A stretch of 64,000 nt of DNA from Malaciobacter marinus (GTDB taxonomy: Bacteria; Campylobacterota; Campylobacteria; Campylobacterales; Arcobacteraceae), in NCBI RefSeq assembly GCF_003544855.1, contig NZ_CP032101.1, positions 2,728,001 to 2,792,000 of the forward strand, in the 5' to 3' direction. The stretch's first letter is position 1, and each line of letters opens with the position of its first letter. A model generated the notes under the pieces. It had not been told where the DNA came from and did not search any database. It worked only from the letters and a program-made list of their open reading frames with translations. Below, one piece after another: positions 1 to 64,000 of this stretch. Both the position numbers and the translations under genes were made by a program.

Positions 1-347
1 TTATATTTTATATCAATAAAAGATAATACTATTAGTGTATAAAAAAGTATTATCAAATAAAAAAATTCAAAACTTAATGATACTTGTAAAAATAAAAAAA
101 GAGTCAAAAAACCCGTTATTAACTCAACAAGAAAATACCTAAAAGGAATTTTATCTTTACAAGAACCACATTTAGCTTTTAAAAATATATATGAAATTAA
201 AGGAATATTTTCAAAATATTTTATTTTGCTTCCGCAATTTGGACAAAAAGATGGCTTTAAAATGGATATTTGTTTAGGCAGTCTATAAATTAGTACATTT
301 AAAAATGAACCAAATAGCACTCCAAAAACAAAACTAAATACCTCCAA
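1..347 (-). CDS. pilD: Prepilin peptidase (type IV leader peptidase), 3' part missing
   Basis: Membrane aspartyl protease that cleaves, and in many bacteria N-methylates, type IV prepilin-like leader peptides. Read from a TTG at 347, the product begins MEVFSFVFGVLFGSFLNVLI. It then shows the two CxxC pairs of the family (CPNCG and CGSC, about residues 30-62) around the NIPLISY motif, followed by FLVELITG and a hydrophobic stretch ending LSFIDIKY. FIDI is where the first catalytic Asp lies. The frame stays open to base 1, so the C-terminal membrane half and second Asp are outside the window. The start overlaps the end of uppS by 14 bases, so the two are probably translationally coupled. TTG is chosen because no ATG lies nearby in frame and the family N-terminus begins here. 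Confidence 0.88.
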   Translation of the reverse strand, partial: MEVFSFVFGVLFGSFLNVLIYRLPKQISILKPSFCPNCGSKIKYFENIPLISYIFLKAKCGSCKDKIPFRYFLVELITGFLTLFLFLQVSLSFEFFYLIILFYTLIVLSFIDIKY

Positions 348-1029
348 ATCTTCTCTCTCTATTTTGATAATCACTTATAATATCATCAAGCTCATTTGTT
401 GTAAATTCTGGCCAAAATGTATTTACAAAAAACATCTCTGCATATGCATTTTGCCAAAGTAAATAGTTTGATAATCTTATCTCTCCACTTGTTCTTATAA
501 GAACATCAACATCAACTATTCCAGAAGTATCTAAACAGTTTTCAAAGTTTTGTTTTGTTACTTCTAAGTTTTGCTCATTTAATCTTTTTATAGCTCTTAA
601 AATTTCATCTTGAGAACCATAATTTAATGCTAAAATTTGAGTTAATCCACTTGCATTTTTAGTTGCATTCTCAGTTTTTTTTATAATCTCTTGTAGTGAT
701 TTTGAAAATCTTGAGATATCACCAATTGCTTTAAATCTTACATTATTATCTAAATATATATGAAGTTCATTTTTTAAATACTTTTCCAAAAGCTTCATTA
801 AAAACTCGATTTCAAGTTTTGGTCTACTCCAATTTTCAGTTGAAAAAGCATATAAAGTAAGATATTTTATACCTATATTGTTACAATGATTTGTAATTTT
901 TCTTACAACTTTAGCACCTTCTTCGTGTCCAGCAGTTCTTTTTAAACCTCTTTCACTAGCCCATCTTCCATTGCCATCCATTATTATAGCAATATGCTTT
1001 GGTAACTCTTTTTTATTACTTGTATTCAT
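334..1029 (-). CDS. uppS: Undecaprenyl diphosphate synthase (cis-prenyltransferase)
   Basis: Condenses isopentenyl diphosphate units onto farnesyl diphosphate to make the C55 lipid carrier for peptidoglycan and surface glycan assembly. The N-terminal signature HIAIIMDGNGRWA holds the catalytic Asp and is followed by the GHxxG-type stretch AGHEEGAK. Later family motifs YAFSTENWSRP and the C-terminal DVLIRTSGEIRLSNYLLWQ..YAEMFF are intact. About 231 residues is the usual length. An in-frame TTG at 1032 precedes the ATG at 1029; I take the ATG. The start overlaps the end of coaBC, and the order glmU-coaBC-uppS-prepilin peptidase resembles that remembered from Campylobacter jejuni. Confidence 0.97.
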   Translation of the reverse strand: MNTSNKKELPKHIAIIMDGNGRWASERGLKRTAGHEEGAKVVRKITNHCNNIGIKYLTLYAFSTENWSRPKLEIEFLMKLLEKYLKNELHIYLDNNVRFKAIGDISRFSKSLQEIIKKTENATKNASGLTQILALNYGSQDEILRAIKRLNEQNLEVTKQNFENCLDTSGIVDVDVLIRTSGEIRLSNYLLWQNAYAEMFFVNTFWPEFTTNELDDIISDYQNRERRFGGI

Positions 1030-2287
1030 CAAACTCTTTTTCTAGACAATTTAAAAGCTTCATTGATACATCAAATTTAGAAGCAGAAAATGAGTATGAT
1101 TTCTCTTTTAAAATAAGTTCAATACTATTATTGTTTGAACCAAACATATTATCACTACTTAAAACATTTAAGCAAACACCATCAAGAGATTTATTATGTA
1201 ACATGTTTTTTGCATTTTCATTTGCTACAGTTTCATCCATTTCTGCTTTAAATCCAATTGACACAATATCATTTTTATTTAATGAACTTAAAATATCCAT
1301 ATTTTGCTTTAATTTCAAATCCCAAGTAGTTCCAAGTAACTCTTTTTTTAATTTTCCCTCTTGGAAAGAGTTTGGTACATAATCACTAACAGCAGCAGCC
1401 ATAAATAAAAAAGGCTTTTTAAAAACTTTTTTTTCTTCACCACTATTTAATAAACTTGATTTTAAAACTTTGCCTTTTTTTGCACTATTTATACAATCAA
1501 CTAAATTTTCATACATTTCAAAACTACTTTTAACTTCAATTACTTCAATTGCATTTGGTAAAGCTTCATGTCCTCTTGTACTTACTAAAGACACATCCGC
1601 ACCTTTTAAATATAAAGCAAGAGCTAAAGATGATGCCATTTTCCCAGAAGAAAAATTTGAAATATATCTTACATCATCAATTTTTTCAATAGTTCCACCA
1701 CCACTTAAAATAACTTTTCTATTATTCCAATATTCATCTTTTAAAATCAATCGTGAAGTTGCATAAAAAATCTCTTCTGGATCAGCCATAGCACCATCGC
1801 CTACATCCTTGCATGCTAACTCTTTAGTTTGTGTTTGAATCACTTCATAATTACAAAGTTTTAATTTTCTAATACTTTCTATAGTAATAGGATTTTGTAC
1901 CATATTTGTATTTGCAGCGGGACACAAAATCTTATCTTTAGTATATGCAATTGCTGTTTGAGTTAATAAATTATCAGCAATTCCATTACTTAATTTATTG
2001 ATTGTATTTACACTAGCAGGAGCTATTACAAAAGCATCTGCCCACTTTCCAGTATCTATATGATTACTCAAACTATTTTTATCCCAAGACTCGTTATTCT
2101 CATCTAAGATTTTATGTTGAGAGATAGCTTCAAAAGTTATTGGATTTATAAACCTTTTTGCTTCTTTTGTCATAATAACTTTTACATTTGCACCAGCTTT
2201 AATATACAATCTTATTAACTCTAAAGCTTTATAAATTGCAATTGATCCTGTAACTGCAACTAATATATTTTTATCTTTTAATAACAT
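1016..2287 (-). CDS. coaBC: Bifunctional phosphopantothenoylcysteine decarboxylase / phosphopantothenate-cysteine ligase
   Basis: Catalyses two consecutive steps of coenzyme A synthesis. The N-terminal FMN-dependent CoaC half (about residues 1-185) has VAVTGSIAIYKALEL, the catalytic His in HIDTGKWADAFVIAPAS, the Asn motif PAANTNM, and the Cys loop ELACKDVGDGAMA. The Arg usually found in that last loop (GxGRM) is Ala here. The C-terminal CoaB half begins near residue 190 with the nucleotide-binding LSGGGTIEKIDDVRYISN and FSSGKMASSLA motifs. At 423 residues it is slightly longer than E. coli Dfp. It sits 3 bases downstream of glmU and overlaps uppS, so it belongs to the same transcript. Confidence 0.97.
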   Translation of the reverse strand: MLLKDKNILVAVTGSIAIYKALELIRLYIKAGANVKVIMTKEAKRFINPITFEAISQHKILDENNESWDKNSLSNHIDTGKWADAFVIAPASVNTINKLSNGIADNLLTQTAIAYTKDKILCPAANTNMVQNPITIESIRKLKLCNYEVIQTQTKELACKDVGDGAMADPEEIFYATSRLILKDEYWNNRKVILSGGGTIEKIDDVRYISNFSSGKMASSLALALYLKGADVSLVSTRGHEALPNAIEVIEVKSSFEMYENLVDCINSAKKGKVLKSSLLNSGEEKKVFKKPFLFMAAAVSDYVPNSFQEGKLKKELLGTTWDLKLKQNMDILSSLNKNDIVSIGFKAEMDETVANENAKNMLHNKSLDGVCLNVLSSDNMFGSNNNSIELILKEKSYSFSASKFDVSMKLLNCLEKEFDEYK

Positions 2288-2290
2288 GAT

Positions 2291-3580
2291 TTACTTCTTA
2301 AAAAATTTATAAAAGTAGTTTTTGATTATTTTCATTGGAGCTCTTGTAATAGCAAGAGAACCTTTTGGCACATCTTTTGTAATACAAGCTCCAGCTGCTA
2401 AAATAACATCATCTTCTATAGTTACAGGAGCTACTAATTGAGTATCTGAACCTATAAAGACATTTTTTCCTACTTTTGTTTTGTGTTTATTAACTCCATC
2501 ATAATTACAAGTAATTGTTCCAGCACCTACATTTGTTCCCGTGTCCATTTCACAATCACCCAAATAAGATAGATGACCTGCTTTAACACCATTTAAAATG
2601 GCTTTCTTTGTCTCTACAAAATTTCCAATATGAGTATCTTTTAAATGACTTTTAGGTCTTATTCTTGCCATTGGTCCAATATCAGAATTTTCTAATATTG
2701 AGTCTTCAACTATTGAGTTTGTTTTAACAATTGAGTTTATAATTTTTGTATTACCTAATAAACAAACTCCATTTTCAATTATAGATTCACCCTCAATTTG
2801 AACTGTTTCTTCTATATAAATAGTATCAGGAAGTCTCATAATAACACCATTTTGCATAAACTGTTTTTTGATTCTATTTTGATGTATTATTTCAGCTTTT
2901 GCCAACTCATATTTTGAGTTAACACCTTTAAAGTTCTCTTCACTTACAACTAATGGTTTTAGTGTTTTATTATCTTTTATTGCAAGTTCTATTAAATCAG
3001 TAATATAATACTCTTTTTGTGCATTATTATTTGATAAAAGTGGTAAATATTGTTTTAAAAATGATGTTTGAAACTGATAAATTCCAGCATTTGCAGTTGT
3101 TACTTTTAACTCTTCTTCATTTGCATCTTTTTGTTCAACAATCTTTACAACTTTTTCATTTTTTAAAATTACTCTTCCATATCCTGTTGCATCTTCTAAA
3201 TCTAATACTGACATAACAATTGTTGCATTTAAATCAAATTTTTTTAACTCACTTGCTTGTATTAATGGCATATCACCATTTAAAACCAAAGTCTTCTCAT
3301 ACTTAGGTTCTATATTCATAACAGCTCCACCAGTTCCTGGATAGTTTTCATGATCTTGAATAACAAAATTTATATTATCAAAATATTTTTCAATAGTTTG
3401 CTGTACTTTTAAAGCCTGATGATATAAAACCACTGTAATATCATCACTTAATTTTAATGCTTCTTTAATTGAGTAATAAAGCATTGGCTTTCCTGAAATT
3501 TCATGTAAAACCTTAGGTTTTTCAGATTTCATTCTTGTTCCAGCACCAGCTGCAAGTATTATTATTGATAAATTATTCAT
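2291..3580 (-). CDS. glmU: Bifunctional UDP-N-acetylglucosamine pyrophosphorylase / glucosamine-1-phosphate N-acetyltransferase
   Basis: Makes UDP-GlcNAc, the precursor of peptidoglycan and the entry substrate of the pseudaminic acid route encoded further along this window. The N-terminal uridylyltransferase domain opens with the signature [17 protein letters not shown] (residues 6-22) and contains the VLNGDMPLI metal-binding stretch. From about residue 250 the protein becomes a left-handed beta helix with hexapeptide repeats. This part carries the acetyltransferase motifs [20 protein letters not shown] and [14 protein letters not shown]. At 429 residues it is complete and of normal epsilonproteobacterial length. 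The gap to coaBC is 3 bases. Confidence 0.98.
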
Positions 3581-3588
3581 ATTTTTCC

Positions 3589-5526
3589 TTACTTTAAAGC
3601 TTCGTCAATTTCTGCTCTTAGATTTTTTATTACTTGTTTTATTGCACTAAGCATTTTAGGATCTGTTATATTCCCATTTAAAAGTTTTGCTAAATTTTTT
3701 TCTCTTTCTTTAAAAAATTGTGCAACAGAACGGCTTTTTTTATTATGATTATACATAAATACACCAGAAGCTATTAAAATAACAACTAATTTTGTATGCC
3801 CCAAAATTGCAGCATAATTTAAAATAGTAAATCCTGCATAATCAACTGCATTTATATCCGCACCTGCTGCAATTAAAAGTCTTGCAATTTTAAAGTTTCC
3901 TTTCCATTGGGTATGATGCAGTGCAGTTCTTCCTTGTCTATCTTTTATATTTAAATCTGCTTTTTTTGATAAAAGTTTTTCTACAACTTCAATATCATCT
4001 GCAATAACTGCTTTATGATAAACAGTTCTTCCATCTTTATCTCTAATATTAACATCAATTCTAAATTTTAATAGAAAAACTAACTTTTCTAAAAATTGCT
4101 CTTTATTTCTAATACTTTTTACTTTTAAACCATGATCAACTAATAAAGTTAAAGGAGTATCTCCATTATCATCCATAATATTAGCATTTGCCCCTGAATT
4201 AAAAAGAAGTTTAATCAAAGAAAGATTATTTTGTACAATTAAATCAAATATGGTAGTTTTTCCAGTTGATCTTTGTTTGTTTAATTTTGGTCTATAACTT
4301 ATAACTCTTTTTAAAAGTGTAAAATAATCTTCTTCATCATCAATATCTAAATATCTTCTTGAAATAGGCTTTTTATTATTGTGTTGAACCAAAATTATTT
4401 CACAAAGTTCATCAACAACTGTTCTTTCTAAAATATCTCTATGGTCAATATCAGCACCCTTTGTCAATAAATATTCAACCATTTCAATATTTTTCATTCC
4501 ATCAAAAATAGCTTCAAATAAAACGGTTCTTCCATTTTTATCTTCTGAATTTATATCAGCTCCTGAGGCTAATAAAAAATCGATCGTACTATAATTTTTT
4601 CTTAATACTTCTTTATATAAAACAGTTTTACCTTGACTATCAACTCTATTTACGGCTAAGCCATTTTCAATTAAAACAGAAGTAAGTTTTAAATAGTTTC
4701 TTTTTTTGTTTGCAAGTTTATATTTTCCTTCAATTTTTTCTTTAGGGTTTTTTAATATTTCTAATATTTTTAATATTTCATCTAAAATTGTCTCATTATT
4801 TATATTTTTAATATTTAATTTTATGCCTTTTTCTAAAAGCAATTCTATAACATCAATATTTGAAGCACCCATAACAACAGCATTAAAAAGTACATTTTCT
4901 CTATTTTCATCAGTTACATGTATATCTACACCATTTACAATTAAAAATTTAGCTACTTCTGGTTTTTCTTTTAAAACAGCTAAAAATAGTGCTGTTTGTT
5001 CATTTTCATCAACAGCATTTGGATTTTCTATATTATTTAAAACTTCTCTTATAATCTTTAAATTTTCACCCTCAACAGCATCAAAAAGCACTGTTCTTCC
5101 ATATGTATCTTTAATATTTAAATTTGGTTTATGTGCTAGTAAAATCTCAAATACTCTATGATTTCCCTCTAAAGCAACATCTTGTAAAATTGTTCTTCCA
5201 GAAGAGTTTATATAATCTATTGAAGCGCCATTATCAAGCAAAAATCTAATCATTACTCCATCACCACGTTCAACAGCTTCACTTAAAACTGTTTTTCCAT
5301 ACATATCTTCATGGTTAATGTCAATCTTATTTTTAAGTAAAATTCTTATAGCTTCAATTCTTTTTTTCTTTACTAAAGGGAATAATAATGTTTGTTCTTT
5401 ATCATTTAATCTATGGATATCTGCACCATTGTCTATTAATTTTTGAACTTTTTCTACATTTAAATAGTTTTTAAGTAGCTCTTTTTGAAAGTTTTCAGTT
5501 ACATCTTGTTTAAATAAGTTCAACAT
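3589..5526 (-). CDS. Large ankyrin-repeat protein
   Basis: A 645-residue protein made almost wholly of ankyrin repeats, with about fourteen recognisable copies of a unit of roughly 33 residues of the form N..G.T.L..A...G....V..LL..GADIN. Good examples lie near the C-terminus ([10 protein letters not shown]..., [20 protein letters not shown]). No signal peptide or membrane segment is visible, so it is probably cytoplasmic. Two less repetitive stretches (around residues 260-290 and 375-410) interrupt the solenoid. The last 50 residues are charged and helical. It lies 8 bases upstream of glmU on the same strand, so it may share the transcript. Such proteins bind other proteins; the partner cannot be read from sequence. 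Confidence 0.85.
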
Positions 5527-5581
5527 TAAGCTTAAATCCTTTGATTATTATAATCATTTAGATATTTTAACAAATTATTCA

Positions 5582-7114
5582 TTAAAATCTTTTTCTACGT
5601 CTTGGTGGAAATTTACTTGGAAACTTTTTATTATTATTTTCTCTTTCGTCTTTTAAATTTAGTTTTAATGATTTTTCTATAAAACTATTAAAACTGGCTC
5701 TTGAAATACTAGCTTTAACACTATCTGGAAAAAGTTTTGGAAACTTATATGAGAGCCATAAATAAAGCGATATTTTCTTTACTTCATCTTCAACTAAAAG
5801 TAAATCTCGCTGTGTAATAGCTTTTTTAGGCAATGTAATTGAGGGTTTATATCTTACTACTTTATTTTTAATTACAGCTGCAATATATGCATCATAAGCT
5901 TGTAAAATAATTGGAGATTTTACAGTAACAGGCGCTTGTGAAAGCATATATTTATCTTCCAATTTTAAATTATTTTTTTGATCTAAAATTTTTGATGTAG
6001 TAAGCATTGAACCAATATTTGATGCAATAAAAGGACCATCAAAATACATATTATCAAGGAAAAATTTTAATATTTTTTGTAAAGATTTTGTTTTAATATG
6101 AGCACTTAATCCCTCAAGTTGTTGTGCACTGATTTTTACTTTAAAAGGTGGTTTTATAGTTTTAACAGGTTTTACATACTCTTTGTGTAAATGTTTTAAA
6201 GTTTCTCTTGAAGTAGCACCTATAAATCCTTCTTCATGATGTCCATATCTACCTGCTCTTCCTGCTATTTGAACGATTTCATTTACATTTATTCCTCTTC
6301 TTGATATTCCATCAAATTTTTTATGATTTGTAAAAAGTATAGTCTTAATAGGTAAATTTAATCCCATTGCTATTGCATCTGTTGCAATTAAAATATCACT
6401 TTGTTTTTCTCTAAATCTTCGTGCTTCATCACGTCTAACTTCGGGAGATAAGTTTCCATATATAACTGAAACCTTATGATATTTTTGTAGTTTTTGCTTT
6501 AATTTAAGTACATCATTTCTGCTAAATGCAATTAAAGCTGTTTGAGGTTCAAGCTCTTTTAATAAAGTTTGTTTTTCCATTAAATGAAGTTCATTTTTTC
6601 TTTTAAATTTTACTATTTCTAAATCTTCATTTAAATATTGTGCAATCTTTTTTACTGCATCTAAAGCATTAACTGAACCTGTCATAACAATCTGTTTTGC
6701 GGGACATCCAATAATAGCATTTACCCATGCCCAACCTCTTTCATCATCATCTAGCATTTGAACTTCATCAATAATTGCTAAATCTACATCCAAATCAAAA
6801 TCAATCATCTCAATTGTTGAACAAACATGAGAAGCATCTTCATCAAAAATTTGTTCTTCTCCTGTGATTAAAGAAGCTTCAAGATTTGAAGATTTTAAAT
6901 CCTCATAACCCTCAAGTGCTAAAAGCCTTAAAGGTGCAAGATAAAGACCACTATTTGATTGTTTTAACTCTTGCATTGCACTGTATGTTTTACCAGAATT
7001 AGTAGGGCCAACAAAAAATTTTAATTTTCTATTTAAACTTCTTGCTAAAGGAAACTGAGATTTTAAATCACAATTTAATAAGTTTTGTAACTGTTTTTGG
7101 AGTATATCTTTCAT
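5582..7114 (-). CDS. Suv3-like superfamily 2 RNA helicase
   Basis: Resembles the Suv3 helicase of the mitochondrial degradosome, a subfamily also found in Campylobacterota. Walker A is GPTNSGKT (residues 36-43). Motif II is DEVQ (about residue 115), followed by the Suv3-type MLDDDERGWAW. Motif III is MTGS, and the C-terminal RecA-like domain has the TDAIAMGLNLPIKTILF and QIAGRAGRYG motifs (V-VI). The C-terminal region ends in a basic tail (PPRRRKRF) suited to nucleic-acid binding. It probably unwinds RNA, but its partner nuclease is not in this window. It is divergent from trmA. A TATAAT on the minus strand ends only 6 bases before the ATG and no Shine-Dalgarno is present, so the message may be leaderless. 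Confidence 0.88.
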   Translation of the reverse strand: MKDILQKQLQNLLNCDLKSQFPLARSLNRKLKFFVGPTNSGKTYSAMQELKQSNSGLYLAPLRLLALEGYEDLKSSNLEASLITGEEQIFDEDASHVCSTIEMIDFDLDVDLAIIDEVQMLDDDERGWAWVNAIIGCPAKQIVMTGSVNALDAVKKIAQYLNEDLEIVKFKRKNELHLMEKQTLLKELEPQTALIAFSRNDVLKLKQKLQKYHKVSVIYGNLSPEVRRDEARRFREKQSDILIATDAIAMGLNLPIKTILFTNHKKFDGISRRGINVNEIVQIAGRAGRYGHHEEGFIGATSRETLKHLHKEYVKPVKTIKPPFKVKISAQQLEGLSAHIKTKSLQKILKFFLDNMYFDGPFIASNIGSMLTTSKILDQKNNLKLEDKYMLSQAPVTVKSPIILQAYDAYIAAVIKNKVVRYKPSITLPKKAITQRDLLLVEDEVKKISLYLWLSYKFPKLFPDSVKASISRASFNSFIEKSLKLNLKDERENNNKKFPSKFPPRRRKRF

Positions 7115-7120
7115 GGGCGT

Positions 7121-7142
7121 ATTATATTGATTTTTATATAAT
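7121..7142. promoter_or_regulatory. Divergent -10 elements between the helicase gene and trmA
   Basis: Two TATAAT hexamers lie back to back. The minus-strand copy is at 7126-7121, pointing to the helicase gene whose ATG is at 7114. The plus-strand copy is at 7137-7142, pointing to trmA whose ATG is at 7171. No good -35 is visible for either, which is common for housekeeping promoters in this phylum. Confidence 0.55.
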
Positions 7143-7170
7143 ATAGTATTAAAAATTATAAGGTAATTTA

Positions 7171-8292
7171 ATGAATTGTATATATTTTGGAAAATGTGCT
7201 AGTTGTACTTTGTATGACAAATCATATGAGGAACAACTTCAATATAAAGTTAATATAGAAAAACAAAGATTTAAAGATTTAACTAATATTGAATTTGATG
7301 TTATAAAAAGTCAAGATAAAAACTTTAGAAATAGAGCAGAATTTAGAATTTGGAAAAATTTTAAAGATAAAGAAGCTATAACAATAAACTATGCTATGAA
7401 TGATTTTGATAAAAATACATTAGAAATAAAATCATGTGAAATCGTAAGTGAAGATATTTCAAAGCTTATGCCAAAACTATTAGATGAGTTACAAAAAGAT
7501 GAAACACTTAAATATAAACTTTTTGCATGTGAATTTTTAAACTCAACAAAAGGTGATACGCTTATTACTTTAATCTATCATAAAAAGTTAGAAGATGAAT
7601 GGATTAGTAAAGCAAAACTTTTAGAAAAAAAATTAAATATAAAAATTATTGGAAGAAGTAGAAAACAAAAAGTTGTTTTAAGTAAAGATTATATTGAGGA
7701 AGAATTGAAAATAAATAATAAAAACTTCTTTTTTGAATATAAAGAGGGTGGATTTACACAACCAAATAGTCATGTAAATATAAAAATGATTGAATGGGTA
7801 TTAGATAAACTTGAAGTAAGCAATAAAGATTTGTGTGAGCTTTACTGTGGAGGGGGAAACTTTACAATACCTCTATCTACTAAATTTAAAAATGTTTTAG
7901 CAACAGAAATTTCAAAAACATCAATAAAATCAGCTTTGAAAAATTGTCAATTAAACTCTATATCAAATATCGATTTTATTAGAATGAGTAGTGAAGAGTT
8001 CGTAGAAGCTTTAGAAGAAAAAAGAGAGTTTAGAAGACTAAAAGACATTGATTTAAAATCTTATAATTTTTCAACTATTTTTGTTGATCCACCAAGAGCA
8101 GGACTTGATGAAACAACTAGAAAATTAGTATCAAATTTTGAAAAGATAATCTATATTTCATGTAATCCAGAAACATTACATAGGGATTTAATAGAGCTTA
8201 CAAAAACACATAAAATTGATAATTTTGCTTTATTTGACCAGTTTTCTTATACAAAGCATATAGAAAGCGCAGTTGTATTAAACAAATTTTAA
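7171..8292 (+). CDS. trmA: tRNA (uracil-5-)-methyltransferase TrmA
   Basis: SAM-dependent enzyme that makes ribothymidine at position 54 of the tRNA T-loop. It matches TrmA rather than the rRNA paralogues RlmC and RlmD. Diagnostic stretches are NFRNRAEFRIWKNF, the GRSRKQKVVL segment, GGFTQPN, the SAM-binding LCELYCGGGNFTIPL, REFRRLKDIDLKSY and FVDPPRAGLDE. The catalytic Cys is in IYISCNPETLHRDL (about residue 331), and the protein ends FALFDQFSYTKHIES. Unlike E. coli TrmA it has a Cys-containing N-terminus (CIYFGKCASC). At 373 residues it is full length. It is followed after only 54 bases by the first flagellin gene, so read-through into the array is possible. Confidence 0.95.
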   Translation: MNCIYFGKCASCTLYDKSYEEQLQYKVNIEKQRFKDLTNIEFDVIKSQDKNFRNRAEFRIWKNFKDKEAITINYAMNDFDKNTLEIKSCEIVSEDISKLMPKLLDELQKDETLKYKLFACEFLNSTKGDTLITLIYHKKLEDEWISKAKLLEKKLNIKIIGRSRKQKVVLSKDYIEEELKINNKNFFFEYKEGGFTQPNSHVNIKMIEWVLDKLEVSNKDLCELYCGGGNFTIPLSTKFKNVLATEISKTSIKSALKNCQLNSISNIDFIRMSSEEFVEALEEKREFRRLKDIDLKSYNFSTIFVDPPRAGLDETTRKLVSNFEKIIYISCNPETLHRDLIELTKTHKIDNFALFDQFSYTKHIESAVVLNKF

Positions 8293-8346
8293 CTTTAGCT
8301 TAGCTAAAATTTAAGTAATTATGAAAGTATTAACAAAGGGTAAAAT

Positions 8347-9204
8347 ATGAGAATTAATACAAACACTGCTTCACTTATGGCACAAGAAGCAAATAGCAAT
8401 ACAAATAAAGCATTAACTAACTCTTTAGAGAAGCTAAGTACAGGGCTTAGAATCAATAAAGCAAGTGATGATGCATCAGGACTTGCAATTGCTGATAAAT
8501 TAAGAACACAAGCTAGTTCACTAGGACAATCAATTTCAAATGGAAACTCAGCAATTTCTTTAACACAAATTGCAGATAAAGCCATGGCTGAGCAATCAAA
8601 TATTTTAGATATTATTAAAACTAAACTTATTCAAGCATCAACTGATACTACGTCTCAAGAAGGTAGAAAATCTATTGGTAAAGATATTGATAAATTATTA
8701 GTTCAATTAGATAATATTTCAAAACAAACAAACTATAATGGTACATCACTATTACAAGGTGCTTCTGGTGGTGCGGCTGCAGTTCAATTAACTTTTCAAA
8801 TGGGTGAGAATGTAAATGATACAATCTCTACAACAGCTGGAGTTAGAGCAAATGTGTCTGGTTTAACATTAGATGCTTTAAAATCAGCAGCTGCTTCTGG
8901 TACATCAGCTGTGTTTGATGCAGGTGATTCAAGAGGTTTCTTGGATGATATAGATAGTGCACTAAATACACTAAATGGATGGAGAGCAGATTTTGGTTCT
9001 ACTCAAAACCAATTAGAATCAGCAGTAAGAAACCAAATGACTCAACAAACAAATATTAAAGCTGCAGAATCTGTAATTAGAGATGTTGATTATGCACAAG
9101 AAAGTGCAACATTTAATAAACAAAATATCATTGCACAAGCTGGTACTTATGCTATGAGTCAAGCTAATAATGTTCAACAAAATGTTCTAAGATTGTTGCA
9201 ATAA
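8347..9204 (+). CDS. fla: Flagellin 1 of 6 (most divergent copy, without the structured leader)
   Basis: Filament subunit of the flagellum. The conserved D0/D1 N-terminus (MRINTNTASLMAQEA..., LSTGLRINKASDDASGLAIA) and C-terminus (NQMTQQTNIKAAESVIRDVDYAQES, NNVQQNVLRLLQ) are intact. The centre is short, so the protein of 285 residues lacks the outer D2/D3 domains. It differs from the other five copies along its whole length, for example NSNTNKALTNSLEKL and SQEGRKSIGKDIDKLL. It is the only copy whose upstream region (54 bases after trmA) lacks the shared leader RNA; its ribosome site is AAAGGG. A strong intrinsic terminator follows. Transcription probably starts inside trmA or reads through from it. 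I see no sigma-54 or sigma-28 consensus. Confidence 0.96.
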   Translation: MRINTNTASLMAQEANSNTNKALTNSLEKLSTGLRINKASDDASGLAIADKLRTQASSLGQSISNGNSAISLTQIADKAMAEQSNILDIIKTKLIQASTDTTSQEGRKSIGKDIDKLLVQLDNISKQTNYNGTSLLQGASGGAAAVQLTFQMGENVNDTISTTAGVRANVSGLTLDALKSAAASGTSAVFDAGDSRGFLDDIDSALNTLNGWRADFGSTQNQLESAVRNQMTQQTNIKAAESVIRDVDYAQESATFNKQNIIAQAGTYAMSQANNVQQNVLRLLQ

Positions 9205-9261
9205 TTTTTTATTTTTATTTTTTCAACACCCTGTTAGTACTCTAAAACTACCATTTTATAG

Positions 9262-9288
9262 GCTCGGAAACTACTCCGGGCTTTTTTT
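9262..9288 (+). terminator. Intrinsic terminator after flagellin 1
   Basis: The 6-bp stem GCTCGG/CCGGGC with one G-T pair and loop AAACTACT is followed directly by seven T. It is the clearest rho-independent terminator in the array and separates flagellin 1 from the rest. Confidence 0.85.
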
Positions 9289-9310
9289 ATAACTTCTTTC
9301 ATATTAAGCT

Positions 9311-9336
9311 AATTTTAAGAATTGGTGTGTCATAAT
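9311..9336 (+). promoter_or_regulatory. Flagellin-array promoter, copy 1 (drives the 66-residue gene and flagellin 2)
   Basis: The element GAATTGGTGTGTCATAAT recurs exactly upstream of flagellins 3 and 4. It ends in an extended -10 (TGT-CATAAT, 9328-9336). No sigma-54 (GG-N10-GC) or clear sigma-28 element is present. Here the element is followed by the small gene at 9368 and only then by the leader and flagellin 2. Confidence 0.6.
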
Positions 9337-9367
9337 ACTTTTATAACTTGAAAAGGAGAATTTAAAA

Positions 9368-9568
9368 ATGCAATCAACAAATTCAATACCAGAAAACATT
9401 TTAAAGATCCAAAAGAAGTTATGTACTTTTGATAAAGGTTCAAGAAACTATAAAAAGTATAGCAAGATATTACAAAAGCATATTAAAAAAAATAATATGA
9501 AAAAAAGAGTTAATAGTAATATCAAAACAATAGAGGCTATTGCAAAAATTAGTAGTCAAAAAAATTAA
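9368..9568 (+). CDS. Small basic protein of 66 residues embedded in the flagellin array
   Basis: I do not recognise this protein. It reads MQSTNSIPENILKIQKKLCT... and is rich in Lys and Arg, with no membrane segment or signal peptide; the body is predicted helical. Support for a real gene comes from a strong ribosome site (AAAAGGAG, 8 bases before the ATG), a flagellin-type promoter 32 bases upstream of the start, and an uninterrupted frame. It ends 7 bases before the flagellin 2 leader, so both should be on one transcript. Its position between a flagellin promoter and a flagellin leader suggests expression together with flagellin, perhaps as a regulator or export-related factor, but that is inference. 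It has no counterpart in the other intergenic regions of the array. Confidence 0.65.
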   Translation: MQSTNSIPENILKIQKKLCTFDKGSRNYKKYSKILQKHIKKNNMKKRVNSNIKTIEAIAKISSQKN

Positions 9569-9575
9569 TAAAATG

Positions 9576-9684
9576 TATAGGTATCAATGGATGCCAAAGA
9601 GTTAGACTCTATGCTTGGTAAAACAAGAAGTTCTATAGGCACCCAAATACTGGGGTAAATCTTTTTATCATATAAAGGATTTAT
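9576..9684 (+). ncRNA. Structured flagellin leader RNA, copy 1 (type A)
   Basis: Proposed fold: closing stem TATAG 9576-9580 with CTATA 9633-9637. It encloses hairpin 1 (GGTATC 9580-9585 / GATGCC 9590-9595, loop AATG), hairpin 2 (AGAGT 9598-9602 / ACTCT 9606-9610) and hairpin 3 (CTTG 9614-9617 / CAAG 9624-9627). Base G9580 is claimed by both the closing stem and hairpin 1, so one of them is shorter. Hairpin 4 is CCCA 9642-9645 / TGGG 9651-9654. A 9-bp hairpin, AAATCTTTT 9657-9665 with AAAGGATTT 9674-9682, covers the Shine-Dalgarno AAAGGA of flagellin 2. ANGGA motifs, the type bound by CsrA, occur at 9587-9591 and 9675-9679. The same element precedes five flagellin genes. Confidence 0.65.
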
Positions 9685-9685
9685 T

Positions 9686-10534
9686 ATGAGAATAAATACA
9701 AATGCAGCTTCACTTGTAGCACAAGAAGCAGCAACAAACACAAATAAAAATTTAAGTTCTTCATTAGAAAAATTAAGTACTGGTCTTAGAATCAATAAAG
9801 CAAGTGATGATGCTTCTGGTTTAGCAATTGCTGATAAACTAAGAACACAAGCAAGCTCAATTGGTCAATCAATCTCAAATGGTAATTCAGCAGTTTCTTT
9901 AACACAAATCGCTGATAAAGCTATGGCTGAGCAATCAAATATTTTAGATATCATCAAAACAAAACTTGTTCAAGCTGCAACTGATACAACATCAGATGAT
10001 GGTAGAACAGCAATTGGAAAAGATGTTACTAAATTATTAGATCAGTTAGATAATATTGCTAAACAAACTAATTATAATGGTACAACACTATTACAAGGTG
10101 CAACATCTGCTTCAGCAGCAGCACAATTAACATTCCAAATGGGTGAAAAAGCTGCTGATACTATTGCTACAACAGCTGGTGTTAGAGCAAATGTATCAGG
10201 TTTAGTTTTATCTGATGTTAAATCTTCTGCTGGTGCTGGATTTAGTTCTGCATTAGGAGCTAGAAACTTATTGGATGATATTGATACAGCTATTAACACG
10301 CTAAATGGATGGAGAGCAGACTTCGGTTCTACTCAAAATCAATTAGAATCAGCTATTAGAAACCAAATGACTCAGCAAACAAATATTAAAGCTGCTGAAT
10401 CAGTAATTAGAGATGTGGATTATGCACAAGAAAGTTCTAACTTTAACAAACAAAATATTATTGCACAAGCTGGTACTTATGCTATGAGTCAAGCTAATGC
10501 AATTCAACAAAACGTTACTAGATTATTACAATAA
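9686..10534 (+). CDS. fla: Flagellin 2 of 6
   Basis: Short flagellin of 282 residues with intact D0/D1 ends and a reduced centre. The N-terminal half is nearly identical to flagellins 3 and 4 (MRINTNAASLVAQEAATNTN). The centre (GATSASAAAQLTF, VLSDVKSSAGAGFSSALGARN) is its own type. The centre is rich in Ser and Thr, the kind of residue that carries nonulosonic acid in related bacteria, and the Maf transferase is encoded at the end of the array. Translation starts behind AAAGGA, which lies inside the leader's last hairpin. It is cotranscribed with the small gene upstream. Confidence 0.97.
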   Translation: MRINTNAASLVAQEAATNTNKNLSSSLEKLSTGLRINKASDDASGLAIADKLRTQASSIGQSISNGNSAVSLTQIADKAMAEQSNILDIIKTKLVQAATDTTSDDGRTAIGKDVTKLLDQLDNIAKQTNYNGTTLLQGATSASAAAQLTFQMGEKAADTIATTAGVRANVSGLVLSDVKSSAGAGFSSALGARNLLDDIDTAINTLNGWRADFGSTQNQLESAIRNQMTQQTNIKAAESVIRDVDYAQESSNFNKQNIIAQAGTYAMSQANAIQQNVTRLLQ

Positions 10535-10598
10535 TCGGTGAAGTTGCAAAGCAACGAGTGATGTTTCTGTGAAAACGTTACTAGATTATTACAATAAT
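10509..10598 (+). repeat. Duplicated flagellin 3' end flanking a 36-base insert (after flagellin 2)
   Basis: The last 26 coding bases of flagellin 2 plus one more (10509-10535) recur without change at 10572-10598. Between the copies lies a short segment containing GTTGCAAAGCAAC, which can form a 5-bp hairpin. The same arrangement follows flagellin 3 but not flagellin 4, 5 or 6. It looks like a scar of duplication or of a small element's insertion. Confidence 0.8.
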
Positions 10599-10610
10599 TA
10601 GTAGCATTAT

Positions 10611-10633
10611 AATCAAGAGGTATACTCTTGGTT
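10611..10633 (+). terminator. Hairpin after flagellin 2, probable terminator
   Basis: The 9-bp stem AATCAAGAG/CTCTTGGTT has a GTATA loop and lies between flagellin 2 and the flagellin 3 promoter. The following bases (ATTTAG) are only moderately T-rich, so termination may be weak. Confidence 0.5.
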
Positions 10634-10650
10634 ATTTAGAATAAACATCT

Positions 10651-10698
10651 ATTCTTAAAATCGATTTAAACTAATTTTAAGAATTGGTGTGTCATAAT
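10651..10698 (+). promoter_or_regulatory. Inverted repeat and promoter of flagellin 3
   Basis: A perfect 11-bp inverted repeat, ATTCTTAAAAT 10651-10661 and ATTTTAAGAAT 10674-10684, has a 12-base spacer. It abuts the shared element ending in the extended -10 TGTCATAAT (10690-10698). The right arm lies just downstream of the expected -35 position. The predicted start of transcription falls a few bases before the leader at 10709, so the leader would be the entire 5' untranslated region. Confidence 0.6.
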
Positions 10699-10708
10699 TT
10701 TATAAATG

Positions 10709-10817
10709 TATAGGTATCAATGGATGCCAAAGAGTTAGACTCTATGCTTGGTAAAACAAGAAGTTCTATAGGCACCCAAATACTGGGGTAAATCTTTTTA
10801 TCATATAAAGGATTTAT
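10709..10817 (+). ncRNA. Structured flagellin leader RNA, copy 2 (type A)
   Basis: Identical to copy 1 throughout, shifted by 1133 bases. It therefore has the same closing stem, three enclosed hairpins, fourth hairpin and 9-bp hairpin over the Shine-Dalgarno. The identity extends into the coding start, so copies 1 and 2 are a recent duplication and give no covariation between themselves. Confidence 0.65.
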
Positions 10818-10818
10818 T

Positions 10819-11682
10819 ATGAGAATAAATACAAATGCAGCTTCACTTGTAGCACAAGAAGCAGCAACAAACACAAATAAAAATTTAAGTTCTTCATTAG
10901 AAAAATTAAGTACTGGTTTAAGAATCAATAAAGCAAGTGATGATGCGTCAGGACTTGCAATTGCTGATAAACTAAGAACTCAAGCAAGTTCAATTGGTCA
11001 ATCAATTTCAAATGGTAATTCAGCAGTTTCTTTAACACAAATCGCTGATAAAGCTATGGCTGAGCAATCTAATATTTTAGATATTGTGAAAACAAAGCTA
11101 GTTCAAGCTGCAACTGATACAACTTCGCAAGAAGGTAGAGCAGCAATTGGTAAAGATGTAAAAAAATTACTAGACCAATTAGATAATATTGCTAGTCAAA
11201 CTAACTACAATGGAACAACACTTTTACAAGCATCTGGTGCTGGTACAGGTTCAGCAACAGCACTTACATTCCAAATGGGTGAAAAAGCAGCTGATACAAT
11301 TGTAACAACAGCTGGTGTTCAAGCAAATGCTATTGGACTTGGAGTTAGTGGATTAAGATCTGCAGCTGGGGCTGGTACATCTGCTGGTGGATTTGATGCA
11401 GCTGGGGCTAGAGGTTTTATGACAACAGTTGATAGTGCTATTAACACGCTAAATGGATGGAGAGCAGACTTCGGTTCTACTCAAAACCAATTAGAATCAG
11501 CTATTAGAAACCAAATGACTCAGCAAACAAATATCAAAGCTGCTGAATCAGTTATTAGAGATGTTGATTATGCACAAGAAAGTGCTAACTTTAACAAACA
11601 AAATATTATTGCACAAGCTGGTACTTATGCTATGAGTCAAGCTAATGCAATTCAACAAAACGTTACTAGATTATTACAATAA
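10819..11682 (+). CDS. fla: Flagellin 3 of 6
   Basis: Flagellin of 287 residues. The N-terminus is the flagellin 2/4 type, but the centre is a distinct five-residue-longer version (LLQASGAGTGSATALTF, GVQANAIGLGVSGLRSAAGA, GGFDAAGARGFMTTVDSA). That centre is shared almost exactly with flagellin 6. The C-terminus is again common to copies 2-4 (ANAIQQNVTRLLQ). It starts behind the leader-embedded AAAGGA. Its own promoter-like element suggests it can be transcribed independently of flagellin 2. Confidence 0.97.
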   Translation: MRINTNAASLVAQEAATNTNKNLSSSLEKLSTGLRINKASDDASGLAIADKLRTQASSIGQSISNGNSAVSLTQIADKAMAEQSNILDIVKTKLVQAATDTTSQEGRAAIGKDVKKLLDQLDNIASQTNYNGTTLLQASGAGTGSATALTFQMGEKAADTIVTTAGVQANAIGLGVSGLRSAAGAGTSAGGFDAAGARGFMTTVDSAINTLNGWRADFGSTQNQLESAIRNQMTQQTNIKAAESVIRDVDYAQESANFNKQNIIAQAGTYAMSQANAIQQNVTRLLQ

Positions 11683-11745
11683 TCGGTGAAGTTGCAAAGC
11701 AACGAGTGATGTTTCTGTGAAAACGTTACTAGATTATTACAATAA
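11657..11745 (+). repeat. Duplicated flagellin 3' end flanking a 36-base insert (after flagellin 3)
   Basis: Second instance of the arrangement seen after flagellin 2. The gene's last 26 bases (11657-11682) recur at 11720-11745 around the same GTTGCAAAGCAAC-containing segment. The flagellin 2-3 and 3-4 intergenic regions are near copies of each other. Confidence 0.8.
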
Positions 11746-11758
11746 CTAGTAGCATTAT

Positions 11759-11781
11759 AATCAAGAGGTATACTCTTGATT
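11759..11781 (+). terminator. Hairpin after flagellin 3, probable terminator
   Basis: Stem AATCAAGAG/CTCTTGATT, 9 bp, loop GTATA. It is the copy of the hairpin after flagellin 2, with the one G-T pair replaced by a perfect T-A pair. The following T content is modest. Confidence 0.5.
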
Positions 11782-11798
11782 ATTTAGAATAAACATCT

Positions 11799-11846
11799 AT
11801 TCTTAATATTAATTTAAACTAATATTAAGAATTGGTGTGTCATAAT
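11799..11846 (+). promoter_or_regulatory. Inverted repeat and promoter of flagellin 4
   Basis: Perfect 11-bp inverted repeat ATTCTTAATAT 11799-11809 and ATATTAAGAAT 11822-11832. Compared with the flagellin 3 copy one base pair has changed in both arms, so the symmetry is preserved. It is followed by TTGGTGTGTCATAAT with the extended -10 at 11838-11846. Confidence 0.6.
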
Positions 11847-11861
11847 ATTTATGAACTTATG

Positions 11862-11970
11862 TATAGGTATCAATGGATACCGAAGAGTTAGACTCTATGC
11901 TTGGTAAAACAAGAATTGTTTATAGGCTCCCGTGTCATGGGTAAATCTTTTTATCATATAAAGGATTTAT
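11862..11970 (+). ncRNA. Structured flagellin leader RNA, copy 3 (type B)
   Basis: Same fold as copies 1 and 2 with changes that mostly keep pairing. Hairpin 1 becomes GGTATC/GATACC (a G-T pair becomes A-T). The closing stem becomes TATAG/TTATA (G-C becomes G-T). Hairpin 4 becomes CCCGT/ATGGG with a different loop. Hairpins 2 and 3 and the Shine-Dalgarno hairpin are unchanged. Confidence 0.65.
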
Positions 11971-11971
11971 T

Positions 11972-12820
11972 ATGAGAATAAATACAAATGCAGCTTCACT
12001 TGTAGCACAAGAAGCAGCAACAAACACAAATAAAAATTTAAGTTCTTCATTAGAAAAATTAAGTACTGGTCTTAGAATCAATAAAGCAAGTGATGATGCT
12101 TCTGGTTTAGCAATTGCTGATAAACTAAGAACACAAGCAAGCTCAATTGGTCAATCAATCTCAAATGGTAATTCAGCAGTTTCTTTAACACAAATCGCTG
12201 ATAAAGCTATGGCTGAGCAATCTAATATTTTAGATATTATTAAAACAAAATTAGTTCAAGCTTCGACTGACACAACATCAGATGATGGTAGAAAAGCAAT
12301 TGGAAAAGATGTTAGTAAACTATTAGATCAATTAAATAATATTGCTAGCCAAACTAATTATAATGGTACAACACTATTACAAGGTGCTTCTGGAGGTGCA
12401 GCTGCTGATCAATTAACATTCCAAATGGGTGAAAAAGCTGCTGATACTATTCAAACTAATTCAGGTGTTAGAGCAAATGTATCAGGATTAACGCTAGATG
12501 GTCTTAAAGCTTCTTCTGATGCAGGATTTGCTTCTGCTGGAAGTGCAAGAAGTTTAATGGCAACAGTTGATACAGCTATAAACACGCTAAATGGATGGAG
12601 AGCAGACTTTGGTTCTACTCAAAACCAATTAGAATCAGCTATTAGAAACCAAATGACTCAGCAAACAAATATTAAATCTGCTGAATCAGTTATTAGAGAT
12701 GTTGATTATGCACAAGAAAGTGCTAACTTTAACAAACAAAATATTATTGCGCAAGCTGGTACTTATGCTATGAGTCAAGCTAATGCAATTCAACAAAACG
12801 TTACTAGATTATTACAATAA
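11972..12820 (+). CDS. fla: Flagellin 4 of 6
   Basis: Flagellin of 282 residues with the flagellin 2/3 N-terminus. The centre (LLQGASGGAAADQLTF, SGVRANVSGLTLDGLKASSDAGFASAGSARSLM) is close to flagellin 5. The C-terminus has IKSAESVIRDVDYAQESANF and ends ANAIQQNVTRLLQ. It lacks the duplicated 3' end found after copies 2 and 3. It starts behind AAAGGA within the leader hairpin. Confidence 0.97.
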   Translation: MRINTNAASLVAQEAATNTNKNLSSSLEKLSTGLRINKASDDASGLAIADKLRTQASSIGQSISNGNSAVSLTQIADKAMAEQSNILDIIKTKLVQASTDTTSDDGRKAIGKDVSKLLDQLNNIASQTNYNGTTLLQGASGGAAADQLTFQMGEKAADTIQTNSGVRANVSGLTLDGLKASSDAGFASAGSARSLMATVDTAINTLNGWRADFGSTQNQLESAIRNQMTQQTNIKSAESVIRDVDYAQESANFNKQNIIAQAGTYAMSQANAIQQNVTRLLQ

Positions 12821-12891
12821 ATACGAATGATATATTAAAGTAATATTTTGTTGTAGTTATTTTGTATTGATTAAACTTGGGATTAAAACAA

Positions 12892-12997
12892 TATAGGGGT
12901 CAATGGATTCCGAAGAGTTAGACTCTATGCTTGGTAAAACAAGAATGTTTTAGGCTCCCGTATCATGGGTAAATCTTTTATAATAAAAAGGATTTAT
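12892..12997 (+). ncRNA. Structured flagellin leader RNA, copy 4 (type C)
   Basis: Hairpin 1 is GGGGTC/GATTCC with the same AATG loop; two base pairs differ from type B and become G-T pairs. Hairpins 2 and 3 are identical to the other copies. Hairpin 4 is CCCGT/ATGGG with loop ATC. The closing stem has one mismatch (TATAG with TTTTA). The final hairpin AAATCTTTT/AAAGGATTT over the ribosome site is kept although its loop is a different sequence, ATAATAA. Confidence 0.62.
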
Positions 12998-12998
12998 T

Positions 12999-13847
12999 AT
13001 GAGAATTAATACAAATGCAGCTTCATTGATAGCTCAAGAAGCAGCTGCAAACACAACAAAAAATGTAAGTAGTTCGTTAGAAAAACTAAGTACTGGTTTA
13101 AGAATCAATAAAGCAAGTGATGATGCTTCTGGTTTAGCAATTGCTGATAAACTAAGAACTCAAGCAAGCTCAATTGGTCAATCAATTTCAAATGGTAACT
13201 CAGCAGTTTCTTTAACACAAATTGCTGATAAAGCTATGTCAGAGCAATCTAATATTTTAGATGTTCTTAAAACAAAGTTAGTTCAAGCTTCAACTGATAC
13301 AACATCAGATGAGGGTAGAAAAGCAATTGGAAAAGATGTTAGTAAATTACTAAATCAATTAAATAATATTGCTAGTCAAACTAATTACAATGGTACAACA
13401 GTATTGCAAGGAGCAACATCTGCTTCTGCTGCAGCACAATTAACATTCCAAATGGGTGAAAAAGCTGCTGATACTATTCAAACAACAGCTGGTGTTAGAG
13501 CAAACTTAAGTGGATTATCACTTGATGGACTTAAAGCTTCTGCTGATGCAGGATTTGCTTCTGCTGGAAGTGCTAGAAGTTTAATGGCAAGTGTTGATAC
13601 AGCTATTAACACACTAAATGGATGGAGAGCAGACTTCGGTTCTACTCAAAATCAATTAGAATCAGCTATTAGAAACCAAATGACTCAGCAAACAAATATT
13701 AAAGCTGCTGAATCAGTAATTAGAGATGTGGATTATGCACAAGAAAGTTCTAACTTTAACAAACAAAATATTATTGCGCAAGCAGGTACTTATGCGATGA
13801 GTCAAGCTAATGCTTCTCAACAAAATGTACTTAGATTACTTCAGTAG
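12999..13847 (+). CDS. fla: Flagellin 5 of 6
   Basis: Flagellin of 282 residues with a second N-terminal type shared only with flagellin 6 (MRINTNAASLIAQEAAANTT, KAMSEQSNILD). Its end (ANASQQNVLRLLQ) is also shared only with copy 6. The centre (VLQGATSASAAAQLTF, RANLSGLSLDGLKASADAGFASAGSARSLMASV) is closest to flagellin 4. The 71 bases between the end of flagellin 4 and the leader hold no copy of the GAATTGGTGTG promoter element, so its start of transcription is unclear. Confidence 0.97.
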   Translation: MRINTNAASLIAQEAAANTTKNVSSSLEKLSTGLRINKASDDASGLAIADKLRTQASSIGQSISNGNSAVSLTQIADKAMSEQSNILDVLKTKLVQASTDTTSDEGRKAIGKDVSKLLNQLNNIASQTNYNGTTVLQGATSASAAAQLTFQMGEKAADTIQTTAGVRANLSGLSLDGLKASADAGFASAGSARSLMASVDTAINTLNGWRADFGSTQNQLESAIRNQMTQQTNIKAAESVIRDVDYAQESSNFNKQNIIAQAGTYAMSQANASQQNVLRLLQ

Positions 13848-13896
13848 TCTATAATATTTAGTACTGATAAAAGTTACATTAGATAATTAATAGATT

Positions 13897-13930
13897 TTTA
13901 AAGGGCTAGATTTTTCTAGTTCCCTTTAAA
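13897..13930 (+). terminator. Long hairpin after flagellin 5, probable terminator
   Basis: TTTAAAGGG 13897-13905 pairs with CCCTTTAAA 13922-13930, with a nested CTAGA/TCTAG stem inside. The same hairpin follows flagellin 6. No T-run follows, so it could also be an mRNA-stabilising 3' stem. Confidence 0.55.
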
Positions 13931-14003
13931 GCATTTATTCTTAATAATACACTATTTTTAATTTTAATATTAGGAATATATGTATGGTGTATTTTGTTGT
14001 AAG

Positions 14004-14014
14004 TGGGTCATATA
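14004..14014 (+). promoter_or_regulatory. Probable promoter of flagellin 6
   Basis: TGGGTCATATA resembles the shared GTGTGTCATAAT element and places the transcription start at about 14020, the first base of the leader's closing stem. An imperfect version of the upstream inverted repeat (ATTCTTAATA 13937-13946, TATTAGGAAT 13968-13977) lies before it. Confidence 0.4.
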
Positions 14015-14019
14015 AACAA

Positions 14020-14125
14020 TATAGGGGTCAATGGATTCCGAAGAGTTAGACTCTATGCTTGGTAAAACAAGAATGTTTTAGGCTCCCGTATCATGGGTAA
14101 ATCTTTTATAATAAAAAGGATTTAT
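14020..14125 (+). ncRNA. Structured flagellin leader RNA, copy 5 (type C)
   Basis: Identical to copy 4. The match continues from ACAATATAGG through the ribosome site and far into the coding region, so copies 4 and 5 are a recent duplication. Confidence 0.62.
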
Positions 14126-14126
14126 T

Positions 14127-14990
14127 ATGAGAATTAATACAAATGCAGCTTCATTGATAGCTCAAGAAGCAGCTGCAAACACAACAAAAAATGTAAGTAG
14201 TTCGTTAGAAAAACTAAGTACTGGTTTAAGAATCAATAAAGCAAGTGATGATGCTTCTGGTTTAGCAATTGCTGATAAACTAAGAACACAAGCAAGTTCA
14301 ATTGGTCAATCAATTTCAAATGGTAACTCAGCAGTTTCTTTAACACAAATTGCTGATAAAGCTATGTCAGAGCAATCTAATATTTTAGATATTGTGAAAA
14401 CAAAGCTAGTTCAAGCTGCAACTGATACAACTTCACAAGAAGGTAGAGCAGCAATTGGTAAAGATGTAAAAAAATTACTAGATCAGTTAGATAATATTGC
14501 TAAGCAAACTAACTACAATGGTACAACACTATTGCAAGCATCTGCTGCTGGTACAGGTTCAGCAACATCACTTACATTTCAAATGGGTGAGAAGTTAGCT
14601 GATACTATTAAAACAACAGCTGGTGTTCAAGCAAATGCTATTGGACTTGGAGTTAGTGGATTAAGATCTGCAGCTGGTGCTGGTACATCTGCTGGTGGAT
14701 TTGATGCAGCTGGGGCTAGAGGTTTTATGACAACAGTTGATAGTGCTATTAACACGCTAAATGGATGGAGAGCAGACTTCGGTTCTACTCAAAATCAATT
14801 AGAATCAGCTATTAGAAACCAAATGACTCAGCAAACAAATATTAAATCTGCTGAATCAGTTATTAGAGATGTTGACTATGCTGCTGAAAGTTCTAATTTT
14901 AATAAACAGAACATAATTGCACAAGCTGGTACTTATGCTATGAGTCAAGCTAATGCTTCTCAACAAAATGTACTTAGATTACTTCAGTAG
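14127..14990 (+). CDS. fla: Flagellin 6 of 6 (mosaic of flagellins 5 and 3)
   Basis: Flagellin of 287 residues. Leader and residues 1 to about 88 match flagellin 5 (SLIAQEAAANTT, KAMSEQSNILD). From there to about residue 205 it follows flagellin 3, with IVKTKLVQAATDTTSQEGRA, the AAGTGSAT insertion, GVQANAIGLGVSGLRSAA and GGFDAAGARGFMTTVDSA. The end returns to flagellin 5 (ANASQQNVLRLLQ), with a flagellin 4-like IKSAES between. It also has its own DVDYAAESSNF in place of DVDYAQES. This pattern is what gene conversion inside the array would produce. The downstream hairpin matches that of flagellin 5. Confidence 0.97.
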   Translation: MRINTNAASLIAQEAAANTTKNVSSSLEKLSTGLRINKASDDASGLAIADKLRTQASSIGQSISNGNSAVSLTQIADKAMSEQSNILDIVKTKLVQAATDTTSQEGRAAIGKDVKKLLDQLDNIAKQTNYNGTTLLQASAAGTGSATSLTFQMGEKLADTIKTTAGVQANAIGLGVSGLRSAAGAGTSAGGFDAAGARGFMTTVDSAINTLNGWRADFGSTQNQLESAIRNQMTQQTNIKSAESVIRDVDYAAESSNFNKQNIIAQAGTYAMSQANASQQNVLRLLQ

Positions 14991-15021
14991 TCTATAATAA
15001 AATTGTAACTTTTATCAAATT

Positions 15022-15057
15022 TTTAAAGGGCTAGATTTTATTCTAGTTCCCTTTAAA
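15022..15057 (+). terminator. Long hairpin after flagellin 6, probable terminator
   Basis: TTTAAAGGG 15022-15030 pairs with CCCTTTAAA 15049-15057, with a nested CTAGA/TCTAG stem and a longer loop than the flagellin 5 copy. It ends the flagellin array before maf. Confidence 0.55.
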
Positions 15058-15093
15058 ATAATAAGCCTAAGAATAAGTTTTGTTATTTTAATG

Positions 15094-15099
15094 TAAAAT
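15094..15099 (+). promoter_or_regulatory. Probable -10 of maf
   Basis: TAAAAT preceded directly by TG, 27 bases before the ATG at 15126. It follows a T-rich stretch. There is no recognisable -35, and no structured leader here. Confidence 0.4.
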
Positions 15100-15125
15100 T
15101 AAACTATCTTACAATAAGGCTTTAT

Positions 15126-17102
15126 ATGCAAGAAGAACTAGATAATTTAACTCAAACACTTTTTAATTTATATTTAAAGAATATGGAATTTTTAGAAAAA
15201 AAACATCCTAATACTTATAAAAAAGTACAAAAACTATCAAAAGATATTGAAGAACAAAATCATAAAGAAAGATATACTTTAGAGTATATAAAAGAAGGTG
15301 GTTATTTTGATATTTTTGACCACACAAAAGATAAATTTCTTTATGATTTTAATAGCTATGAAGAAGCAGATAAAAGAGCTGAGTTAACTAATTTTACAAA
15401 AGATAACTCTTTAGATTTATTAAGAATTGATCCACGAAATAAAAAACTAGCCATTATGCACTCTTTAGGAATTGTAGCAACATTGGCTAATTATATAAAT
15501 CATAAAGTTGATTTTACAAATGTTACTTTCTCAAAAATATATAAATTTATCTTTATTGGTGTTGGTGCTGGAGTTCACTTAAATGAAGTTTATAAAAAAG
15601 TAAACTCTATGAATACTTTGATAATTGAGCCTGAACTTGAACTTTTTAGACTTACTTTATTTACTACTGATTATACAGTTTTTGAACAAGGAAATAAAAA
15701 GTTATTTCTATCAATTTGTGAAACACCAATACAAAGAGAAAAAACCATTGAAGAGTTCACCCATCATCACAACTATATGAACTATAACATCAAGCACCAT
15801 CTTTTTTGGATAGATTATAAATATATTTTAGATGAACTTATTAGTTATTACTCAACTAACCATCCTGCATCTTTTCCTTTTGGAGTAGTTTTAAAAGTTC
15901 TTTATAGAACTATTAGATTTATGAAAGATAAAGAGAAGTTCATAAAAAAGCAATTAATAAAAGATACATTGCCCTTAAAAAATAAAAAAGTACTAATAAT
16001 AAGTGCTGGTCCATCTGTTGATAATCATTTAGAATGGATAAAAAAATATCAAGATAGATTTGTAATTGTTTGTGTTGATGTGATCTTAAAAAAATTAGAA
16101 AAAAATAGTATTGTACCTGATATAGTAGTCTCTATTGACCCCTCACCTGAATGTGGAAAATTTCTTAAAACAGAGGATAAGAACTTCTTAAAAAATAGTG
16201 CTATTATCTTCCTTTCTCAACAAGAAGAGAGTGTATTAAAAAAAGTAGAGCATTTAAATTATTATTTTTCACAAGTATATCCTGTATGTGAAGAGTTAGG
16301 ATACTCTTTTTCTCTTCCAAATGTTGGTACTTTCTCATTTGCCATGTCTGTATTTTTAAAAGCAAATGAACTATATTTAGTTGGAAATGATGCAGCATTT
16401 AATCAAGAAACAGGAGATAGATATGCAAGTGATAGCTCACATGAAATATCTGATCTTATAGAAGAAAAACATATAATTGATGATAATATAGTTTCTGATT
16501 ATGATATTTTAGAAGTAAAAGGAAATTTAAGAGAAAAAATAAAATCAAATAGAACTCTTTTGACTTTTAAAAGAGACTATGAGTTATTTATCCATAGTTT
16601 AGATGAAGAAACAAAAAAAACTTTAAAAGCTTATAATCTATCAGATGGTGCATTTATGGAAGGTCTTATACCTTTAGATATAAAAGATATTGACCTACAA
16701 ACCCTAGAAAAAAAAGATTTTAATGTAAAAGAGATTTTAGATAATATAAGTTGTACTGTAGAAAATATTGATTTTGAAGATGATGCAAAAGTATTAAGTG
16801 GAATAATAACTAAAGTTAATAAATTTAAAAAAACAAAAATCTCTTCAAGAGATGATTTCTTACAAAAAAAACTAGATATTATGATTTGGATTTTACAGCA
16901 AAAAAAACATATGAGTAACGCTATGTTTGCAAATGTATTTTTAAAATATATTGAGTTAGTAGATATTTATGTAAACTTCTTTTTAAACTTAAAACAAAAC
17001 CAACTATATACTCAAAAGAATTTATCTGAAGTTAAAAGATACTGGTGTGATTCTACTATTTTAGTATTAAAAGATCTAAAAGTAATAATAAATCAAGAAT
17101 AG
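15126..17102 (+). CDS. maf: Maf-family motility accessory factor, probable flagellin nonulosonate transferase (DUF115)
   Basis: Maf proteins are the enzymes believed to transfer pseudaminic or legionaminic acid from the CMP-sugar to Ser/Thr of flagellin in the cytoplasm before export. The 658-residue length is typical. The central Rossmann-like DUF115/MptE-type domain starts near residue 290 with KKVLIISAGPSVDNHLEW. It continues through FVIVCVDVILKKL, IVPDIVVSIDPS and NVGTFSFAMSVFLKANELYLVGNDAAF. An N-terminal domain (KFIFIGVGAGVHLNEVYKKV, TLIIEPELELFRL) precedes it and the C-terminal part is helical. It lies 135 bases after the last flagellin and converges on the nonulosonate cluster, which supports this role. 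Which sugar it uses cannot be told from sequence. Confidence 0.9.
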   Translation: MQEELDNLTQTLFNLYLKNMEFLEKKHPNTYKKVQKLSKDIEEQNHKERYTLEYIKEGGYFDIFDHTKDKFLYDFNSYEEADKRAELTNFTKDNSLDLLRIDPRNKKLAIMHSLGIVATLANYINHKVDFTNVTFSKIYKFIFIGVGAGVHLNEVYKKVNSMNTLIIEPELELFRLTLFTTDYTVFEQGNKKLFLSICETPIQREKTIEEFTHHHNYMNYNIKHHLFWIDYKYILDELISYYSTNHPASFPFGVVLKVLYRTIRFMKDKEKFIKKQLIKDTLPLKNKKVLIISAGPSVDNHLEWIKKYQDRFVIVCVDVILKKLEKNSIVPDIVVSIDPSPECGKFLKTEDKNFLKNSAIIFLSQQEESVLKKVEHLNYYFSQVYPVCEELGYSFSLPNVGTFSFAMSVFLKANELYLVGNDAAFNQETGDRYASDSSHEISDLIEEKHIIDDNIVSDYDILEVKGNLREKIKSNRTLLTFKRDYELFIHSLDEETKKTLKAYNLSDGAFMEGLIPLDIKDIDLQTLEKKDFNVKEILDNISCTVENIDFEDDAKVLSGIITKVNKFKKTKISSRDDFLQKKLDIMIWILQQKKHMSNAMFANVFLKYIELVDIYVNFFLNLKQNQLYTQKNLSEVKRYWCDSTILVLKDLKVIINQE

Positions 17103-17118
17103 TTATTCTTGATTTTTT
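17091..17118. terminator. Terminator between convergent maf and the nonulosonate operon
   Basis: AATCAAGAATA 17091-17101 pairs with TATTCTTGATT 17104-17114, followed by TTTT on the plus strand. It overlaps the stop codons of both convergent genes and probably serves both, best in the plus direction. Confidence 0.75.
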
Positions 17119-17639
17119 ATTATTGCATACAATTTTATATCTAAGTACTTTCCATTTTTAAATATTGCTTGTTTTAAAATACCTTCTTCTTTCATATGAA
17201 GTTTTTTTGCAAGTTTTTGCATTGAAATATTTTCTTGACTTGTTCCACAATAAATTCTATGTAAATTTAAACTATTAAAAGCATGTTCTATAATCAACTT
17301 TGATGATTCATAAGCAAAACCTTTTCCATGATACTTCTTTTCTCCCATGATAATTGCAAACTCTGCATTAGAATCAATAAAGTTTATATTTTGAATACTT
17401 ACATTACCAATATGTTGATTGTTATCTTTTAAACAAATAGCAAGAACAAGATTATTATTTGAGGAATTAATCTTTTGTATATACTCTTGTGTTTTTTCCT
17501 TAGTATTTACAAATCTATGATGTGCATTAAACTTACATACTTCCTCATCATTTAGCCAATTTACATAATTTGTATTTGCATCTTCTATACAAAGTGGTCT
17601 TAAATATAATCTTTGCGATTCTAAAAATTTACTTTTCAT
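17103..17639 (-). CDS. GNAT-family N-acetyltransferase (RimJ-like)
   Basis: Acetyl-CoA-dependent acetyltransferase of 178 residues. The start LESQRLYLRPLCIEDAN and the end of RimJ/SpeG-type GNATs are clear. The acetyl-CoA loop is in EKKYHGKGFAYESSKL, followed by LNLHRIYCGTSQENISMQKLAKKLHM. As the last gene of the nonulosonate cluster, overlapping the gene before it by 11 bases, it probably N-acetylates an amino-sugar intermediate. It is one of two GNATs in the cluster; either could be the PseH that acetylates UDP-4-amino-4,6-dideoxy-AltNAc. Confidence 0.88.
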   Translation of the reverse strand: MKSKFLESQRLYLRPLCIEDANTNYVNWLNDEEVCKFNAHHRFVNTKEKTQEYIQKINSSNNNLVLAICLKDNNQHIGNVSIQNINFIDSNAEFAIIMGEKKYHGKGFAYESSKLIIEHAFNSLNLHRIYCGTSQENISMQKLAKKLHMKEEGILKQAIFKNGKYLDIKLYAIIKNQE

Positions 17640-18561
17640 ATGTATTCCTTAATATGGTTTCTAATTGTGCTTTTGTTTCTAAAATATCAACATTTTCAAT
17701 TACATCAATTCTTTCTTTTGCATCAATTTGCAAACTATATGTTTGTTTATTTAACAATAAAGATTCCTTAAATACAGAAGAGTCTATACCAAATACTATT
17801 TTACTATTGTATAAAACTTCATGTATATCAAATCCACCTTTATATATTTTAACAAAAGAGTATTTTTTTAATATTTTATCAAACTTTTTCATATCTTCTG
17901 CAGGATGAAATTTAATAAAAAGTATAATATCTAAGTCTACACTAGATATTGCATCTAAAAGATTAATTATACTATCATACTCTGTAAAGCCAAACTTATC
18001 TCCATATAGTTCATATATATATTCTGATAAAAAAAGTGCGTATTTACCTCTATTTTCAAGTATTAAATTATTTGATGTTTTTAATTTTTTAGCATAAAAG
18101 ACCTCTTTTATATATTTTAAATACAAATTTTCATGAAATTGTATTCTTTGCTTAATATCTTCATTGATTAATTCTACTTTATTATCATAATAAATAATAT
18201 CAGGTAAATACTTTCTATCTATAAATTTATTATTAATAGAAAATCTTATATTTAAGTTTAAAATTGAATCTAAAAAACATTTTACTTTTAATCCTAGTTT
18301 TTTTGCCTCTATTAATTTTTCTATTTCATAATCAGAGTGAATACCAGATGTTCCAATAATAACAATATCATCTTTTTTAAAAATATTTTCATTTTCATCA
18401 ATCAAAAAAGAAATATGTCTTTTAAATATTTTTAAAGCAGGACCTTTAGGATAACACTTTACAATGTAACCTTTTTCATGCATATAATATGCATAAGCCA
18501 TGGTCAAATTAGCTCCTCCTGCATCATAGGAAAAGACTTTTATTTCACTATTTGAGTTCAT
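17629..18561 (-). CDS. Unknown protein with a glycosyltransferase-B-like outline
   Basis: I do not recognise this 310-residue protein. It begins EIKVFSYDAGGANLTMAYAY, which looks like the glycine-rich loop at the start of a GT-B or UDP-GlcNAc 2-epimerase-type fold. The second half has FIKFHPAEDMKKFDKIL and VFGIDSSVFKESLLLNK, the shape of a sugar-nucleotide site as in PseG- or CDP-glycerol transferase-like proteins. There is no membrane segment. It overlaps the aminotransferase before it and the GNAT after it, so it belongs to the sugar operon. Nucleotide-sugar hydrolase and glycosyltransferase are the two roles I would test first. Confidence 0.6.
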   Translation of the reverse strand: MNSNSEIKVFSYDAGGANLTMAYAYYMHEKGYIVKCYPKGPALKIFKRHISFLIDENENIFKKDDIVIIGTSGIHSDYEIEKLIEAKKLGLKVKCFLDSILNLNIRFSINNKFIDRKYLPDIIYYDNKVELINEDIKQRIQFHENLYLKYIKEVFYAKKLKTSNNLILENRGKYALFLSEYIYELYGDKFGFTEYDSIINLLDAISSVDLDIILFIKFHPAEDMKKFDKILKKYSFVKIYKGGFDIHEVLYNSKIVFGIDSSVFKESLLLNKQTYSLQIDAKERIDVIENVDILETKAQLETILRNTYEK

Positions 18562-19834
18562 CTAAATTTTCACAAACTTTTACATAAGCATTAATTACAT
18601 CTTTTACATCTTCTTTGCTTAAAGGACTTCTAGTAAAATCATGTGTCCACAAAGTTTTATAATGAAATTTTTCTACATTTGGACAAATTCCTTTTTCATA
18701 TGAAATTTCATCTTTAAAAGCAAAGTTTTGTTTATTATATGCAATTTTATTTTGAAACATAGGAAGTAAATAGATAGGTTTTACATAACCTTGTCCTATT
18801 GGTACACCTTCATTTTCTCTATCTTGCACTGGTTCTAGTTCTGCTTTTACAGCCATAATAAATTTATCTCTTGAAACTTTTGCAATATCTTCTAAAAACT
18901 CAAATGCTTGCACATAATAAGAGTGTGTTCTATTTTCTAATTTTGTTGTCTTTATAAAAGGATATTTTCCTAAAGCCTCATCATACATTTTTGCATACTT
19001 TTGTCTTACTTCTAACTCACTTTGTAGTTTTTTTAACTGCTCTATTCCAATGGCTGCTTGAATTTCAGTCAATCTAAAATTAAAGCCTAGCATATTTGAA
19101 AGTTGTGTTTCACCTTTATTTTCTACAACTGATTCTGCATGATTTCTAATTAGTTGCATTTTATTAGCTAAATCATCACTATTTGTAACACAAACTCCAC
19201 CCTCACCTGTATGAATATGTTTATGATAATTTAGACTAAAAACTCCAATATCACCAAGAGTTCCAACATACTTTTCATCATATTTTGCTCCTGGAGCTTG
19301 TGCACAATCTTCAATTACATATAAATTATGCTCTTTTGCAACTTCTAGTATCTCTTTCATATTAGAAGGACAACCAAAAATATGTACAACAACTATTGCC
19401 TTAGTATTTTTTGTAATAGCTTTTTTTAAGGATTTAATACAAAAAGAGTAAGTATTAGCTTCTAAATCACAAAATACAGGAGTTGCATTCCAAAATAAAG
19501 GAGCACTTGCGGAAATTGACATTGAGTATGGTGAAACAATGACCTCATCACCAAGACCAATTCCACAAGCACCTAAGGCTGTTATTAAGCCAGAAGTATT
19601 TGAATTTACAGAGATACTATGTTTAATATTAAAATATTCACTCCAAGCTTTTTCAAACTCTTGAACTTTTTCTCCCCCATAAAAATCTTCATGCCAAGCA
19701 CCTAAGTATTTTGATAAAATACCTTTTTTCATAACTTTTACAACTTCATCAATTTCATTTTCATTTATATTATTATATCTAGGAAACAACTTTGTTCTTA
19801 TTTTAGTTCCACCATTAATAGCTAATTTTGGCAT
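18548..19834 (-). CDS. DegT/DnrJ/EryC1/StrS-family sugar aminotransferase (second of the cluster)
   Basis: PLP-dependent transaminase of nucleotide-linked keto sugars, 428 residues, so longer than PseC. Family features are AINGGTKIRTKLFPRYNNIN at the start, SVNSNTSGLITALGACGIGLGDEVIVSPYS, the Asp pair in YVIEDCAQAPGA, and the PLP Lys in FSLNYHKHIHTGEGGVC. It differs from PseC at 27134-28267 over its whole length, so the cluster carries two transaminases for different substrates. It overlaps the genes on both sides by about 13 bases. The start MPKLAINGG is the usual one for this subfamily. Confidence 0.9.
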   Translation of the reverse strand: MPKLAINGGTKIRTKLFPRYNNINENEIDEVVKVMKKGILSKYLGAWHEDFYGGEKVQEFEKAWSEYFNIKHSISVNSNTSGLITALGACGIGLGDEVIVSPYSMSISASAPLFWNATPVFCDLEANTYSFCIKSLKKAITKNTKAIVVVHIFGCPSNMKEILEVAKEHNLYVIEDCAQAPGAKYDEKYVGTLGDIGVFSLNYHKHIHTGEGGVCVTNSDDLANKMQLIRNHAESVVENKGETQLSNMLGFNFRLTEIQAAIGIEQLKKLQSELEVRQKYAKMYDEALGKYPFIKTTKLENRTHSYYVQAFEFLEDIAKVSRDKFIMAVKAELEPVQDRENEGVPIGQGYVKPIYLLPMFQNKIAYNKQNFAFKDEISYEKGICPNVEKFHYKTLWTHDFTRSPLSKEDVKDVINAYVKVCENLDELK

Positions 19835-20811
19835 CTATTTTCCTTACTATTTAGAATATTTGTTATAAATTCTAAGTTTTTTAGTTCTTTTTTAAAAGAA
19901 GCGCAGTTTTGTCTATTTTGTTTTATTTGTAAAAATATTTCATCATAAACATTATAGATTAGTTTTTCTGAGATTTTTTCTTTTTTGTAAGCTTCTTTAT
20001 CTATAAACTTATATCCTTTATACTCTATGCTATCTACAATTTTTTTATAATAAATTGTTTGTTCACTATTTATATAATTTACAACTTGATTATCAAAATA
20101 AAGAGTTAATTCAATAATATTGTATTTTGTATGATCTAAAGCAATAAAATATACAGGAATAATCTTCTCATCATATTTAATCTTAAAAAAGACATCATAG
20201 GATTTATCTTCATCATTAAAACCAATTGTTTCATCAAGTATTTTTATATCTAATAGTTTTGGATTAGAGAATAAATAGTTAATCAAATCAATAAAATGTG
20301 AACCATTATTTTTTAAACCTTTCACATAATTTAAATTGATTTTTTGTAAATTTTCTAAACTTCTATTTTCAATACTATCTTTTAATCTTTTTATTGGCTC
20401 TTGGAATCTTCTAGTATAATTTACAACTATTTTATCTTTGAAAAAATCATCTAAAATCTCATACTCTTTTTTATTTGAAAAAAGAGGCTTTTCCATCAAA
20501 AACTTTTTTATACTTTTATGATTTTTAAAACTATTTAATATTTTAAAGTGAGTATTAGTAGGTGTAGCAACAACTAAAATATCAATATCTTTCTTATCAA
20601 TTAATTTTTCATAATCATTATAAAAAATAACATCATTGTAAAACTCTTTTACTTTTGATAAATTTTTTTCATCTATATCTACTACATATTTTAATTCAAA
20701 CTCTTTATGTAAATATATAGCTTTTATATGTGAATATGCAGTTTTAGAGTTTTTATCATAATCAAAAAGTAAAGAGATATTACCAAGTCCAATCACTGCA
20801 ACATTCAACAT
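19822..20811 (-). CDS. Gfo/Idh/MocA-family oxidoreductase
   Basis: NAD(P)-dependent sugar dehydrogenase of 329 residues. The N-terminal Rossmann fold begins LNVAVIGLGNISLLF. VVATPTNTHFKIL and the EKP motif in KFLMEKPLFSNKKEY are typical, and YTRRFQEPIKRLKD is followed by a divergent C-terminal domain containing GSHFIDLINYLF. It forms a tight group with the cytidylyltransferase before it (shared base 20811) and the DegT aminotransferase after it. In related flagellar glycosylation loci such an oxidoreductase-aminotransferase pair introduces an amino group; here the substrate is unknown. Confidence 0.88.
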   Translation of the reverse strand: MLNVAVIGLGNISLLFDYDKNSKTAYSHIKAIYLHKEFELKYVVDIDEKNLSKVKEFYNDVIFYNDYEKLIDKKDIDILVVATPTNTHFKILNSFKNHKSIKKFLMEKPLFSNKKEYEILDDFFKDKIVVNYTRRFQEPIKRLKDSIENRSLENLQKINLNYVKGLKNNGSHFIDLINYLFSNPKLLDIKILDETIGFNDEDKSYDVFFKIKYDEKIIPVYFIALDHTKYNIIELTLYFDNQVVNYINSEQTIYYKKIVDSIEYKGYKFIDKEAYKKEKISEKLIYNVYDEIFLQIKQNRQNCASFKKELKNLEFITNILNSKENRCQN

Positions 20812-21536
20812 TAACTTAGTCCTTTTCTTTTTATACTACTATTTATTTGTAATAACTTAGGGTTCTTTCTTACATAAGATATCATCTCTTCAATAGTAAA
20901 ATAATCATTTTTAAAATGATTCATTATCTTAGTTATTATTTCATAATCTTCTTTTGTATCTAAAGTTACAGATAACTCGGGGAAATATAAATTTTTTGGT
21001 GCTTCAATATTATAAGTTTTAAATCGCTTTGTAGTATAAAACTCAGGAGTTACATGCTCTATATCCATAGAAGTTAACTCTTTTTTTGATACTTCTTGCA
21101 ATGCTTTTAAAGAGTAAACTTGAATAGACATCCCAACAGGAAATGTACTTTTTATGCTATTACTTACATAATCATAGTCATTGTTTAAATAAAACTCAAT
21201 AGCCTCATCAATAAGTCTTGGTTCAATAAAAGGGCAATCTCCTGTTAACTCAACAATTATATCTGTTTCAAATTTTTCATGGGCTTGTAAAACTCTTTGG
21301 AAAACATTATTTTCACTTCCTCTAAAATATTCAACATTTTTCTTTTCACAAAGATTTATTATTCCATCATCTTCTTTATTAATTGTAGTTGCAACAATTA
21401 TTTTATTTACAAGTTTACATTTTAAAACTCTATTTATCATTACTTCTAACACTGTACTATTTCCAAGAGGTTTTAAAACTTTTTTTGGTAATCTTGAAGA
21501 TGTCATTCTAGCTTCAATAGATACATTAATATTCAT
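20811..21536 (-). CDS. SpsF-type cytidylyltransferase, copy 3 of the cluster
   Basis: Nucleotidyltransferase of 241 residues in the SpsF/acylneuraminate cytidylyltransferase group. It begins with the CTP-binding signature SIEARMTSSRLPKKVLKPLG, continues through IIVATTINKEDDGI and VELTGDCPFIEPRLIDEAI, and has the VTLDTKEDYEII motif near the end. It would be expected to join CMP to a nonulosonic acid. Its neighbours are a methylase and the Gfo/Idh-DegT pair rather than the core pse genes, so its sugar may differ from that of the copy next to pseC and pseG. Confidence 0.87.
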   Translation of the reverse strand: MNINVSIEARMTSSRLPKKVLKPLGNSTVLEVMINRVLKCKLVNKIIVATTINKEDDGIINLCEKKNVEYFRGSENNVFQRVLQAHEKFETDIIVELTGDCPFIEPRLIDEAIEFYLNNDYDYVSNSIKSTFPVGMSIQVYSLKALQEVSKKELTSMDIEHVTPEFYTTKRFKTYNIEAPKNLYFPELSVTLDTKEDYEIITKIMNHFKNDYFTIEEMISYVRKNPKLLQINSSIKRKGLS

Positions 21537-21545
21537 AATAGCCCT

Positions 21546-22184
21546 TTATTTTTGTAATAAAAACATTTGATCAATTAAATTTTTATCATCAGTATATGAA
21601 ACTTTTAATTCATCTAATTTTACTAAATCTTTTTTTCTTTCTTTATAAAGTTTCATAAAATCTGCTTTCCACATCAAATTTTTATTACCTTGGTACATCA
21701 AATCAGTATATTCCTTTGCATAATACTCAAATCCCCAAATATAAGAGTTTGTTACTCTATATATCTCATCAATTGCAAAATTTATATTATCAGGAGAGAT
21801 ATGAATCAAAACTCCACTTGTAAAAACTAAATCAAAATAAGCATCTTTAAAAGGTATATCTAATGCATCACCTTTTATTATATTTAAATTATCTGCTCTT
21901 TTTTTTGCAAAATTTATAGCTCTTTCTTGAATCTCTATTCCATAAAGATTTTTAAATCCCATACTTTGTAGATGCAATAATTGATTACCAATATTTGTAC
22001 CTACTTCTAAGATTTTCGCATCTTTATTTATATTTTTTAAAAATCTATTATTTAAATCTGTTCTTGAAAGTGTATATCTATTTTCATAAAACTCATCTAA
22101 GTGTTTTGGAGTATAAATATTTCTTTGAAGATACTCTTTACCAAACTCATCTTCCCAAGTTTGTCTTTGAAAGTTTTTTTCCAT
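21546..22184 (-). CDS. Pseudaminic acid biosynthesis-associated methylase (first of two)
   Basis: SAM-dependent methyltransferase of 212 residues of the small family found inside pseudaminic acid loci. It starts RQTWEDEFGKEYLQRN, then has the SAM motif ILEVGTNIGNQLLHLQSMG, GIEIQERAINFAKKR, FDLVFTSGVLIHISP and WGFEYYAKEYTDLMYQGN. The related gene at 28359-28979 shares this plan. It may O- or N-methylate the sugar or an intermediate. It stands between pseI and a cytidylyltransferase. Confidence 0.82.
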   Translation of the reverse strand: MEKNFQRQTWEDEFGKEYLQRNIYTPKHLDEFYENRYTLSRTDLNNRFLKNINKDAKILEVGTNIGNQLLHLQSMGFKNLYGIEIQERAINFAKKRADNLNIIKGDALDIPFKDAYFDLVFTSGVLIHISPDNINFAIDEIYRVTNSYIWGFEYYAKEYTDLMYQGNKNLMWKADFMKLYKERKKDLVKLDELKVSYTDDKNLIDQMFLLQK

Positions 22185-22221
22185 AAAGTATTCCTAATAA
22201 TTAAATCTATATTTTAAAAGC

Positions 22222-23253
22222 TTATAAATCTAGCTTAACTCTATCTGCAAACTTATAATCTTTTGTTGATTTTTGTCCAAGTAAATCTTTTAAATACTTA
22301 GGATGCAAACCAAAACCAGGTCTTACGCTTTTAATATTCTCTAGGGTAAATTCATCACCTTTTTTTATATCTTTTGAAACATATAAACTTCTTGAAAAAA
22401 CTCTATTTTTAATCTTTTTTTCTGTCATTTCATAACTTACTTTTCCAAGTAATTTTTCAGTATCTTTTATACACTTAACCATGTGTTTAAACTCTTCTTT
22501 ATCCATTGAAAACTCTAAATCAGGTCCACCAATACTTTTATCTAAAATAAAATGTTTCTCAATAACTTTTGCACCCAATGTTACAGCAACAACTGGTGCT
22601 GTTGAACCTATTGTATGATCAGAAAAACCAGAAATTACACCAAAAGTTTCTGCTAAGTTTGCAATTGTCTTCAAATTTGCATCTTCTAAAGCAGCAGGAT
22701 AAGCACTTGTACACTTTAATAAGATTATCTCTTCATTTCCTACACTTCTACAAATATCAACAACATCTTGTATCTCTTGCAATGTGGCAATACCTGTTGA
22801 AATTATTATTGGTTTTTTTTGTTTTGCAGTATATTCTATTAATGCATAATCTGTTATTTCAAAAGAAGCTATTTTGTATGCACTTGGATTAAACTGTTTT
22901 AAAAAATCTACTGCACTTTTATCAAAGGGAGTTGAAAAAATATCAAGATCTAAACTTCTTGCATACTCAAATAGTTCTTTATGCCATTCCCATGGAGTAT
23001 ATGCCTCTTCATAAAGTTCATACAAAGTTTTATTATCCCATAAAGTACCACCTTTAATCACAAAATCCTCTCTATTTGAATTTAATGTTAAAGTATCAGC
23101 TGTATATGTTTGAAGTTTAATTGCATTTGCCCCAACCTCTTTTGCTGCTTTTATAGTATCAAGTGCATTTTGTAAACTACCATTATGATTTGCACTTAAT
23201 TCAGCAATAATAAATGTTCCATCTTCTTTTAAATTAAAGTTTCCAATTTTCAT
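22222..23253 (-). CDS. pseI: Pseudaminic acid synthase
   Basis: NeuB-family enzyme that condenses the 6-deoxy-AltdiNAc hexose with phosphoenolpyruvate to give pseudaminic acid. The sequence follows the C. jejuni PseI pattern closely: IGNFN at the start, FIIAELSANHNGSLQNAL, AIKLQTYTADTLTLNS, DFVIKGGTLWD.KTLYELYEEAYTPWEWH, FSTPFD, AYKIASFEITD and GAKVIEKHFILDKS. The C-terminal antifreeze-like (SAF) domain includes KNRVFSRSLYVSKDIKKGDEFT and SVRPGFGLHPKYL. At 343 residues it is full length. Confidence in PseI over the legionaminic or sialic synthases is high because of these PseI-specific stretches. Confidence 0.95.
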   Translation of the reverse strand: MKIGNFNLKEDGTFIIAELSANHNGSLQNALDTIKAAKEVGANAIKLQTYTADTLTLNSNREDFVIKGGTLWDNKTLYELYEEAYTPWEWHKELFEYARSLDLDIFSTPFDKSAVDFLKQFNPSAYKIASFEITDYALIEYTAKQKKPIIISTGIATLQEIQDVVDICRSVGNEEIILLKCTSAYPAALEDANLKTIANLAETFGVISGFSDHTIGSTAPVVAVTLGAKVIEKHFILDKSIGGPDLEFSMDKEEFKHMVKCIKDTEKLLGKVSYEMTEKKIKNRVFSRSLYVSKDIKKGDEFTLENIKSVRPGFGLHPKYLKDLLGQKSTKDYKFADRVKLDL

Positions 23254-23254
23254 A

Positions 23255-24055
23255 TTAATCTCTTTTTTTCTCTATTTTAAAAATATAATCATACCTTGTA
23301 GAAGAGTTTATGATATTTTTATTAACATCAATTTGTTTATTAAAAAAACACTCTTTTAGTAGCAAATCATACTTTTTTGCTTTTTTTATAAAATCCTCTT
23401 TATTTATAAAATAGTGCTCTTTTACTCCTAAAATCATTTGCTTTTTAGAAAACAATGAAATAAATACTGTTTTTAAACTATTAAAAAAATATCTAAATCC
23501 TCTATTTTTTAAACCATAAAATAACCATTTAATTATTGAATTTCCATATGATTTATCTTTAAACTCATCAACAAAAGGCAATTCACCAATATAAATAGTT
23601 GCATTATTTTTTGAAACTCTACTTATTTCGTTTAAAGTTTTATCAACTTCTTCTTTGCTAAGTAATAATAAAACTCCATTTATAACAACTTTATCAAATT
23701 TATTATCACAAAAAGGAAGTTTAAAAGAAAACGCTTTTGAAATCTGAGTCTTATTTTTATACTCTTTAAAATTAATCTCTTTATTTACTTTTTCTATCTC
23801 TTCATTTGTTGGTAAAATACCTTCTAAAGTACAATTATTAAAGTTTTTTTCAACGATTTTAAAAAAAGTCAAATCACCACAACCAATATCTAAAATTGCT
23901 TCATTCTCTTGAATATTTAAACTATTGAAAATATTCATATTTACAAAATATGTTAAGTCAGCTCTTCCTTGCCTACCTGATAAAGAGTTTATATCCTTAT
24001 CTTTTGCTCTTATTTTATATTCATGAAGAAAAGATTTTGCTTTAATTATTGACAA
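23255..24055 (-). CDS. Class I SAM-dependent methyltransferase
   Basis: Predicted methyltransferase of 266 residues. Its SAM motif is AILDIGCGDLTFFKIVEKNF, with the later KVVINGVLLLLSKEEVDKTLNEISRVSKN region typical of the class. An N-terminal stretch of about 45 residues includes LSGRQGRADLTYFVNMNIF. The C-terminal third contains a conserved-looking aromatic patch (WLFYGLKNRGFRYFFNSL) but no true membrane segment. It overlaps the WbqC gene before it by 14 bases or fewer and ends 1 base before pseI. Its substrate, sugar or lipid-linked, cannot be told. Confidence 0.78.
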   Translation of the reverse strand: MSIIKAKSFLHEYKIRAKDKDINSLSGRQGRADLTYFVNMNIFNSLNIQENEAILDIGCGDLTFFKIVEKNFNNCTLEGILPTNEEIEKVNKEINFKEYKNKTQISKAFSFKLPFCDNKFDKVVINGVLLLLSKEEVDKTLNEISRVSKNNATIYIGELPFVDEFKDKSYGNSIIKWLFYGLKNRGFRYFFNSLKTVFISLFSKKQMILGVKEHYFINKEDFIKKAKKYDLLLKECFFNKQIDVNKNIINSSTRYDYIFKIEKKRD

Positions 24056-24761
24056 AATATCTTCCTTTTAATATTATCTGCTTTGAAGCTTCTAATCCCT
24101 CATTAAATAGTAAATCAAGTATTCCAAGTTGAGAAATAAAATTCTCTCCTATTTGATTGTAAGGAGGATGCTTATAATCTTGATAAAAAATGTCTATATT
24201 ATTCTTTTTAAATTTTTCTAAATATTTATTTAAATACTCTTTTGAACCCAAAGCTGAGATGTACTCTTTGCAAGATTTATTTAAACAAATATTTAATATC
24301 AAATCACCTTTATTACCCTCTAGATTTTCTAAATTTGATGATTTACTAAAAGAAGTATTTATATCTAAAAGCTTTGAAACTTCCTTTATAAAATTGATAT
24401 TATACTCACATAAATATTCAGTTTTATAAGAGAGTATATTCAAAATTTTCTCTTGTAATTCATTAAAATATTTTGTTTTTTTATAGTTTTTTAAAAGAAG
24501 AGTATTTATTTTTGAAATAAAATCATAGTTTTCAAAACTTATTCTTGTATCTTTTAAGATTGTTTCATCTCTTGATTTCTCTTTTTTAATAGGTAAAGAA
24601 AACATATACTCTTTATTATTTACTTTCAGTTTATTTCTAACTTGCCAACTTCTTCTTGCTAATTGAACTGTATCTAAAAAAACAAACTCATCAACATAAT
24701 CAATTAAGTCAAAATATCCAAGCCATGGATTAAAAGTGGGTTGCATTATTGCTAATTTCAA
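24042..24761 (-). CDS. WbqC-family protein
   Basis: The WbqC family is found in O-antigen and flagellar glycan loci and is thought to modify amino sugars, but its chemistry is not settled. The signature is clear: KLAIMQPTFNPWLGYFDLID, then YVDEFVFLDTVQLARRSWQVRNKLK. I place the start at the TTG at 24761, which has GGGGAG 7 bases upstream and gives the usual MKLAIMQP start. An in-frame ATG at 24776 lies inside the upstream gene and would add five residues. The C-terminal half has EYISALGSKEYL and YKHPPYNQIGENFISQLGILDLLFNEG, also typical. Confidence 0.85.
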   Translation of the reverse strand: MKLAIMQPTFNPWLGYFDLIDYVDEFVFLDTVQLARRSWQVRNKLKVNNKEYMFSLPIKKEKSRDETILKDTRISFENYDFISKINTLLLKNYKKTKYFNELQEKILNILSYKTEYLCEYNINFIKEVSKLLDINTSFSKSSNLENLEGNKGDLILNICLNKSCKEYISALGSKEYLNKYLEKFKKNNIDIFYQDYKHPPYNQIGENFISQLGILDLLFNEGLEASKQIILKGRYFVNN

Positions 24762-25432
24762 TTTATCACTCCCCACAAAATAATATCTGAATTAAAAACT
24801 AAAGTATTATCTTTTTGTAAATTTTGAAACTCATTATGAAAAATAAAATACTCTTTCAAATTTAAACTCTTTTTTAGCATTTCAATCAGTTCATATTCAC
24901 TATAAAATTTATTTACACAAGAGGCTTCTGAAGTAATATCATAATCTTTTGGCATTAAATATGTATTTTCTCCTAAGTTTTCTCCTATTCCAAGTCTAAA
25001 ATCTTTTAGTTCTCTACATCTTATAAAAAAAGAAGCACCTTTTTTTATATTGTTATTTAAAAGCATTATATTAAAAAACTCAAGAAGTTGCTCTTTTTTT
25101 ATGTAATTTACAACATTTGGTAAAAGCAATACATCAATTTGTAAATCTTTATTTTTTTTTGCAAAATCAATCATTTCACATAAATAAAATTCAAATTTTG
25201 TATCTGTTTTTATTTTATTGAAATTATAGTTTGCATCTTCAATAGCACTTTCATTTATATCAACTCCCAATACTTCAAATCCATACTCATAAGCAAGAGT
25301 CAAATTATTTCCATTTCCACAGCCAAACTCTGCAAAAAGAAGATTTTCTTTACTAGAAAAACTATTTTTAAAAAAGTATTTTATAAAGTATTCATCTGGA
25401 TACTTTAAACCTTTTATATCTTTTATTTTCAT
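24758..25432 (-). CDS. Class I SAM-dependent methyltransferase
   Basis: Predicted methyltransferase of 224 residues with the SAM-binding stretch LLFAEFGCGNGNNLTLAYEY followed by VLGVDINESAIEDANYNF and VLLLPNVVNYIKKEQLLEF. The C-terminal part includes FIRCRELKDFRLGIG. It overlaps the WbqC gene after it and follows pseG by 47 bases. It is not close in sequence to the other three methyltransferases of the cluster, so a separate substrate is likely. Confidence 0.8.
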   Translation of the reverse strand: MKIKDIKGLKYPDEYFIKYFFKNSFSSKENLLFAEFGCGNGNNLTLAYEYGFEVLGVDINESAIEDANYNFNKIKTDTKFEFYLCEMIDFAKKNKDLQIDVLLLPNVVNYIKKEQLLEFFNIMLLNNNIKKGASFFIRCRELKDFRLGIGENLGENTYLMPKDYDITSEASCVNKFYSEYELIEMLKKSLNLKEYFIFHNEFQNLQKDNTLVFNSDIILWGVIN

Positions 25433-25479
25433 ATAGACCTCTAAAAATATTATTAATTATTTTTTTATTATACTATTAT

Positions 25480-26376
25480 TTACATCTTTTTTATTAATTT
25501 TTTTAATCTTTTTTTATTAAATTTTTTCATCACAAGATACTTTTTCTTTTTTAAATACTTATATATATTCTTTTGATTGCTTGCTGTTTTAATAGCAATA
25601 AAAGGTAATTGCATAAAATATACTTCATTTAAGATTACACTTGCACTAACTATTGCAAAACTGCTCTCTTTCATTAGCTTTGCTATATTATTTGTATCGA
25701 TATAAAGTTTAATAAAATCTTTTTCTTTACAATACTGTTTTAATATATCCAAGTTGCTATTTGCACTTGTTGTTACTAAATTAACTTTGATATTTTTAAA
25801 TTTTGACAAAACCTTGAGTATTTTAATATTGATATTACTATGATCTGTTCCGCCTATTGCTAAAAAAACTTTTGTTTTATTATTTTGCTTTAAATTCATA
25901 TTTTTGTATTTATAAAACTCATCTCTTAGTAAAGTATATTTTACTCCACATCTTACTTCACAAAAATTTGGAACTAAGCTTTTATACTTTTTTTTATTTG
26001 CGCCTATATTATGATTTAATAAAATATCACAATAATGTTTTTCATAAGTATCATCTAAACACAAAATTTCAACATCTGTTTTTAATTTTATGCTCTTTTG
26101 TGATTTATATTTTATATCATAACTATCAATAATTAATAAATCAATTTTTAATTCTTTAATCTTTTTTATCAACTCTTCATTATTATTTGATTTTAAAATA
26201 TGTACATCATAAGAATTTTTCAAAATCTTTTTATTTAAATTGCCTTTTAAATTTAAAGTTGCAAAACTTACATCATAGCCTTTATTTAAGTACTGTTTTG
26301 CTAAAACCAAACATCGCATAATATGACCATGTCCTATAGAAGATGAAGAGTCTGCTCTTATTAATACCTTTTTCAT
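25480..26376 (-). CDS. pseG: UDP-2,4-diacetamido-2,4,6-trideoxy-beta-L-altropyranose hydrolase
   Basis: Removes UDP from the diacetylated altrose intermediate, the step just before PseI. It resembles C. jejuni PseG: VLIRADSSSSIGHGHIMRCLVLAKQY with the catalytic His at about residue 18, LLIIDSYDI, ILCLDDTYEKHYCDILLNHN, FCEVRCGVKYTLLRDEF, the GGTD motif in VFLAIGGTDHSN, and KLMKESSFAIVSASVILNE. It has 298 residues and ends in a very Lys-rich stretch (KKFNKKRLKKLIKKM). It starts 1 base after the PseF-like gene ends. No acetyltransferase domain is fused to it. Confidence 0.93.
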   Translation of the reverse strand: MKKVLIRADSSSSIGHGHIMRCLVLAKQYLNKGYDVSFATLNLKGNLNKKILKNSYDVHILKSNNNEELIKKIKELKIDLLIIDSYDIKYKSQKSIKLKTDVEILCLDDTYEKHYCDILLNHNIGANKKKYKSLVPNFCEVRCGVKYTLLRDEFYKYKNMNLKQNNKTKVFLAIGGTDHSNINIKILKVLSKFKNIKVNLVTTSANSNLDILKQYCKEKDFIKLYIDTNNIAKLMKESSFAIVSASVILNEVYFMQLPFIAIKTASNQKNIYKYLKKKKYLVMKKFNKKRLKKLIKKM

Positions 26377-26377
26377 A

Positions 26378-27106
26378 TTAGCTCTTTTTTTGTTCTACAT
26401 GTTTATTTATTTCAAAAATATAAGGATTATTTTTTAATGTTAAAATCAATTTTTCATAAGAAAAGTTTTCATTATTGCCTAGTTTCTCATACAATTGCAC
26501 TATTGCTTTATAATCATCTATTTCATCTAAAGTTATTCGATATTTTGAATCATTATTTTTATTTATTAAATATTTTATTTTTAATTTGTTTTTTATTGTT
26601 GTATGTAAATATGGTGTAACATGTTCTTTTTCATAATCTGTTTTTGCATTAAAAAATGCATTTTTTAATAATAAAAAAGAGAATACTTCACTATCTAAAC
26701 CTCTTGGGAAACCACTATGTGCTCCTAAACTTACATAATCAGCCTTTGAAGTTTTATATAGTTTTATTGCTTGTTCTATTAAATTTGTATCAATAAAAGG
26801 ACAATCACTTGTACATCTAATTACAATATCATCACTTTTTAAATTAAACTTTTTGCAAGCCTCATAATATCTACTTAATACATTATTTGTATCACCCTCA
26901 TAATATTTTATATTGTGTTTTTCACATATTTTTACAATCTCTTTTTGTGTTCCATCATTTGTAGTTGCAATAATAATATTTTCTTTAAACTTTTCAAGCC
27001 TTTTTAACATTACTTCTAATACTGTTTTATTTGCAAGTGGTAATAGAACTTTTTTAGGAAGTCTTGTACTTGTAGTCCTTGCTTGAATAACTATTTTAAA
27101 ACTCAT
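26378..27106 (-). CDS. pseF: SpsF-type cytidylyltransferase, copy 2; probable pseudaminic acid CMP-transferase
   Basis: Activates the nonulosonic acid with CTP so that it can be transferred. It begins KIVIQARTTSTRLPKKVLLP, the SpsF form of the CTP-binding loop, followed by IIIATTNDGTQKEIV, VIRCTSDCPFIDTNLIEQAI and the late RITLDEIDDY. The 242-residue length is normal. It stands between pseC and pseG, so it is the best of the three paralogues for the PseF role. The sequence type is that of Bacillus SpsF rather than that of C. jejuni PseF as I remember it, so the symbol is tentative. Confidence 0.75.
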   Translation of the reverse strand: MSFKIVIQARTTSTRLPKKVLLPLANKTVLEVMLKRLEKFKENIIIATTNDGTQKEIVKICEKHNIKYYEGDTNNVLSRYYEACKKFNLKSDDIVIRCTSDCPFIDTNLIEQAIKLYKTSKADYVSLGAHSGFPRGLDSEVFSFLLLKNAFFNAKTDYEKEHVTPYLHTTIKNKLKIKYLINKNNDSKYRITLDEIDDYKAIVQLYEKLGNNENFSYEKLILTLKNNPYIFEINKHVEQKKS

Positions 27107-27133
27107 TTTTTTCCAATAAAAACCAAGTCATAT

Positions 27134-28267
27134 TTAGCCTTTTTCTAAAATTTCTATTATTGAATCTTGTACAAAATTTTGTTCTTTTTTACTTAGTTTT
27201 GGATAAATTGGCAAAGAAATTGCTTTTTTATAATAATCATCCATAAAAGGAGTATTTTCATTTCCATAACCTAAGTTTTTATAGTATGCTTGTTGGTTTA
27301 TTGGAATATAGTGATATTGTAAAAAGATTCCTTTTTCTCTTAATTTTAAAAATAAATCTTTCTTAGAAATTTTATACTTTTCAAAATCAATTAAAACTAC
27401 ATAAAGATGATAAGAACTATCAAAAGTAAACTCATATAAAGGCTTTATAAATTCAAATTTTTTAAAAAATTTTTCATATCTATTTGCAATTTTTCTTCTT
27501 TTGTTTATAAATTTTTCAATTTTTTTCAATTGAGATAAACCCAATGCACAAGCAATATCAGTAAGTTTGTAGTTGTACCCTAAACTATTCATCTCATAAT
27601 GCCATGGTGCTATATCAGATTTTAATTCTATTCCATGATTTCTTAACTGTAAAGCCATTTCATAAATCTTTTTATCATTTGTCAAGATAGCTCCACCCTC
27701 ACCAGTTGTTAACTGTTTTACAGGATGAAATGAAAAAACAGAAATATCGCTATTTTTACAGCTCCCAGCTTTTATATTATTGTTAACAGCACCAATTGAA
27801 TGGGCACAATCTTCTAAAATTTTAATATCATATTTTTCTCTTAAAAAAGCTAATTTCTTTTGATTTACGGGATTTCCTGAAAAGTGAACTACATATATAG
27901 CTTTTATATTTTTATTTTCTAAAAGAAGTTTTTCACATAAATCTAAGTTTATATTCCCATCTTCACAAATATCTACAAACACGGGCTTTGCTTTTGCATA
28001 AAGTATTGCATTTGAAGTTGCTAAAAATGAGTTTGGAGTAGTTAATACTAAGTCATTTTCATTTAATAAAAGTAAAGAGCTTATATGTAAAGCAGCAGTA
28101 GCATTTGAGACACAAACACAATATTTTGAGTTTGTATAAGAACATAGTGCTTTTTCAAACTCTTTTACTTTTGGTCCAGTAGTTAAAAAATCACTTTTTA
28201 ATACTTTTACTACCTCTTTTATATCATCTTTTTGGATTGTTTGTTTTCCGTAATAAATTTTTTTCAT
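27134..28267 (-). CDS. pseC: UDP-4-amino-4,6-dideoxy-N-acetyl-beta-L-altrosamine transaminase
   Basis: PLP-dependent aminotransferase for the second step of pseudaminic acid synthesis. The sequence shows the PseC pattern: YYGKQTIQKDDIKEVVKVL, DFLTTGPKVKEFEKAL, CVSNATAALHISSLLLL, IYVVHFSGNPVNQKKL, the cofactor Asp in ILEDCAHSIGA, and the PLP-binding Lys in VFSFHPVKQLTTGEGGAILT. Near the C-terminus are LREKGIFLQYHYIPINQQ and YYKKAISLPIYPKLS. At 377 residues it is full length. A 91-base gap separates it from the methylase gene upstream, the largest gap inside the cluster, so a second promoter may lie there. Confidence 0.95.
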   Translation of the reverse strand: MKKIYYGKQTIQKDDIKEVVKVLKSDFLTTGPKVKEFEKALCSYTNSKYCVCVSNATAALHISSLLLLNENDLVLTTPNSFLATSNAILYAKAKPVFVDICEDGNINLDLCEKLLLENKNIKAIYVVHFSGNPVNQKKLAFLREKYDIKILEDCAHSIGAVNNNIKAGSCKNSDISVFSFHPVKQLTTGEGGAILTNDKKIYEMALQLRNHGIELKSDIAPWHYEMNSLGYNYKLTDIACALGLSQLKKIEKFINKRRKIANRYEKFFKKFEFIKPLYEFTFDSSYHLYVVLIDFEKYKISKKDLFLKLREKGIFLQYHYIPINQQAYYKNLGYGNENTPFMDDYYKKAISLPIYPKLSKKEQNFVQDSIIEILEKG

Positions 28268-28358
28268 TATATATCTTTATGAAACTTTTTTAAACTATTA
28301 ACTTTATTTCTTATCAAGAAATTTCTTCCTATAAACATAATATAAACCTTAATATTTT

Positions 28359-28979
28359 TTATCTTTTTTCCAACAGAAACCATGAGATATCATCTTGTTG
28401 AAAATTATTGTCTCTATGATATGTAAAACCATAATCAACTAAGTGCAAATTTTCATACTTATCAAGTAATTCTCCTGCAAAATCTCTTTTAAATAATTTT
28501 CCCTCATGCCCTCTATAATTAACCTCAACAGGAGTAGGATTATAATACTCTGCTATTAAAATATATCTATTTGAAGCTTTATAAAGTTTCTCATATACCA
28601 TATCTAAATACTTTGGATTAATATGAATAAGAACTGTTTTAATCAAAACAAGATCCCATGTTTTAGAAGTTTCAAACTCTAAGATGGATTCATGATAGAT
28701 ATTATTTACAAAATCTAGTTTTTTTAATTCTTCTACTGCTTGATTATTAATCTCTATTGCATTAATATCAATTTTATTAAAAAGTTTATCAAGGGCATGT
28801 AAATTTAAGCCTATATTTGCACCAAACTCTATAATAGAGGTAATATTTGAGCATTTTCTTATAATATTACTAAAAAAATTAATATTGTTTTTTATTAATT
28901 CTTTTCCATTTCTTTGAATATACTCTTTCCCCCACTCAGAAGAAGCCCAAAAGTTTTCTTGTTCAGTTTTATAATTCAT
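28359..28979 (-). CDS. Pseudaminic acid biosynthesis-associated methylase (second of two)
   Basis: SAM-dependent methyltransferase of 206 residues related to the one at 21546-22184. Shared features are the start EQENFWASSEWGKEYIQRN, IEFGANIGLNLHALD, NAIEINNQAVEELK, WDLVLIKTVLIHINP, and ILIAEYYNPTPVEVNYRGH. Two copies beside two NeuB-type synthases suggest that each copy serves one sugar branch. It is preceded by a cytidylyltransferase (10-base gap) and followed by pseC. Confidence 0.83.
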   Translation of the reverse strand: MNYKTEQENFWASSEWGKEYIQRNGKELIKNNINFFSNIIRKCSNITSIIEFGANIGLNLHALDKLFNKIDINAIEINNQAVEELKKLDFVNNIYHESILEFETSKTWDLVLIKTVLIHINPKYLDMVYEKLYKASNRYILIAEYYNPTPVEVNYRGHEGKLFKRDFAGELLDKYENLHLVDYGFTYHRDNNFQQDDISWFLLEKR

Positions 28980-28989
28980 ACTGCTCCTT

Positions 28990-29733
28990 TTATTCTTTTA
29001 CTTGTTTTTGTTTTACTGATTCATTTATTTTTGATATATAACTATTTTTTTCCAACATAGTAATTAAATCTTTGTAGCTAAAATCTGTTTGATTATTAAA
29101 CTTTTTATACACCTCTTGTATAGCTTCATAATCTTTTTGTTCATCAAGAGTTAATCTATATGTTGAATTATCTTTATTCTCTTCAAAGCTTCCTATTTTA
29201 TAACTATCTTTATGTGATAAATAAATATAAGGAGTTACATGCTCTTTTTCAAAATCTTCTTTTGCATTTATATACATATATTCTAATAATTCAAAACTAA
29301 AAACTTCCACATCTAAACCAACAGGAACAGTACGATTGATTCTATTAGAAACATAATCATAATCTCCATTAATATACATATCAATCACTTTTTCCATCAT
29401 AGTACAATCAATTAGTGGACAATCAGAAGTAATTCTAACAATAATATCTTTTTTTGTAGCTGCAAACTCTTTTGCACTATGATAGTATCTTGAAAGGACA
29501 TTATTAACACTTCCTTTTGAAACTTTAACATCAATTTTTTTACATAATTCAAGGATTGGGGTTTCACTTCCATCATCAGTAGTAGCAATAATTATATTAT
29601 CTTTATACTTATTTAAACGCTCAATAACAACTTCTAAAACTGTTTTTCCACATAAAGGTAATAATACTTTTTTAGGCAATCTTGTAGATGTCATTCTTGC
29701 TTGAATTATAATAAATAAATTATTTTTCATCAC
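28990..29733 (-). CDS. SpsF-type cytidylyltransferase, copy 1 of the cluster
   Basis: A third nucleotidyltransferase of the SpsF type, 247 residues: IIIQARMTSTRLPKKVLLPL, IIIATTDDGSETPI, VRITSDCPLIDCTMMEKVI and YRLTLDEQKDYEAI. It is closer to the copy at 26378-27106 than to the one at 20811-21536. It lies next to a GNAT and the second NeuB-type synthase (30240-31319), so it probably activates the product of that synthase. Its start overlaps the GNAT gene by 14 bases. Confidence 0.87.
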   Translation of the reverse strand: MMKNNLFIIIQARMTSTRLPKKVLLPLCGKTVLEVVIERLNKYKDNIIIATTDDGSETPILELCKKIDVKVSKGSVNNVLSRYYHSAKEFAATKKDIIVRITSDCPLIDCTMMEKVIDMYINGDYDYVSNRINRTVPVGLDVEVFSFELLEYMYINAKEDFEKEHVTPYIYLSHKDSYKIGSFEENKDNSTYRLTLDEQKDYEAIQEVYKKFNNQTDFSYKDLITMLEKNSYISKINESVKQKQVKE

Positions 29734-30247
29734 TACTCAATAAAGAATAAAATAAAGAGTTATGCCATTTATTATCATACCAGTAAGTCTCTCTAAACTC
29801 ACCCTCAAAGGTAAATCCTAAAGTATTAAAAAACTCTTTTTTTGCATTATCAATACTATATATTTCAGCCCAAAGTCTATGAAGATTTAAAACTGAAAAA
29901 GCATACTCTTGCATAATTTTAGCAGAATCAATGGCATAAACCTTATCAATATAAAGGTTATCATATCCTAAATAAATAGAAAAATCAGCACTTCTATTTA
30001 CCCAGTCAATATAACATAATCCACAAGCTCCCATAAGCTCATTTGTTTCTAAATTAATAATAGAAAACATTTTATGAGCAGAGTTTTTATCAATAATAGA
30101 TTCATACCACTTTTGCTGATTGATACTATTAATCTCATTTGTTTCTCTAAAAAATTTTCTTAATTCTGGATTGTTTCTCCATTGCATAAGTTTTGGAAGA
30201 TCTTCTTTTTCAATGGCTCTTAATCCAACATGGTTTCCTTTAAGCAT
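29720..30247 (-). CDS. GNAT-family N-acetyltransferase (PseH-like position)
   Basis: Acetyltransferase of about 175 residues: LKGNHVGLRAIEKEDLPKLM, QWRNNPELRKFF, a divergent acetyl-CoA loop, and YAFSVLNLHRLWAEIYSIDNAKKEFFNTLGF at the end. It may be the PseH that acetylates the 4-amino group, or it may serve the second synthase next to it. I start it at the ATG at 30247; an in-frame GTG at 30259 would overlap the synthase gene by 20 bases and has no better ribosome site. A GGAG lies about 12 bases before the ATG. Confidence 0.85.
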   Translation of the reverse strand: MLKGNHVGLRAIEKEDLPKLMQWRNNPELRKFFRETNEINSINQQKWYESIIDKNSAHKMFSIINLETNELMGACGLCYIDWVNRSADFSIYLGYDNLYIDKVYAIDSAKIMQEYAFSVLNLHRLWAEIYSIDNAKKEFFNTLGFTFEGEFRETYWYDNKWHNSLFYSLLSSDEK

Positions 30248-31319
30248 TTTTAATATCACTCCATTTTAATTCTGATCCTAATATCAAATCATTATTTAAA
30301 GTTTTTCCTAATATCTCATAAATATCACATGGTAATATTGCACCTTTAGGTGCAGGTCTTAAAGCTTCAATCATATCTTCTGTTATAGTTTCGCCAGCTT
30401 TTAAATCTTTACTTGCTCTTAAACATCTTCTTTGCAAGATATGAGTCTCTTTTTCATTATCTTCTACTTTTTTTATTGAATCACCAAGTGCATATTCAAG
30501 CTCTCTTGTTCTGTCAACCATCTCTTTCCAAGTTTTTGGATTCATAGAAAATTTATGATCAGGTCCTTCAAGATTATTATTATCTGTAAAATGCTTTTCT
30601 ATTACCTTTGCCCCAAGTGCCACAGCTCCTAAAACTGTTGTATGACCTAAAGTATGATCAGATAAGCCCAATATAGCATTAGGAAACATTTGTGCATATG
30701 CCTTTAATACATTAAGTTGAATATACTTAAAGTTTTCATTATTTGCTGTGTAGTTAGTATTACATTGCATTAAAACTATATTTTTATTTATCTGTTTTAT
30801 TTTAGCCATTAAATTGATTACTTCATCTATTTTTGAAGCTCCAGTGGCTACAAGAATAGGTTTTTGATATTGTGCCATTTTCATAACTATATCATGAAAA
30901 GTTATATCCCCTGAGCCAACTTTATAAGCAGGAACATATTTATTAATATCTTCAATCTCTTTTATATCATAAGGAGAAGTGAAAAAATCAATATTAGCTT
31001 TTTGGCAAGTCTCATATAGCGTTTGTGTCCAAGATAAAGGAACTTCTGCATCTTTATAAACATCATAAACTGATTTTTTCCAAGTTTTTTGATGGCTTGA
31101 TTTTGAACCTAAATTTTTAAAACCATAATCACTTACAATAGTTTTTGCTTTAAAGTGTTGAAATTTTGCAGCATCTGCACCAGCTTCTTTAGCCATGTAA
31201 ATTAACTCTTTTGCTTTTTCTAAATCTCCATCATGATTTGCTGCAATATCAGCTATAAAATATGTTTTAGAATTATGAGAGATTTCATTTTCTCCAATTT
31301 TAAATCTATTATTATTCAT
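30240..31319 (-). CDS. Second NeuB-type nonulosonic acid synthase (SpsE-like)
   Basis: Condenses phosphoenolpyruvate with an N-acyl hexosamine to form a nonulosonic acid. Motifs are YFIADIAANHDGDLEKAKEL, AAKFQHFKAKTIVS, FFTSPYD, AYKVGSGDITF, ILGLSDHTLGHTTV, GAKVIEKHFTDNNNLEGPDH and the C-terminal antifreeze-like domain LQRRCLRASKDLKAGETIT. It is clearly different from PseI at 22222-23253 (AANHDGD against SANHNGS, no DFVIKGG segment) and longer, at 359 residues. I cannot tell whether the product is legionaminic acid, a relative or a pseudaminic variant. No legionaminic-specific upstream enzymes are recognisable nearby. Confidence 0.88.
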   Translation of the reverse strand: MNNNRFKIGENEISHNSKTYFIADIAANHDGDLEKAKELIYMAKEAGADAAKFQHFKAKTIVSDYGFKNLGSKSSHQKTWKKSVYDVYKDAEVPLSWTQTLYETCQKANIDFFTSPYDIKEIEDINKYVPAYKVGSGDITFHDIVMKMAQYQKPILVATGASKIDEVINLMAKIKQINKNIVLMQCNTNYTANNENFKYIQLNVLKAYAQMFPNAILGLSDHTLGHTTVLGAVALGAKVIEKHFTDNNNLEGPDHKFSMNPKTWKEMVDRTRELEYALGDSIKKVEDNEKETHILQRRCLRASKDLKAGETITEDMIEALRPAPKGAILPCDIYEILGKTLNNDLILGSELKWSDIKNA

Positions 31320-32202
31320 TTAATTTTCCTTTTAAGAAATCTTGATACAAAGAGTTTAAAGTATCATCTATACTTGGCATTTTCATTTTTAAGTCGTTTT
31401 CAATTTTGGAAACATCTAGCCCTAAGGTTAATGCTCTTTTTACTGAAACATTATTATTATCTATTTGACTTTTTTTTACATACTTAAAATCAAGATTAAA
31501 TTTTTTTGCAGTTTTTAATCCAAAATCATACTTATTTATATGCTCAGAAGATGTTATATTATAAACTCCAATTAAATTATTATCATAACATTTCAATAAA
31601 ATATTACCCAGTAAATTAGTACAAATAGGTGAAGTATAAAAGTTTGAATACAAATGAATACTCTCTTTATTTAGTAAACCATAAAGTAACCATTCAAAAA
31701 ATGTTTTTGTTTTTTTCCCTCTAAATCCCAAAATATTTGTTCTTACTATTAAACTATTAGAATAAATTTTAGGTATCTCTTTTTCTGCTTCATATTTTGT
31801 TAAAGCATAATTATTCATTATTTGTACACTATCTTCTTCTGTATGCAGTTTTTTATTATCATTAAAATAGTGATCAGTAGATATATGTATATAATAAGAG
31901 TTATATTTTTTTGCTATATTTGCTAAACTTATAGCAATATCATAATTTGATAATCTAGCTAAAGAAATATCATTTTCACAATTTTCAAGATTTACTAAAG
32001 CAATGCAATTTATTACTATATCAGGTTTCCAGTTATCAAAATGACAGTTTACTTCTTCTTCTAGTTTAGAATAATCAATTACATAATTATTTGCTTCTTT
32101 TTTAGAAAAAACTCGAGAAAAAGATTTAATGTCATGATTTTTATACAGTTCACATAAAGTAGAACCCAATAAGCCTGTACTTCCAAAAATTGCAATTTTC
32201 AT
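31312..32202 (-). CDS. RmlD-like NAD(P)-dependent sugar reductase
   Basis: Short-chain dehydrogenase of 296 residues resembling dTDP-4-dehydrorhamnose reductase. The nucleotide site is IAIFGSTGLLGSTL, followed by DIVINCIALVNLENCEND, the Ser/Thr region YYIHISTDHYFND, and the catalytic Tyr-Lys pair in NYALTKYEAEKEI. No rmlA, rmlB or rmlC is present, so the substrate is probably a UDP- or CMP-linked keto sugar made by PseB or a neighbour. It lies 8 bases after pseB and overlaps the second synthase by 8 bases. Confidence 0.82.
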   Translation of the reverse strand: MKIAIFGSTGLLGSTLCELYKNHDIKSFSRVFSKKEANNYVIDYSKLEEEVNCHFDNWKPDIVINCIALVNLENCENDISLARLSNYDIAISLANIAKKYNSYYIHISTDHYFNDNKKLHTEEDSVQIMNNYALTKYEAEKEIPKIYSNSLIVRTNILGFRGKKTKTFFEWLLYGLLNKESIHLYSNFYTSPICTNLLGNILLKCYDNNLIGVYNITSSEHINKYDFGLKTAKKFNLDFKYVKKSQIDNNNVSVKRALTLGLDVSKIENDLKMKMPSIDDTLNSLYQDFLKGKLNE

Positions 32203-32210
32203 TTTAAAAC

Positions 32211-33221
<1,011 letters not shown>

Positions 33222-33330
33222 TTACTCTATTTTACTTAATATTTTCTTTATTATAGTTAATCTACTATCCAATTATTAAAATTAAATAAATTCAATAAAA
33301 AATCTTACAATTTGCAATAAAAATATGTAA

Positions 33331-33352
33331 TTTATTTTTTTTTTGCTAAAAT
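33331..33352 (+). promoter_or_regulatory. Promoter of recA
   Basis: A long T-run leads into the extended -10 TGC-TAAAAT (33344-33352), 41 bases before the recA ATG. A T-rich upstream region without a -35 is usual for vegetative promoters in Campylobacterota. No SOS box is evident. Confidence 0.55.
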
Positions 33353-33392
33353 CACATATAAATAAAACGAAACTCTAAAATTAGGATAAATA

Positions 33393-34424
33393 ATGGATGA
33401 TAATCAAAAAAAGTCACTTGATTTAGCAATTAAGCAAATTGATAAAGCTTTTGGAAAAGGTACTTTAATTAGACTTGGAGATAAAGAAGTCGTACCAACA
33501 GAAGCGATTTCAACTGGTTCACTTGGACTTGATTTAGCATTAGGTGTAGGAGGACTTCCAAAAGGTAGAGTAATTGAAATCTATGGACCTGAAAGTTCAG
33601 GTAAAACAACTCTAACTTTACATGCAATAGCAGAGTGCCAAAAAGCAGGTGGAGTTTGTGCCTTTATTGATGCAGAACATGCACTAGATACAATATATGC
33701 AAGAAATCTTGGAGTTGATATTGATAACTTACTTGTTTCACAACCTGATTATGGAGAACAAGCTTTAGAGATTTTAGAAACAGTTGTAAGAAGTGGTGCT
33801 GTTAATCTAGTAGTAATTGACTCAGTAGCAGCTCTTACTCCAAAAGTAGAGATTGATGGAGATATGGACGACCAACAAGTAGGTGTTCAAGCAAGACTTA
33901 TGAGTAAAGCTTTAAGAAAAATTACTAGTATAATGAACAAAATGGGAACAACAGTAATTTTTATTAACCAAATTAGAATGAAAATTGGAATGACAGGATA
34001 TGGAAGTCCTGAAACTACAACTGGTGGAAATGCACTTAAATTCTACTCTTCTGTAAGATTAGATATTAGAAGAATTGCAACACTTAAACAAGCAGAAGAG
34101 AGTATAGGAAATAGAGCTAAAGTTAAAGTTGTAAAAAATAAAGTTGCACCTCCATTTAAAATAGCTGAATTTGATATTATGTTTGGAGAGGGTATTTCTA
34201 AAATGGGTGAGCTTATTGACTATGGTGTTAAACTTGATATTGTTGATAAAGCAGGAGCTTGGTTTAGTTATGGAGATTCAAAAATAGGTCAAGGAAAAGA
34301 GAATTCAAAACAGTTCTTAAAAGACAATCCTGAAATTGCAGCAGAAATTGAAGCAAAAATTCTACAAGCTATGGGATTAGATAGTAATATGCATGAAATT
34401 GAAACTACAGAAGAAGAAAAATAG
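33393..34424 (+). CDS. recA: Recombinase RecA
   Basis: ATP-dependent strand-exchange protein for homologous recombination and repair. Walker A is [10 protein letters not shown] (about residue 66). The conserved [13 protein letters not shown] Walker B, loop L1 around [18 protein letters not shown], and loop L2 around [23 protein letters not shown] are all intact. At 343 residues it is full length with an acidic C-terminal tail. It begins the conserved recA-eno-FtsB-like-AMIN order. A strong terminator separates it from eno. The long near-identical repeats of the flagellin array are potential RecA substrates. Confidence 0.99.
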
Positions 34425-34440
34425 AACTTTACTAAATTTT

Positions 34441-34477
34441 AAATATCAAAAAAGATAATCTTTTTTGATATTTTCTT
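34441..34477 (+). terminator. Terminator after recA
   Basis: A 15-bp perfect stem, left arm 34441-34455 (ending AAAAAAGA) and right arm 34459-34473, with loop TAA, runs into TTTTC. It starts 16 bases after the recA stop. Confidence 0.8.
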
Positions 34478-34532
34478 TCATAAAACCTAACTTAAAACAT
34501 CTTATAAAAGCAATTACCAATTAACTTTTTTG

Positions 34533-34538
34533 TATAAT
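34533..34538 (+). promoter_or_regulatory. -10 element of eno
   Basis: TATAAT preceded by TTTTTTG, 34 bases before the GTG start of eno and downstream of the recA terminator. No clear -35. Confidence 0.55.
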
Positions 34539-34560
34539 ATTTAAAAATTTTGTAACTTAA

Positions 34561-35847
<1,287 letters not shown>

Positions 35848-35851
35848 TTAG

Positions 35852-36094
35852 ATGAAGCAAAAAATTCATGAGCTAAAAAAATTTAGTGTAATAGCAATTG
35901 TCTCAGTTGTTATTACACTTTTTCTTAGTTATCATGCAGCAATACTTTTATTTGGAAGTAATTCATTGGATGTTTATAGTTCTTTAAAAGATAAAAGGGT
36001 ATATTTAGTCAATGAAATAAAAAGATTACAAGAAGAGAATGCCCACTTACAAAAAGAGTATTTTGAATTAAAAAACTTGGAGCCAGAACAATGA
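35852..36094 (+). CDS. FtsB/DivIC-like septum formation protein
   Basis: An 80-residue protein with a short basic N-terminus, one membrane segment (about residues 13-34, VIAIVSVVITLFLSYHAAILLF) and a coiled coil (KDKRVYLVNEIKRLQEENAHLQKEYFELKNL). This plan is that of FtsB and DivIC, which join FtsL in the divisome. Position right after eno is a well-known place for ftsB-like genes in Proteobacteria and Campylobacterota. It overlaps the next gene by 4 bases. Confidence 0.82.
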   Translation: MKQKIHELKKFSVIAIVSVVITLFLSYHAAILLFGSNSLDVYSSLKDKRVYLVNEIKRLQEENAHLQKEYFELKNLEPEQ

Positions 36095-36798
36095 AAAAAA
36101 TATCTTTATTTATAGCATTATTAATTCTATCATCAAGCTTAAGTGCAAGGGAAAATCCTTTTGAAACAACACAAGCTTACAATGAAGAAGTAGCAAGACT
36201 TATGGAAATAAAAGAGAGTTATCCTGATGAGTTTGAAAATCAAGAAAAGATCTACATAGAAGAAATTCAAGAAAAGATGAAAGCTAATAGTATAAATAAA
36301 GATACTAAAAATGTAGAGAAAAAAGCAAAGATAAAAGCTTCTGAATTAACAGAAGATAAAATCAAAAAACTGATTACTCAAGCTCAAGAAAAGACTGTAA
36401 ATGAAACTAAAAAGTTTGTACAGGAGCTAAAAAAGCAAGAAAAAGAAGAGATTATTTATGTAAAACCTAGAACAGATGTATCTTTTGAAAAAGAGTTACT
36501 ACCGTTTTTAAAGTTTGAATATACTAATGTTAAACTTCAAATAAATACAAAATATAATGTATTTAAGAAATTCACATTACCAAATCAAAATAAAATAATC
36601 TTAGATTTTCATGCAAAAGAGAATTTTTATACAAAAAGAGAAGACTTAAACTCAACAAACTTTACAAGAATAACTGTAGGCAATCATAAAAAAGATAAAT
36701 TTTTTAGAGTTGTTGTAGAGTTAACTGACACTCCTGATAATTATGAAGTTACTTACACAAATGGTCAAGTAACAATTTTTAGATTAGAGCAGATGTAA
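36091..36798 (+). CDS. AMIN-domain periplasmic protein
   Basis: A 235-residue exported protein. A signal peptide covers about residues 1-19 (KKISLFIALLILSSSLSA, cleavage before RENPF). A charged helical region follows (residues 30-145). The C-terminal AMIN-like domain (about residues 150-233) has the pattern FLKFEYTNVKLQINTKYN... KIILDFH... RITVGNHKKDKFFRVVVELTD. AMIN domains bind peptidoglycan or target secretin and amidase complexes. The C. jejuni gene in this position is, as I recall, a known periplasmic glycoprotein. The overlap with the FtsB-like gene suggests a cell-envelope role. Confidence 0.78.
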   Translation: MKKISLFIALLILSSSLSARENPFETTQAYNEEVARLMEIKESYPDEFENQEKIYIEEIQEKMKANSINKDTKNVEKKAKIKASELTEDKIKKLITQAQEKTVNETKKFVQELKKQEKEEIIYVKPRTDVSFEKELLPFLKFEYTNVKLQINTKYNVFKKFTLPNQNKIILDFHAKENFYTKREDLNSTNFTRITVGNHKKDKFFRVVVELTDTPDNYEVTYTNGQVTIFRLEQM

Positions 36799-36808
36799 AA
36801 CATCTGCT

Positions 36809-37972
36809 TTAAGAAGCTTTTACCTTTTTTATTCCTAAATAATTTGTTAAAATCCTAATTACTATCATTACTATTAAAACTTCTAAAATCGATGCTAAAA
36901 TAAATGCGTAATAGTAAAATTGTGTAATCGCATGGCTTTGATAAGCAAGTGTAGTTACTGCAATTAATAGTGTAAGTGGCATTGAGTGAGATAAACCTAA
37001 CATAAAAAACTTGTTTACTCCCATCTCTTTTATAAAAAGCAACGAAGCAACTAATCTAATAAATATCATAGCAAAAACAATTAAAAAGGCAGTTACTATA
37101 AGTCCATCATGAAAAAGCTCTTCAAGTTCAAATGACGAGCCAACATAAATGAAAAATATAGGAACTAACCAACCAAAACCAAAGTGCTCCAATTTATGTG
37201 GTAGCTGTTTATTATGTTCAAAGAATGTTGTAATAAAAGTACCTGCAATAAATGCACCAAATGCAACTTCAAGTTTCAAATAAATCATAACTGCAATCAT
37301 AACAAAGAAAATAGCCATAGATACTCGTATATCTTGTTCTTGGTTATCTTCTGTTGGCATTAAATATGTTTTTATTTCAGGATACCACCAAACTACATTA
37401 TTAAATAGTTTATACAATATAGTCATTAAAATCATAAAAACTATAAATAAAAGCATAGTTTTGTAAAACTCCCAAGTTAAACCAAACTCAAGAATCGCTG
37501 ATACTGTTGTAAGTGCAAAAATCGATACAATCTCACCAATTAATCCCACAACAATTGCCATTCTTATCCATTCTACATCACCATACTCTTTTTTTAATGC
37601 AGCTAAGATACCAATGGAAATTAAAGGTAAAGTCACAATAAAAATATTTCCGAGTTTAAAATACATAGTAATAGCAGCAGATAAAGAAAAAAGTATTACA
37701 TTGTAAAAAAGTGATTTTTTTAATATAACTGAGGGGATATTTATTAACTTTCTTAAATCAACTTCAAGTCCAGCTAAAAACATCAAATATAAAAAGCCAA
37801 GTTCAGCAACAAGCTCTAATAGTGGATGTTCCACTAATAAAGAAAAATATACAGCAAAAGCACCAAGCATAATTTCAATAGGAATTGTTGGTATTTTTAA
37901 TACTCTTGAAAGTAGAGGTGATGTAAATATAATTACGGATATTGTTACTATAATTAAAATTTCATCACTCAT
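36809..37972 (-). CDS. Cation:proton antiporter (CPA2, KefB/NapA-like)
   Basis: Integral membrane antiporter domain of 387 residues with 11-13 hydrophobic segments. It begins IIVTISVIIFTSPLLSRVLKIPTIPIEIMLGA, followed by the FLYLMFLAGLEVDLRKL motif typical of the Na+/H+ exchanger domain. Later features are IVVGLIGEIVSIFAL and FGAFIAGTFITTFFEHN. It has no C-terminal NAD-binding (TrkA-N) domain, so it is the short form. The ion exchanged (Na+ or K+ for H+) cannot be told. It is followed by bioB upstream on the same strand with a 9-base gap. Confidence 0.87.
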   Translation of the reverse strand: MSDEILIIVTISVIIFTSPLLSRVLKIPTIPIEIMLGAFAVYFSLLVEHPLLELVAELGFLYLMFLAGLEVDLRKLINIPSVILKKSLFYNVILFSLSAAITMYFKLGNIFIVTLPLISIGILAALKKEYGDVEWIRMAIVVGLIGEIVSIFALTTVSAILEFGLTWEFYKTMLLFIVFMILMTILYKLFNNVVWWYPEIKTYLMPTEDNQEQDIRVSMAIFFVMIAVMIYLKLEVAFGAFIAGTFITTFFEHNKQLPHKLEHFGFGWLVPIFFIYVGSSFELEELFHDGLIVTAFLIVFAMIFIRLVASLLFIKEMGVNKFFMLGLSHSMPLTLLIAVTTLAYQSHAITQFYYYAFILASILEVLIVMIVIRILTNYLGIKKVKAS

Positions 37973-37981
37973 ATTAAACCT

Positions 37982-38833
37982 TTAGTTTCTTTCTCTTGCT
38001 ACTTTAAAACCTAATTTCTCAAGTTCATGCATATCATCTTTTGGTGATTTTCCTTGTGTTGTTAAATAATCACCAATAACAAAGGCATTTGCACCTTTTT
38101 CAAAAATTTTATATTGCTCATCACCAAACATCAACTCTCTTCCACCTGCAACCATTATTTTCTTTGCATTTGGAACCATTTTTCTAGCTAATGTAATTAA
38201 TTCAAAAGCTTCTTCTTTACTCACAGAGTTTTCTACAAGAGGTAAAGCCTCATTTGGGTGAAAAAAGTTTAAGGGTACATTCATAGGTTCCAATGAAGCG
38301 ATTGACTCAAGCATTGATACTCTTTGCTCTTGTGTTTCACCTAATCCAAAAATTCCTCCACATATTAATCTTAAACCAACTTCTTTTACATTTTTACAAG
38401 TTTCATATCTCTCTTCCCAAGTATGAGTTGTAACAATCTCTTTATAAAAATCTTGTGCAGTTTCAAGATTGTGGTTATAAGCATCAACTCCTGCTTCTTT
38501 AAGTGTTTCTAACTGTTCAACTGAAGCTGTTCCATTACATGCAATTAAAATAAGTCCTAGATTCTCTTTTTTAACGGCTTGTGCTGCTTCACATACAAAA
38601 GCCAATCTTTTATCAGTTAAACCTTTTCCAGCTGTAACTAAACAAAAACCATTTGCATTATTTTCTTTTGCCATTTTTGCCTCTTTTACGATTTGCTCAA
38701 TAGCTTTTTTCTTATATCTTTGAATATCAGCTTTATATTTAACACTTTGTGTACAGAACTTACAGTCTTCATTACATGTACCACTTTCAATATTACAAAT
38801 AGCACATAAAAATATCTCTTTATTATCGTTCAT
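37982..38833 (-). CDS. bioB: Biotin synthase
   Basis: Radical SAM enzyme that inserts sulfur into dethiobiotin. The 4Fe-4S motif is CNEDCKFC (Cys 20, 24 and 27). The conserved QSVKYKADIQRY, YNHNLETAQDFYKEIVTTHTW, GGIFGLGET and MVAGGRELMFGD segments follow. At 283 residues it lacks the C-terminal extension of E. coli BioB but fits the shorter epsilonproteobacterial form. No other bio genes are nearby. Its start overlaps the phosphoesterase gene by 11 bases. Confidence 0.92.
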   Translation of the reverse strand: MNDNKEIFLCAICNIESGTCNEDCKFCTQSVKYKADIQRYKKKAIEQIVKEAKMAKENNANGFCLVTAGKGLTDKRLAFVCEAAQAVKKENLGLILIACNGTASVEQLETLKEAGVDAYNHNLETAQDFYKEIVTTHTWEERYETCKNVKEVGLRLICGGIFGLGETQEQRVSMLESIASLEPMNVPLNFFHPNEALPLVENSVSKEEAFELITLARKMVPNAKKIMVAGGRELMFGDEQYKIFEKGANAFVIGDYLTTQGKSPKDDMHELEKLGFKVARERN

Positions 38834-39335
38834 ATCTAAACTCTTCTTTCATAAAATTATTTGTATTTATATCTTTATAATAGTAAGTAATTATATACTC
38901 ATTTTTATTAATTTCAAGCAAGGCACACTCAATCAAAGGTTTTTCACGTGCACATATTTCTCCTGGATTAATAAATAAAGTACCATTATTATAACTACAC
39001 TCAAACTTATGAGTATGTCCAAAAATAACAATATCACTATCTGCATTTAAATAATAAGGAAGATGCATAAGCTTAAATTTTATATCTTTAATCTTAAAAT
39101 AATATGGTTCTTTTTGAATATTATACTCATTTGACAAAGATAATAAACTCCTGTCATTATTGCCAAAAACAGTAACATACACTAACTTTGAATTTTGTAA
39201 TAATTTTAAATTATCTTCAATACATAAGTCACCTGCATGTATTAAATAGTTTGCACCTTTTTGTTTTAAGTGGTTTATTGCAAGTTCAGTATAGTCACTT
39301 TTTGTGTGACTATCTGATAATATTCCTATTTTCAT
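38823..39335 (-). CDS. YfcE/MJ0936-type metallophosphoesterase
   Basis: A calcineurin-like phosphodiesterase of 170 residues. Metal-binding motifs are all present: GILSDSHTKSD, LIHAGDLC, VFGNNDRSLL, VIFGHTHKFEC and the final LFINPGEIC. Enzymes of this family hydrolyse phosphodiesters in vitro; the natural substrate is unknown. It ends just inside bioB and starts 1 base after the end of topA, so topA, this gene and bioB are probably cotranscribed. Confidence 0.88.
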   Translation of the reverse strand: MKIGILSDSHTKSDYTELAINHLKQKGANYLIHAGDLCIEDNLKLLQNSKLVYVTVFGNNDRSLLSLSNEYNIQKEPYYFKIKDIKFKLMHLPYYLNADSDIVIFGHTHKFECSYNNGTLFINPGEICAREKPLIECALLEINKNEYIITYYYKDINTNNFMKEEFRYER

Positions 39336-39336
39336 T

Positions 39337-41721
39337 TTATTTTTTTGTAGTACTTGTACTACTTTTCTTTGTTGTTGTTTTTTTTGCAGGTGCTTTTTTT
39401 GTAGTTGTTTTTTTTGCAGGTGCTTTCTTAGTTGTTGTTTTTTTAGTTGTTTTTGATTTTGGGTCTTTTTTGATTATCTCTTCACACTCTTCTAAAGTTA
39501 AATCTTCTGCAACTTTACCTTTAGGAATTTTAAAGTTTTTTCTTCCTTGTTTAATATAAGCACCATATCTACCATTTAATATTTGTATTTTTTCTTTTTC
39601 AAATATCTTAATTGTTGCTTTTGCTTTTGCTTCATCAAGCTCTTTGATTACTTCTAAAGCTCTTGGTAACTCTATTTTATATGGGTCATCTGTTTTAAGA
39701 GAATAAAATCTACTATCAATTTGTAAATATGGACCAAACCGTCCTATATTAGCAATAATATCTTCACCTTTATCATTTTTTCCAACAACTCTTGGTAAAG
39801 TAAATAAATAAAGTGCTTCATCAAGTGTAATAGTATCCATATTTAAATGATCAGGAATTGCAACAAATTTTGGCTTTTCTTCATCATCTTTTGTTCCAAT
39901 TTGAATAAAAGGACCAAATCTTCCAACTCTTGCACTTACAGGTTTTTTAGATTCTGGGTCTATTCCTATTTCTCTTATTTGTAAATAATCTTCTTTATTT
40001 ACACTACTCTCTTTTTCTTCAATTCTTTTTTTGAAATCACCATAAAAATCTTGCATTACTTGTTCCCAAGCAATTTTACCCTCAGCAATATTATCAAACT
40101 CTTCTTCTATTTTTGCAGTAAATCCCAAGTCCAATATCTCAGCAAAATGGTCTGTTAAAAATGAATTTACAATTTCACCTGTTGCAGTAGGAGCTAATTT
40201 CTTATCTTCTGTTTTTACCACATACTCTCTTTGTTGTATTGTTGAGATTGTTGGTGCATAAGTTGATGGTCTTCCAATTCCTTCACTTTCAAGTTTTTTT
40301 ACTAAACTAGCTTCTGTATATCTTGCAGGTGGTTTTGTAAATAACTGTTCTAAATCTAGTTTTTCTAAATCTAATACAGTTCCTTTTTTTATTGTTGGTA
40401 AGATTTTTTCACTACTATCAAGTGCACTTTCAGGATTATCACTTCCCTCAGTGTATGCTTTCATAAATCCTGCAAAAATAATTCTTTGTCCCTTTGATTG
40501 AAACTCATACTCTTTATCTTTTCCAGCTTCAATTTTATATGTTGTATTTGCCATTTTAGCAGGAGCCATTTGTGTTGCTAGTGTTCTTTTCCAAATAAGT
40601 GAATAAAGTTTAAATTGTGCATTATCAACATAAGCTTTTATATCACTTGGTTTTAGTGCTAAATTAACAGGTCTAATTGCTTCATGGGCTTCTTGTGCAC
40701 CTTTTGCTTTTGATTTATAAAGTCTTGGCTTATTAAGTGAATAATCTTTCCCATACTCTTGCTCAATTACTTCTTTTGCTGCACTTGTTGCTACTTTTGA
40801 AAGGTTTAAAGAGTCAGTTCTCATATAAGTGATTAAACCACCTGTATGATTTGGAATATTACCAACATTTCCTTCATATAGTTGTTGTGCTATAACCATT
40901 GTTTGTTTAACAGAAAAGCCAAGTTTTCTACTTGCTTCTTGTTGTAGTGTTGAAGTTGTAAAAGGAGCTGCTGGATTTCTATTTGATTCTTTCTCTTCTA
41001 TATCTACAAGTTCAAAAATTCCTTGATTAATAGAAGCCTCAATCTGTTTTGCTTCTTCTTCATTTGTTACTTTTTTTGATTTTGAATTGATTTTTGCAAG
41101 TTCTGCTTTTAAATTTGGATTAATAAAATCAGCTTTTATTTTCCAATACTCTTCTGGCTTAAACTCTCTAATCTCATTCTCTCTATCTACAATAATTCTA
41201 ACAGCAACAGATTGAACTCTACCAGCACTAAGTCCATATCTTACTTTTTTCCAAAGTAGTGGAGATAATTCATATCCAACTGCTCTGTCTAAAATTCTTC
41301 TTGCTTGTTGTGCATCAACTAAGTTTTGATCAACATCACGGGGGTTTTTAATAGCTTTTAAGATTGCATCTTTAGTAATTTCATGAAAAACAATTCTTTT
41401 TATAGGGTTTTTTTCAACTTTCAAAGCAGGAATCAAGTGCCAGGCAATGGCTTCTCCCTCTCTATCCTCATCGGCAGCTAGGTATATTACTGTATCTTTT
41501 GTAATATGCTTTTTCAAATCTGCTATTACTTTTCTTTTATCTGTTGAAATCAAATACTGAGGCTTAAAATTATTTTGTGGATCAAAGCCTAATTTTGATT
41601 TTGGTAAATCTCTAACATGCCCCATAGAGGCCATAACTGTGTAACTTTTATCAAGAAACTTTGAAATTGTTTTTGCTTTTGCAGGTGACTCAACTATTAC
41701 TAAATTCTTCAAACTTTTCAA
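39337..41721 (-). CDS. topA: DNA topoisomerase I with a Lys/Thr/Ala-rich tail
   Basis: Type IA topoisomerase that relaxes negative supercoils. The TOPRIM domain begins LVIVESPAKAKTISKFL and contains AADEDREGEAIAWHL. The catalytic Tyr is in HTGGLITYMRTDS (about residue 297). The C-terminal region has two GRFGPF/GRFGPY repeats and a GRYGAYIKQG repeat instead of Cys4 zinc fingers; only one Cys is left there. The last 40 residues are a histone-H1-like tail of KKAPAKKTTT repeats, suited to DNA binding. At 794 residues it is longer than typical for the phylum because of the tail. The start MKSLKNLVIVES is well placed. Confidence 0.96.
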   Translation of the reverse strand: MKSLKNLVIVESPAKAKTISKFLDKSYTVMASMGHVRDLPKSKLGFDPQNNFKPQYLISTDKRKVIADLKKHITKDTVIYLAADEDREGEAIAWHLIPALKVEKNPIKRIVFHEITKDAILKAIKNPRDVDQNLVDAQQARRILDRAVGYELSPLLWKKVRYGLSAGRVQSVAVRIIVDRENEIREFKPEEYWKIKADFINPNLKAELAKINSKSKKVTNEEEAKQIEASINQGIFELVDIEEKESNRNPAAPFTTSTLQQEASRKLGFSVKQTMVIAQQLYEGNVGNIPNHTGGLITYMRTDSLNLSKVATSAAKEVIEQEYGKDYSLNKPRLYKSKAKGAQEAHEAIRPVNLALKPSDIKAYVDNAQFKLYSLIWKRTLATQMAPAKMANTTYKIEAGKDKEYEFQSKGQRIIFAGFMKAYTEGSDNPESALDSSEKILPTIKKGTVLDLEKLDLEQLFTKPPARYTEASLVKKLESEGIGRPSTYAPTISTIQQREYVVKTEDKKLAPTATGEIVNSFLTDHFAEILDLGFTAKIEEEFDNIAEGKIAWEQVMQDFYGDFKKRIEEKESSVNKEDYLQIREIGIDPESKKPVSARVGRFGPFIQIGTKDDEEKPKFVAIPDHLNMDTITLDEALYLFTLPRVVGKNDKGEDIIANIGRFGPYLQIDSRFYSLKTDDPYKIELPRALEVIKELDEAKAKATIKIFEKEKIQILNGRYGAYIKQGRKNFKIPKGKVAEDLTLEECEEIIKKDPKSKTTKKTTTKKAPAKKTTTKKAPAKKTTTKKSSTSTTKK
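39372..39440 (-). repeat. 30-base tandem repeat encoding the topA tail
   Basis: Slightly more than two imperfect copies of a 30-base unit, each coding for ten residues of the form KKTTTKKAPA. It is in frame, so gain or loss of a unit would change tail length without breaking the gene. Confidence 0.7.
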
Positions 41722-41781
41722 CCCTTACGCTATTTTTTAAAGTGGAAAGTGTATCATAAATTAATTAATAGATAATTAAGC

Positions 41782-42552
41782 TTAATAAATAATCACCTCT
41801 TCTTCTAAATTTATATCAAATTTTTCTTTAACTCTTTTTTGGGCTAAATTTATTAAATAAACTGCATCTTCAAAAGTTCCATTACCACTATTTACTAAAA
41901 AATTTGCATGCTCTTTTGAAAAAGACATTGAGCCTTTTTGCATACCTTTTAATCCAACTTCTTCGATTAACCTTCCTGCAAAATCTCCTTTTGGGTTTTT
42001 AAAACATGACCCAGCACTTGCCATTTGAGGTTGATTATCTCTCATTTTATTAAATTGCTTTAATCTATCTTTACAAAATCCACTTTGTACTTCTAAAACT
42101 ACTTCATAAACTATTGTATTAATTTTTGTACTTCTATAAGTGTATTGTATATCTTCTTTATTTATATATCCATCTTTTGTTTTAATACAAATAATGTGAT
42201 TAAAAATTTCCCATGATTTTAATCCCGCATTCATTTTTACAACACCGCCCATTGTTCCAGGCAATTTTGCTAAAAATTCTAAATGTCCTATATCATTTTT
42301 TCTACAATAACTTAATAACTTGCCAGAACTTGTTGCACAACCTACATAAAGTCTATTATTCTCTTGTTTTATATAATCAAAATTTTTTCCAAGTATAGCA
42401 AACTTTGGATGATTATTTGAAACTAAAATATTATTTGCTTTTCCTATTATTGTATAATCATCATAATCACCAATCTCTTCAATTAGTTTTATATCAGCTA
42501 TTGGCCCTATTTTAATTGAAGAGTATTTTGAAAAATCTATTTGCTTAATCAC
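41782..42552 (-). CDS. murB: UDP-N-acetylenolpyruvoylglucosamine reductase
   Basis: Second enzyme of UDP-MurNAc synthesis, an FAD protein of 256 residues. It shows SSIKIGPIADIKLI, IIGKANNILVSN, FLAKLPGTMGGVVKMNAG, the catalytic Ser region PQMASAGSCFKNPKGDFAGRLIEEVGLKG and SFSKEHANFLVN with the catalytic Glu following. The short length fits the type II MurB without the extra C-terminal insert. Its start overlaps mqnD by 4 bases. Confidence 0.96.
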   Translation of the reverse strand: MIKQIDFSKYSSIKIGPIADIKLIEEIGDYDDYTIIGKANNILVSNNHPKFAILGKNFDYIKQENNRLYVGCATSSGKLLSYCRKNDIGHLEFLAKLPGTMGGVVKMNAGLKSWEIFNHIICIKTKDGYINKEDIQYTYRSTKINTIVYEVVLEVQSGFCKDRLKQFNKMRDNQPQMASAGSCFKNPKGDFAGRLIEEVGLKGMQKGSMSFSKEHANFLVNSGNGTFEDAVYLINLAQKRVKEKFDINLEEEVIIY

Positions 42553-43412
42553 TTGTTTCTTAAATCCTCATACTCACTTGGAATTAAAAAATCTTTTGCT
42601 TTGATTAAATTTTCATAAAATCCATGTTTGTATCCAAGTTCAAAAAGTTTATCAAGTGCTTTATACTGAACTTCACTTAAATTTACTGATTCATCATTTG
42701 CATATAAATCTAAATATTTATCTAATGTAGAAGCATCAACTCTAATAAGACCTTTTTCAAGTAACATTGTAGCTAGAACTTTTCTATTTTTATTCGCAAC
42801 ATCAACAGCTTTTATTAAAGTATTTTCATAATCAATTGCACTATGAAGAGGAATTGATCTTCTTAAACACATTCCTCCAAGTGGTAAGGGTAAACCTCCA
42901 CCACTTAAATCTTCCCAAATATCCCACATCTCTTTTTCGACTTCAAGTTCATCATTATAATTTAAAATTGACTCATGAATTAAAACACCAGCATCAACTG
43001 TTCCTTCAATCACAGCTTTTTCAATATCTAAAAAGTTCATGTAAGTAATTCTAGCTTCTGGATAAGCTATTTTAAAAAGTAATGCATTTGTTGTAAACTC
43101 TCCACTAAGAGCTACTTTAAAGTTTTTCTTGAGTTTTTTATCTTTTCTTTTTACTAATTTTGGTCCATAACCTTGTCCAAATGATACAGCAGTTTTTAAT
43201 AATGCATAATCATCTTTAACAAAAGGGTACAAAGCAAATGATATAGCACAAATATCATATTCACCTTTTAAAGTAGCCTGATTTAATGTTTCTATATCAG
43301 CTGCTATATTTTCAAATTTGGCATCTTTTGCACCAACCCAACCAAATTTAATAGCATAGTACATAAATATATCATCTGCATCTGGAGAATGTGCAACAGT
43401 TATTGTTTTCAA
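42549..43412 (-). CDS. mqnD: 1,4-dihydroxy-6-naphthoate synthase of the futalosine pathway
   Basis: MqnD converts cyclic dehypoxanthine futalosine to dihydroxynaphthoate in the menaquinone pathway used by Campylobacterota. The sequence begins ITVAHSPDADDIFMYYAI, the MqnA/MqnD family signature. It continues with YDICAISFALYPFVKDDYALL, SFGQGYGPKLV, VALSGEFTTNALLF, VDAGVLIHESIL and SGGGLPLPLGGMCL. The length of 287 residues is normal. It is the first gene of a unit with murB. Menaquinone is the expected electron acceptor of the nuo-encoded complex. Confidence 0.92.
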   Translation of the reverse strand: MKTITVAHSPDADDIFMYYAIKFGWVGAKDAKFENIAADIETLNQATLKGEYDICAISFALYPFVKDDYALLKTAVSFGQGYGPKLVKRKDKKLKKNFKVALSGEFTTNALLFKIAYPEARITYMNFLDIEKAVIEGTVDAGVLIHESILNYNDELEVEKEMWDIWEDLSGGGLPLPLGGMCLRRSIPLHSAIDYENTLIKAVDVANKNRKVLATMLLEKGLIRVDASTLDKYLDLYANDESVNLSEVQYKALDKLFELGYKHGFYENLIKAKDFLIPSEYEDLRNK

Positions 43413-43494
43413 AACTTGTCCTTAATATTATAGTTTTTAGTAATTAATTAAAGAAAGATTGTATCACTTTATGAATTATTATTTGGTTAGATAT

Positions 43495-43522
43495 AAACAA
43501 AGTAGTTTTAACTACTTTGTTT
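43495..43522 (-). terminator. Terminator of the Bax-like gene
   Basis: AAACAAAGTAG 43495-43505 pairs with CTACTTTGTTT 43512-43522 around TTTTAA. The right arm includes the gene's stop codon. On the minus strand the stem is followed by TTTAT-type sequence. Confidence 0.7.
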
Positions 43523-44591
43523 GTTCTTCTTTTTGACTAGCTTTAATAGGAGTTTCTTTATTTTCTACTTCTTGTTCTTCTTTTTTTATTTCAGTACTCT
43601 TTTCTTCTTTTTTTTCAACAACTTTATTATCACTCTTTTCTTCTTCATTTTCTATATTCATATCATTTGTTGTTTCTTCTTTTGTACTTTCTTCAATCTC
43701 ATTTGAAGTTGTAACTTCATCATTACTATTTTCTATTGCGTTTTTTTCAAGCTCTTCTTCTTTTTTAGCATCTTCTTTTGTTAATTGTTTTTGTTCTTTT
43801 TGTACTATAAACTCTTTATCATCATATTTTGTAAAGTTATTATATTTTATCATTGCAGCTAACTCTTTTCCATATGCAGCTTTCTTTTCAGAATATCTAT
43901 CAAGTTTTGTAACAAGTACAAAGGGGTCTGGATTTTCAAAGTTTGTTTTTCTAAACTGTTTAAAAGCGCTACTTCTTGATAAAGTAATATAATAATCTTT
44001 AATTGCTTCTTTTACACTTGAATACTTTTTAAGCCAAATAGTTTTTGAACCTCTTTTCCCACTTGCTGCGATTCTTGGTTCATTTTTATTAAAAGACCAA
44101 ACACCAAAAATATTATTTGCTTCTTTAAAAAATCTTGATTGTCCCCAAGCACTTTCCATCGCCCCTTGAGCTAATGCAATTGATTTGGGATGTGGTTTTA
44201 GTGCATATAAAAGCTCTTGGTTTGTATCTACTTTATAAAACTCTTTTAGCTTTTTTAATTTTTCTGTTTCTTTATTTTGTTTTATATTTTCTTGAACTTG
44301 AAAGAACTCTTGCTTTAACTCATCATATACTTCATTTAAAGCAGGCACCATCATATCAATAAATCTTTTTTTCTTTACAGATACAGGAATTGGTTTTGGT
44401 TTACTTTTTTCTAAAGCTTCATCAAGTTTTGCTTTTAAACTCTCTTCACTTTTTTCTAAAGTATCTATTCTTTCGTTTAATTTTACAATTTCTTGCTTTA
44501 ATTGTTTTACTTGTTTATTTTGGAGTTGGTAAAAGTATCCAAACATAAGTAAGACAATTATACTCATTGATATAAGATAATTTCTTTTCAT
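43512..44591 (-). CDS. Bax-like glucosaminidase with an acidic C-terminal tail
   Basis: Predicted membrane-anchored peptidoglycan hydrolase of 359 residues. An N-terminal membrane segment (about residues 5-21, LISMSIIVLLMFGYFYQL) is followed by a coiled coil (KQLKQEIVKLNERIDTLEK...). The glucosaminidase domain spans about residues 75-245, with the catalytic Glu in IALAQGAMESAWGQSRFFKEANNIFGVW and the YSSVKEAIKDYYITLSRSSAF motif of Bax/GH73 proteins. The last 100 residues are almost all Glu, Lys, Asn, Thr and Ser, low-complexity and probably disordered. It stands alone between mqnD and nuoN with hairpins on both sides. Confidence 0.85.
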   Translation of the reverse strand: MKRNYLISMSIIVLLMFGYFYQLQNKQVKQLKQEIVKLNERIDTLEKSEESLKAKLDEALEKSKPKPIPVSVKKKRFIDMMVPALNEVYDELKQEFFQVQENIKQNKETEKLKKLKEFYKVDTNQELLYALKPHPKSIALAQGAMESAWGQSRFFKEANNIFGVWSFNKNEPRIAASGKRGSKTIWLKKYSSVKEAIKDYYITLSRSSAFKQFRKTNFENPDPFVLVTKLDRYSEKKAAYGKELAAMIKYNNFTKYDDKEFIVQKEQKQLTKEDAKKEEELEKNAIENSNDEVTTSNEIEESTKEETTNDMNIENEEEKSDNKVVEKKEEKSTEIKKEEQEVENKETPIKASQKEEQTK

Positions 44592-44627
44592 AAGATTTCC
44601 TATTGTGTGTATTTTAAATAATAGTGT

Positions 44628-44667
44628 ATCAAAATATCAATAAAAGTTATTTTATTGATATTTTGAT
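44628..44667 (-). terminator. Long hairpin after nuoN, probable nuo operon terminator
   Basis: A perfect 18-bp stem, left arm 44628-44645 and right arm 44650-44667, with the four-base loop GTTA, lies 3 bases after the nuoN stop. It is A/T-rich without a separate T-run, so it may also protect the 3' end of the long nuo message. Confidence 0.65.
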
Positions 44668-44669
44668 TG

Positions 44670-46151
44670 TTAAAAACCTGAAATTTGCGTGTAATAAGTA
44701 ATTATTTGAAGAAGTGGTTCTATTGTAAAAATTGAACCAATTGTCAAAATAGCACAAAAAATAGCTAAATACTTCATAATTGGTGTTGTATTTTGAAGAT
44801 AAGTTATATCACTTTCTGGCTCTTTTAAAAACATAAAAACAACTGGTTTCAAATAATAATAAGCTGCTATTGCTGAATTTATTATCATCATAAAAGCTAA
44901 AAACATAAAACCAGCATTTACAGCACTTCCGATTAAATATAATTTACCCCAAAATAGAGCAAAAGGAGGAAGCCCTGCTAGTGTTAACATAAAAAGAGAC
45001 ATTAATACTGCAACTTTTGGAGAAGTTTTTATTAAACCTGCATACTTTTGCATACTATGGTCACTTTCTTTACTATAATCTTTTGTTCTATTTAACCAAA
45101 GCATTGTAAATCCACCAAGGTTTGTTATAAAAAACATAATCCAATATAAAAATAGTGCTTGTGTTGCTTGATTCGTGCCTATTAAAATAGCACCCATTGC
45201 GAAACCTGCATTTGATATAGATGAATATGCAAGCATTCTTTTTATATCATTTTGTAAAAGTGCAATAAGATTTGGTATTGTCATTGTTAAAATAACTATT
45301 GTATATAAAATAGTTTGTATAAATAAATCATTACTTACTATAAATATCTCAAAAAATCTTAAAGCAACTACAAATGCAGCAATTTTAGGAACAACTGATA
45401 TAAATCCTGCTAAAGCAGCAGTTGAACCCTCATAAACATCTGCAACCCATAAATGAAAAGGGAAAAGTGAAAGTTTAAATGCTAAAGCTGCTATTATAAA
45501 TGTAGCTGCTATTAAAATTACAAAATAGTTTTCAAATCCTGATTGAGTTAATACTTGTGAAATTTGTCCAAGCTCTACACTTCCAGTTTGTGCATATAAA
45601 ATCATAGACCCAAAGGCAAAAAAAGCAGCTGTTAAAGCTCCCATTGTAAAATATTTAATAGCTGCTTCAATTGCATTTAATCTATTATGCATCGCAATTA
45701 GTGTGTATAAAGCCAACGAAGAAGTTTCTAAAGCTACAAAAATAAGTATTAAACTATCTGAACTTGCCATAAACTGAAATCCAGCAATCATAAAAAGATA
45801 TAGTGCAAAATATTCAGGGTATCTAAACTCTTGAAATCTAAGTTTTGCAAAACCTAAAAGTGCAAAAAGAGTAGAAGCAATAACTATTATAGCTTGTGCT
45901 AAAATAGAGATACCATCAATTAACAATAAATCAAAAAAACCTCTAACATCAGAGTTAAATCCAAGAACAAAACCCAAATCAATTACTAAAGCTAAAACTG
46001 TCAAAGTTAAATAAAAAGATTTATCAAGTTTTTTTGTTGCTAAATCTATACAAAGTATTAATAATGCTGCAACAATAGCAATTATCATAGGAGTAATAGT
46101 ACTAAAGTTTAAACTTGCAAAGTCAATAACTATTTTTGGTATATCATTCAT
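44670..46151 (-). CDS. nuoN: NADH-quinone oxidoreductase subunit N
   Basis: Antiporter-like proton-pumping membrane subunit of complex I, 493 residues with about 14 membrane segments. Family features are IFVALETSSLALYTLIA with the key Glu, AIEAAIKYFTMGALTAAFFAFG, FKLSLFPFHLWVADVYEGS, LLQNDIKRMLAYSSISNAGF and LAGLPPFALFWGKLYL. It is the last gene of the operon and overlaps nuoM by 4 bases. Confidence 0.97.
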   Translation of the reverse strand: MNDIPKIVIDFASLNFSTITPMIIAIVAALLILCIDLATKKLDKSFYLTLTVLALVIDLGFVLGFNSDVRGFFDLLLIDGISILAQAIIVIASTLFALLGFAKLRFQEFRYPEYFALYLFMIAGFQFMASSDSLILIFVALETSSLALYTLIAMHNRLNAIEAAIKYFTMGALTAAFFAFGSMILYAQTGSVELGQISQVLTQSGFENYFVILIAATFIIAALAFKLSLFPFHLWVADVYEGSTAALAGFISVVPKIAAFVVALRFFEIFIVSNDLFIQTILYTIVILTMTIPNLIALLQNDIKRMLAYSSISNAGFAMGAILIGTNQATQALFLYWIMFFITNLGGFTMLWLNRTKDYSKESDHSMQKYAGLIKTSPKVAVLMSLFMLTLAGLPPFALFWGKLYLIGSAVNAGFMFLAFMMIINSAIAAYYYLKPVVFMFLKEPESDITYLQNTTPIMKYLAIFCAILTIGSIFTIEPLLQIITYYTQISGF

Positions 46152-47677
46152 TTTTCTACTCCTGAGATACTATTTAAATCAATAATCTTCGCTTGAGCTT
46201 CTTTCGTAACTGTTTTAGCATTCATAACTTCTATCATTTTAGAAACACTATTATTTACAGGTTCTAAAATTGGTTTTGGATAAACACCTAAAATAATAAC
46301 CAAGGCAACTAATGGAATAAGCGCACTTAGCTCTTTTTTATTTAAATCAAGCAGTTTTTTATTTTCATCTTTTGTAAGCTCTCCAAAAAAAGATTTTTTA
46401 TACATCACAAGCATATAAATAGCACCTAAAATTATTGTAAGTCCAGCAATTATTGTTAAAAAAGGTGATACTTTAAAAAATCCAAGTAATGATAAAAACT
46501 CCCCTACAAAGCCAATAGTCAAAGGAAGTCCAATAGAAGCCATCAACATAATTGCAAAAATAGTTGCATATTTTGGCATCACTTGTGCTAAACCACCAAA
46601 TTCACTAATTTGTTTTGTATGTCTTCTTTCATATATAACTCCTACAAGCATAAATAATGCACCTGAAACAATACCATGTGAAATCATAAGAAAAATTGCA
46701 CCAGAAATACCCTCAACATTTAAAGCAAAAATACCTAAGATTATAACTCCCATATGTGATACTGAAGAGTAAGCTATAACTTGCTTCATATCTTCTTGAG
46801 CAAAAGCAACCATGGCAGTGTAAACAATAGCTATTAGTGCTAATATAGCCATTGGTATTATCATATAAACACTTGCATCAGGAAATAAAGGTAAAGAAAA
46901 TCTTACAAAGCCATATGTTCCCATTTTCAATAAAACTGCGGCAAGTATTACAGAACCAATAGTTGGTGCTTGTCCATGGGCATATGGAAGCCAAGTGTGA
47001 AATGGAAACATTGGAACTTTAATAGCAAAACCTGCAAAAAAGGCAAGAAATAGCATAAGTTGCATATCAAAAGGCAGTAATAACATATTCCAATCAAGAA
47101 TATTAAAACTCCAATTTCCAGTAGTTTGATAATAAATATACCCTAAATAAAGCATACCAATTAACATAACCAATGAACCTAAAAATGTATATAAAAAGAA
47201 TTTAATAGCTGCATATATTCTTAGCTTTCCACCCCAAGCACCAATAATATAAAGCATTGGTACAAGCGAAAGTTCCCAGAATAGATAAAATATTATTGCA
47301 TCCAATGCTAAAAATACTCCAACCATTGTCATTTCTAAAAATAAAACTGTAATAATCAAATTCTTAAGCGCTTTTTTTTCACTAAGAGCAACTAGTGATA
47401 TCATTGTCATAAAAGTAGTCATAATCACTAAAAATAGTGAAATTCCATCAACTCCTACTACATAATTTATTCCATATGTAGGAATAACTAATACTTGCTG
47501 TAAGAATTGCATATTAGGATTTGAAACATCAAAATTTATCCAAAGTATTATACTTATAATAAACTCCAATGCAGTTGCTAAAATTCCATATGCTTTTATA
47601 GAGTCATCTTTTACTAAAAACCCTACTAAAGCTGCAAGTAGTGGGAAAAATATCAATATTGATAAAATATAATCCAT
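46148..47677 (-). CDS. nuoM: NADH-quinone oxidoreductase subunit M
   Basis: Antiporter-like membrane subunit of complex I, 509 residues. Diagnostic stretches are YLFWELSLVPMLYIIGAWGG with the conserved Glu, YAAIKFFLYTFLGSLVMLIG, IKVPMFPFHTWLPYAHGQAPTIGSVILA, FAQEDMKQVIAYSSVSHMG and SIGLPLTIGFVGEFLSLLG. It starts 13 bases after nuoL ends and overlaps nuoN. Confidence 0.97.
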   Translation of the reverse strand: MDYILSILIFFPLLAALVGFLVKDDSIKAYGILATALEFIISIILWINFDVSNPNMQFLQQVLVIPTYGINYVVGVDGISLFLVIMTTFMTMISLVALSEKKALKNLIITVLFLEMTMVGVFLALDAIIFYLFWELSLVPMLYIIGAWGGKLRIYAAIKFFLYTFLGSLVMLIGMLYLGYIYYQTTGNWSFNILDWNMLLLPFDMQLMLFLAFFAGFAIKVPMFPFHTWLPYAHGQAPTIGSVILAAVLLKMGTYGFVRFSLPLFPDASVYMIIPMAILALIAIVYTAMVAFAQEDMKQVIAYSSVSHMGVIILGIFALNVEGISGAIFLMISHGIVSGALFMLVGVIYERRHTKQISEFGGLAQVMPKYATIFAIMLMASIGLPLTIGFVGEFLSLLGFFKVSPFLTIIAGLTIILGAIYMLVMYKKSFFGELTKDENKKLLDLNKKELSALIPLVALVIILGVYPKPILEPVNNSVSKMIEVMNAKTVTKEAQAKIIDLNSISGVEK

Positions 47678-47690
47678 ATAACTAAACCTT

Positions 47691-49556
47691 TTAATTTATA
47701 AATGCAAGTGTTACACTTAAAAATAGTATAAATGCTACACCAAATGCCATAATTTTTAAAGTATGAGACAAGTTTCCTGATTGAATTGGAGATGAATGAA
47801 CTCCAGTTTTATAAACAGTTTTACCAATTAAGTCAACTGTGGCATCAATAATTTTCATATCAATAATTCTATAAGCAAATTTTGATAAACAAAAATAAGA
47901 CTTACATATTACTTTGTCGTAAAATTGAGGAATATAGTATTGATTTATCAATAACTTATAAACAAAACTATTTTCCCATTTATTAGAAAAGCCACCATTT
48001 TTATATTTAATTACTGCAAATACTATACCAAATAGTGCCATTGCACTTGTGATTGATATAAGTATATAAGCAGTTGAATGACTAATATTTGAAGCTTCCC
48101 ATGTAGGTAAAATATAAGTTACCATATTTACAAATGTATGTTCAAACCATCCTGCAATGATTGCTAATAATGCAAGAGGAATCATAGCTGCAATAACAAA
48201 AGGGTATGTTTCATGTGGATGGTAACCAAACTCTTCATATTTAGGTTTTGTAAAAAACACTTGCATAATAAGCCTAAATGAATAAAAAGCAGTTAGTCCA
48301 GCAGTTATCCATAAAATCACCCATAAAAATATTGCATCTGCATTAAAGGCTGCTTCTAAAATTTTATCTTTTGAATAAAATCCAGCAAGAGGAAAGATAC
48401 CAGCAAGCGCAACTGATGCAATTATCATAATAATTGCAGTTGGCTTCATCTTTTCATACAATCCACCCATTTTCCTAATATCAAGCTCATTGCTCATTGC
48501 ATGCATAACATTTCCTGCACCCAAGAATAATACTGATTTGAAAAAAGCATGAGTTACTAAATGAAAAAGTGCGACCCAATAAGCTCCAAGTCCAGCAGCA
48601 ACAAACATATACCCAAGTTGTGATAAAGTCGAATAAGCAATAATCTTTTTCATATCATTATTTACCAATGCCATAGTTGCAGCAAAAATAGCAACAAATG
48701 CTCCTAAACAAGCTATAAAATATCCAAGATTAGGAACCGTTGTATAAATCTCATTTGCTCTTACTATTAAGTAAACACCAGCTGTTACCATTGTTGCTGC
48801 ATGAATTAGTGCAGATACAGGGGTTGGTCCCTCCATTGCATCAGCAAGCCATGTATGAAAAGGAAATTGTGCTGATTTTCCCATTGCTCCAATAAATAAA
48901 AAAATCCCTATAACAGTAATCATAAAAGTACTTAATGAATCAATATTTGAAAATACAATATCATATTGTAAACTTCCAATATTCCAATATATTAAAAAGA
49001 TAGCTACTAACATCCCTAAATCAGCAATTCTATTCATAATAAAAGCTTCATTTGCAGCCCAAGCAGCTGAGTTCTTGTGGTACCAAAACCCAATTAATAA
49101 CCAAGAACAAAGACCTACACCTTCCCAACCTATAAATAATCCAGCAAAGTTATCAGACATTACTAAAACAAGCATTGAAAAAACAAAAGCACTTAAGTAA
49201 GAGAAGTATCGATTAAAGCCTTTATCATGTTCCATATAACCTATTGAGTGAATATGTACCATTGTAGAAACAATTGTTACAACACTCATCATTATTACAC
49301 TTACATGATCAACAACAAAACCAAAAGGAATATCAATATTTCCAACAACAATCCAATCAAGCATTCTTACATGTATAATCTCATTTGTTTTATATACAAA
49401 ATATAATAAATTCAATGTAGCAATAGTAGAAACTGCTAACATAAATGATGTAAAAATACCTGTAAAAAGATTTTTTTTACTCATTGCAAAAAGTGCAGCA
49501 ACTAAAGAACCAATTAAAGGAGCAAATAGTGCTATATATAGATATTTTTCCATCAT
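47691..49556 (-). CDS. nuoL: NADH-quinone oxidoreductase subunit L
   Basis: Largest antiporter-like subunit of complex I, 621 residues, with the long lateral amphipathic helix and final membrane segment at the C-terminus. Motifs are FAGLFIGWEGVGLCSWLLIGFWYH, AANEAFIMNRIADLGMLV, SAQFPFHTWLADAMEGPTPVSALIHAATMV, NDMKKIIAYSTLSQLGYMF, HAFFKSVLFLGAGNVMHAM and IFPLAGFYSKDKILEAAF. Two Met codons open the frame; the first overlaps nuoK's last base. Confidence 0.98.
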   Translation of the reverse strand: MMEKYLYIALFAPLIGSLVAALFAMSKKNLFTGIFTSFMLAVSTIATLNLLYFVYKTNEIIHVRMLDWIVVGNIDIPFGFVVDHVSVIMMSVVTIVSTMVHIHSIGYMEHDKGFNRYFSYLSAFVFSMLVLVMSDNFAGLFIGWEGVGLCSWLLIGFWYHKNSAAWAANEAFIMNRIADLGMLVAIFLIYWNIGSLQYDIVFSNIDSLSTFMITVIGIFLFIGAMGKSAQFPFHTWLADAMEGPTPVSALIHAATMVTAGVYLIVRANEIYTTVPNLGYFIACLGAFVAIFAATMALVNNDMKKIIAYSTLSQLGYMFVAAGLGAYWVALFHLVTHAFFKSVLFLGAGNVMHAMSNELDIRKMGGLYEKMKPTAIIMIIASVALAGIFPLAGFYSKDKILEAAFNADAIFLWVILWITAGLTAFYSFRLIMQVFFTKPKYEEFGYHPHETYPFVIAAMIPLALLAIIAGWFEHTFVNMVTYILPTWEASNISHSTAYILISITSAMALFGIVFAVIKYKNGGFSNKWENSFVYKLLINQYYIPQFYDKVICKSYFCLSKFAYRIIDMKIIDATVDLIGKTVYKTGVHSSPIQSGNLSHTLKIMAFGVAFILFLSVTLAFIN

Positions 49557-49855
49557 TAGCCTTTTAATCTTTGCATACTATCTAAGTTAATAGTACCAGT
49601 TTTTTTATACCATAATATAAGAAGACCTAAACCAATAGCCACTTCACTTGCAGCAATTGCAATTATAAAAAATGCAAACATTTGTCCTGTTAAGTCTGCA
49701 TGAAACTTTGAAACAGCTGCTAAACCTATATTTACAGAATTTAACATTATCTCTGTTGAGAAAAATAGCATAAGAAGATTTTTTCTTCTAATTACTCCTA
49801 ATAAGCCAATACAAAAAATCAAAGTTGAAAGGATTAAATATGCATTTAAACTCAT
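49556..49855 (-). CDS. nuoK: NADH-quinone oxidoreductase subunit K
   Basis: Small membrane subunit of complex I, 99 residues and three membrane segments. It contains the conserved Glu residues in FFSTEIMLNSVNIGLAA and IAASEVAIGLGLLIL that form part of the proton channel. It overlaps nuoJ by 4 bases and nuoL by 1, so translation of the three is probably coupled. Confidence 0.97.
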   Translation of the reverse strand: MSLNAYLILSTLIFCIGLLGVIRRKNLLMLFFSTEIMLNSVNIGLAAVSKFHADLTGQMFAFFIIAIAASEVAIGLGLLILWYKKTGTINLDSMQRLKG

Positions 49856-50412
49856 TTCTCCTCCTTTAACTCATCAATCTCTTTTTCACTTAATTGTGAA
49901 TATGAGGTATCCATCTTTTTACCAGCTAAAATAATTCCACCAATCATTGCAACAAGTAACATAACAGCAGCAATTTCAAATGGAACTAAGTATTTAGTAA
50001 ATAGTACAATTCCAACATCTTGTGCATTTCCCCACTCTGGGTGCATTGGAAGATTTGCTTCTACATTTTGACCAATTATAGGTGAAGTGAAAATAATTAC
50101 AATAAATAAAGCAATAAGTCCACTTAATAAAAATACTAATCTTGGATTTTTAATACTCTCTTTTACTGTGGATAAAGAGTCAAAAAACATCATTCCAAAG
50201 GCATAAAGCGCAACAACAGCACCTGTATAAACAACTATTTGTACTGCGCCTAAAAATTCAGCATCTAATAAAAAGAAAAATGCTGAAATAAATATCATTC
50301 CAGCTGCTAAAGCACTTAAGGCATAAAGGGCATTGTTTGTAAATACTGTTATTAAAAACATAACAACTGTTAAGCTTGCAAATAAGTAAAATGCTACTAC
50401 TTCAAACAACAT
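49852..50412 (-). CDS. nuoJ: NADH-quinone oxidoreductase subunit J
   Basis: Membrane subunit of complex I, 186 residues with five membrane segments. Typical stretches are NALYALSALAAGMIFISAFFF, AEFLGAVQIVVYTGAVVALYAFGMM, and FEIAAVMLLVAMIGGIILAGKK. The C-terminus is charged (SEKEIDELKEEK). It follows nuoI by 8 bases. Confidence 0.96.
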   Translation of the reverse strand: MLFEVVAFYLFASLTVVMFLITVFTNNALYALSALAAGMIFISAFFFLLDAEFLGAVQIVVYTGAVVALYAFGMMFFDSLSTVKESIKNPRLVFLLSGLIALFIVIIFTSPIIGQNVEANLPMHPEWGNAQDVGIVLFTKYLVPFEIAAVMLLVAMIGGIILAGKKMDTSYSQLSEKEIDELKEEK

Positions 50413-50420
50413 TTTTTCTC

Positions 50421-51047
50421 CTAATATTGAAGTGGAGTTTTTTGGATTTTTTCATCAGCATCAGGAGATACTGCTCCAAAACCTTCATACTCTTTTTGTA
50501 AATGTAACTTATCAAGCGGAGTTAATAAGTCTTCTTTTAATGCAAAATGAGCTCTTTGTTCACTTGCATTTTCATATCTTTGACCATGAACAATAGCAAG
50601 TTCAGGACAAACCTCAGCACAATATCCACAAAAAATACATCTTCCCATATTAATTGTGTATTCTAAGACCTCTTTTCTTGAATTTTCATCTATTTTTGTA
50701 TCCATTTTAATACAGTTTGAGATACAAATTTTTTCACAAAGTCCACATCCAATACATCTATTTTCTCCTGATTCTAAAAGTGCCAATAACTTATGTACAG
50801 CTCTATATCTAGGTCCTATTGGTAACTTTTCTGCTGGGTATTGAACAGTATGCATCTTACCTTTAAATAAAGCTTCTCTCATCATATTAAATGTGATTTT
50901 AAGCCCAGTAAAAAGCTCACCTTTTAAACTTCTTTTAACTATTTGTTTGAAAACTTCACCATTAGTTTTAGGATAGTTATCATCTTGAACAGTTATATAG
51001 TTTTTTACACCAATATTTCTATCTTTAAACTCTTCTAAACCCATCAT
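50421..51047 (-). CDS. nuoI: NADH-quinone oxidoreductase subunit I
   Basis: Ferredoxin-like subunit carrying the N6a and N6b 4Fe-4S clusters that pass electrons toward quinone. The motifs are CIGCGLCEKICISNC and CIFCGYCAEVCPELAI. The residue after the fourth Cys of the first motif is Ile rather than the common Pro. At 208 residues it is somewhat long because of N- and C-terminal extensions. Two Met codons open the frame; either could be used. Confidence 0.96.
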   Translation of the reverse strand: MMGLEEFKDRNIGVKNYITVQDDNYPKTNGEVFKQIVKRSLKGELFTGLKITFNMMREALFKGKMHTVQYPAEKLPIGPRYRAVHKLLALLESGENRCIGCGLCEKICISNCIKMDTKIDENSRKEVLEYTINMGRCIFCGYCAEVCPELAIVHGQRYENASEQRAHFALKEDLLTPLDKLHLQKEYEGFGAVSPDADEKIQKTPLQY

Positions 51048-51053
51048 ACTCTC

Positions 51054-52046
51054 CTAAAACATCATCACAAAACCAGTAATAAGAATATTTATTACTGCTA
51101 ATGGCATTAGTATTTTCCAACATAACCACATAAGTTGATCAGGTCTAATATGTGGCCATGAAGCCCTTGTCCATAAAAAGAAAAAGATTAAAAACATTAC
51201 TTTTAAAACAATTGCCAATCCACCAGGAATAAACCATAAATCATTGAAACCACCAAGAAAAATTAGTGAAACTAAAAAACAAACTGTAAAAAGGTTTGCA
51301 TACTCACCAATAAAAAACATTCCCCATCTAAGACCTGAATACTCAGTAGCATAACCTGCTACAATCTCAGCTTCATGCTCTAATAAATCAAAAGGTGTTC
51401 TATTTGTCTCTGCAAAACCTGCAATTACAAAAAGAATAAAAGCTAAAGGTTGTGACCAAATTAACCATGAAGTAAATCCTCCTGCTTGATAGTTATTAAT
51501 ATCTATTAAAGATAAACTTCCAACTAACATCAAAGGAGCTAAAAGAGCAAGTCCTGAAACAACCTCATAAGATAAAAGTTGAATAGCAGTTCTAGCCCCA
51601 CCTAAAAGTGACCACTTATTTGCACTACTCATACCTGCTAAAAGTGGTCCATAAAGACCAACAGAAGCAACTCCTAAAACAAATAAAACACCAACATTAA
51701 CATCTGCAATAATTGGTCTTACTACATAGCCAAATAACTCAAATTCAGGAAAAAAAGGAACCGCACTCATTGCAATAAAAGCTGTAGCTGCTGTAATTAT
51801 TGGAGCTATCATAAATACAGGTCTTGCTGCATTTTGAGGAATAAAATCCTCTTTTGTAAATAGCTTTATTCCATCAGCAACTAATTGTAAAAGACCATAT
51901 GGTCCAACATTTGATGGACCTAATCTTCTTTGCATATAAGCTAATACTTTTCTTTCTATATATGTAGTAAAACCTGCCAATGCAGAAAATACTGCTAATA
52001 CAACAATTGCTTTTATTATTGTTTCAATTATAATACTAGTTTCCAT
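51054..52046 (-). CDS. nuoH: NADH-quinone oxidoreductase subunit H
   Basis: Membrane subunit that forms part of the quinone-binding chamber. It has 330 residues and about eight membrane segments. Conserved stretches are TTYIERKVLAYMQRRLGPSNVGPYGLLQLVADGIKL, GMSSANKWSLLGGARTAIQLLSYEV, AGFAETNRTPFDLLEHEAEIVAGYATEYSG and FLWTRASWPHIRPDQLMWLCWK in order. It starts 1 base after nuoG ends. Confidence 0.97.
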   Translation of the reverse strand: METSIIIETIIKAIVVLAVFSALAGFTTYIERKVLAYMQRRLGPSNVGPYGLLQLVADGIKLFTKEDFIPQNAARPVFMIAPIITAATAFIAMSAVPFFPEFELFGYVVRPIIADVNVGVLFVLGVASVGLYGPLLAGMSSANKWSLLGGARTAIQLLSYEVVSGLALLAPLMLVGSLSLIDINNYQAGGFTSWLIWSQPLAFILFVIAGFAETNRTPFDLLEHEAEIVAGYATEYSGLRWGMFFIGEYANLFTVCFLVSLIFLGGFNDLWFIPGGLAIVLKVMFLIFFFLWTRASWPHIRPDQLMWLCWKILMPLAVINILITGFVMMF

Positions 52047-52047
52047 T

Positions 52048-54525
52048 TTAAGCCTTTGTTAGGGAAGCTCTAATAAATCTATATGAGTCAAATAACTCTT
52101 TAGTTCCATAAGATTTATCAAATGTAGAAACATATGCTATTTCACCATCAATTTGCTCATCAACAAAAACATCTAAATCAAAAGTTTTATTTTTTGTTAG
52201 AACTCTTACTTTCTCATTTACTTGTAAGTTTAATCTATCAAAGAGTTTTTGAGATACATAAATACCAGTTTTTGCTTTTTGCTTAAACTCATGGGATTTT
52301 GCTACAAATTCATTAAATAAATTCATAGGATTTGCTTTATAAATAATAAATTCATCATCATGAACTTGTACATCTAAAATCTCTGTTCTTTCAAATATAT
52401 CATTTACCTTGGTATCTAAATTTTGCAATTCATAACCTCTATGCTCATTTGCATCATTTGAAAAATAGTTTGTTAAAGAATCAAACTCTACTTGTTTAAA
52501 TCCGCTTGAAAGTGGAAGTTTTACAGTGTAATCAATTGTATTTTCTTGTTTAATTCCTAACAACTCATTTGCAATATCATTTAATACATAACCATTATAA
52601 GGTAAAGCAGCATTTGTAGAAATAACTCTTTTATCAATATTTACAAATGTTCCCTCTTGTTGATTTAGTGCTGGCATATCTAAATTACCATCACCTAAAG
52701 CACTTAATTGATAATCGGCTTTTTCATTGTATCCAATAGTAAAGCCCTCTTGTTTTTCATCTAATTGACAAATTAAACTAACACCTAAGGTATTTGTTTT
52801 AGTAGGGATAATTACAATTTCAAACTTAGTATATTTTTCAATCATTGCACAAAGTTTTGCTAAAGTTTTATAATTTGGATGAGTTATTATATCTTCTCCA
52901 ATAATTAGTGAAAACTTATCTTTTTTAACAAGCATAGAATCAATTAAATCATAAAAGTTTTCATCAAGCCCTACTTCATCTAGAAGTTTTGAGTAGATAT
53001 ACTCTACTTCTTTTTCTTCTTTTTTTGTTACTAACTTTTTAAGCTCTTTTTCTTCACCACTATCTTCATCTAAGACTTTTTCTATTACTTGTTCTTTTTT
53101 TGTTTCAACAATAGTTTTAACTCTTTTTTCTTTTAAAGATTCAATGTATTTCTTAATATCTTCAGGTAAATTTTCATCTGCAAAGATGTCTAAAAGAAGA
53201 TATAAAACAGCCTCTTCTTTTAAAGGTTGATGATATATAAACTCTGTTGTTTTACCTTTTTTACCAATCTTTTCCATAATTGGATCAGCAATTGGATGAA
53301 AATATAATCCTGAACCTTTATTTAATATAATAGAGTTATTAAAAGCATATCTTGCATGTGGCAAGTCATGTTTTAAAAATGAACCAATAGATACTACAAA
53401 ATTTGAATCATGAACATCTTTTAGTGTTGAACCGTATAAAGACTTTCCACTTACTAAACTATACTCTTTTAAAAATCTTTGATATTTAAAAGCATCATCA
53501 TTTACTAACTTAAAGTTATACTCTTCTTTTAACTTTTGTAAAATCAATGCTTCTTCATTTGTAATAAATGAGTTAAATTTTATAGTTTTTGCTTTTTTAA
53601 ATGCATCAAGTGCTTCAATAAAAGCTTTTTCATCTTTTTGTTTTATTTCATTTTCAAAATCATATGCAAATCTTGCCGCTCCATTTAATGTCACATAATG
53701 ATGGTCATTTGTAACTCTATAAATTTTTAACTTATCATGGTTTTGCACAGACTCATGCTTTCTTTCATAATACATCAAAGCACAATCACTTGAGTGAGGA
53801 TTTGAAGCAGGAATTTTAGTAAGCTCCCATGCATTTGATTTGTATTGGAAATCATTTGATACAAGTGCTCCAACTGGACAAACAGAGATACACTCTCCAC
53901 AATCTGTACATGAACTTTCATCAAAGCCAATAAGAGATTTATTTAACTTATTCCACATTGAGTATGCATCTTTTGGCATACTATCTTTAAAAGTTTTTGA
54001 GATTGCATCAGAACCCCTTTTTACAGTACTTAAAGCACTTGAACCAATCATATCCTTACATACAGTTACGCATTTTTCGCAAACTATACATAATCCTGGA
54101 TCATAATTCATAACTCCCCAATGTTGAGTTGGTCTTGGCACATCTTTAATAGAATAACTTTGAGAATCAACTTTCATATATAAAGTATAATTTTGTAGTT
54201 CACACTCTCCACTTTGGTCACATACCCCACACTGTAAAGGGTGATTTACATCATATACTTCCATTACTGCTCTTCTTTCTTTAGCAATATTTTCAGTAGT
54301 TGTTTTTACTTGCATTCCATCTTTAGCTTTTGCATTACAAGCATATACTTGTTTTCCATCAGCCTCAACTAGACATAATCTACAAGCAAGGGTAGGAGAA
54401 CACCTAGTTAAATAACAAATTGCTGGAACAAATATTCCATTTGCCCTTGCAATATTTAATAAACTCTCTCCCTCTTTTGCCTTACAAAGTTTCCCATCAA
54501 TGTCTAAAGATATTAAATCACTCAC
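52048..54525 (-). CDS. nuoG: NADH-quinone oxidoreductase subunit G, with a Lys/Glu-rich insertion
   Basis: Large iron-sulfur subunit of complex I, 825 residues. The N-terminal 2Fe-2S domain has CYLTRCSPTLACRLCLVE..C. Next come the His/Cys cluster HPLQCGVCDQSGECELQNY and two 4Fe-4S motifs, CIVCEKCVTVC and CTDCGECISVCPVGAL. The C-terminal molybdopterin-oxidoreductase-like half is very divergent. A charged stretch (about residues 465-515, containing KKEQVIEKVLDEDSGEEKEL and TKKEEKEVEY) interrupts it and is probably a disordered or coiled-coil insertion. It overlaps the small NuoF-position gene by 4 bases. Confidence 0.94.
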   Translation of the reverse strand: MSDLISLDIDGKLCKAKEGESLLNIARANGIFVPAICYLTRCSPTLACRLCLVEADGKQVYACNAKAKDGMQVKTTTENIAKERRAVMEVYDVNHPLQCGVCDQSGECELQNYTLYMKVDSQSYSIKDVPRPTQHWGVMNYDPGLCIVCEKCVTVCKDMIGSSALSTVKRGSDAISKTFKDSMPKDAYSMWNKLNKSLIGFDESSCTDCGECISVCPVGALVSNDFQYKSNAWELTKIPASNPHSSDCALMYYERKHESVQNHDKLKIYRVTNDHHYVTLNGAARFAYDFENEIKQKDEKAFIEALDAFKKAKTIKFNSFITNEEALILQKLKEEYNFKLVNDDAFKYQRFLKEYSLVSGKSLYGSTLKDVHDSNFVVSIGSFLKHDLPHARYAFNNSIILNKGSGLYFHPIADPIMEKIGKKGKTTEFIYHQPLKEEAVLYLLLDIFADENLPEDIKKYIESLKEKRVKTIVETKKEQVIEKVLDEDSGEEKELKKLVTKKEEKEVEYIYSKLLDEVGLDENFYDLIDSMLVKKDKFSLIIGEDIITHPNYKTLAKLCAMIEKYTKFEIVIIPTKTNTLGVSLICQLDEKQEGFTIGYNEKADYQLSALGDGNLDMPALNQQEGTFVNIDKRVISTNAALPYNGYVLNDIANELLGIKQENTIDYTVKLPLSSGFKQVEFDSLTNYFSNDANEHRGYELQNLDTKVNDIFERTEILDVQVHDDEFIIYKANPMNLFNEFVAKSHEFKQKAKTGIYVSQKLFDRLNLQVNEKVRVLTKNKTFDLDVFVDEQIDGEIAYVSTFDKSYGTKELFDSYRFIRASLTKA

Positions 54526-55319
54526 TCTTCCAGCCTTTCTATTTTTACGGGTTTATAAATATAACCACATGATAAGAAATCATTTCCTTTCTTATTTGTA
54601 GCACAAATTGCAATTGTATTTTGTAGTGTATCATCAACTACTAATAGTTTTGAAACTTCACCCTCTTTTGAAATTAGTTTTATTTTTGCACCATCTTCAG
54701 CCTTTGCAATTCTTGCAAAAGATGCACTTGCATAAACTATATTTGAATCTTTTGAGCTATCTACATAAGAGTAAATAACTGTTCCATTATAAGGTAAAAG
54801 CTCTGCTACTTCTTCTAAGTTTTCATCTTCATTATCGATTTGTCTTGATGAAACTATATTAAAATCACTATACTTTTCAATGGCACTTAAGATTTTCACA
54901 ATATTATCAACTCTTTCATGAGAAAAAATATCATCACCAACTAGTATGGTTTTAGAACTCTTTTTAGAAGCTTTTAATAAAGCCTCTTCAAACTCTTCTT
55001 CCCCTGCACTTGACTCTGCTGAAATATAACCAATATCTAAATCATCTATATAAGCTTGTATATTTGAACTTACATCTTTTGTAAAAGTATCCAATAACAA
55101 TGCACTAATTCCCTCTTCACTTCCAGCTTCATACTTAATAAATTGTGTATAAAAATCTTTTAAAGCCAAACTATCAACTGCATGCATATAAATAACTTCT
55201 GCGTTATTACTCTTTTTTGCTTCATTTATAGCATCTACAACTTGTTCATTTGTATTAGCTAAGAACTCTCCAAAACATAAAATATAATCACTCTTTTTTA
55301 AAATATCTAAATTTTTCAT
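54522..55319 (-). CDS. Complex I-associated protein in the NuoF position, without NADH/FMN motifs
   Basis: A 265-residue protein standing where nuoF is normally found. It has none of the NuoF features: no FMN or NADH-binding glycine-rich loop and no Cys motif for cluster N3. Its text (LKKSDYILCFGEFLANTNEQVVDAINEA, KTILVGDDIFSHERVDNIVKILSAIEKYSDFNIV) recalls the C-terminal half of NuoG, which has a similar LIIGEDIITHPNYKTLAKLCAMIEKYTKF stretch. C. jejuni has an equivalent gene (Cj1574, from memory) in a complex I that takes electrons from flavodoxin rather than NADH. The position in the operon strongly suggests it is a subunit. Confidence 0.78.
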   Translation of the reverse strand: MKNLDILKKSDYILCFGEFLANTNEQVVDAINEAKKSNNAEVIYMHAVDSLALKDFYTQFIKYEAGSEEGISALLLDTFTKDVSSNIQAYIDDLDIGYISAESSAGEEEFEEALLKASKKSSKTILVGDDIFSHERVDNIVKILSAIEKYSDFNIVSSRQIDNEDENLEEVAELLPYNGTVIYSYVDSSKDSNIVYASASFARIAKAEDGAKIKLISKEGEVSKLLVVDDTLQNTIAICATNKKGNDFLSCGYIYKPVKIERLEE

Positions 55320-55323
55320 ACTT

Positions 55324-55590
55324 TTACTCTTCTTCTTTGGTTTCTATCTCTTTTTTTTCAGGTTGCACTTTTTTTACTACTATTGTCCAATCAACTTCAT
55401 TAAACTTAATAGAATTCATAAGTGTATAGCCATTTTCATATATTAAATCTGCACTTTTTTGAACAGCTGAGAAATCTCCTATTTCAAATAAGAAAATAGC
55501 ATTTTCTCCATCTTTTATATCATTTTTCATTAGTTCTAACATTCTGTCATAAAAGTTATCTTTTAGTAATCTTAAGTCAAATCTTTTCAT
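55324..55590 (-). CDS. Small complex I-associated protein in the NuoE position
   Basis: An 88-residue protein between nuoD and the NuoF-position gene, beginning MKRFDLRLLKDNFYDRMLEL. It lacks the four Cys that hold the 2Fe-2S cluster of true NuoE and has no Cys at all. The middle (ENAIFLFEIGDFSAVQKSADLIYENGYTLMNSIKFNEVDWTIVVKK) reads as a small alpha/beta fold, followed by an acidic tail. It corresponds in position to C. jejuni Cj1575, as I recall. Its role may be docking of an alternative electron donor; that is inference. Confidence 0.78.
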   Translation of the reverse strand: MKRFDLRLLKDNFYDRMLELMKNDIKDGENAIFLFEIGDFSAVQKSADLIYENGYTLMNSIKFNEVDWTIVVKKVQPEKKEIETKEEE

Positions 55591-55599
55591 AATCTAGCC

Positions 55600-56832
55600 C
55601 TATCTATCAATTTCGCCAAATACCAAATTAAGGTTACCAATTAAAGTAACCACATCAGCCAATTGGTGCCCTGGTAATAAATCTTCTAAAAGACCTGTAT
55701 GAAAAAAGCTTGGTGCTCTAACTTTTAATTTATAAGCATATGGTGTTCCATCACTTACAACCATATATCCCAATTCACCTTTTGGTGATTCTGTTGCTAC
55801 ATAAACCTCACCTTTTGGAGGTTTCATTCCTTGTGTTACTAAAACAAAATGTTGCATAAGTGAATAGTTTTGAGTCATGATTTGCTCTTTTGGTGCTGAA
55901 ATATAATCAGGAGCATGAGCCATAAGTTCACATTTACTTTCTTCATACATTGGAATAAGTTGTCTTAATATTTTGACTGATTCTCTCATTTCTTGCATAT
56001 AACATTTATATCTTCCATATGCATCACATGTAGTTGCAATAGGAATATCAAAATCAAGTTCAGAATAGATTCCATAAGGCATCTCTTTTCTTAAATCCCA
56101 TTTTGTACCAGTTGCTCTTAAAGCAACTCCAGTTACTCCCCAAGATTTTGCTAGTTCAGGAGTTATGATACCTACATTTTCAAGTCTCATTCTCCAAACT
56201 CTATTCTCAGTTAGTAAGCCCTCATATTTTTCAACTTCAACTTCTAATACTTTTAAGAATTTTTCTAAATCTTTGCACCAATTATTTGGTAAATCTAAAG
56301 GAACTCCTCCAATTCTAACTGCACTATGTGTAAGTCTTGCACCACAATAATCCTCAATAAGATCCATGGCAAATTCTCTTTCTCTAAATGTATATAAAAA
56401 TACACTCATAGCTCCAACATCAAGCGCATGTGTTGCTAACCAAAAAAGATGGGAAATTACTCTATTTAATTCCAAAAGTATTGTTCTAATTATCTCAGCA
56501 CGTCTTGGTGCTTCAATTCCTAAAAGTTTTTCAATAGCTAATGCAAAGCCATAATTATTTGAAGTAGAAGCAATATAATCCATTCTATCAGTAGTAGGCA
56601 AGAACTCATTGTAAATCATGTTTTCAGCCATTTTTTCCATACCTCTATGCAAATAACCAATATCAGGTCTAGCTTTTACTACTTCTTCTCCTTGAAGTTC
56701 TAAAATAAGTCTCATTTGACCATGTGCAGATGGATGTTGTGGTCCAAAATTAACCACCATTGTATTATCTTCTCTTTCAAAGTTAATATTTTCAAAAAAA
56801 GGTTTTAATCTATTAGGTGTTTGTTGTTGCAT
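55600..56832 (-). CDS. nuoD: NADH-quinone oxidoreductase subunit D
   Basis: 49-kDa-type subunit that lines the quinone site with NuoB. It has 410 residues: [97 protein letters not shown] and the C-terminal [20 protein letters not shown]. An N-terminal extension of about 24 residues precedes the conserved core. The 3-base gap to nuoC suggests coupled translation. Confidence 0.97.
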
Positions 56833-56835
56833 TAT

Positions 56836-57645
56836 TTACCTTCTTTCTTTTAAAGTCACAGAATCTTCTTCTTTGAATTTTTTGATAAGTTTAACTCCAC
56901 CTTCTTCTTGATAAGCAAGTGGTGTATGCTCTGGCTCTTTTCCATCAGTAATATCTGTGCCATAAGGAACCTCATGACCTAATCTTGCAAATCTTGTAGT
57001 ATCATATCTATCAATAGCAGCAGCATCTCTAATTTCTGGACCTATTATTTCCCTTGCTTCTTTTCCAAAAATCTTATCTACTTCATACCACGATGCAGCT
57101 TCATCACCATGTAAAGGATATGTTTTTCTCAAAGGATGATCATGCCAATCATTTGGCATTAGTATTCTTTTCATATTTGGATGATTTATGATTTTTACTC
57201 CATACATATCATACATCTCCCTTTCTGACCAATTTGCCATTTTAAAAAGTGAATAAACAGAGTTTAACTCTTCTTTTTCTTCTATGAAACACTTAAGTCT
57301 TAATCTTTTATGCTTACTCATTGATAAAAATTCATAAAAAATTTCAAAGCCACCCTTTGATGAAATATAATCAATAGCAGAAATATCAATAAGCATATCG
57401 TATTGAAGTTCATTTTTTAAAATCTCAATTGCATTTATATTCTCTTTTGGATTTATGTAAATAACCAAATGCTCTTTTTGTATATACTTATCAAGTATTT
57501 TTACTTTTGAAGAGAGTAATTCTACATCATCTAAAAAGATTTTATCTTGACAAACATCAACTTTAGGAATTGATGGAGTAATATAAAACCTATCACTAAA
57601 ATATGATTTATTTTGTACATCATCTTTTGGTTTGTATTCTCTCAT
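56836..57645 (-). CDS. nuoC: NADH-quinone oxidoreductase subunit C
   Basis: 30-kDa-type subunit of the peripheral arm, 269 residues. The N-terminal 50 residues are variable. The conserved core has [50 protein letters not shown] and [15 protein letters not shown]. The C-terminal extension ([20 protein letters not shown]...VTLKERR) is longer than in E. coli and not fused to NuoD, which is encoded separately. It overlaps nuoB by 4 bases. Confidence 0.96.
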
Positions 57646-58151
57646 ACTAACCTCTTTTTCTTGATTGATCTAAAGATTGATTCTTTTCTAATCTTTTTTT
57701 GAAGCATCATAAGTGCGTATTGCAAACTTTCAGGTCGTGGTGCACATCCAGGTAAATATATATCAACAGGAACTATTCTATCTGCACCTTGAACAGTTGC
57801 ATATGTATTAAACATACCTCCTGTATTTGCACATGAACCCATAGATATAACCCACTTTGGATCAGGCATTTGGTCATAAAGTCTTCTCATAAATTCAGCA
57901 TGTTTCTTAGTTAATGTTCCAGCTATTACAATAACATCAGCTTGTCTAGGACTTGCTCTAAAAATTGTCCCAAATCTATCAAAATCATATCTTGAAGCAC
58001 CTGTTGCCATCATCTCAATTGCACAACATGCAAGTCCATAAGTCAAAGGCCATAAAGAGTTACTTCTACCCCAGTTTACAAGTTTATCTACTGTTGTTAG
58101 AGCAATAGGAGCTCCTCCATCAGCTAAATAGTTTACTTTATGCTGTGCCAT
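57642..58151 (-). CDS. nuoB: NADH-quinone oxidoreductase subunit B
   Basis: PSST-type subunit that carries cluster N2, the last iron-sulfur centre before quinone. The conserved Cys pair is in [21 protein letters not shown], with [11 protein letters not shown] and [19 protein letters not shown] completing the cluster ligands. I start at the ATG at 58151, which has AGGAG 7 bases upstream and gives the usual MAQHKVNYL start. An ATG at 58172 is in frame but lies within nuoA without a ribosome site. With this start the protein has 169 residues and overlaps nuoA by 19 bases. Confidence 0.97.
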
Positions 58152-58525
58152 TCTAAGGCTCCTTTTTTCCATGCATATATAAAACCAATTGTTAAAAGTA
58201 AAATAAATAATATCATTTCAACAAAACCAAACCAACCTAATATTTGAAAGTTAATTGCCCAAGGAAACATAAATATTATTTCAATATCAAAAAGAATAAA
58301 TAATAATGCCATTAGATAAAATTGTACTGATATTGTATTGGGTTGTTTAGTAACCTCAGGTCCACACTCATATAAGGATACTTTTAATTTTTCAGTATTT
58401 AATCTTGCAATCTTTCTACTTATTACTCTTGCAAGATATACAGTTAAGATAAAAGCAGTGAATGTTAAAACAAACATAACAAATACACCAAAATACGGAT
58501 GGGAAAACTCCATATGTGACATCAT
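58133..58525 (-). CDS. nuoA: NADH-quinone oxidoreductase subunit A
   Basis: Small membrane subunit with three membrane segments, 130 residues. The family loop [45 protein letters not shown] is intact, with its Cys-Gly and acidic residues. It is the first gene of the fourteen-gene operon. The upstream 212 bases (58526-58737) are AT-rich and should contain the operon promoter, but I see no single convincing -10. The ribosome site is AAGGAT. Two Met codons open the frame. Confidence 0.96.
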
Positions 58526-58737
58526 ATATCCTTAAGATCTAATTTTTACACTTAAAAGTTGATTAATTATTTTTTTAATCCTATCTAATATCTACTAAAG
58601 CTATACTTATGCTACTATGGGCTTTTTGCTTAAATTAAATAAATTTTTTTAAACTATTTTTAAAACCAAAGAAATCAATCACTTAAACTTTAAATTATAT
58701 TAACTTAAGATAAAGATTACTTTAACTTATAAATATT

Positions 58738-60474
58738 TTAGCTCATAAATCCCATTTTATTTTCACTATCAAAATTACCTTTTAACTCTTTTTCAATTTG
58801 GTCTTTAAAAGCCTCAACTGTAAAAATAGGCTCTTCATCTAAAGCGACTTTATAAGCAGTATTTTTTATAACTAATTCTATTTGACCACCTGTAAGTTCA
58901 TATGATAATAATTGCTCTAAATCAAAATCATCACTTAAAGGTAGTTTTTCAGGTAATAGTTTTTTCCAAAGCTCTTCTCTTTGCTTTAAAGTTGGTTTTT
59001 TAAATTCAATTTTATAATTAAATCTTCTTGAGAATGCAGTATCAATTGACTCTAAAAGGTTTGTTGTTGCTATTAAAATACCATCAAATCTTTCAATTTG
59101 TTCTAAGAAAATATTTTGCATTTGATTATGCATTTTTTCACTTCCACTATTTGAACCACTACTTCTTGCACTTAAAAATTGATCTGCTTCATTTAAAAGT
59201 AAAACTGGTTCTGATTTTGTTTTTTCTACTAAATCTTTATATGTATCAAAAATACTTCTAACATTTTTTTCACTCTCACCCACATACATAGATAATATCT
59301 TACTACAGTCAAAACTTAATACTTCTCTTTTTAATGATTTTGCTAAAGCAAGTGCTGTTAGGGTCTTTCCTGTCCCTGCAAAACCATAAAAAATAATCCT
59401 TGCATCAATTCCTCTTCTTTTCTCTTTTATGCCCCACTGTTTTAACTTATTTAAAACATTTTTATCTACTTGCTTTAAAAGTGAATTTAATGTCTCTTTA
59501 GTCTTATCATTTAAAACTACATCTTCTAAAGTTTTAGTAGTTGAGATAAGCTCAAACATGTCTTGTTCTTTTATAACAGTATTTAATTTTAATTTCGATC
59601 TTCTTGACTTTTTCTTTGTTGGATGAGAGATTTTATATAAAATCTCATCTGGAATAAAAAAGTTTCTATTTATTCCTCCAAAAGGAGTTAAAACTTCATC
59701 ATAATCAATTAAATTTTTTGAAACTAATTTTGAACTCTCTTCTAGCAAACTTCTATATTTTATTTTTTCATAATCATCACTTGAGATTAGTTCAATTAAA
59801 GAGTTCATATCTCTAATTGTTCCATCACCACCTGAATATTCTTCTTTTAAAAGTGCTAAAAATATTGTTTGCTCTTGTTCTTCTAAAGAGTGCTCTTTAA
59901 AAAAATCTTCAAGCATAATATCTTTTTCTGTAACTTTAACTCTCTCTTTTATTCTATTTTCAAGCATTAATAGTTTTGATTTTAATCTATTTCTATTAGG
60001 TGAATTCTCATCAAAATTTCTTTTTACCATGTTTAATTGTTTTGCTAAATCAATTTTAAAAAATTGATCTTGCAGATACTCTAAATGGTCACTATATTTT
60101 TTTATCTCTGGCAATACAAACTCTAAAGACCCCTCTTCTAAAAGTTTTAGAAATGCAGTTGATAAAGAAATATTTGAATTTAACAACTCTAATTTTGAAA
60201 TATCACTAATTTTTACATGTTCAAAACTATTGTGAACTAACCAACCAAGTTCTAAAAGTGATTTAATCTCTTCTACTTTATAAAGATGCTCGAAACTTTT
60301 TACATCATAAAATTCACTTAAAACATCTACAACAACTAAAGAATCTCTTCCAATAATATACTCTTTTGTAAGAAATTGAAGTATTTTTGCTTCTTCAATA
60401 GTACATTTTAGTTGTGCAAAAAATGCTGTTTTACTTACATCTTTTGCTTTAATAAACTCGATTATTTCATTCAT
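58738..60474 (-). CDS. AAA+ ATPase with a long N-terminal region
   Basis: A 578-residue protein. The N-terminal 300 residues are helical and unlike any domain I can name. The C-terminal AAA+ module has Walker A GFAGTGKT (about residue 363), Walker B LLLNEAD (about 425, with Asn where Asp is usual before the Glu), sensor 1 IATTNLLESID, and the arginine-finger region FSRRFNYKIEFKKP. The lid domain (LTGGQIELVIKNTAYKVAL) is of the FtsH/CDC48 type. No protease domain or membrane segment is present, so it may remodel a protein complex. It overlaps the small membrane-protein gene before it by 8 bases. Confidence 0.82.
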   Translation of the reverse strand: MNEIIEFIKAKDVSKTAFFAQLKCTIEEAKILQFLTKEYIIGRDSLVVVDVLSEFYDVKSFEHLYKVEEIKSLLELGWLVHNSFEHVKISDISKLELLNSNISLSTAFLKLLEEGSLEFVLPEIKKYSDHLEYLQDQFFKIDLAKQLNMVKRNFDENSPNRNRLKSKLLMLENRIKERVKVTEKDIMLEDFFKEHSLEEQEQTIFLALLKEEYSGGDGTIRDMNSLIELISSDDYEKIKYRSLLEESSKLVSKNLIDYDEVLTPFGGINRNFFIPDEILYKISHPTKKKSRRSKLKLNTVIKEQDMFELISTTKTLEDVVLNDKTKETLNSLLKQVDKNVLNKLKQWGIKEKRRGIDARIIFYGFAGTGKTLTALALAKSLKREVLSFDCSKILSMYVGESEKNVRSIFDTYKDLVEKTKSEPVLLLNEADQFLSARSSGSNSGSEKMHNQMQNIFLEQIERFDGILIATTNLLESIDTAFSRRFNYKIEFKKPTLKQREELWKKLLPEKLPLSDDFDLEQLLSYELTGGQIELVIKNTAYKVALDEEPIFTVEAFKDQIEKELKGNFDSENKMGFMS

Positions 60475-60820
60475 TGTTTAACTTATCCTGTAATAAATTG
60501 TAAAATTTTTCTAAACTATTCTTTTCTCTAAAATCTAGCTTAGTATCATTAATAAAAATACTATTTTGTTCAATCTTTGTCTCTTTTATATTTTTGTATA
60601 AAATCTCTACTTTATTTTTATCCAAATCAATTTCAAAACTATTCTTTAAAACCAAAACTTTGTTTTGACAAATAGCTTTATATGAACCTTTTGAATAAAT
60701 ATACATTTGACAATCTTGCTTTTTAATGTACTCTTTTAGTTTATTAAGATTCATATTATCGTATATATTTAAACCCACTAATAAAACAACGATAAAACTA
60801 AAAAAAAATATAAAAATCAT
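60467..60820 (-). CDS. Small membrane-anchored protein upstream of the AAA+ ATPase
   Basis: I do not recognise this 117-residue protein. It has one N-terminal membrane segment (about residues 1-17, IFIFFFSFIVVLLVGLNIY) and a soluble remainder with alternating beta-type stretches (QMYIYSKGSYKAICQNKVLVLKNSFEIDLDKNKVEILYK). It overlaps the ATPase gene by 8 bases, so the two are coupled. It might anchor the ATPase or be its substrate at the membrane. Confidence 0.62.
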   Translation of the reverse strand: MIFIFFFSFIVVLLVGLNIYDNMNLNKLKEYIKKQDCQMYIYSKGSYKAICQNKVLVLKNSFEIDLDKNKVEILYKNIKETKIEQNSIFINDTKLDFREKNSLEKFYNLLQDKLNNE

Positions 60821-61132
60821 AGCACCTCTTTTTAATTAATTTAAGATAATACATTAATATCTCTTAACTATCTATGAGCTTTAAAATATAAATATTTATA
60901 GGCTTATATCTTAATTTAAGATTAGTTTTCATATTATTTGATTTTTATTATCAATAAGTTTTAAAACCAAACTTTTTAATTCTATTTCTTATAAATATAC
61001 TATATATTTATTTATAGAATTAAAGAAGAATTAATAGTTTTATATCTTATAAATTTTAGTATTCAAAGAAGTTAGTTAATCTAACTTAGGTGGTATTTAT
61101 ACTCAAAAAAACCAAAAAAGGATAGGAGATAT
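60821..61132. other. Intergenic region between divergent genes, with an inverted repeat at a promoter
   Basis: These 312 bases hold no gene that I can support. They separate the small membrane-protein gene (minus) from the Sel1 lipoprotein gene (plus). The only clear structure is a 7-bp inverted repeat, AAGTTAG 61069-61075 and CTAACTT 61081-61087. It sits at the -35 position of a likely -10 TATACT (61098-61103) for the plus-strand gene, where it could be an operator. A strong ribosome site (GGATAGGAGA) follows. The rest is very AT-rich. Confidence 0.45.
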
Positions 61133-63532
61133 ATGAAATTTTTATCATCAATAGTTATTGCTTTATTACTTTTTACAGGGTGTGCGAACCTTGGATTAGA
61201 TACAAGTAAAGTAAAGCCAAAACAAGAATTAATTGAAGATGCAAATGATGGGGATACAAAAGCGATTCTTTCATTAGCAAAAAACTATAATTTCCCTAAA
61301 ACAAAAGAGGGATTATACTATTTTAACAAATGGTACAAACAACTTTTAAATGTAAAAAGTTCAGAAAATTTAACAGAAATTGCAAAAATTTATGAAGAAT
61401 ATAATGATATGTTCATAAATGGTAAAGCTAAAACTGTAAAGCTTTATGAAAAAGCCATAGAACTTAATAGTAAAGATGCAACTGTTGAGCTTATTAAGTA
61501 TTATACTAAAAACTACAAATATGAAAAAGCAAAAGTTTTACAAGAAAAAGTAATTGATGAGCTATCAGAAAAACAATTAGCTGATTTATATATTTTTTAT
61601 AATAACAAATATAAGAGAAATCAATTAGCTACTATTAAAGAAGTTATGGATAAAAAAGGTTACAAAGAGCCATTTGAAGTTGCAATTAAAAATCTAAGAA
61701 GTGCTGCATACAAAAATAAGACAAATGAAGTAAATAGCTTTATTAATGAAACGATTGACACAAAAGATTCAGAAAAGATTTTTCTTCTTGCAAATAAATT
61801 ACAAAGATATTATAAATATAAAGAAGCGATTAGAGCATATAAAGCTGGTCTTAAAATAGATAATACAAATGCACAAGCATATTATGAAATTGCAAGAATG
61901 TATAAAAAAGGCAACTATAAACAAAAACTAAAAAGAAATAAAGATGAAGCTTCAAAATACTTAGAAAAAGCAGCACTTTTAAAACACAAAGAAGCAGCAG
62001 CAGAGTTATTAAAATATTACTCTGAAAAACCAGAATTAATGAACAAATTCTTTGAGATAAAATCAAAATTAGAAGAATCAAATGAAGGTAAACTATTTGT
62101 TGCTAAATATTATGATAAAAAAAGATTTGACCAAAAAGCAAATGCTATATATAATGAATTAGCAAAAGATGGAAACAAAGAAGCAATTTTAGAACTTGCT
62201 ACTAAAAAACCATCAAAATATAACTTCAATCCAGAAGAGTACAAACTAACTCTTAAATGGCAAGATTATATTTTAAAAAGTGATGATATTGAACTAAAAA
62301 AAGAGTTAGAGAAAAAATTAACTTCTTCATATAGCTATAGAAATTACTTCAATGAAACAAAAGAGAAATTAAAAGATCTTCCAACAAATGAAAAAACAGA
62401 TATCTTAGAACTTAGAAAATCAGCTTTATATAATAAATATAGAAAACCTGAGATTGCGCTTGAATATTACAAAAAGGGTGTAGCAGCAGGTGATGTAAAA
62501 AGTGCAAAAAATCTTGCTAGATTTTATCTTAGTTCAAAACAACAAAAATATAATGAAGCTATTAAAGTGTATGAAGATCTTCATAAAAGAGGTGACCTAG
62601 AAGCTACAAGACTGCTTGCAGAATTATATATAAAACCTCCGTATTACCTTAAAGATTTCAAAAAAGAGCCTGAAAAAGGTCTTGCAATTTATGAAGATTT
62701 AGCTTCAAAAGGAAATATAGACTCAATTAATAGACTTGTAAATCTTTACCTTTGTGGAAGTTGTAAAGATAGTGACTCTATTGTCAACTATAAAAAAGGC
62801 TTTAAATACTCTAAACTACTTTTAGAAAAAAGAGGTTCAGCTAGAGATTATGCAAATATTGCTTGGTCATATCACTATGGAAAAGGTGTTGATATAGATT
62901 TATTAAAAGCTAAAGAGTATTATGAAAAAGCTGCAAAAAAAGGTTATACATCAGCGTACTATAATCTTGCTTGGTTATATTACAAAAATGATGACTATAA
63001 AGGGCAAATAATTGAACTTAATTATGAAAAAGCAAAAGAGTATTTAGAGCTAGGAGCAAAAGAAAGAAATAGCGCTTCTATAAATCTTCTTGGAGTTTTT
63101 TATAAAAAGGGATATGCAGTAAAAAAAGATATGGAAAAAGCAGTAGCTCTTTTCAAAATAATTTATAGATATGACAAATATGCTTCTTTTCATTTAGGTG
63201 AATATTACAATGATAAAAAAGATTATAAAGAAGCAGTAAAATATTATAAAATTTCTGATGAAAGAGGATATGCTAGTGCTAGTATTGAACTTGGGATTAT
63301 TTATGAAAAAGGTTTATTAGGTAAAAAAGATGTGAAAACTGCTTTAAAATACTATGAAAAAGCTTTTAGAAATAGTGATGATAAAACTCAAAAAGGTATT
63401 GCTGCATACAATATAGGTATTATTTATCAATATGGTAAAGGTGAAATAGAAAAAGATTTGAAAAAAGCAAAAGCTTACTTAAAAGTTTCAAATTATAAAA
63501 AGGCTAAAACTCAACTAAAATTAATCAAGTAA
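61133..63532 (+). CDS. Sel1/TPR-repeat lipoprotein
   Basis: A 799-residue exported lipoprotein. The signal peptide ends in the lipobox LFTGC with the lipidated Cys at residue 17. The mature protein is nearly all helical repeats. The first half has irregular TPR-like units, and the second half clear Sel1-like units (YNEAIKVYEDLHKRGDLEATRLLAELY, LKAKEYYEKAAKKGYTSAYYNLAWLYYK). The plan recalls AlgK-type outer-membrane scaffold lipoproteins of exopolysaccharide systems, but no polysaccharide genes are adjacent. It is followed by a bidirectional terminator. Confidence 0.85.
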   Translation: MKFLSSIVIALLLFTGCANLGLDTSKVKPKQELIEDANDGDTKAILSLAKNYNFPKTKEGLYYFNKWYKQLLNVKSSENLTEIAKIYEEYNDMFINGKAKTVKLYEKAIELNSKDATVELIKYYTKNYKYEKAKVLQEKVIDELSEKQLADLYIFYNNKYKRNQLATIKEVMDKKGYKEPFEVAIKNLRSAAYKNKTNEVNSFINETIDTKDSEKIFLLANKLQRYYKYKEAIRAYKAGLKIDNTNAQAYYEIARMYKKGNYKQKLKRNKDEASKYLEKAALLKHKEAAAELLKYYSEKPELMNKFFEIKSKLEESNEGKLFVAKYYDKKRFDQKANAIYNELAKDGNKEAILELATKKPSKYNFNPEEYKLTLKWQDYILKSDDIELKKELEKKLTSSYSYRNYFNETKEKLKDLPTNEKTDILELRKSALYNKYRKPEIALEYYKKGVAAGDVKSAKNLARFYLSSKQQKYNEAIKVYEDLHKRGDLEATRLLAELYIKPPYYLKDFKKEPEKGLAIYEDLASKGNIDSINRLVNLYLCGSCKDSDSIVNYKKGFKYSKLLLEKRGSARDYANIAWSYHYGKGVDIDLLKAKEYYEKAAKKGYTSAYYNLAWLYYKNDDYKGQIIELNYEKAKEYLELGAKERNSASINLLGVFYKKGYAVKKDMEKAVALFKIIYRYDKYASFHLGEYYNDKKDYKEAVKYYKISDERGYASASIELGIIYEKGLLGKKDVKTALKYYEKAFRNSDDKTQKGIAAYNIGIIYQYGKGEIEKDLKKAKAYLKVSNYKKAKTQLKLIK

Positions 63533-63554
63533 GTAAGAACTTCTTACTTACTTT
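63527..63554. terminator. Bidirectional terminator between the Sel1 lipoprotein and the transporter gene
   Basis: AAGTAAGTAAG 63527-63537 pairs with CTTACTTACTT 63543-63553 around AACTT, with TTT after it on the plus strand. It overlaps the stop codons of both convergent genes. Confidence 0.75.
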
Positions 63555-64000
63555 AAAAATAGTCTTGAAATAGCATCAAGATTGTTGAAATTGTAAAAAT
63601 GGAAACTAATGTTTGTGTTGTAATAATTGCAGACATTAGTTTCAAATCTCCCCCTAATTCCCTTGCAAGAATATAAGCACTAGAAGCTGTTGGCATCGAA
63701 CCAAATAAAACTAAAATAGTTAAAGCTTGACCTGTAATACCAAAATTTGTTCCAATAAAAAATATAACTACAGGGAAAATTGCTAGTTTTAAAAATAAAG
63801 AACTAAATAGTTCTAATTTTACCTCTTTTATATGCTTTATATGAAGTCCAACTCCAACAGATAAAAGCCCTAATGGTAAGGCTGCTGAACTTAATATACC
63901 AAGAGTATTTTCAATAGGAGTAAATAAACTTATGCCAAAATAGTTTAATAATCCACCAATAACACACCCTAAAATCAAAGGATTCTTTAAAATTGATTTA
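63553..64000 (-). CDS. AEC-family transporter, 5' part missing
   Basis: Membrane permease of the auxin efflux carrier/malate permease family. The visible C-terminal part of about 149 residues begins KSILKNPLILGCVIGG, where the NP motif marks the start of the second half of the family. It contains LGILSSAALPLGLLSVGVGL and FGITGQALTILVLFGSMPTASSAYILARELGG, the typical PTA..Y.lA segment. Four to five membrane helices are visible. The frame is open to the right edge, so the start lies outside the window. The substrate is unknown; family members carry organic anions. Confidence 0.87.
   Translation of the reverse strand, partial: KSILKNPLILGCVIGGLLNYFGISLFTPIENTLGILSSAALPLGLLSVGVGLHIKHIKEVKLELFSSLFLKLAIFPVVIFFIGTNFGITGQALTILVLFGSMPTASSAYILARELGGDLKLMSAIITTQTLVSIFTISTILMLFQDYF

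Follow-up and report, generated by a model that had tools for sequence, protein, structure and literature searches.

Our analysis of a 64,000-nucleotide stretch of the Malaciobacter marinus genome (the window) indicated that a structured leader preceding most of its flagellin genes probably functions, with a probability of roughly 0.6, as a cis-acting control RNA for flagellin translation or stability, recognized by a trans factor that may be a small protein. The observations behind this reading are a conserved structure, a flagellin-only context, restriction to one bacterial family, the lack of CsrA and FliA, and the co-distribution of a small basic protein.

In the window, a leader of 107–110 nt that runs up to the flagellin ATG was found on five of the six flagellin genes (F2 to F6) in three sequence types (F2 = F3, F4, and F5 = F6), confirming the common leader described in an earlier note on this DNA; flagellin 1 (8347–9204) has no such leader. 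A terminator-like U-run is missing from the window leaders, whose 3′ end falls at the ribosome site. Across the family, a promoter motif like that of the window (Table 1) is located 11–14 nt 5′ of most leaders. The F2 leader is situated between two genes in all six genomes of the window's genus, approximately 8–14 nt 3′ of the small gene for a 66-residue basic protein.

Table 1. Leaders, flagellin genes, promoters, and leader parts, with positions counted from the first letter of the window
Feature	Position	Strand	Remark
Flagellin-type promoter AATTTTAAGAATTGGTGTGTCATAAT	9308..9336	+	Precedes small ORF and F2 leader
66-aa basic protein, candidate trans factor	9368..9568	+	pI 10.4, three predicted helices
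F2 leader, type A	9576..9685	+	Begins ~8 nt past stop codon of small ORF
P1 hairpin, F2 leader, GGTATC-AATG-GATGCC	9580..9595	+	Double-sided changes in 4/6 pairs (family)
P2 hairpin, F2 leader, AGAG-TTAGA-CTCT	9598..9610	+	4/4 pairs covary, 100% paired
Unpaired AUG, P2-P3 junction, F2 leader	9611..9613	+	Invariant, 85/85 sequences
P3 hairpin, F2 leader, CTTG-GTAAAA-CAAG	9614..9627	+	2/4 pairs covary, 100% paired
SD-sequestering hairpin AAATCTTTT/AAAGGATTT, F2 leader	9657..9682	+	Predicted, lineage-specific
Flagellin 2	9686..10534	+	PF00669 and PF00700
Promoter, AATTTTAAGAATTGGTGTGTCATAAT type, precedes F3 leader	10672..10698	+	
F3 leader, type A, identical to F2 leader	10709..10818	+	
Flagellin 3	10819..11682	+	PF00669
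Promoter, AATTTTAAGAATTGGTGTGTCATAAT type, precedes F4 leader	11820..11846	+	
F4 leader, type B	11862..11971	+	
Flagellin 4	11972..12820	+	PF00669
F5 leader, type C	12892..12998	+	
Flagellin 5	12999..13847	+	PF00669
F6 leader, type C, identical to F5 leader	14020..14126	+	
Flagellin 6	14127..14990	+	PF00669

The conserved unit of the leader is UA-P1-RA-P2-AUG-P3-AANGU. Single-sequence folds of the three window types beat shuffles (z = -3.4, -2.8, and -2.1), and in an alignment of 63 divergent cores, 99.2% of the cells were paired, with 96 double-sided changes compared with 15 in shuffles. Such changes affected 10 of the 14 core pairs, covariation was 0.40 versus 0.16 when shuffled, and six helix pairs survived a tree-aware null (300 simulations, lowest E-value 0). 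At the level of sequence comparison, these data support the leader core being a selected RNA structure, as the earlier note had proposed, with covariation across the family in all three of the hairpins it had drawn; its variants of hairpin 1 (GGTATC/GATGCC, GGTATC/GATACC, or GGGGTC/GATTCC, with the loop AATG) are exactly those present. The window alone, with five copies of three types, is too small to show covariation, and the wider family was needed. Compensatory change and the fixed place upstream of flagellin would assign the leader to the general class of structured cis-regulatory RNAs.

The unpaired positions of the core were also conserved. The UA before P1, the A of J12, the AUG of J23, and the AA after P3, all unpaired, were invariant in 85/85 sequences of the family alignment, in which the RAUK loop bases were conserved as well. 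The fourth base of the P1 loop was G in 44 sequences and T in 41, so that GGA is kept in approximately half of the leaders. The invariant unpaired junction bases exceed what hairpin formation alone needs. An upstream open reading frame starting at the invariant AUG was rejected, with its frame broken by P3 loop lengths of 6–10, 14–19, 21, and 64 and with unrelated peptides.

Outside the core, the proposed closing stem (TATAG/CTATA) fits F2 and F3 only and found no support in the family, where pairing of the 5′ and 3′ flanks was no better within a leader (8.28) than between genomes (8.32). The proposed fourth hairpin is usually present, although its sequence differs between clades. According to the predictions, the hairpin said to hide the Shine-Dalgarno (SD) sequence is strong in G036, G091, and the genus of the window, with SD accessibility mostly 0.00–0.05 and a value of 0.38 for one window leader type; however, it lies outside the conserved core, and the SD is predicted to be accessible in most other genera, many at 0.8–1.0. 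Several minimum free energy folds contain an anti-start hairpin (UCAUAAU/AUUAUGA), which the modeling suggests as a possible output step. The output step is uncertain because the anti-start helix is no longer than that of shuffled sequence and the SD hairpin is limited to some genera.

A model built from the leaders was run on 104 genomes of the window's family (Arcobacteraceae). This search, of the kind that the earlier note had suggested for Arcobacter-group genomes, recovered the leader in 76/104 genomes and 15/20 genera, with up to 11 copies per genome. Most flagellin messages of the family start with the leader, and the gene 3′ of it was a flagellin at every strong match checked. Single genomes mix leader-bearing flagellins with leaderless ones (the MKINTN copies and F1), a pattern that gene-specific control would predict. 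A search of the rest of the order recovered no genuine leader copy outside the family. Several candidate matches were discarded: weak R1 matches inside the family were due to chance, with no flagellin 3′ of them; matches outside the family (top, G435) and on two viral contigs included several within coding sequence, with no flagellin behind those read; and a pattern match in a Neglecta MAG was likewise due to chance.

Rfam searches, also suggested earlier, returned 0 matches in the whole window with 4227 families at the gathering score, no match bearing on the leader within 9200–14200 at E up to 10, and no relevant match at 12 homologue-carrying loci at E up to 1, in line with the earlier remark that the leader was not recognized as a known riboswitch class. 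The flg-Rhizobiales RNA (RF01736) is similarly a structured RNA candidate tied by name to flagellar genes, but it belongs to another bacterial class, and our leader matches no Rfam family. A computational survey of Arcobacter sp. L likewise screened the intergenic regions of an Arcobacter genome for structured RNAs and described several unnamed genus-specific motifs (PMC6429828); its main text does not mention flagellin or flagella, and an unnamed supplementary motif might be our leader. Other structured-RNA surveys include, in their main text, no flagellar RNA from arcobacters. Autoregulatory leaders of the ribosomal-protein type are comparable as family-limited structured leaders with, possibly, a small basic RNA-binding protein as partner, whereas here the controlled gene is flagellin and binding of the small protein is putative.

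The 45-nt flaA leader of Campylobacter jejuni, which has two ANGGA hairpins, is bound by CsrA, and carries the second hairpin over the ribosome site (PMC4894983), is a structured flagellin 5′ leader from a related group under CsrA-FliW control. Its hairpin overlapping the ribosome site and the compensatory changes reported there resemble our findings, whereas our leader has three hairpins, other invariant bases, a length of ~107 nt or more, and no CsrA. A CsrA-binding leader of this type would share its gene and position with ours, and the AUGGA in the P1 loop region and the AAGGA in the SD hairpin of the window would suit it. Such a reading is nevertheless extremely improbable: CsrA (PF02599) was over the cut-off in 0/104 family genomes, although control genomes matched; ANGGA did not hold as a loop motif, the P1-loop GGA being restricted to about half of the leaders; and FliW, present in 66 family genomes, is missing from many leader-bearing ones. 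FliA is absent from the window's genome, and Arcobacter has been described as lacking both FliA and RpoN (PMC3445524). With CsrA absent from the 104 genomes and FliA from the window's genome, the Campylobacter CsrA-flaA mechanism therefore cannot apply. CsrA and FliW were rejected as partners of the leader, the former being absent and the presence of the latter not tracking the leader.

The best candidate for a trans factor is the 66-residue protein encoded 5′ of the F2 leader, which may possibly bind the leader. This protein was present in 73/76 leader-bearing versus 8/28 leaderless family genomes (Fisher p = 3e-12, uncorrected for phylogeny) and, when only genomes with flagellin were counted, in 72/75 versus 7/17 (p = 6e-7, also uncorrected for phylogeny); none was found outside the family in the order. 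Its gene adjoins leader-bearing flagellins in 12 genomes and often lies tens of kb off, beside recA. G074 has the small protein, yet the flagellin examined there carries no leader. Sequence searches of Pfam, NCBIfam, PHROGs, and PDB gave no significant match, and the predicted model comprises three helices (pLDDT 88.5). Structure matches from Foldseek and VIA, including uS15 chains (Z 4.0–4.6), were too weak and were rejected. The nearly invariant junctions and this co-distributed family of small basic proteins are new beyond the claims of the earlier note.

Nearly invariant junctions surrounding covarying helices are also what a metabolite or second-messenger riboswitch could display, with the core as the aptamer and the ribosome-site hairpins as the expression platform, and both the position and the SD hairpin of one clade would fit. 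Riboswitches known for common ligands tend to be more widespread and to control several gene types, whereas our leader is confined to one family and one gene type, occurs as many as 11 times per genome, and has no Rfam match, which makes this reading unlikely. The core lies mostly 11–14 nt past the -10 box, thus close to the 5′ end, and flagellin mRNA must be abundant; the hairpins might then passively shield the message from 5′-end-dependent decay without any regulator, as in the ompA leader. Passive stabilization appears quite unlikely, however, given the intergenic location of the F2 leader behind the small gene in all six genomes of the window's genus and invariant unpaired bases that a plain barrier does not need.

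Control of flagellin translation by a small RNA that pairs in trans with the leader would be compatible with the unpaired AUG and the RAUK loop bases, both conserved, and small RNAs are reported to regulate Campylobacter flagella (PMC11187230); such a pairing site is improbable, as the conservation sits at junctions and helices instead of one long unpaired stretch. Finally, a 10-mer repeated close to the ribosome site, GTGTCATAAT, looks like the -10 region of the promoter upstream and could be a DNA element, namely a second promoter yielding a short-leader transcript, with the core being incidental. This seems very improbable, since the core covaries as RNA helices, the motif forms no -10 box in the window's genus, and 74/85 leaders retain TCAT, in contrast to the upstream promoters, in which the C of TCATAAT varies (C 23, A 25, G 5, T 1).

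In the preferred explanation, that of a control RNA recognized by a trans factor, the three-hairpin domain with its nearly invariant junction bases would fold soon after transcription start and would be recognized in trans by a factor that is most likely a protein. Its binding would presumably alter the translation or decay of flagellin mRNA via the downstream hairpin(s) and the ribosome-site sequence. In the window's lineage, the predicted placement of the SD inside a hairpin may serve this regulation; in most other genera, a conserved UCAU(AAU) lying shortly upstream may base-pair with the region of the start codon and be used in this way. Leader control would stand in for CsrA-FliW control and for the sigma-28 late-gene switch, both of which are lacking here. 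We offer only tentatively the more specific scenario of a dedicated Arcobacteraceae RNA-protein flagellin checkpoint, in which the leader and the 66-residue protein would replace CsrA-FliW and sigma-28 and couple flagellin synthesis to flagellar assembly. Arcobacter species build polar flagella without FliA, RpoN (PMC3445524), or CsrA, and the timing and scaling of flagellin synthesis thus need another explanation. Flagellin is the most abundant flagellar product, and the leader, which nearly all flagellated genomes of the family carry, together with a small protein of like distribution, would provide a concrete and testable answer, in which the small protein may represent a new family of RNA-binding proteins.

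Our analysis indicated that the leader in front of flagellins 2 to 6 (F2-F6) is a structured RNA that is under selection, belongs to flagellin mRNAs and is specific to the family, a reading to which we assign a probability of about 0.97. The window's array consists of six flagellin genes in a row (both array proteins tested matched PF00669/PF00700; n=2), and a genome search counted eight Flagellin_N genes in this genome. As the earlier note had described, F2-F6 share a 107-110-nt leader of three sequence types, with the hairpin-1 stems GGTATC/GATGCC, GGTATC/GATACC and GGGGTC/GATTCC. The types are distributed as F2=F3, F4 and F5=F6; each leader runs up to the start codon, and F1 has none. BLAST of the complete genome (2.92 Mb) returned exactly these five copies. 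Folded singly, the leaders were more stable than their dinucleotide shuffles (z of -3.4, -2.8 and -2.1). The view that they match no known class was supported: no Rfam family reached its gathering score, and none of relevance appeared up to E 10. No description of the leader was found in Rfam or in the main texts of the structured-RNA surveys consulted, including that of Arcobacter sp. L (PMC6429828), and an unnamed motif in the supplementary lists of that survey may overlap it. Within the array, F2 and F3 are each followed by one further copy of their final 27 nt, and the intergenic blocks there are nearly identical (98% over 59 nt), apparently a trace of recombination between copies. The array is immediately followed by a Maf/MptE-like flagellin glycosyltransferase gene and then by sugar genes, named from reading their translations.

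Features of the window and their coordinates
Feature	Position	Strand	Remark
Flagellin array	8347-14990		six genes, F1-F6
Small gene	9368-9568	+	66-aa basic protein, in front of the F2 leader
Gene-end repeat and intergenic block after F2	10509-10680		
Gene-end repeat and intergenic block after F3	11657-11828		
Region upstream of the F5 leader	12832-12891		usual flagellin promoter absent
Region upstream of the F6 leader	13960-14019		usual flagellin promoter absent
Glycosyltransferase gene	15126-17102		Maf/MptE-like
Sugar genes	18548-23253		aminotransferase- and NeuB-like

The shared core reads UA-P1-RA-P2-AUG-P3-AANGU, with P1-P3 being hairpins. Across 63 distinct cores, standard pairs filled 99.2% of cells, both-sided changes occurred in 10 of the 14 pairs, and double-changed cells numbered 96, compared with 15.3 in shuffles; the covariation score was 0.40 against 0.16 when shuffled and at most 0.09 with the partner slid. 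Variants included GGGATC/GATTCC, GGGAGC/GCTTCC, GGGACC/GGTTCC, GGTATT/AATACC and GGGTTT/AAATCC in P1, AGAG/CTCT, AGGG/CCCT, GAAG/CTTC and AAGG/CCTT in P2, and CTTG/CAAG, CTCA/TGAG, CTTA/TAAG and CTAG/CTAG in P3. When substitutions were redistributed over a FastTree tree as the null, six pairs of these helices reached E <= 0.017; some pairs of the 3' element also scored but were not counted, as they lie in neighbouring columns and their alignment across clades is unreliable. The double-sided changes and the tree-aware null thus support the selected RNA structure put forward from the window alone. Conservation is strongest in the unpaired bases: the 85 distinct leaders read upstream of flagellin starts in the retrieved loci all agreed (85 of 85) in the UA preceding P1, the A at the second loop position, the second nucleotide of the P1-P2 linker, the AUG separating P2 from P3, and the AA following P3. 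The P1 loop rule RAUK is not absolute, because two genomes added later (loci L147 and L148) have AAGA. In one genome (G051, locus L060), the P3 loop of the leaders holds a 64-nt insert that itself looks structured.

A covariance model built from the window's three types found the leader in 67 of the 104 family genomes, and a second one, restricted to the core (63 sequences), found it in 76 of the 104 and in 15 of 20 genera (E <= 0.001), with up to 11 copies per genome; flagellin is encoded by 92 of the 104. Among 399 genomes drawn from the order, only those of the family gave strong matches. The best match outside (G435; E 7.5e-4) falls within protein-coding sequence, and no flagellin followed any outside-family match that was read. 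Pattern matches in named genomes comprised Arcobacter and Aliarcobacter records, two MAGs and one chance match; two viral matches, in apparent coding sequence and with no flagellin, were rejected. In a reduced genome lacking flagellin (G098, locus L144), a decayed leader relic stands next to the remains of a flagellin gene and a disrupted version of the small gene.

Other parts of the leader are not conserved. The closing stem that the earlier note drew around the three hairpins does not hold across the family, and the fourth hairpin, P4, is usually present with a sequence that differs by clade (CCC/GGG in the window's genus; GTGA/TCAC or GTAAA/TTTAC outside it). The proposed hairpin hiding the Shine-Dalgarno comes out as strong in predictions for the window's genus and for two further genomes, G036 and G091 (predicted accessibility 0.00-0.05 in most cases and 0.38 for one type of the window), but the site is open in most other genera. 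The open-site genera share a conserved TCAT(AAT), in most cases some 20-28 nt upstream of the start codon, whose TCAT is retained in 74 of the 85 leaders and which is complementary to ATTATGA, containing the start codon. Pairing between the two appeared in several minimum-energy folds and is only a possibility, because the helix is no longer than in shuffled sequence. TCAT(AAT) bears a likeness to the upstream promoter's -10 region, too; in the promoters its C varies (C 23, A 25, G 5, T 1), whereas in the leaders it hardly does.

The promoter AAGAA(A/T)TGG..TG.CATAAT precedes 57 of the 85 leaders and mostly ends 11-14 nt before the core; this spacing would place the start of the core no more than about 5-8 nt from the 5' end of the transcript. 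In all six genomes of the window's genus, the promoter precedes the small gene and the F2 leader follows, starting only about 8 nt after the small-gene stop codon in this genus. Here the leader would act, if at all, from an internal position in the transcript, an argument against its being no more than a barrier at the 5' end. F5/F6-type leaders (also at loci L007, L012 and L013) lack the usual promoter and share another box, TTGTATT ... GGGATT ... RAACA, about 8 nt upstream, a hint that these copies use promoters of a second class.

In Campylobacter jejuni, CsrA represses flagellin mRNA by binding two ANGGA hairpins in its leader, which is 45 nt long (PMC4894983). The leader studied here may work similarly but is not a member of that system: CsrA exceeded the cut-off in none of the 104 family genomes, with three control genomes positive. 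FliW was found in 66 of the 104 and is absent from many leader-bearing ones (e.g., G026, G030, G032-G034, G046, G050 and G051). The window's own genome has two FliW paralogues (loci L090 and L091) and no CsrA, the usual partner of FliW. FliA was not found in the window's genome, where its sole match, below the cut-off, lies in a 623-aa frame taken for RpoD; a published study likewise described Arcobacter as lacking FliA and RpoN (PMC3445524).

The small gene encodes a strongly basic protein (66 residues, 17 K/R, 3 D/E, pI 10.4) with no significant match to a described family in Pfam, NCBIfam, PHROGs or PDB sequences. Conservation among its homologues is strong, with a mean column identity of 72% and K13, K17, K23, S25, R26, N27, K30, K33, K37, H38, K40, R47 and K53 invariant, and AlphaFold predicted three helices (9-20, 26-42 and 45-65; mean pLDDT 88.5) with no convincing structural relative. 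It occurs in 81 of the 104 family genomes (E < 1e-7) and in none of the searched genomes outside, where matches had E above 1e-3 and were short or broken. Counted by hand, in assemblies that flagellin repeats break, the protein was present in 73 of 76 leader-bearing genomes (the three others are 74-87% complete) versus 8 of 28 leaderless ones (Fisher p 3e-12, ignoring phylogeny), and, among flagellin-bearing genomes, in 72 of 75 with the leader versus 7 of 17 without (p 6e-7, likewise ignoring phylogeny). Flagellated, leaderless genomes tend to miss it too (G035, G043, G044, G047, G073, G075 and G100-G103), although G074 has it with a flagellin seen there without a leader. In 12 genomes the gene sits immediately in front of a flagellin that carries the leader; in the three others inspected it neighbours recA. 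On the best reading, which we hold somewhat more likely than not, the leader would be a cis-acting element through which a trans factor affects translation of flagellin or stability of its mRNA; the small basic protein is a tentative lead for that factor.
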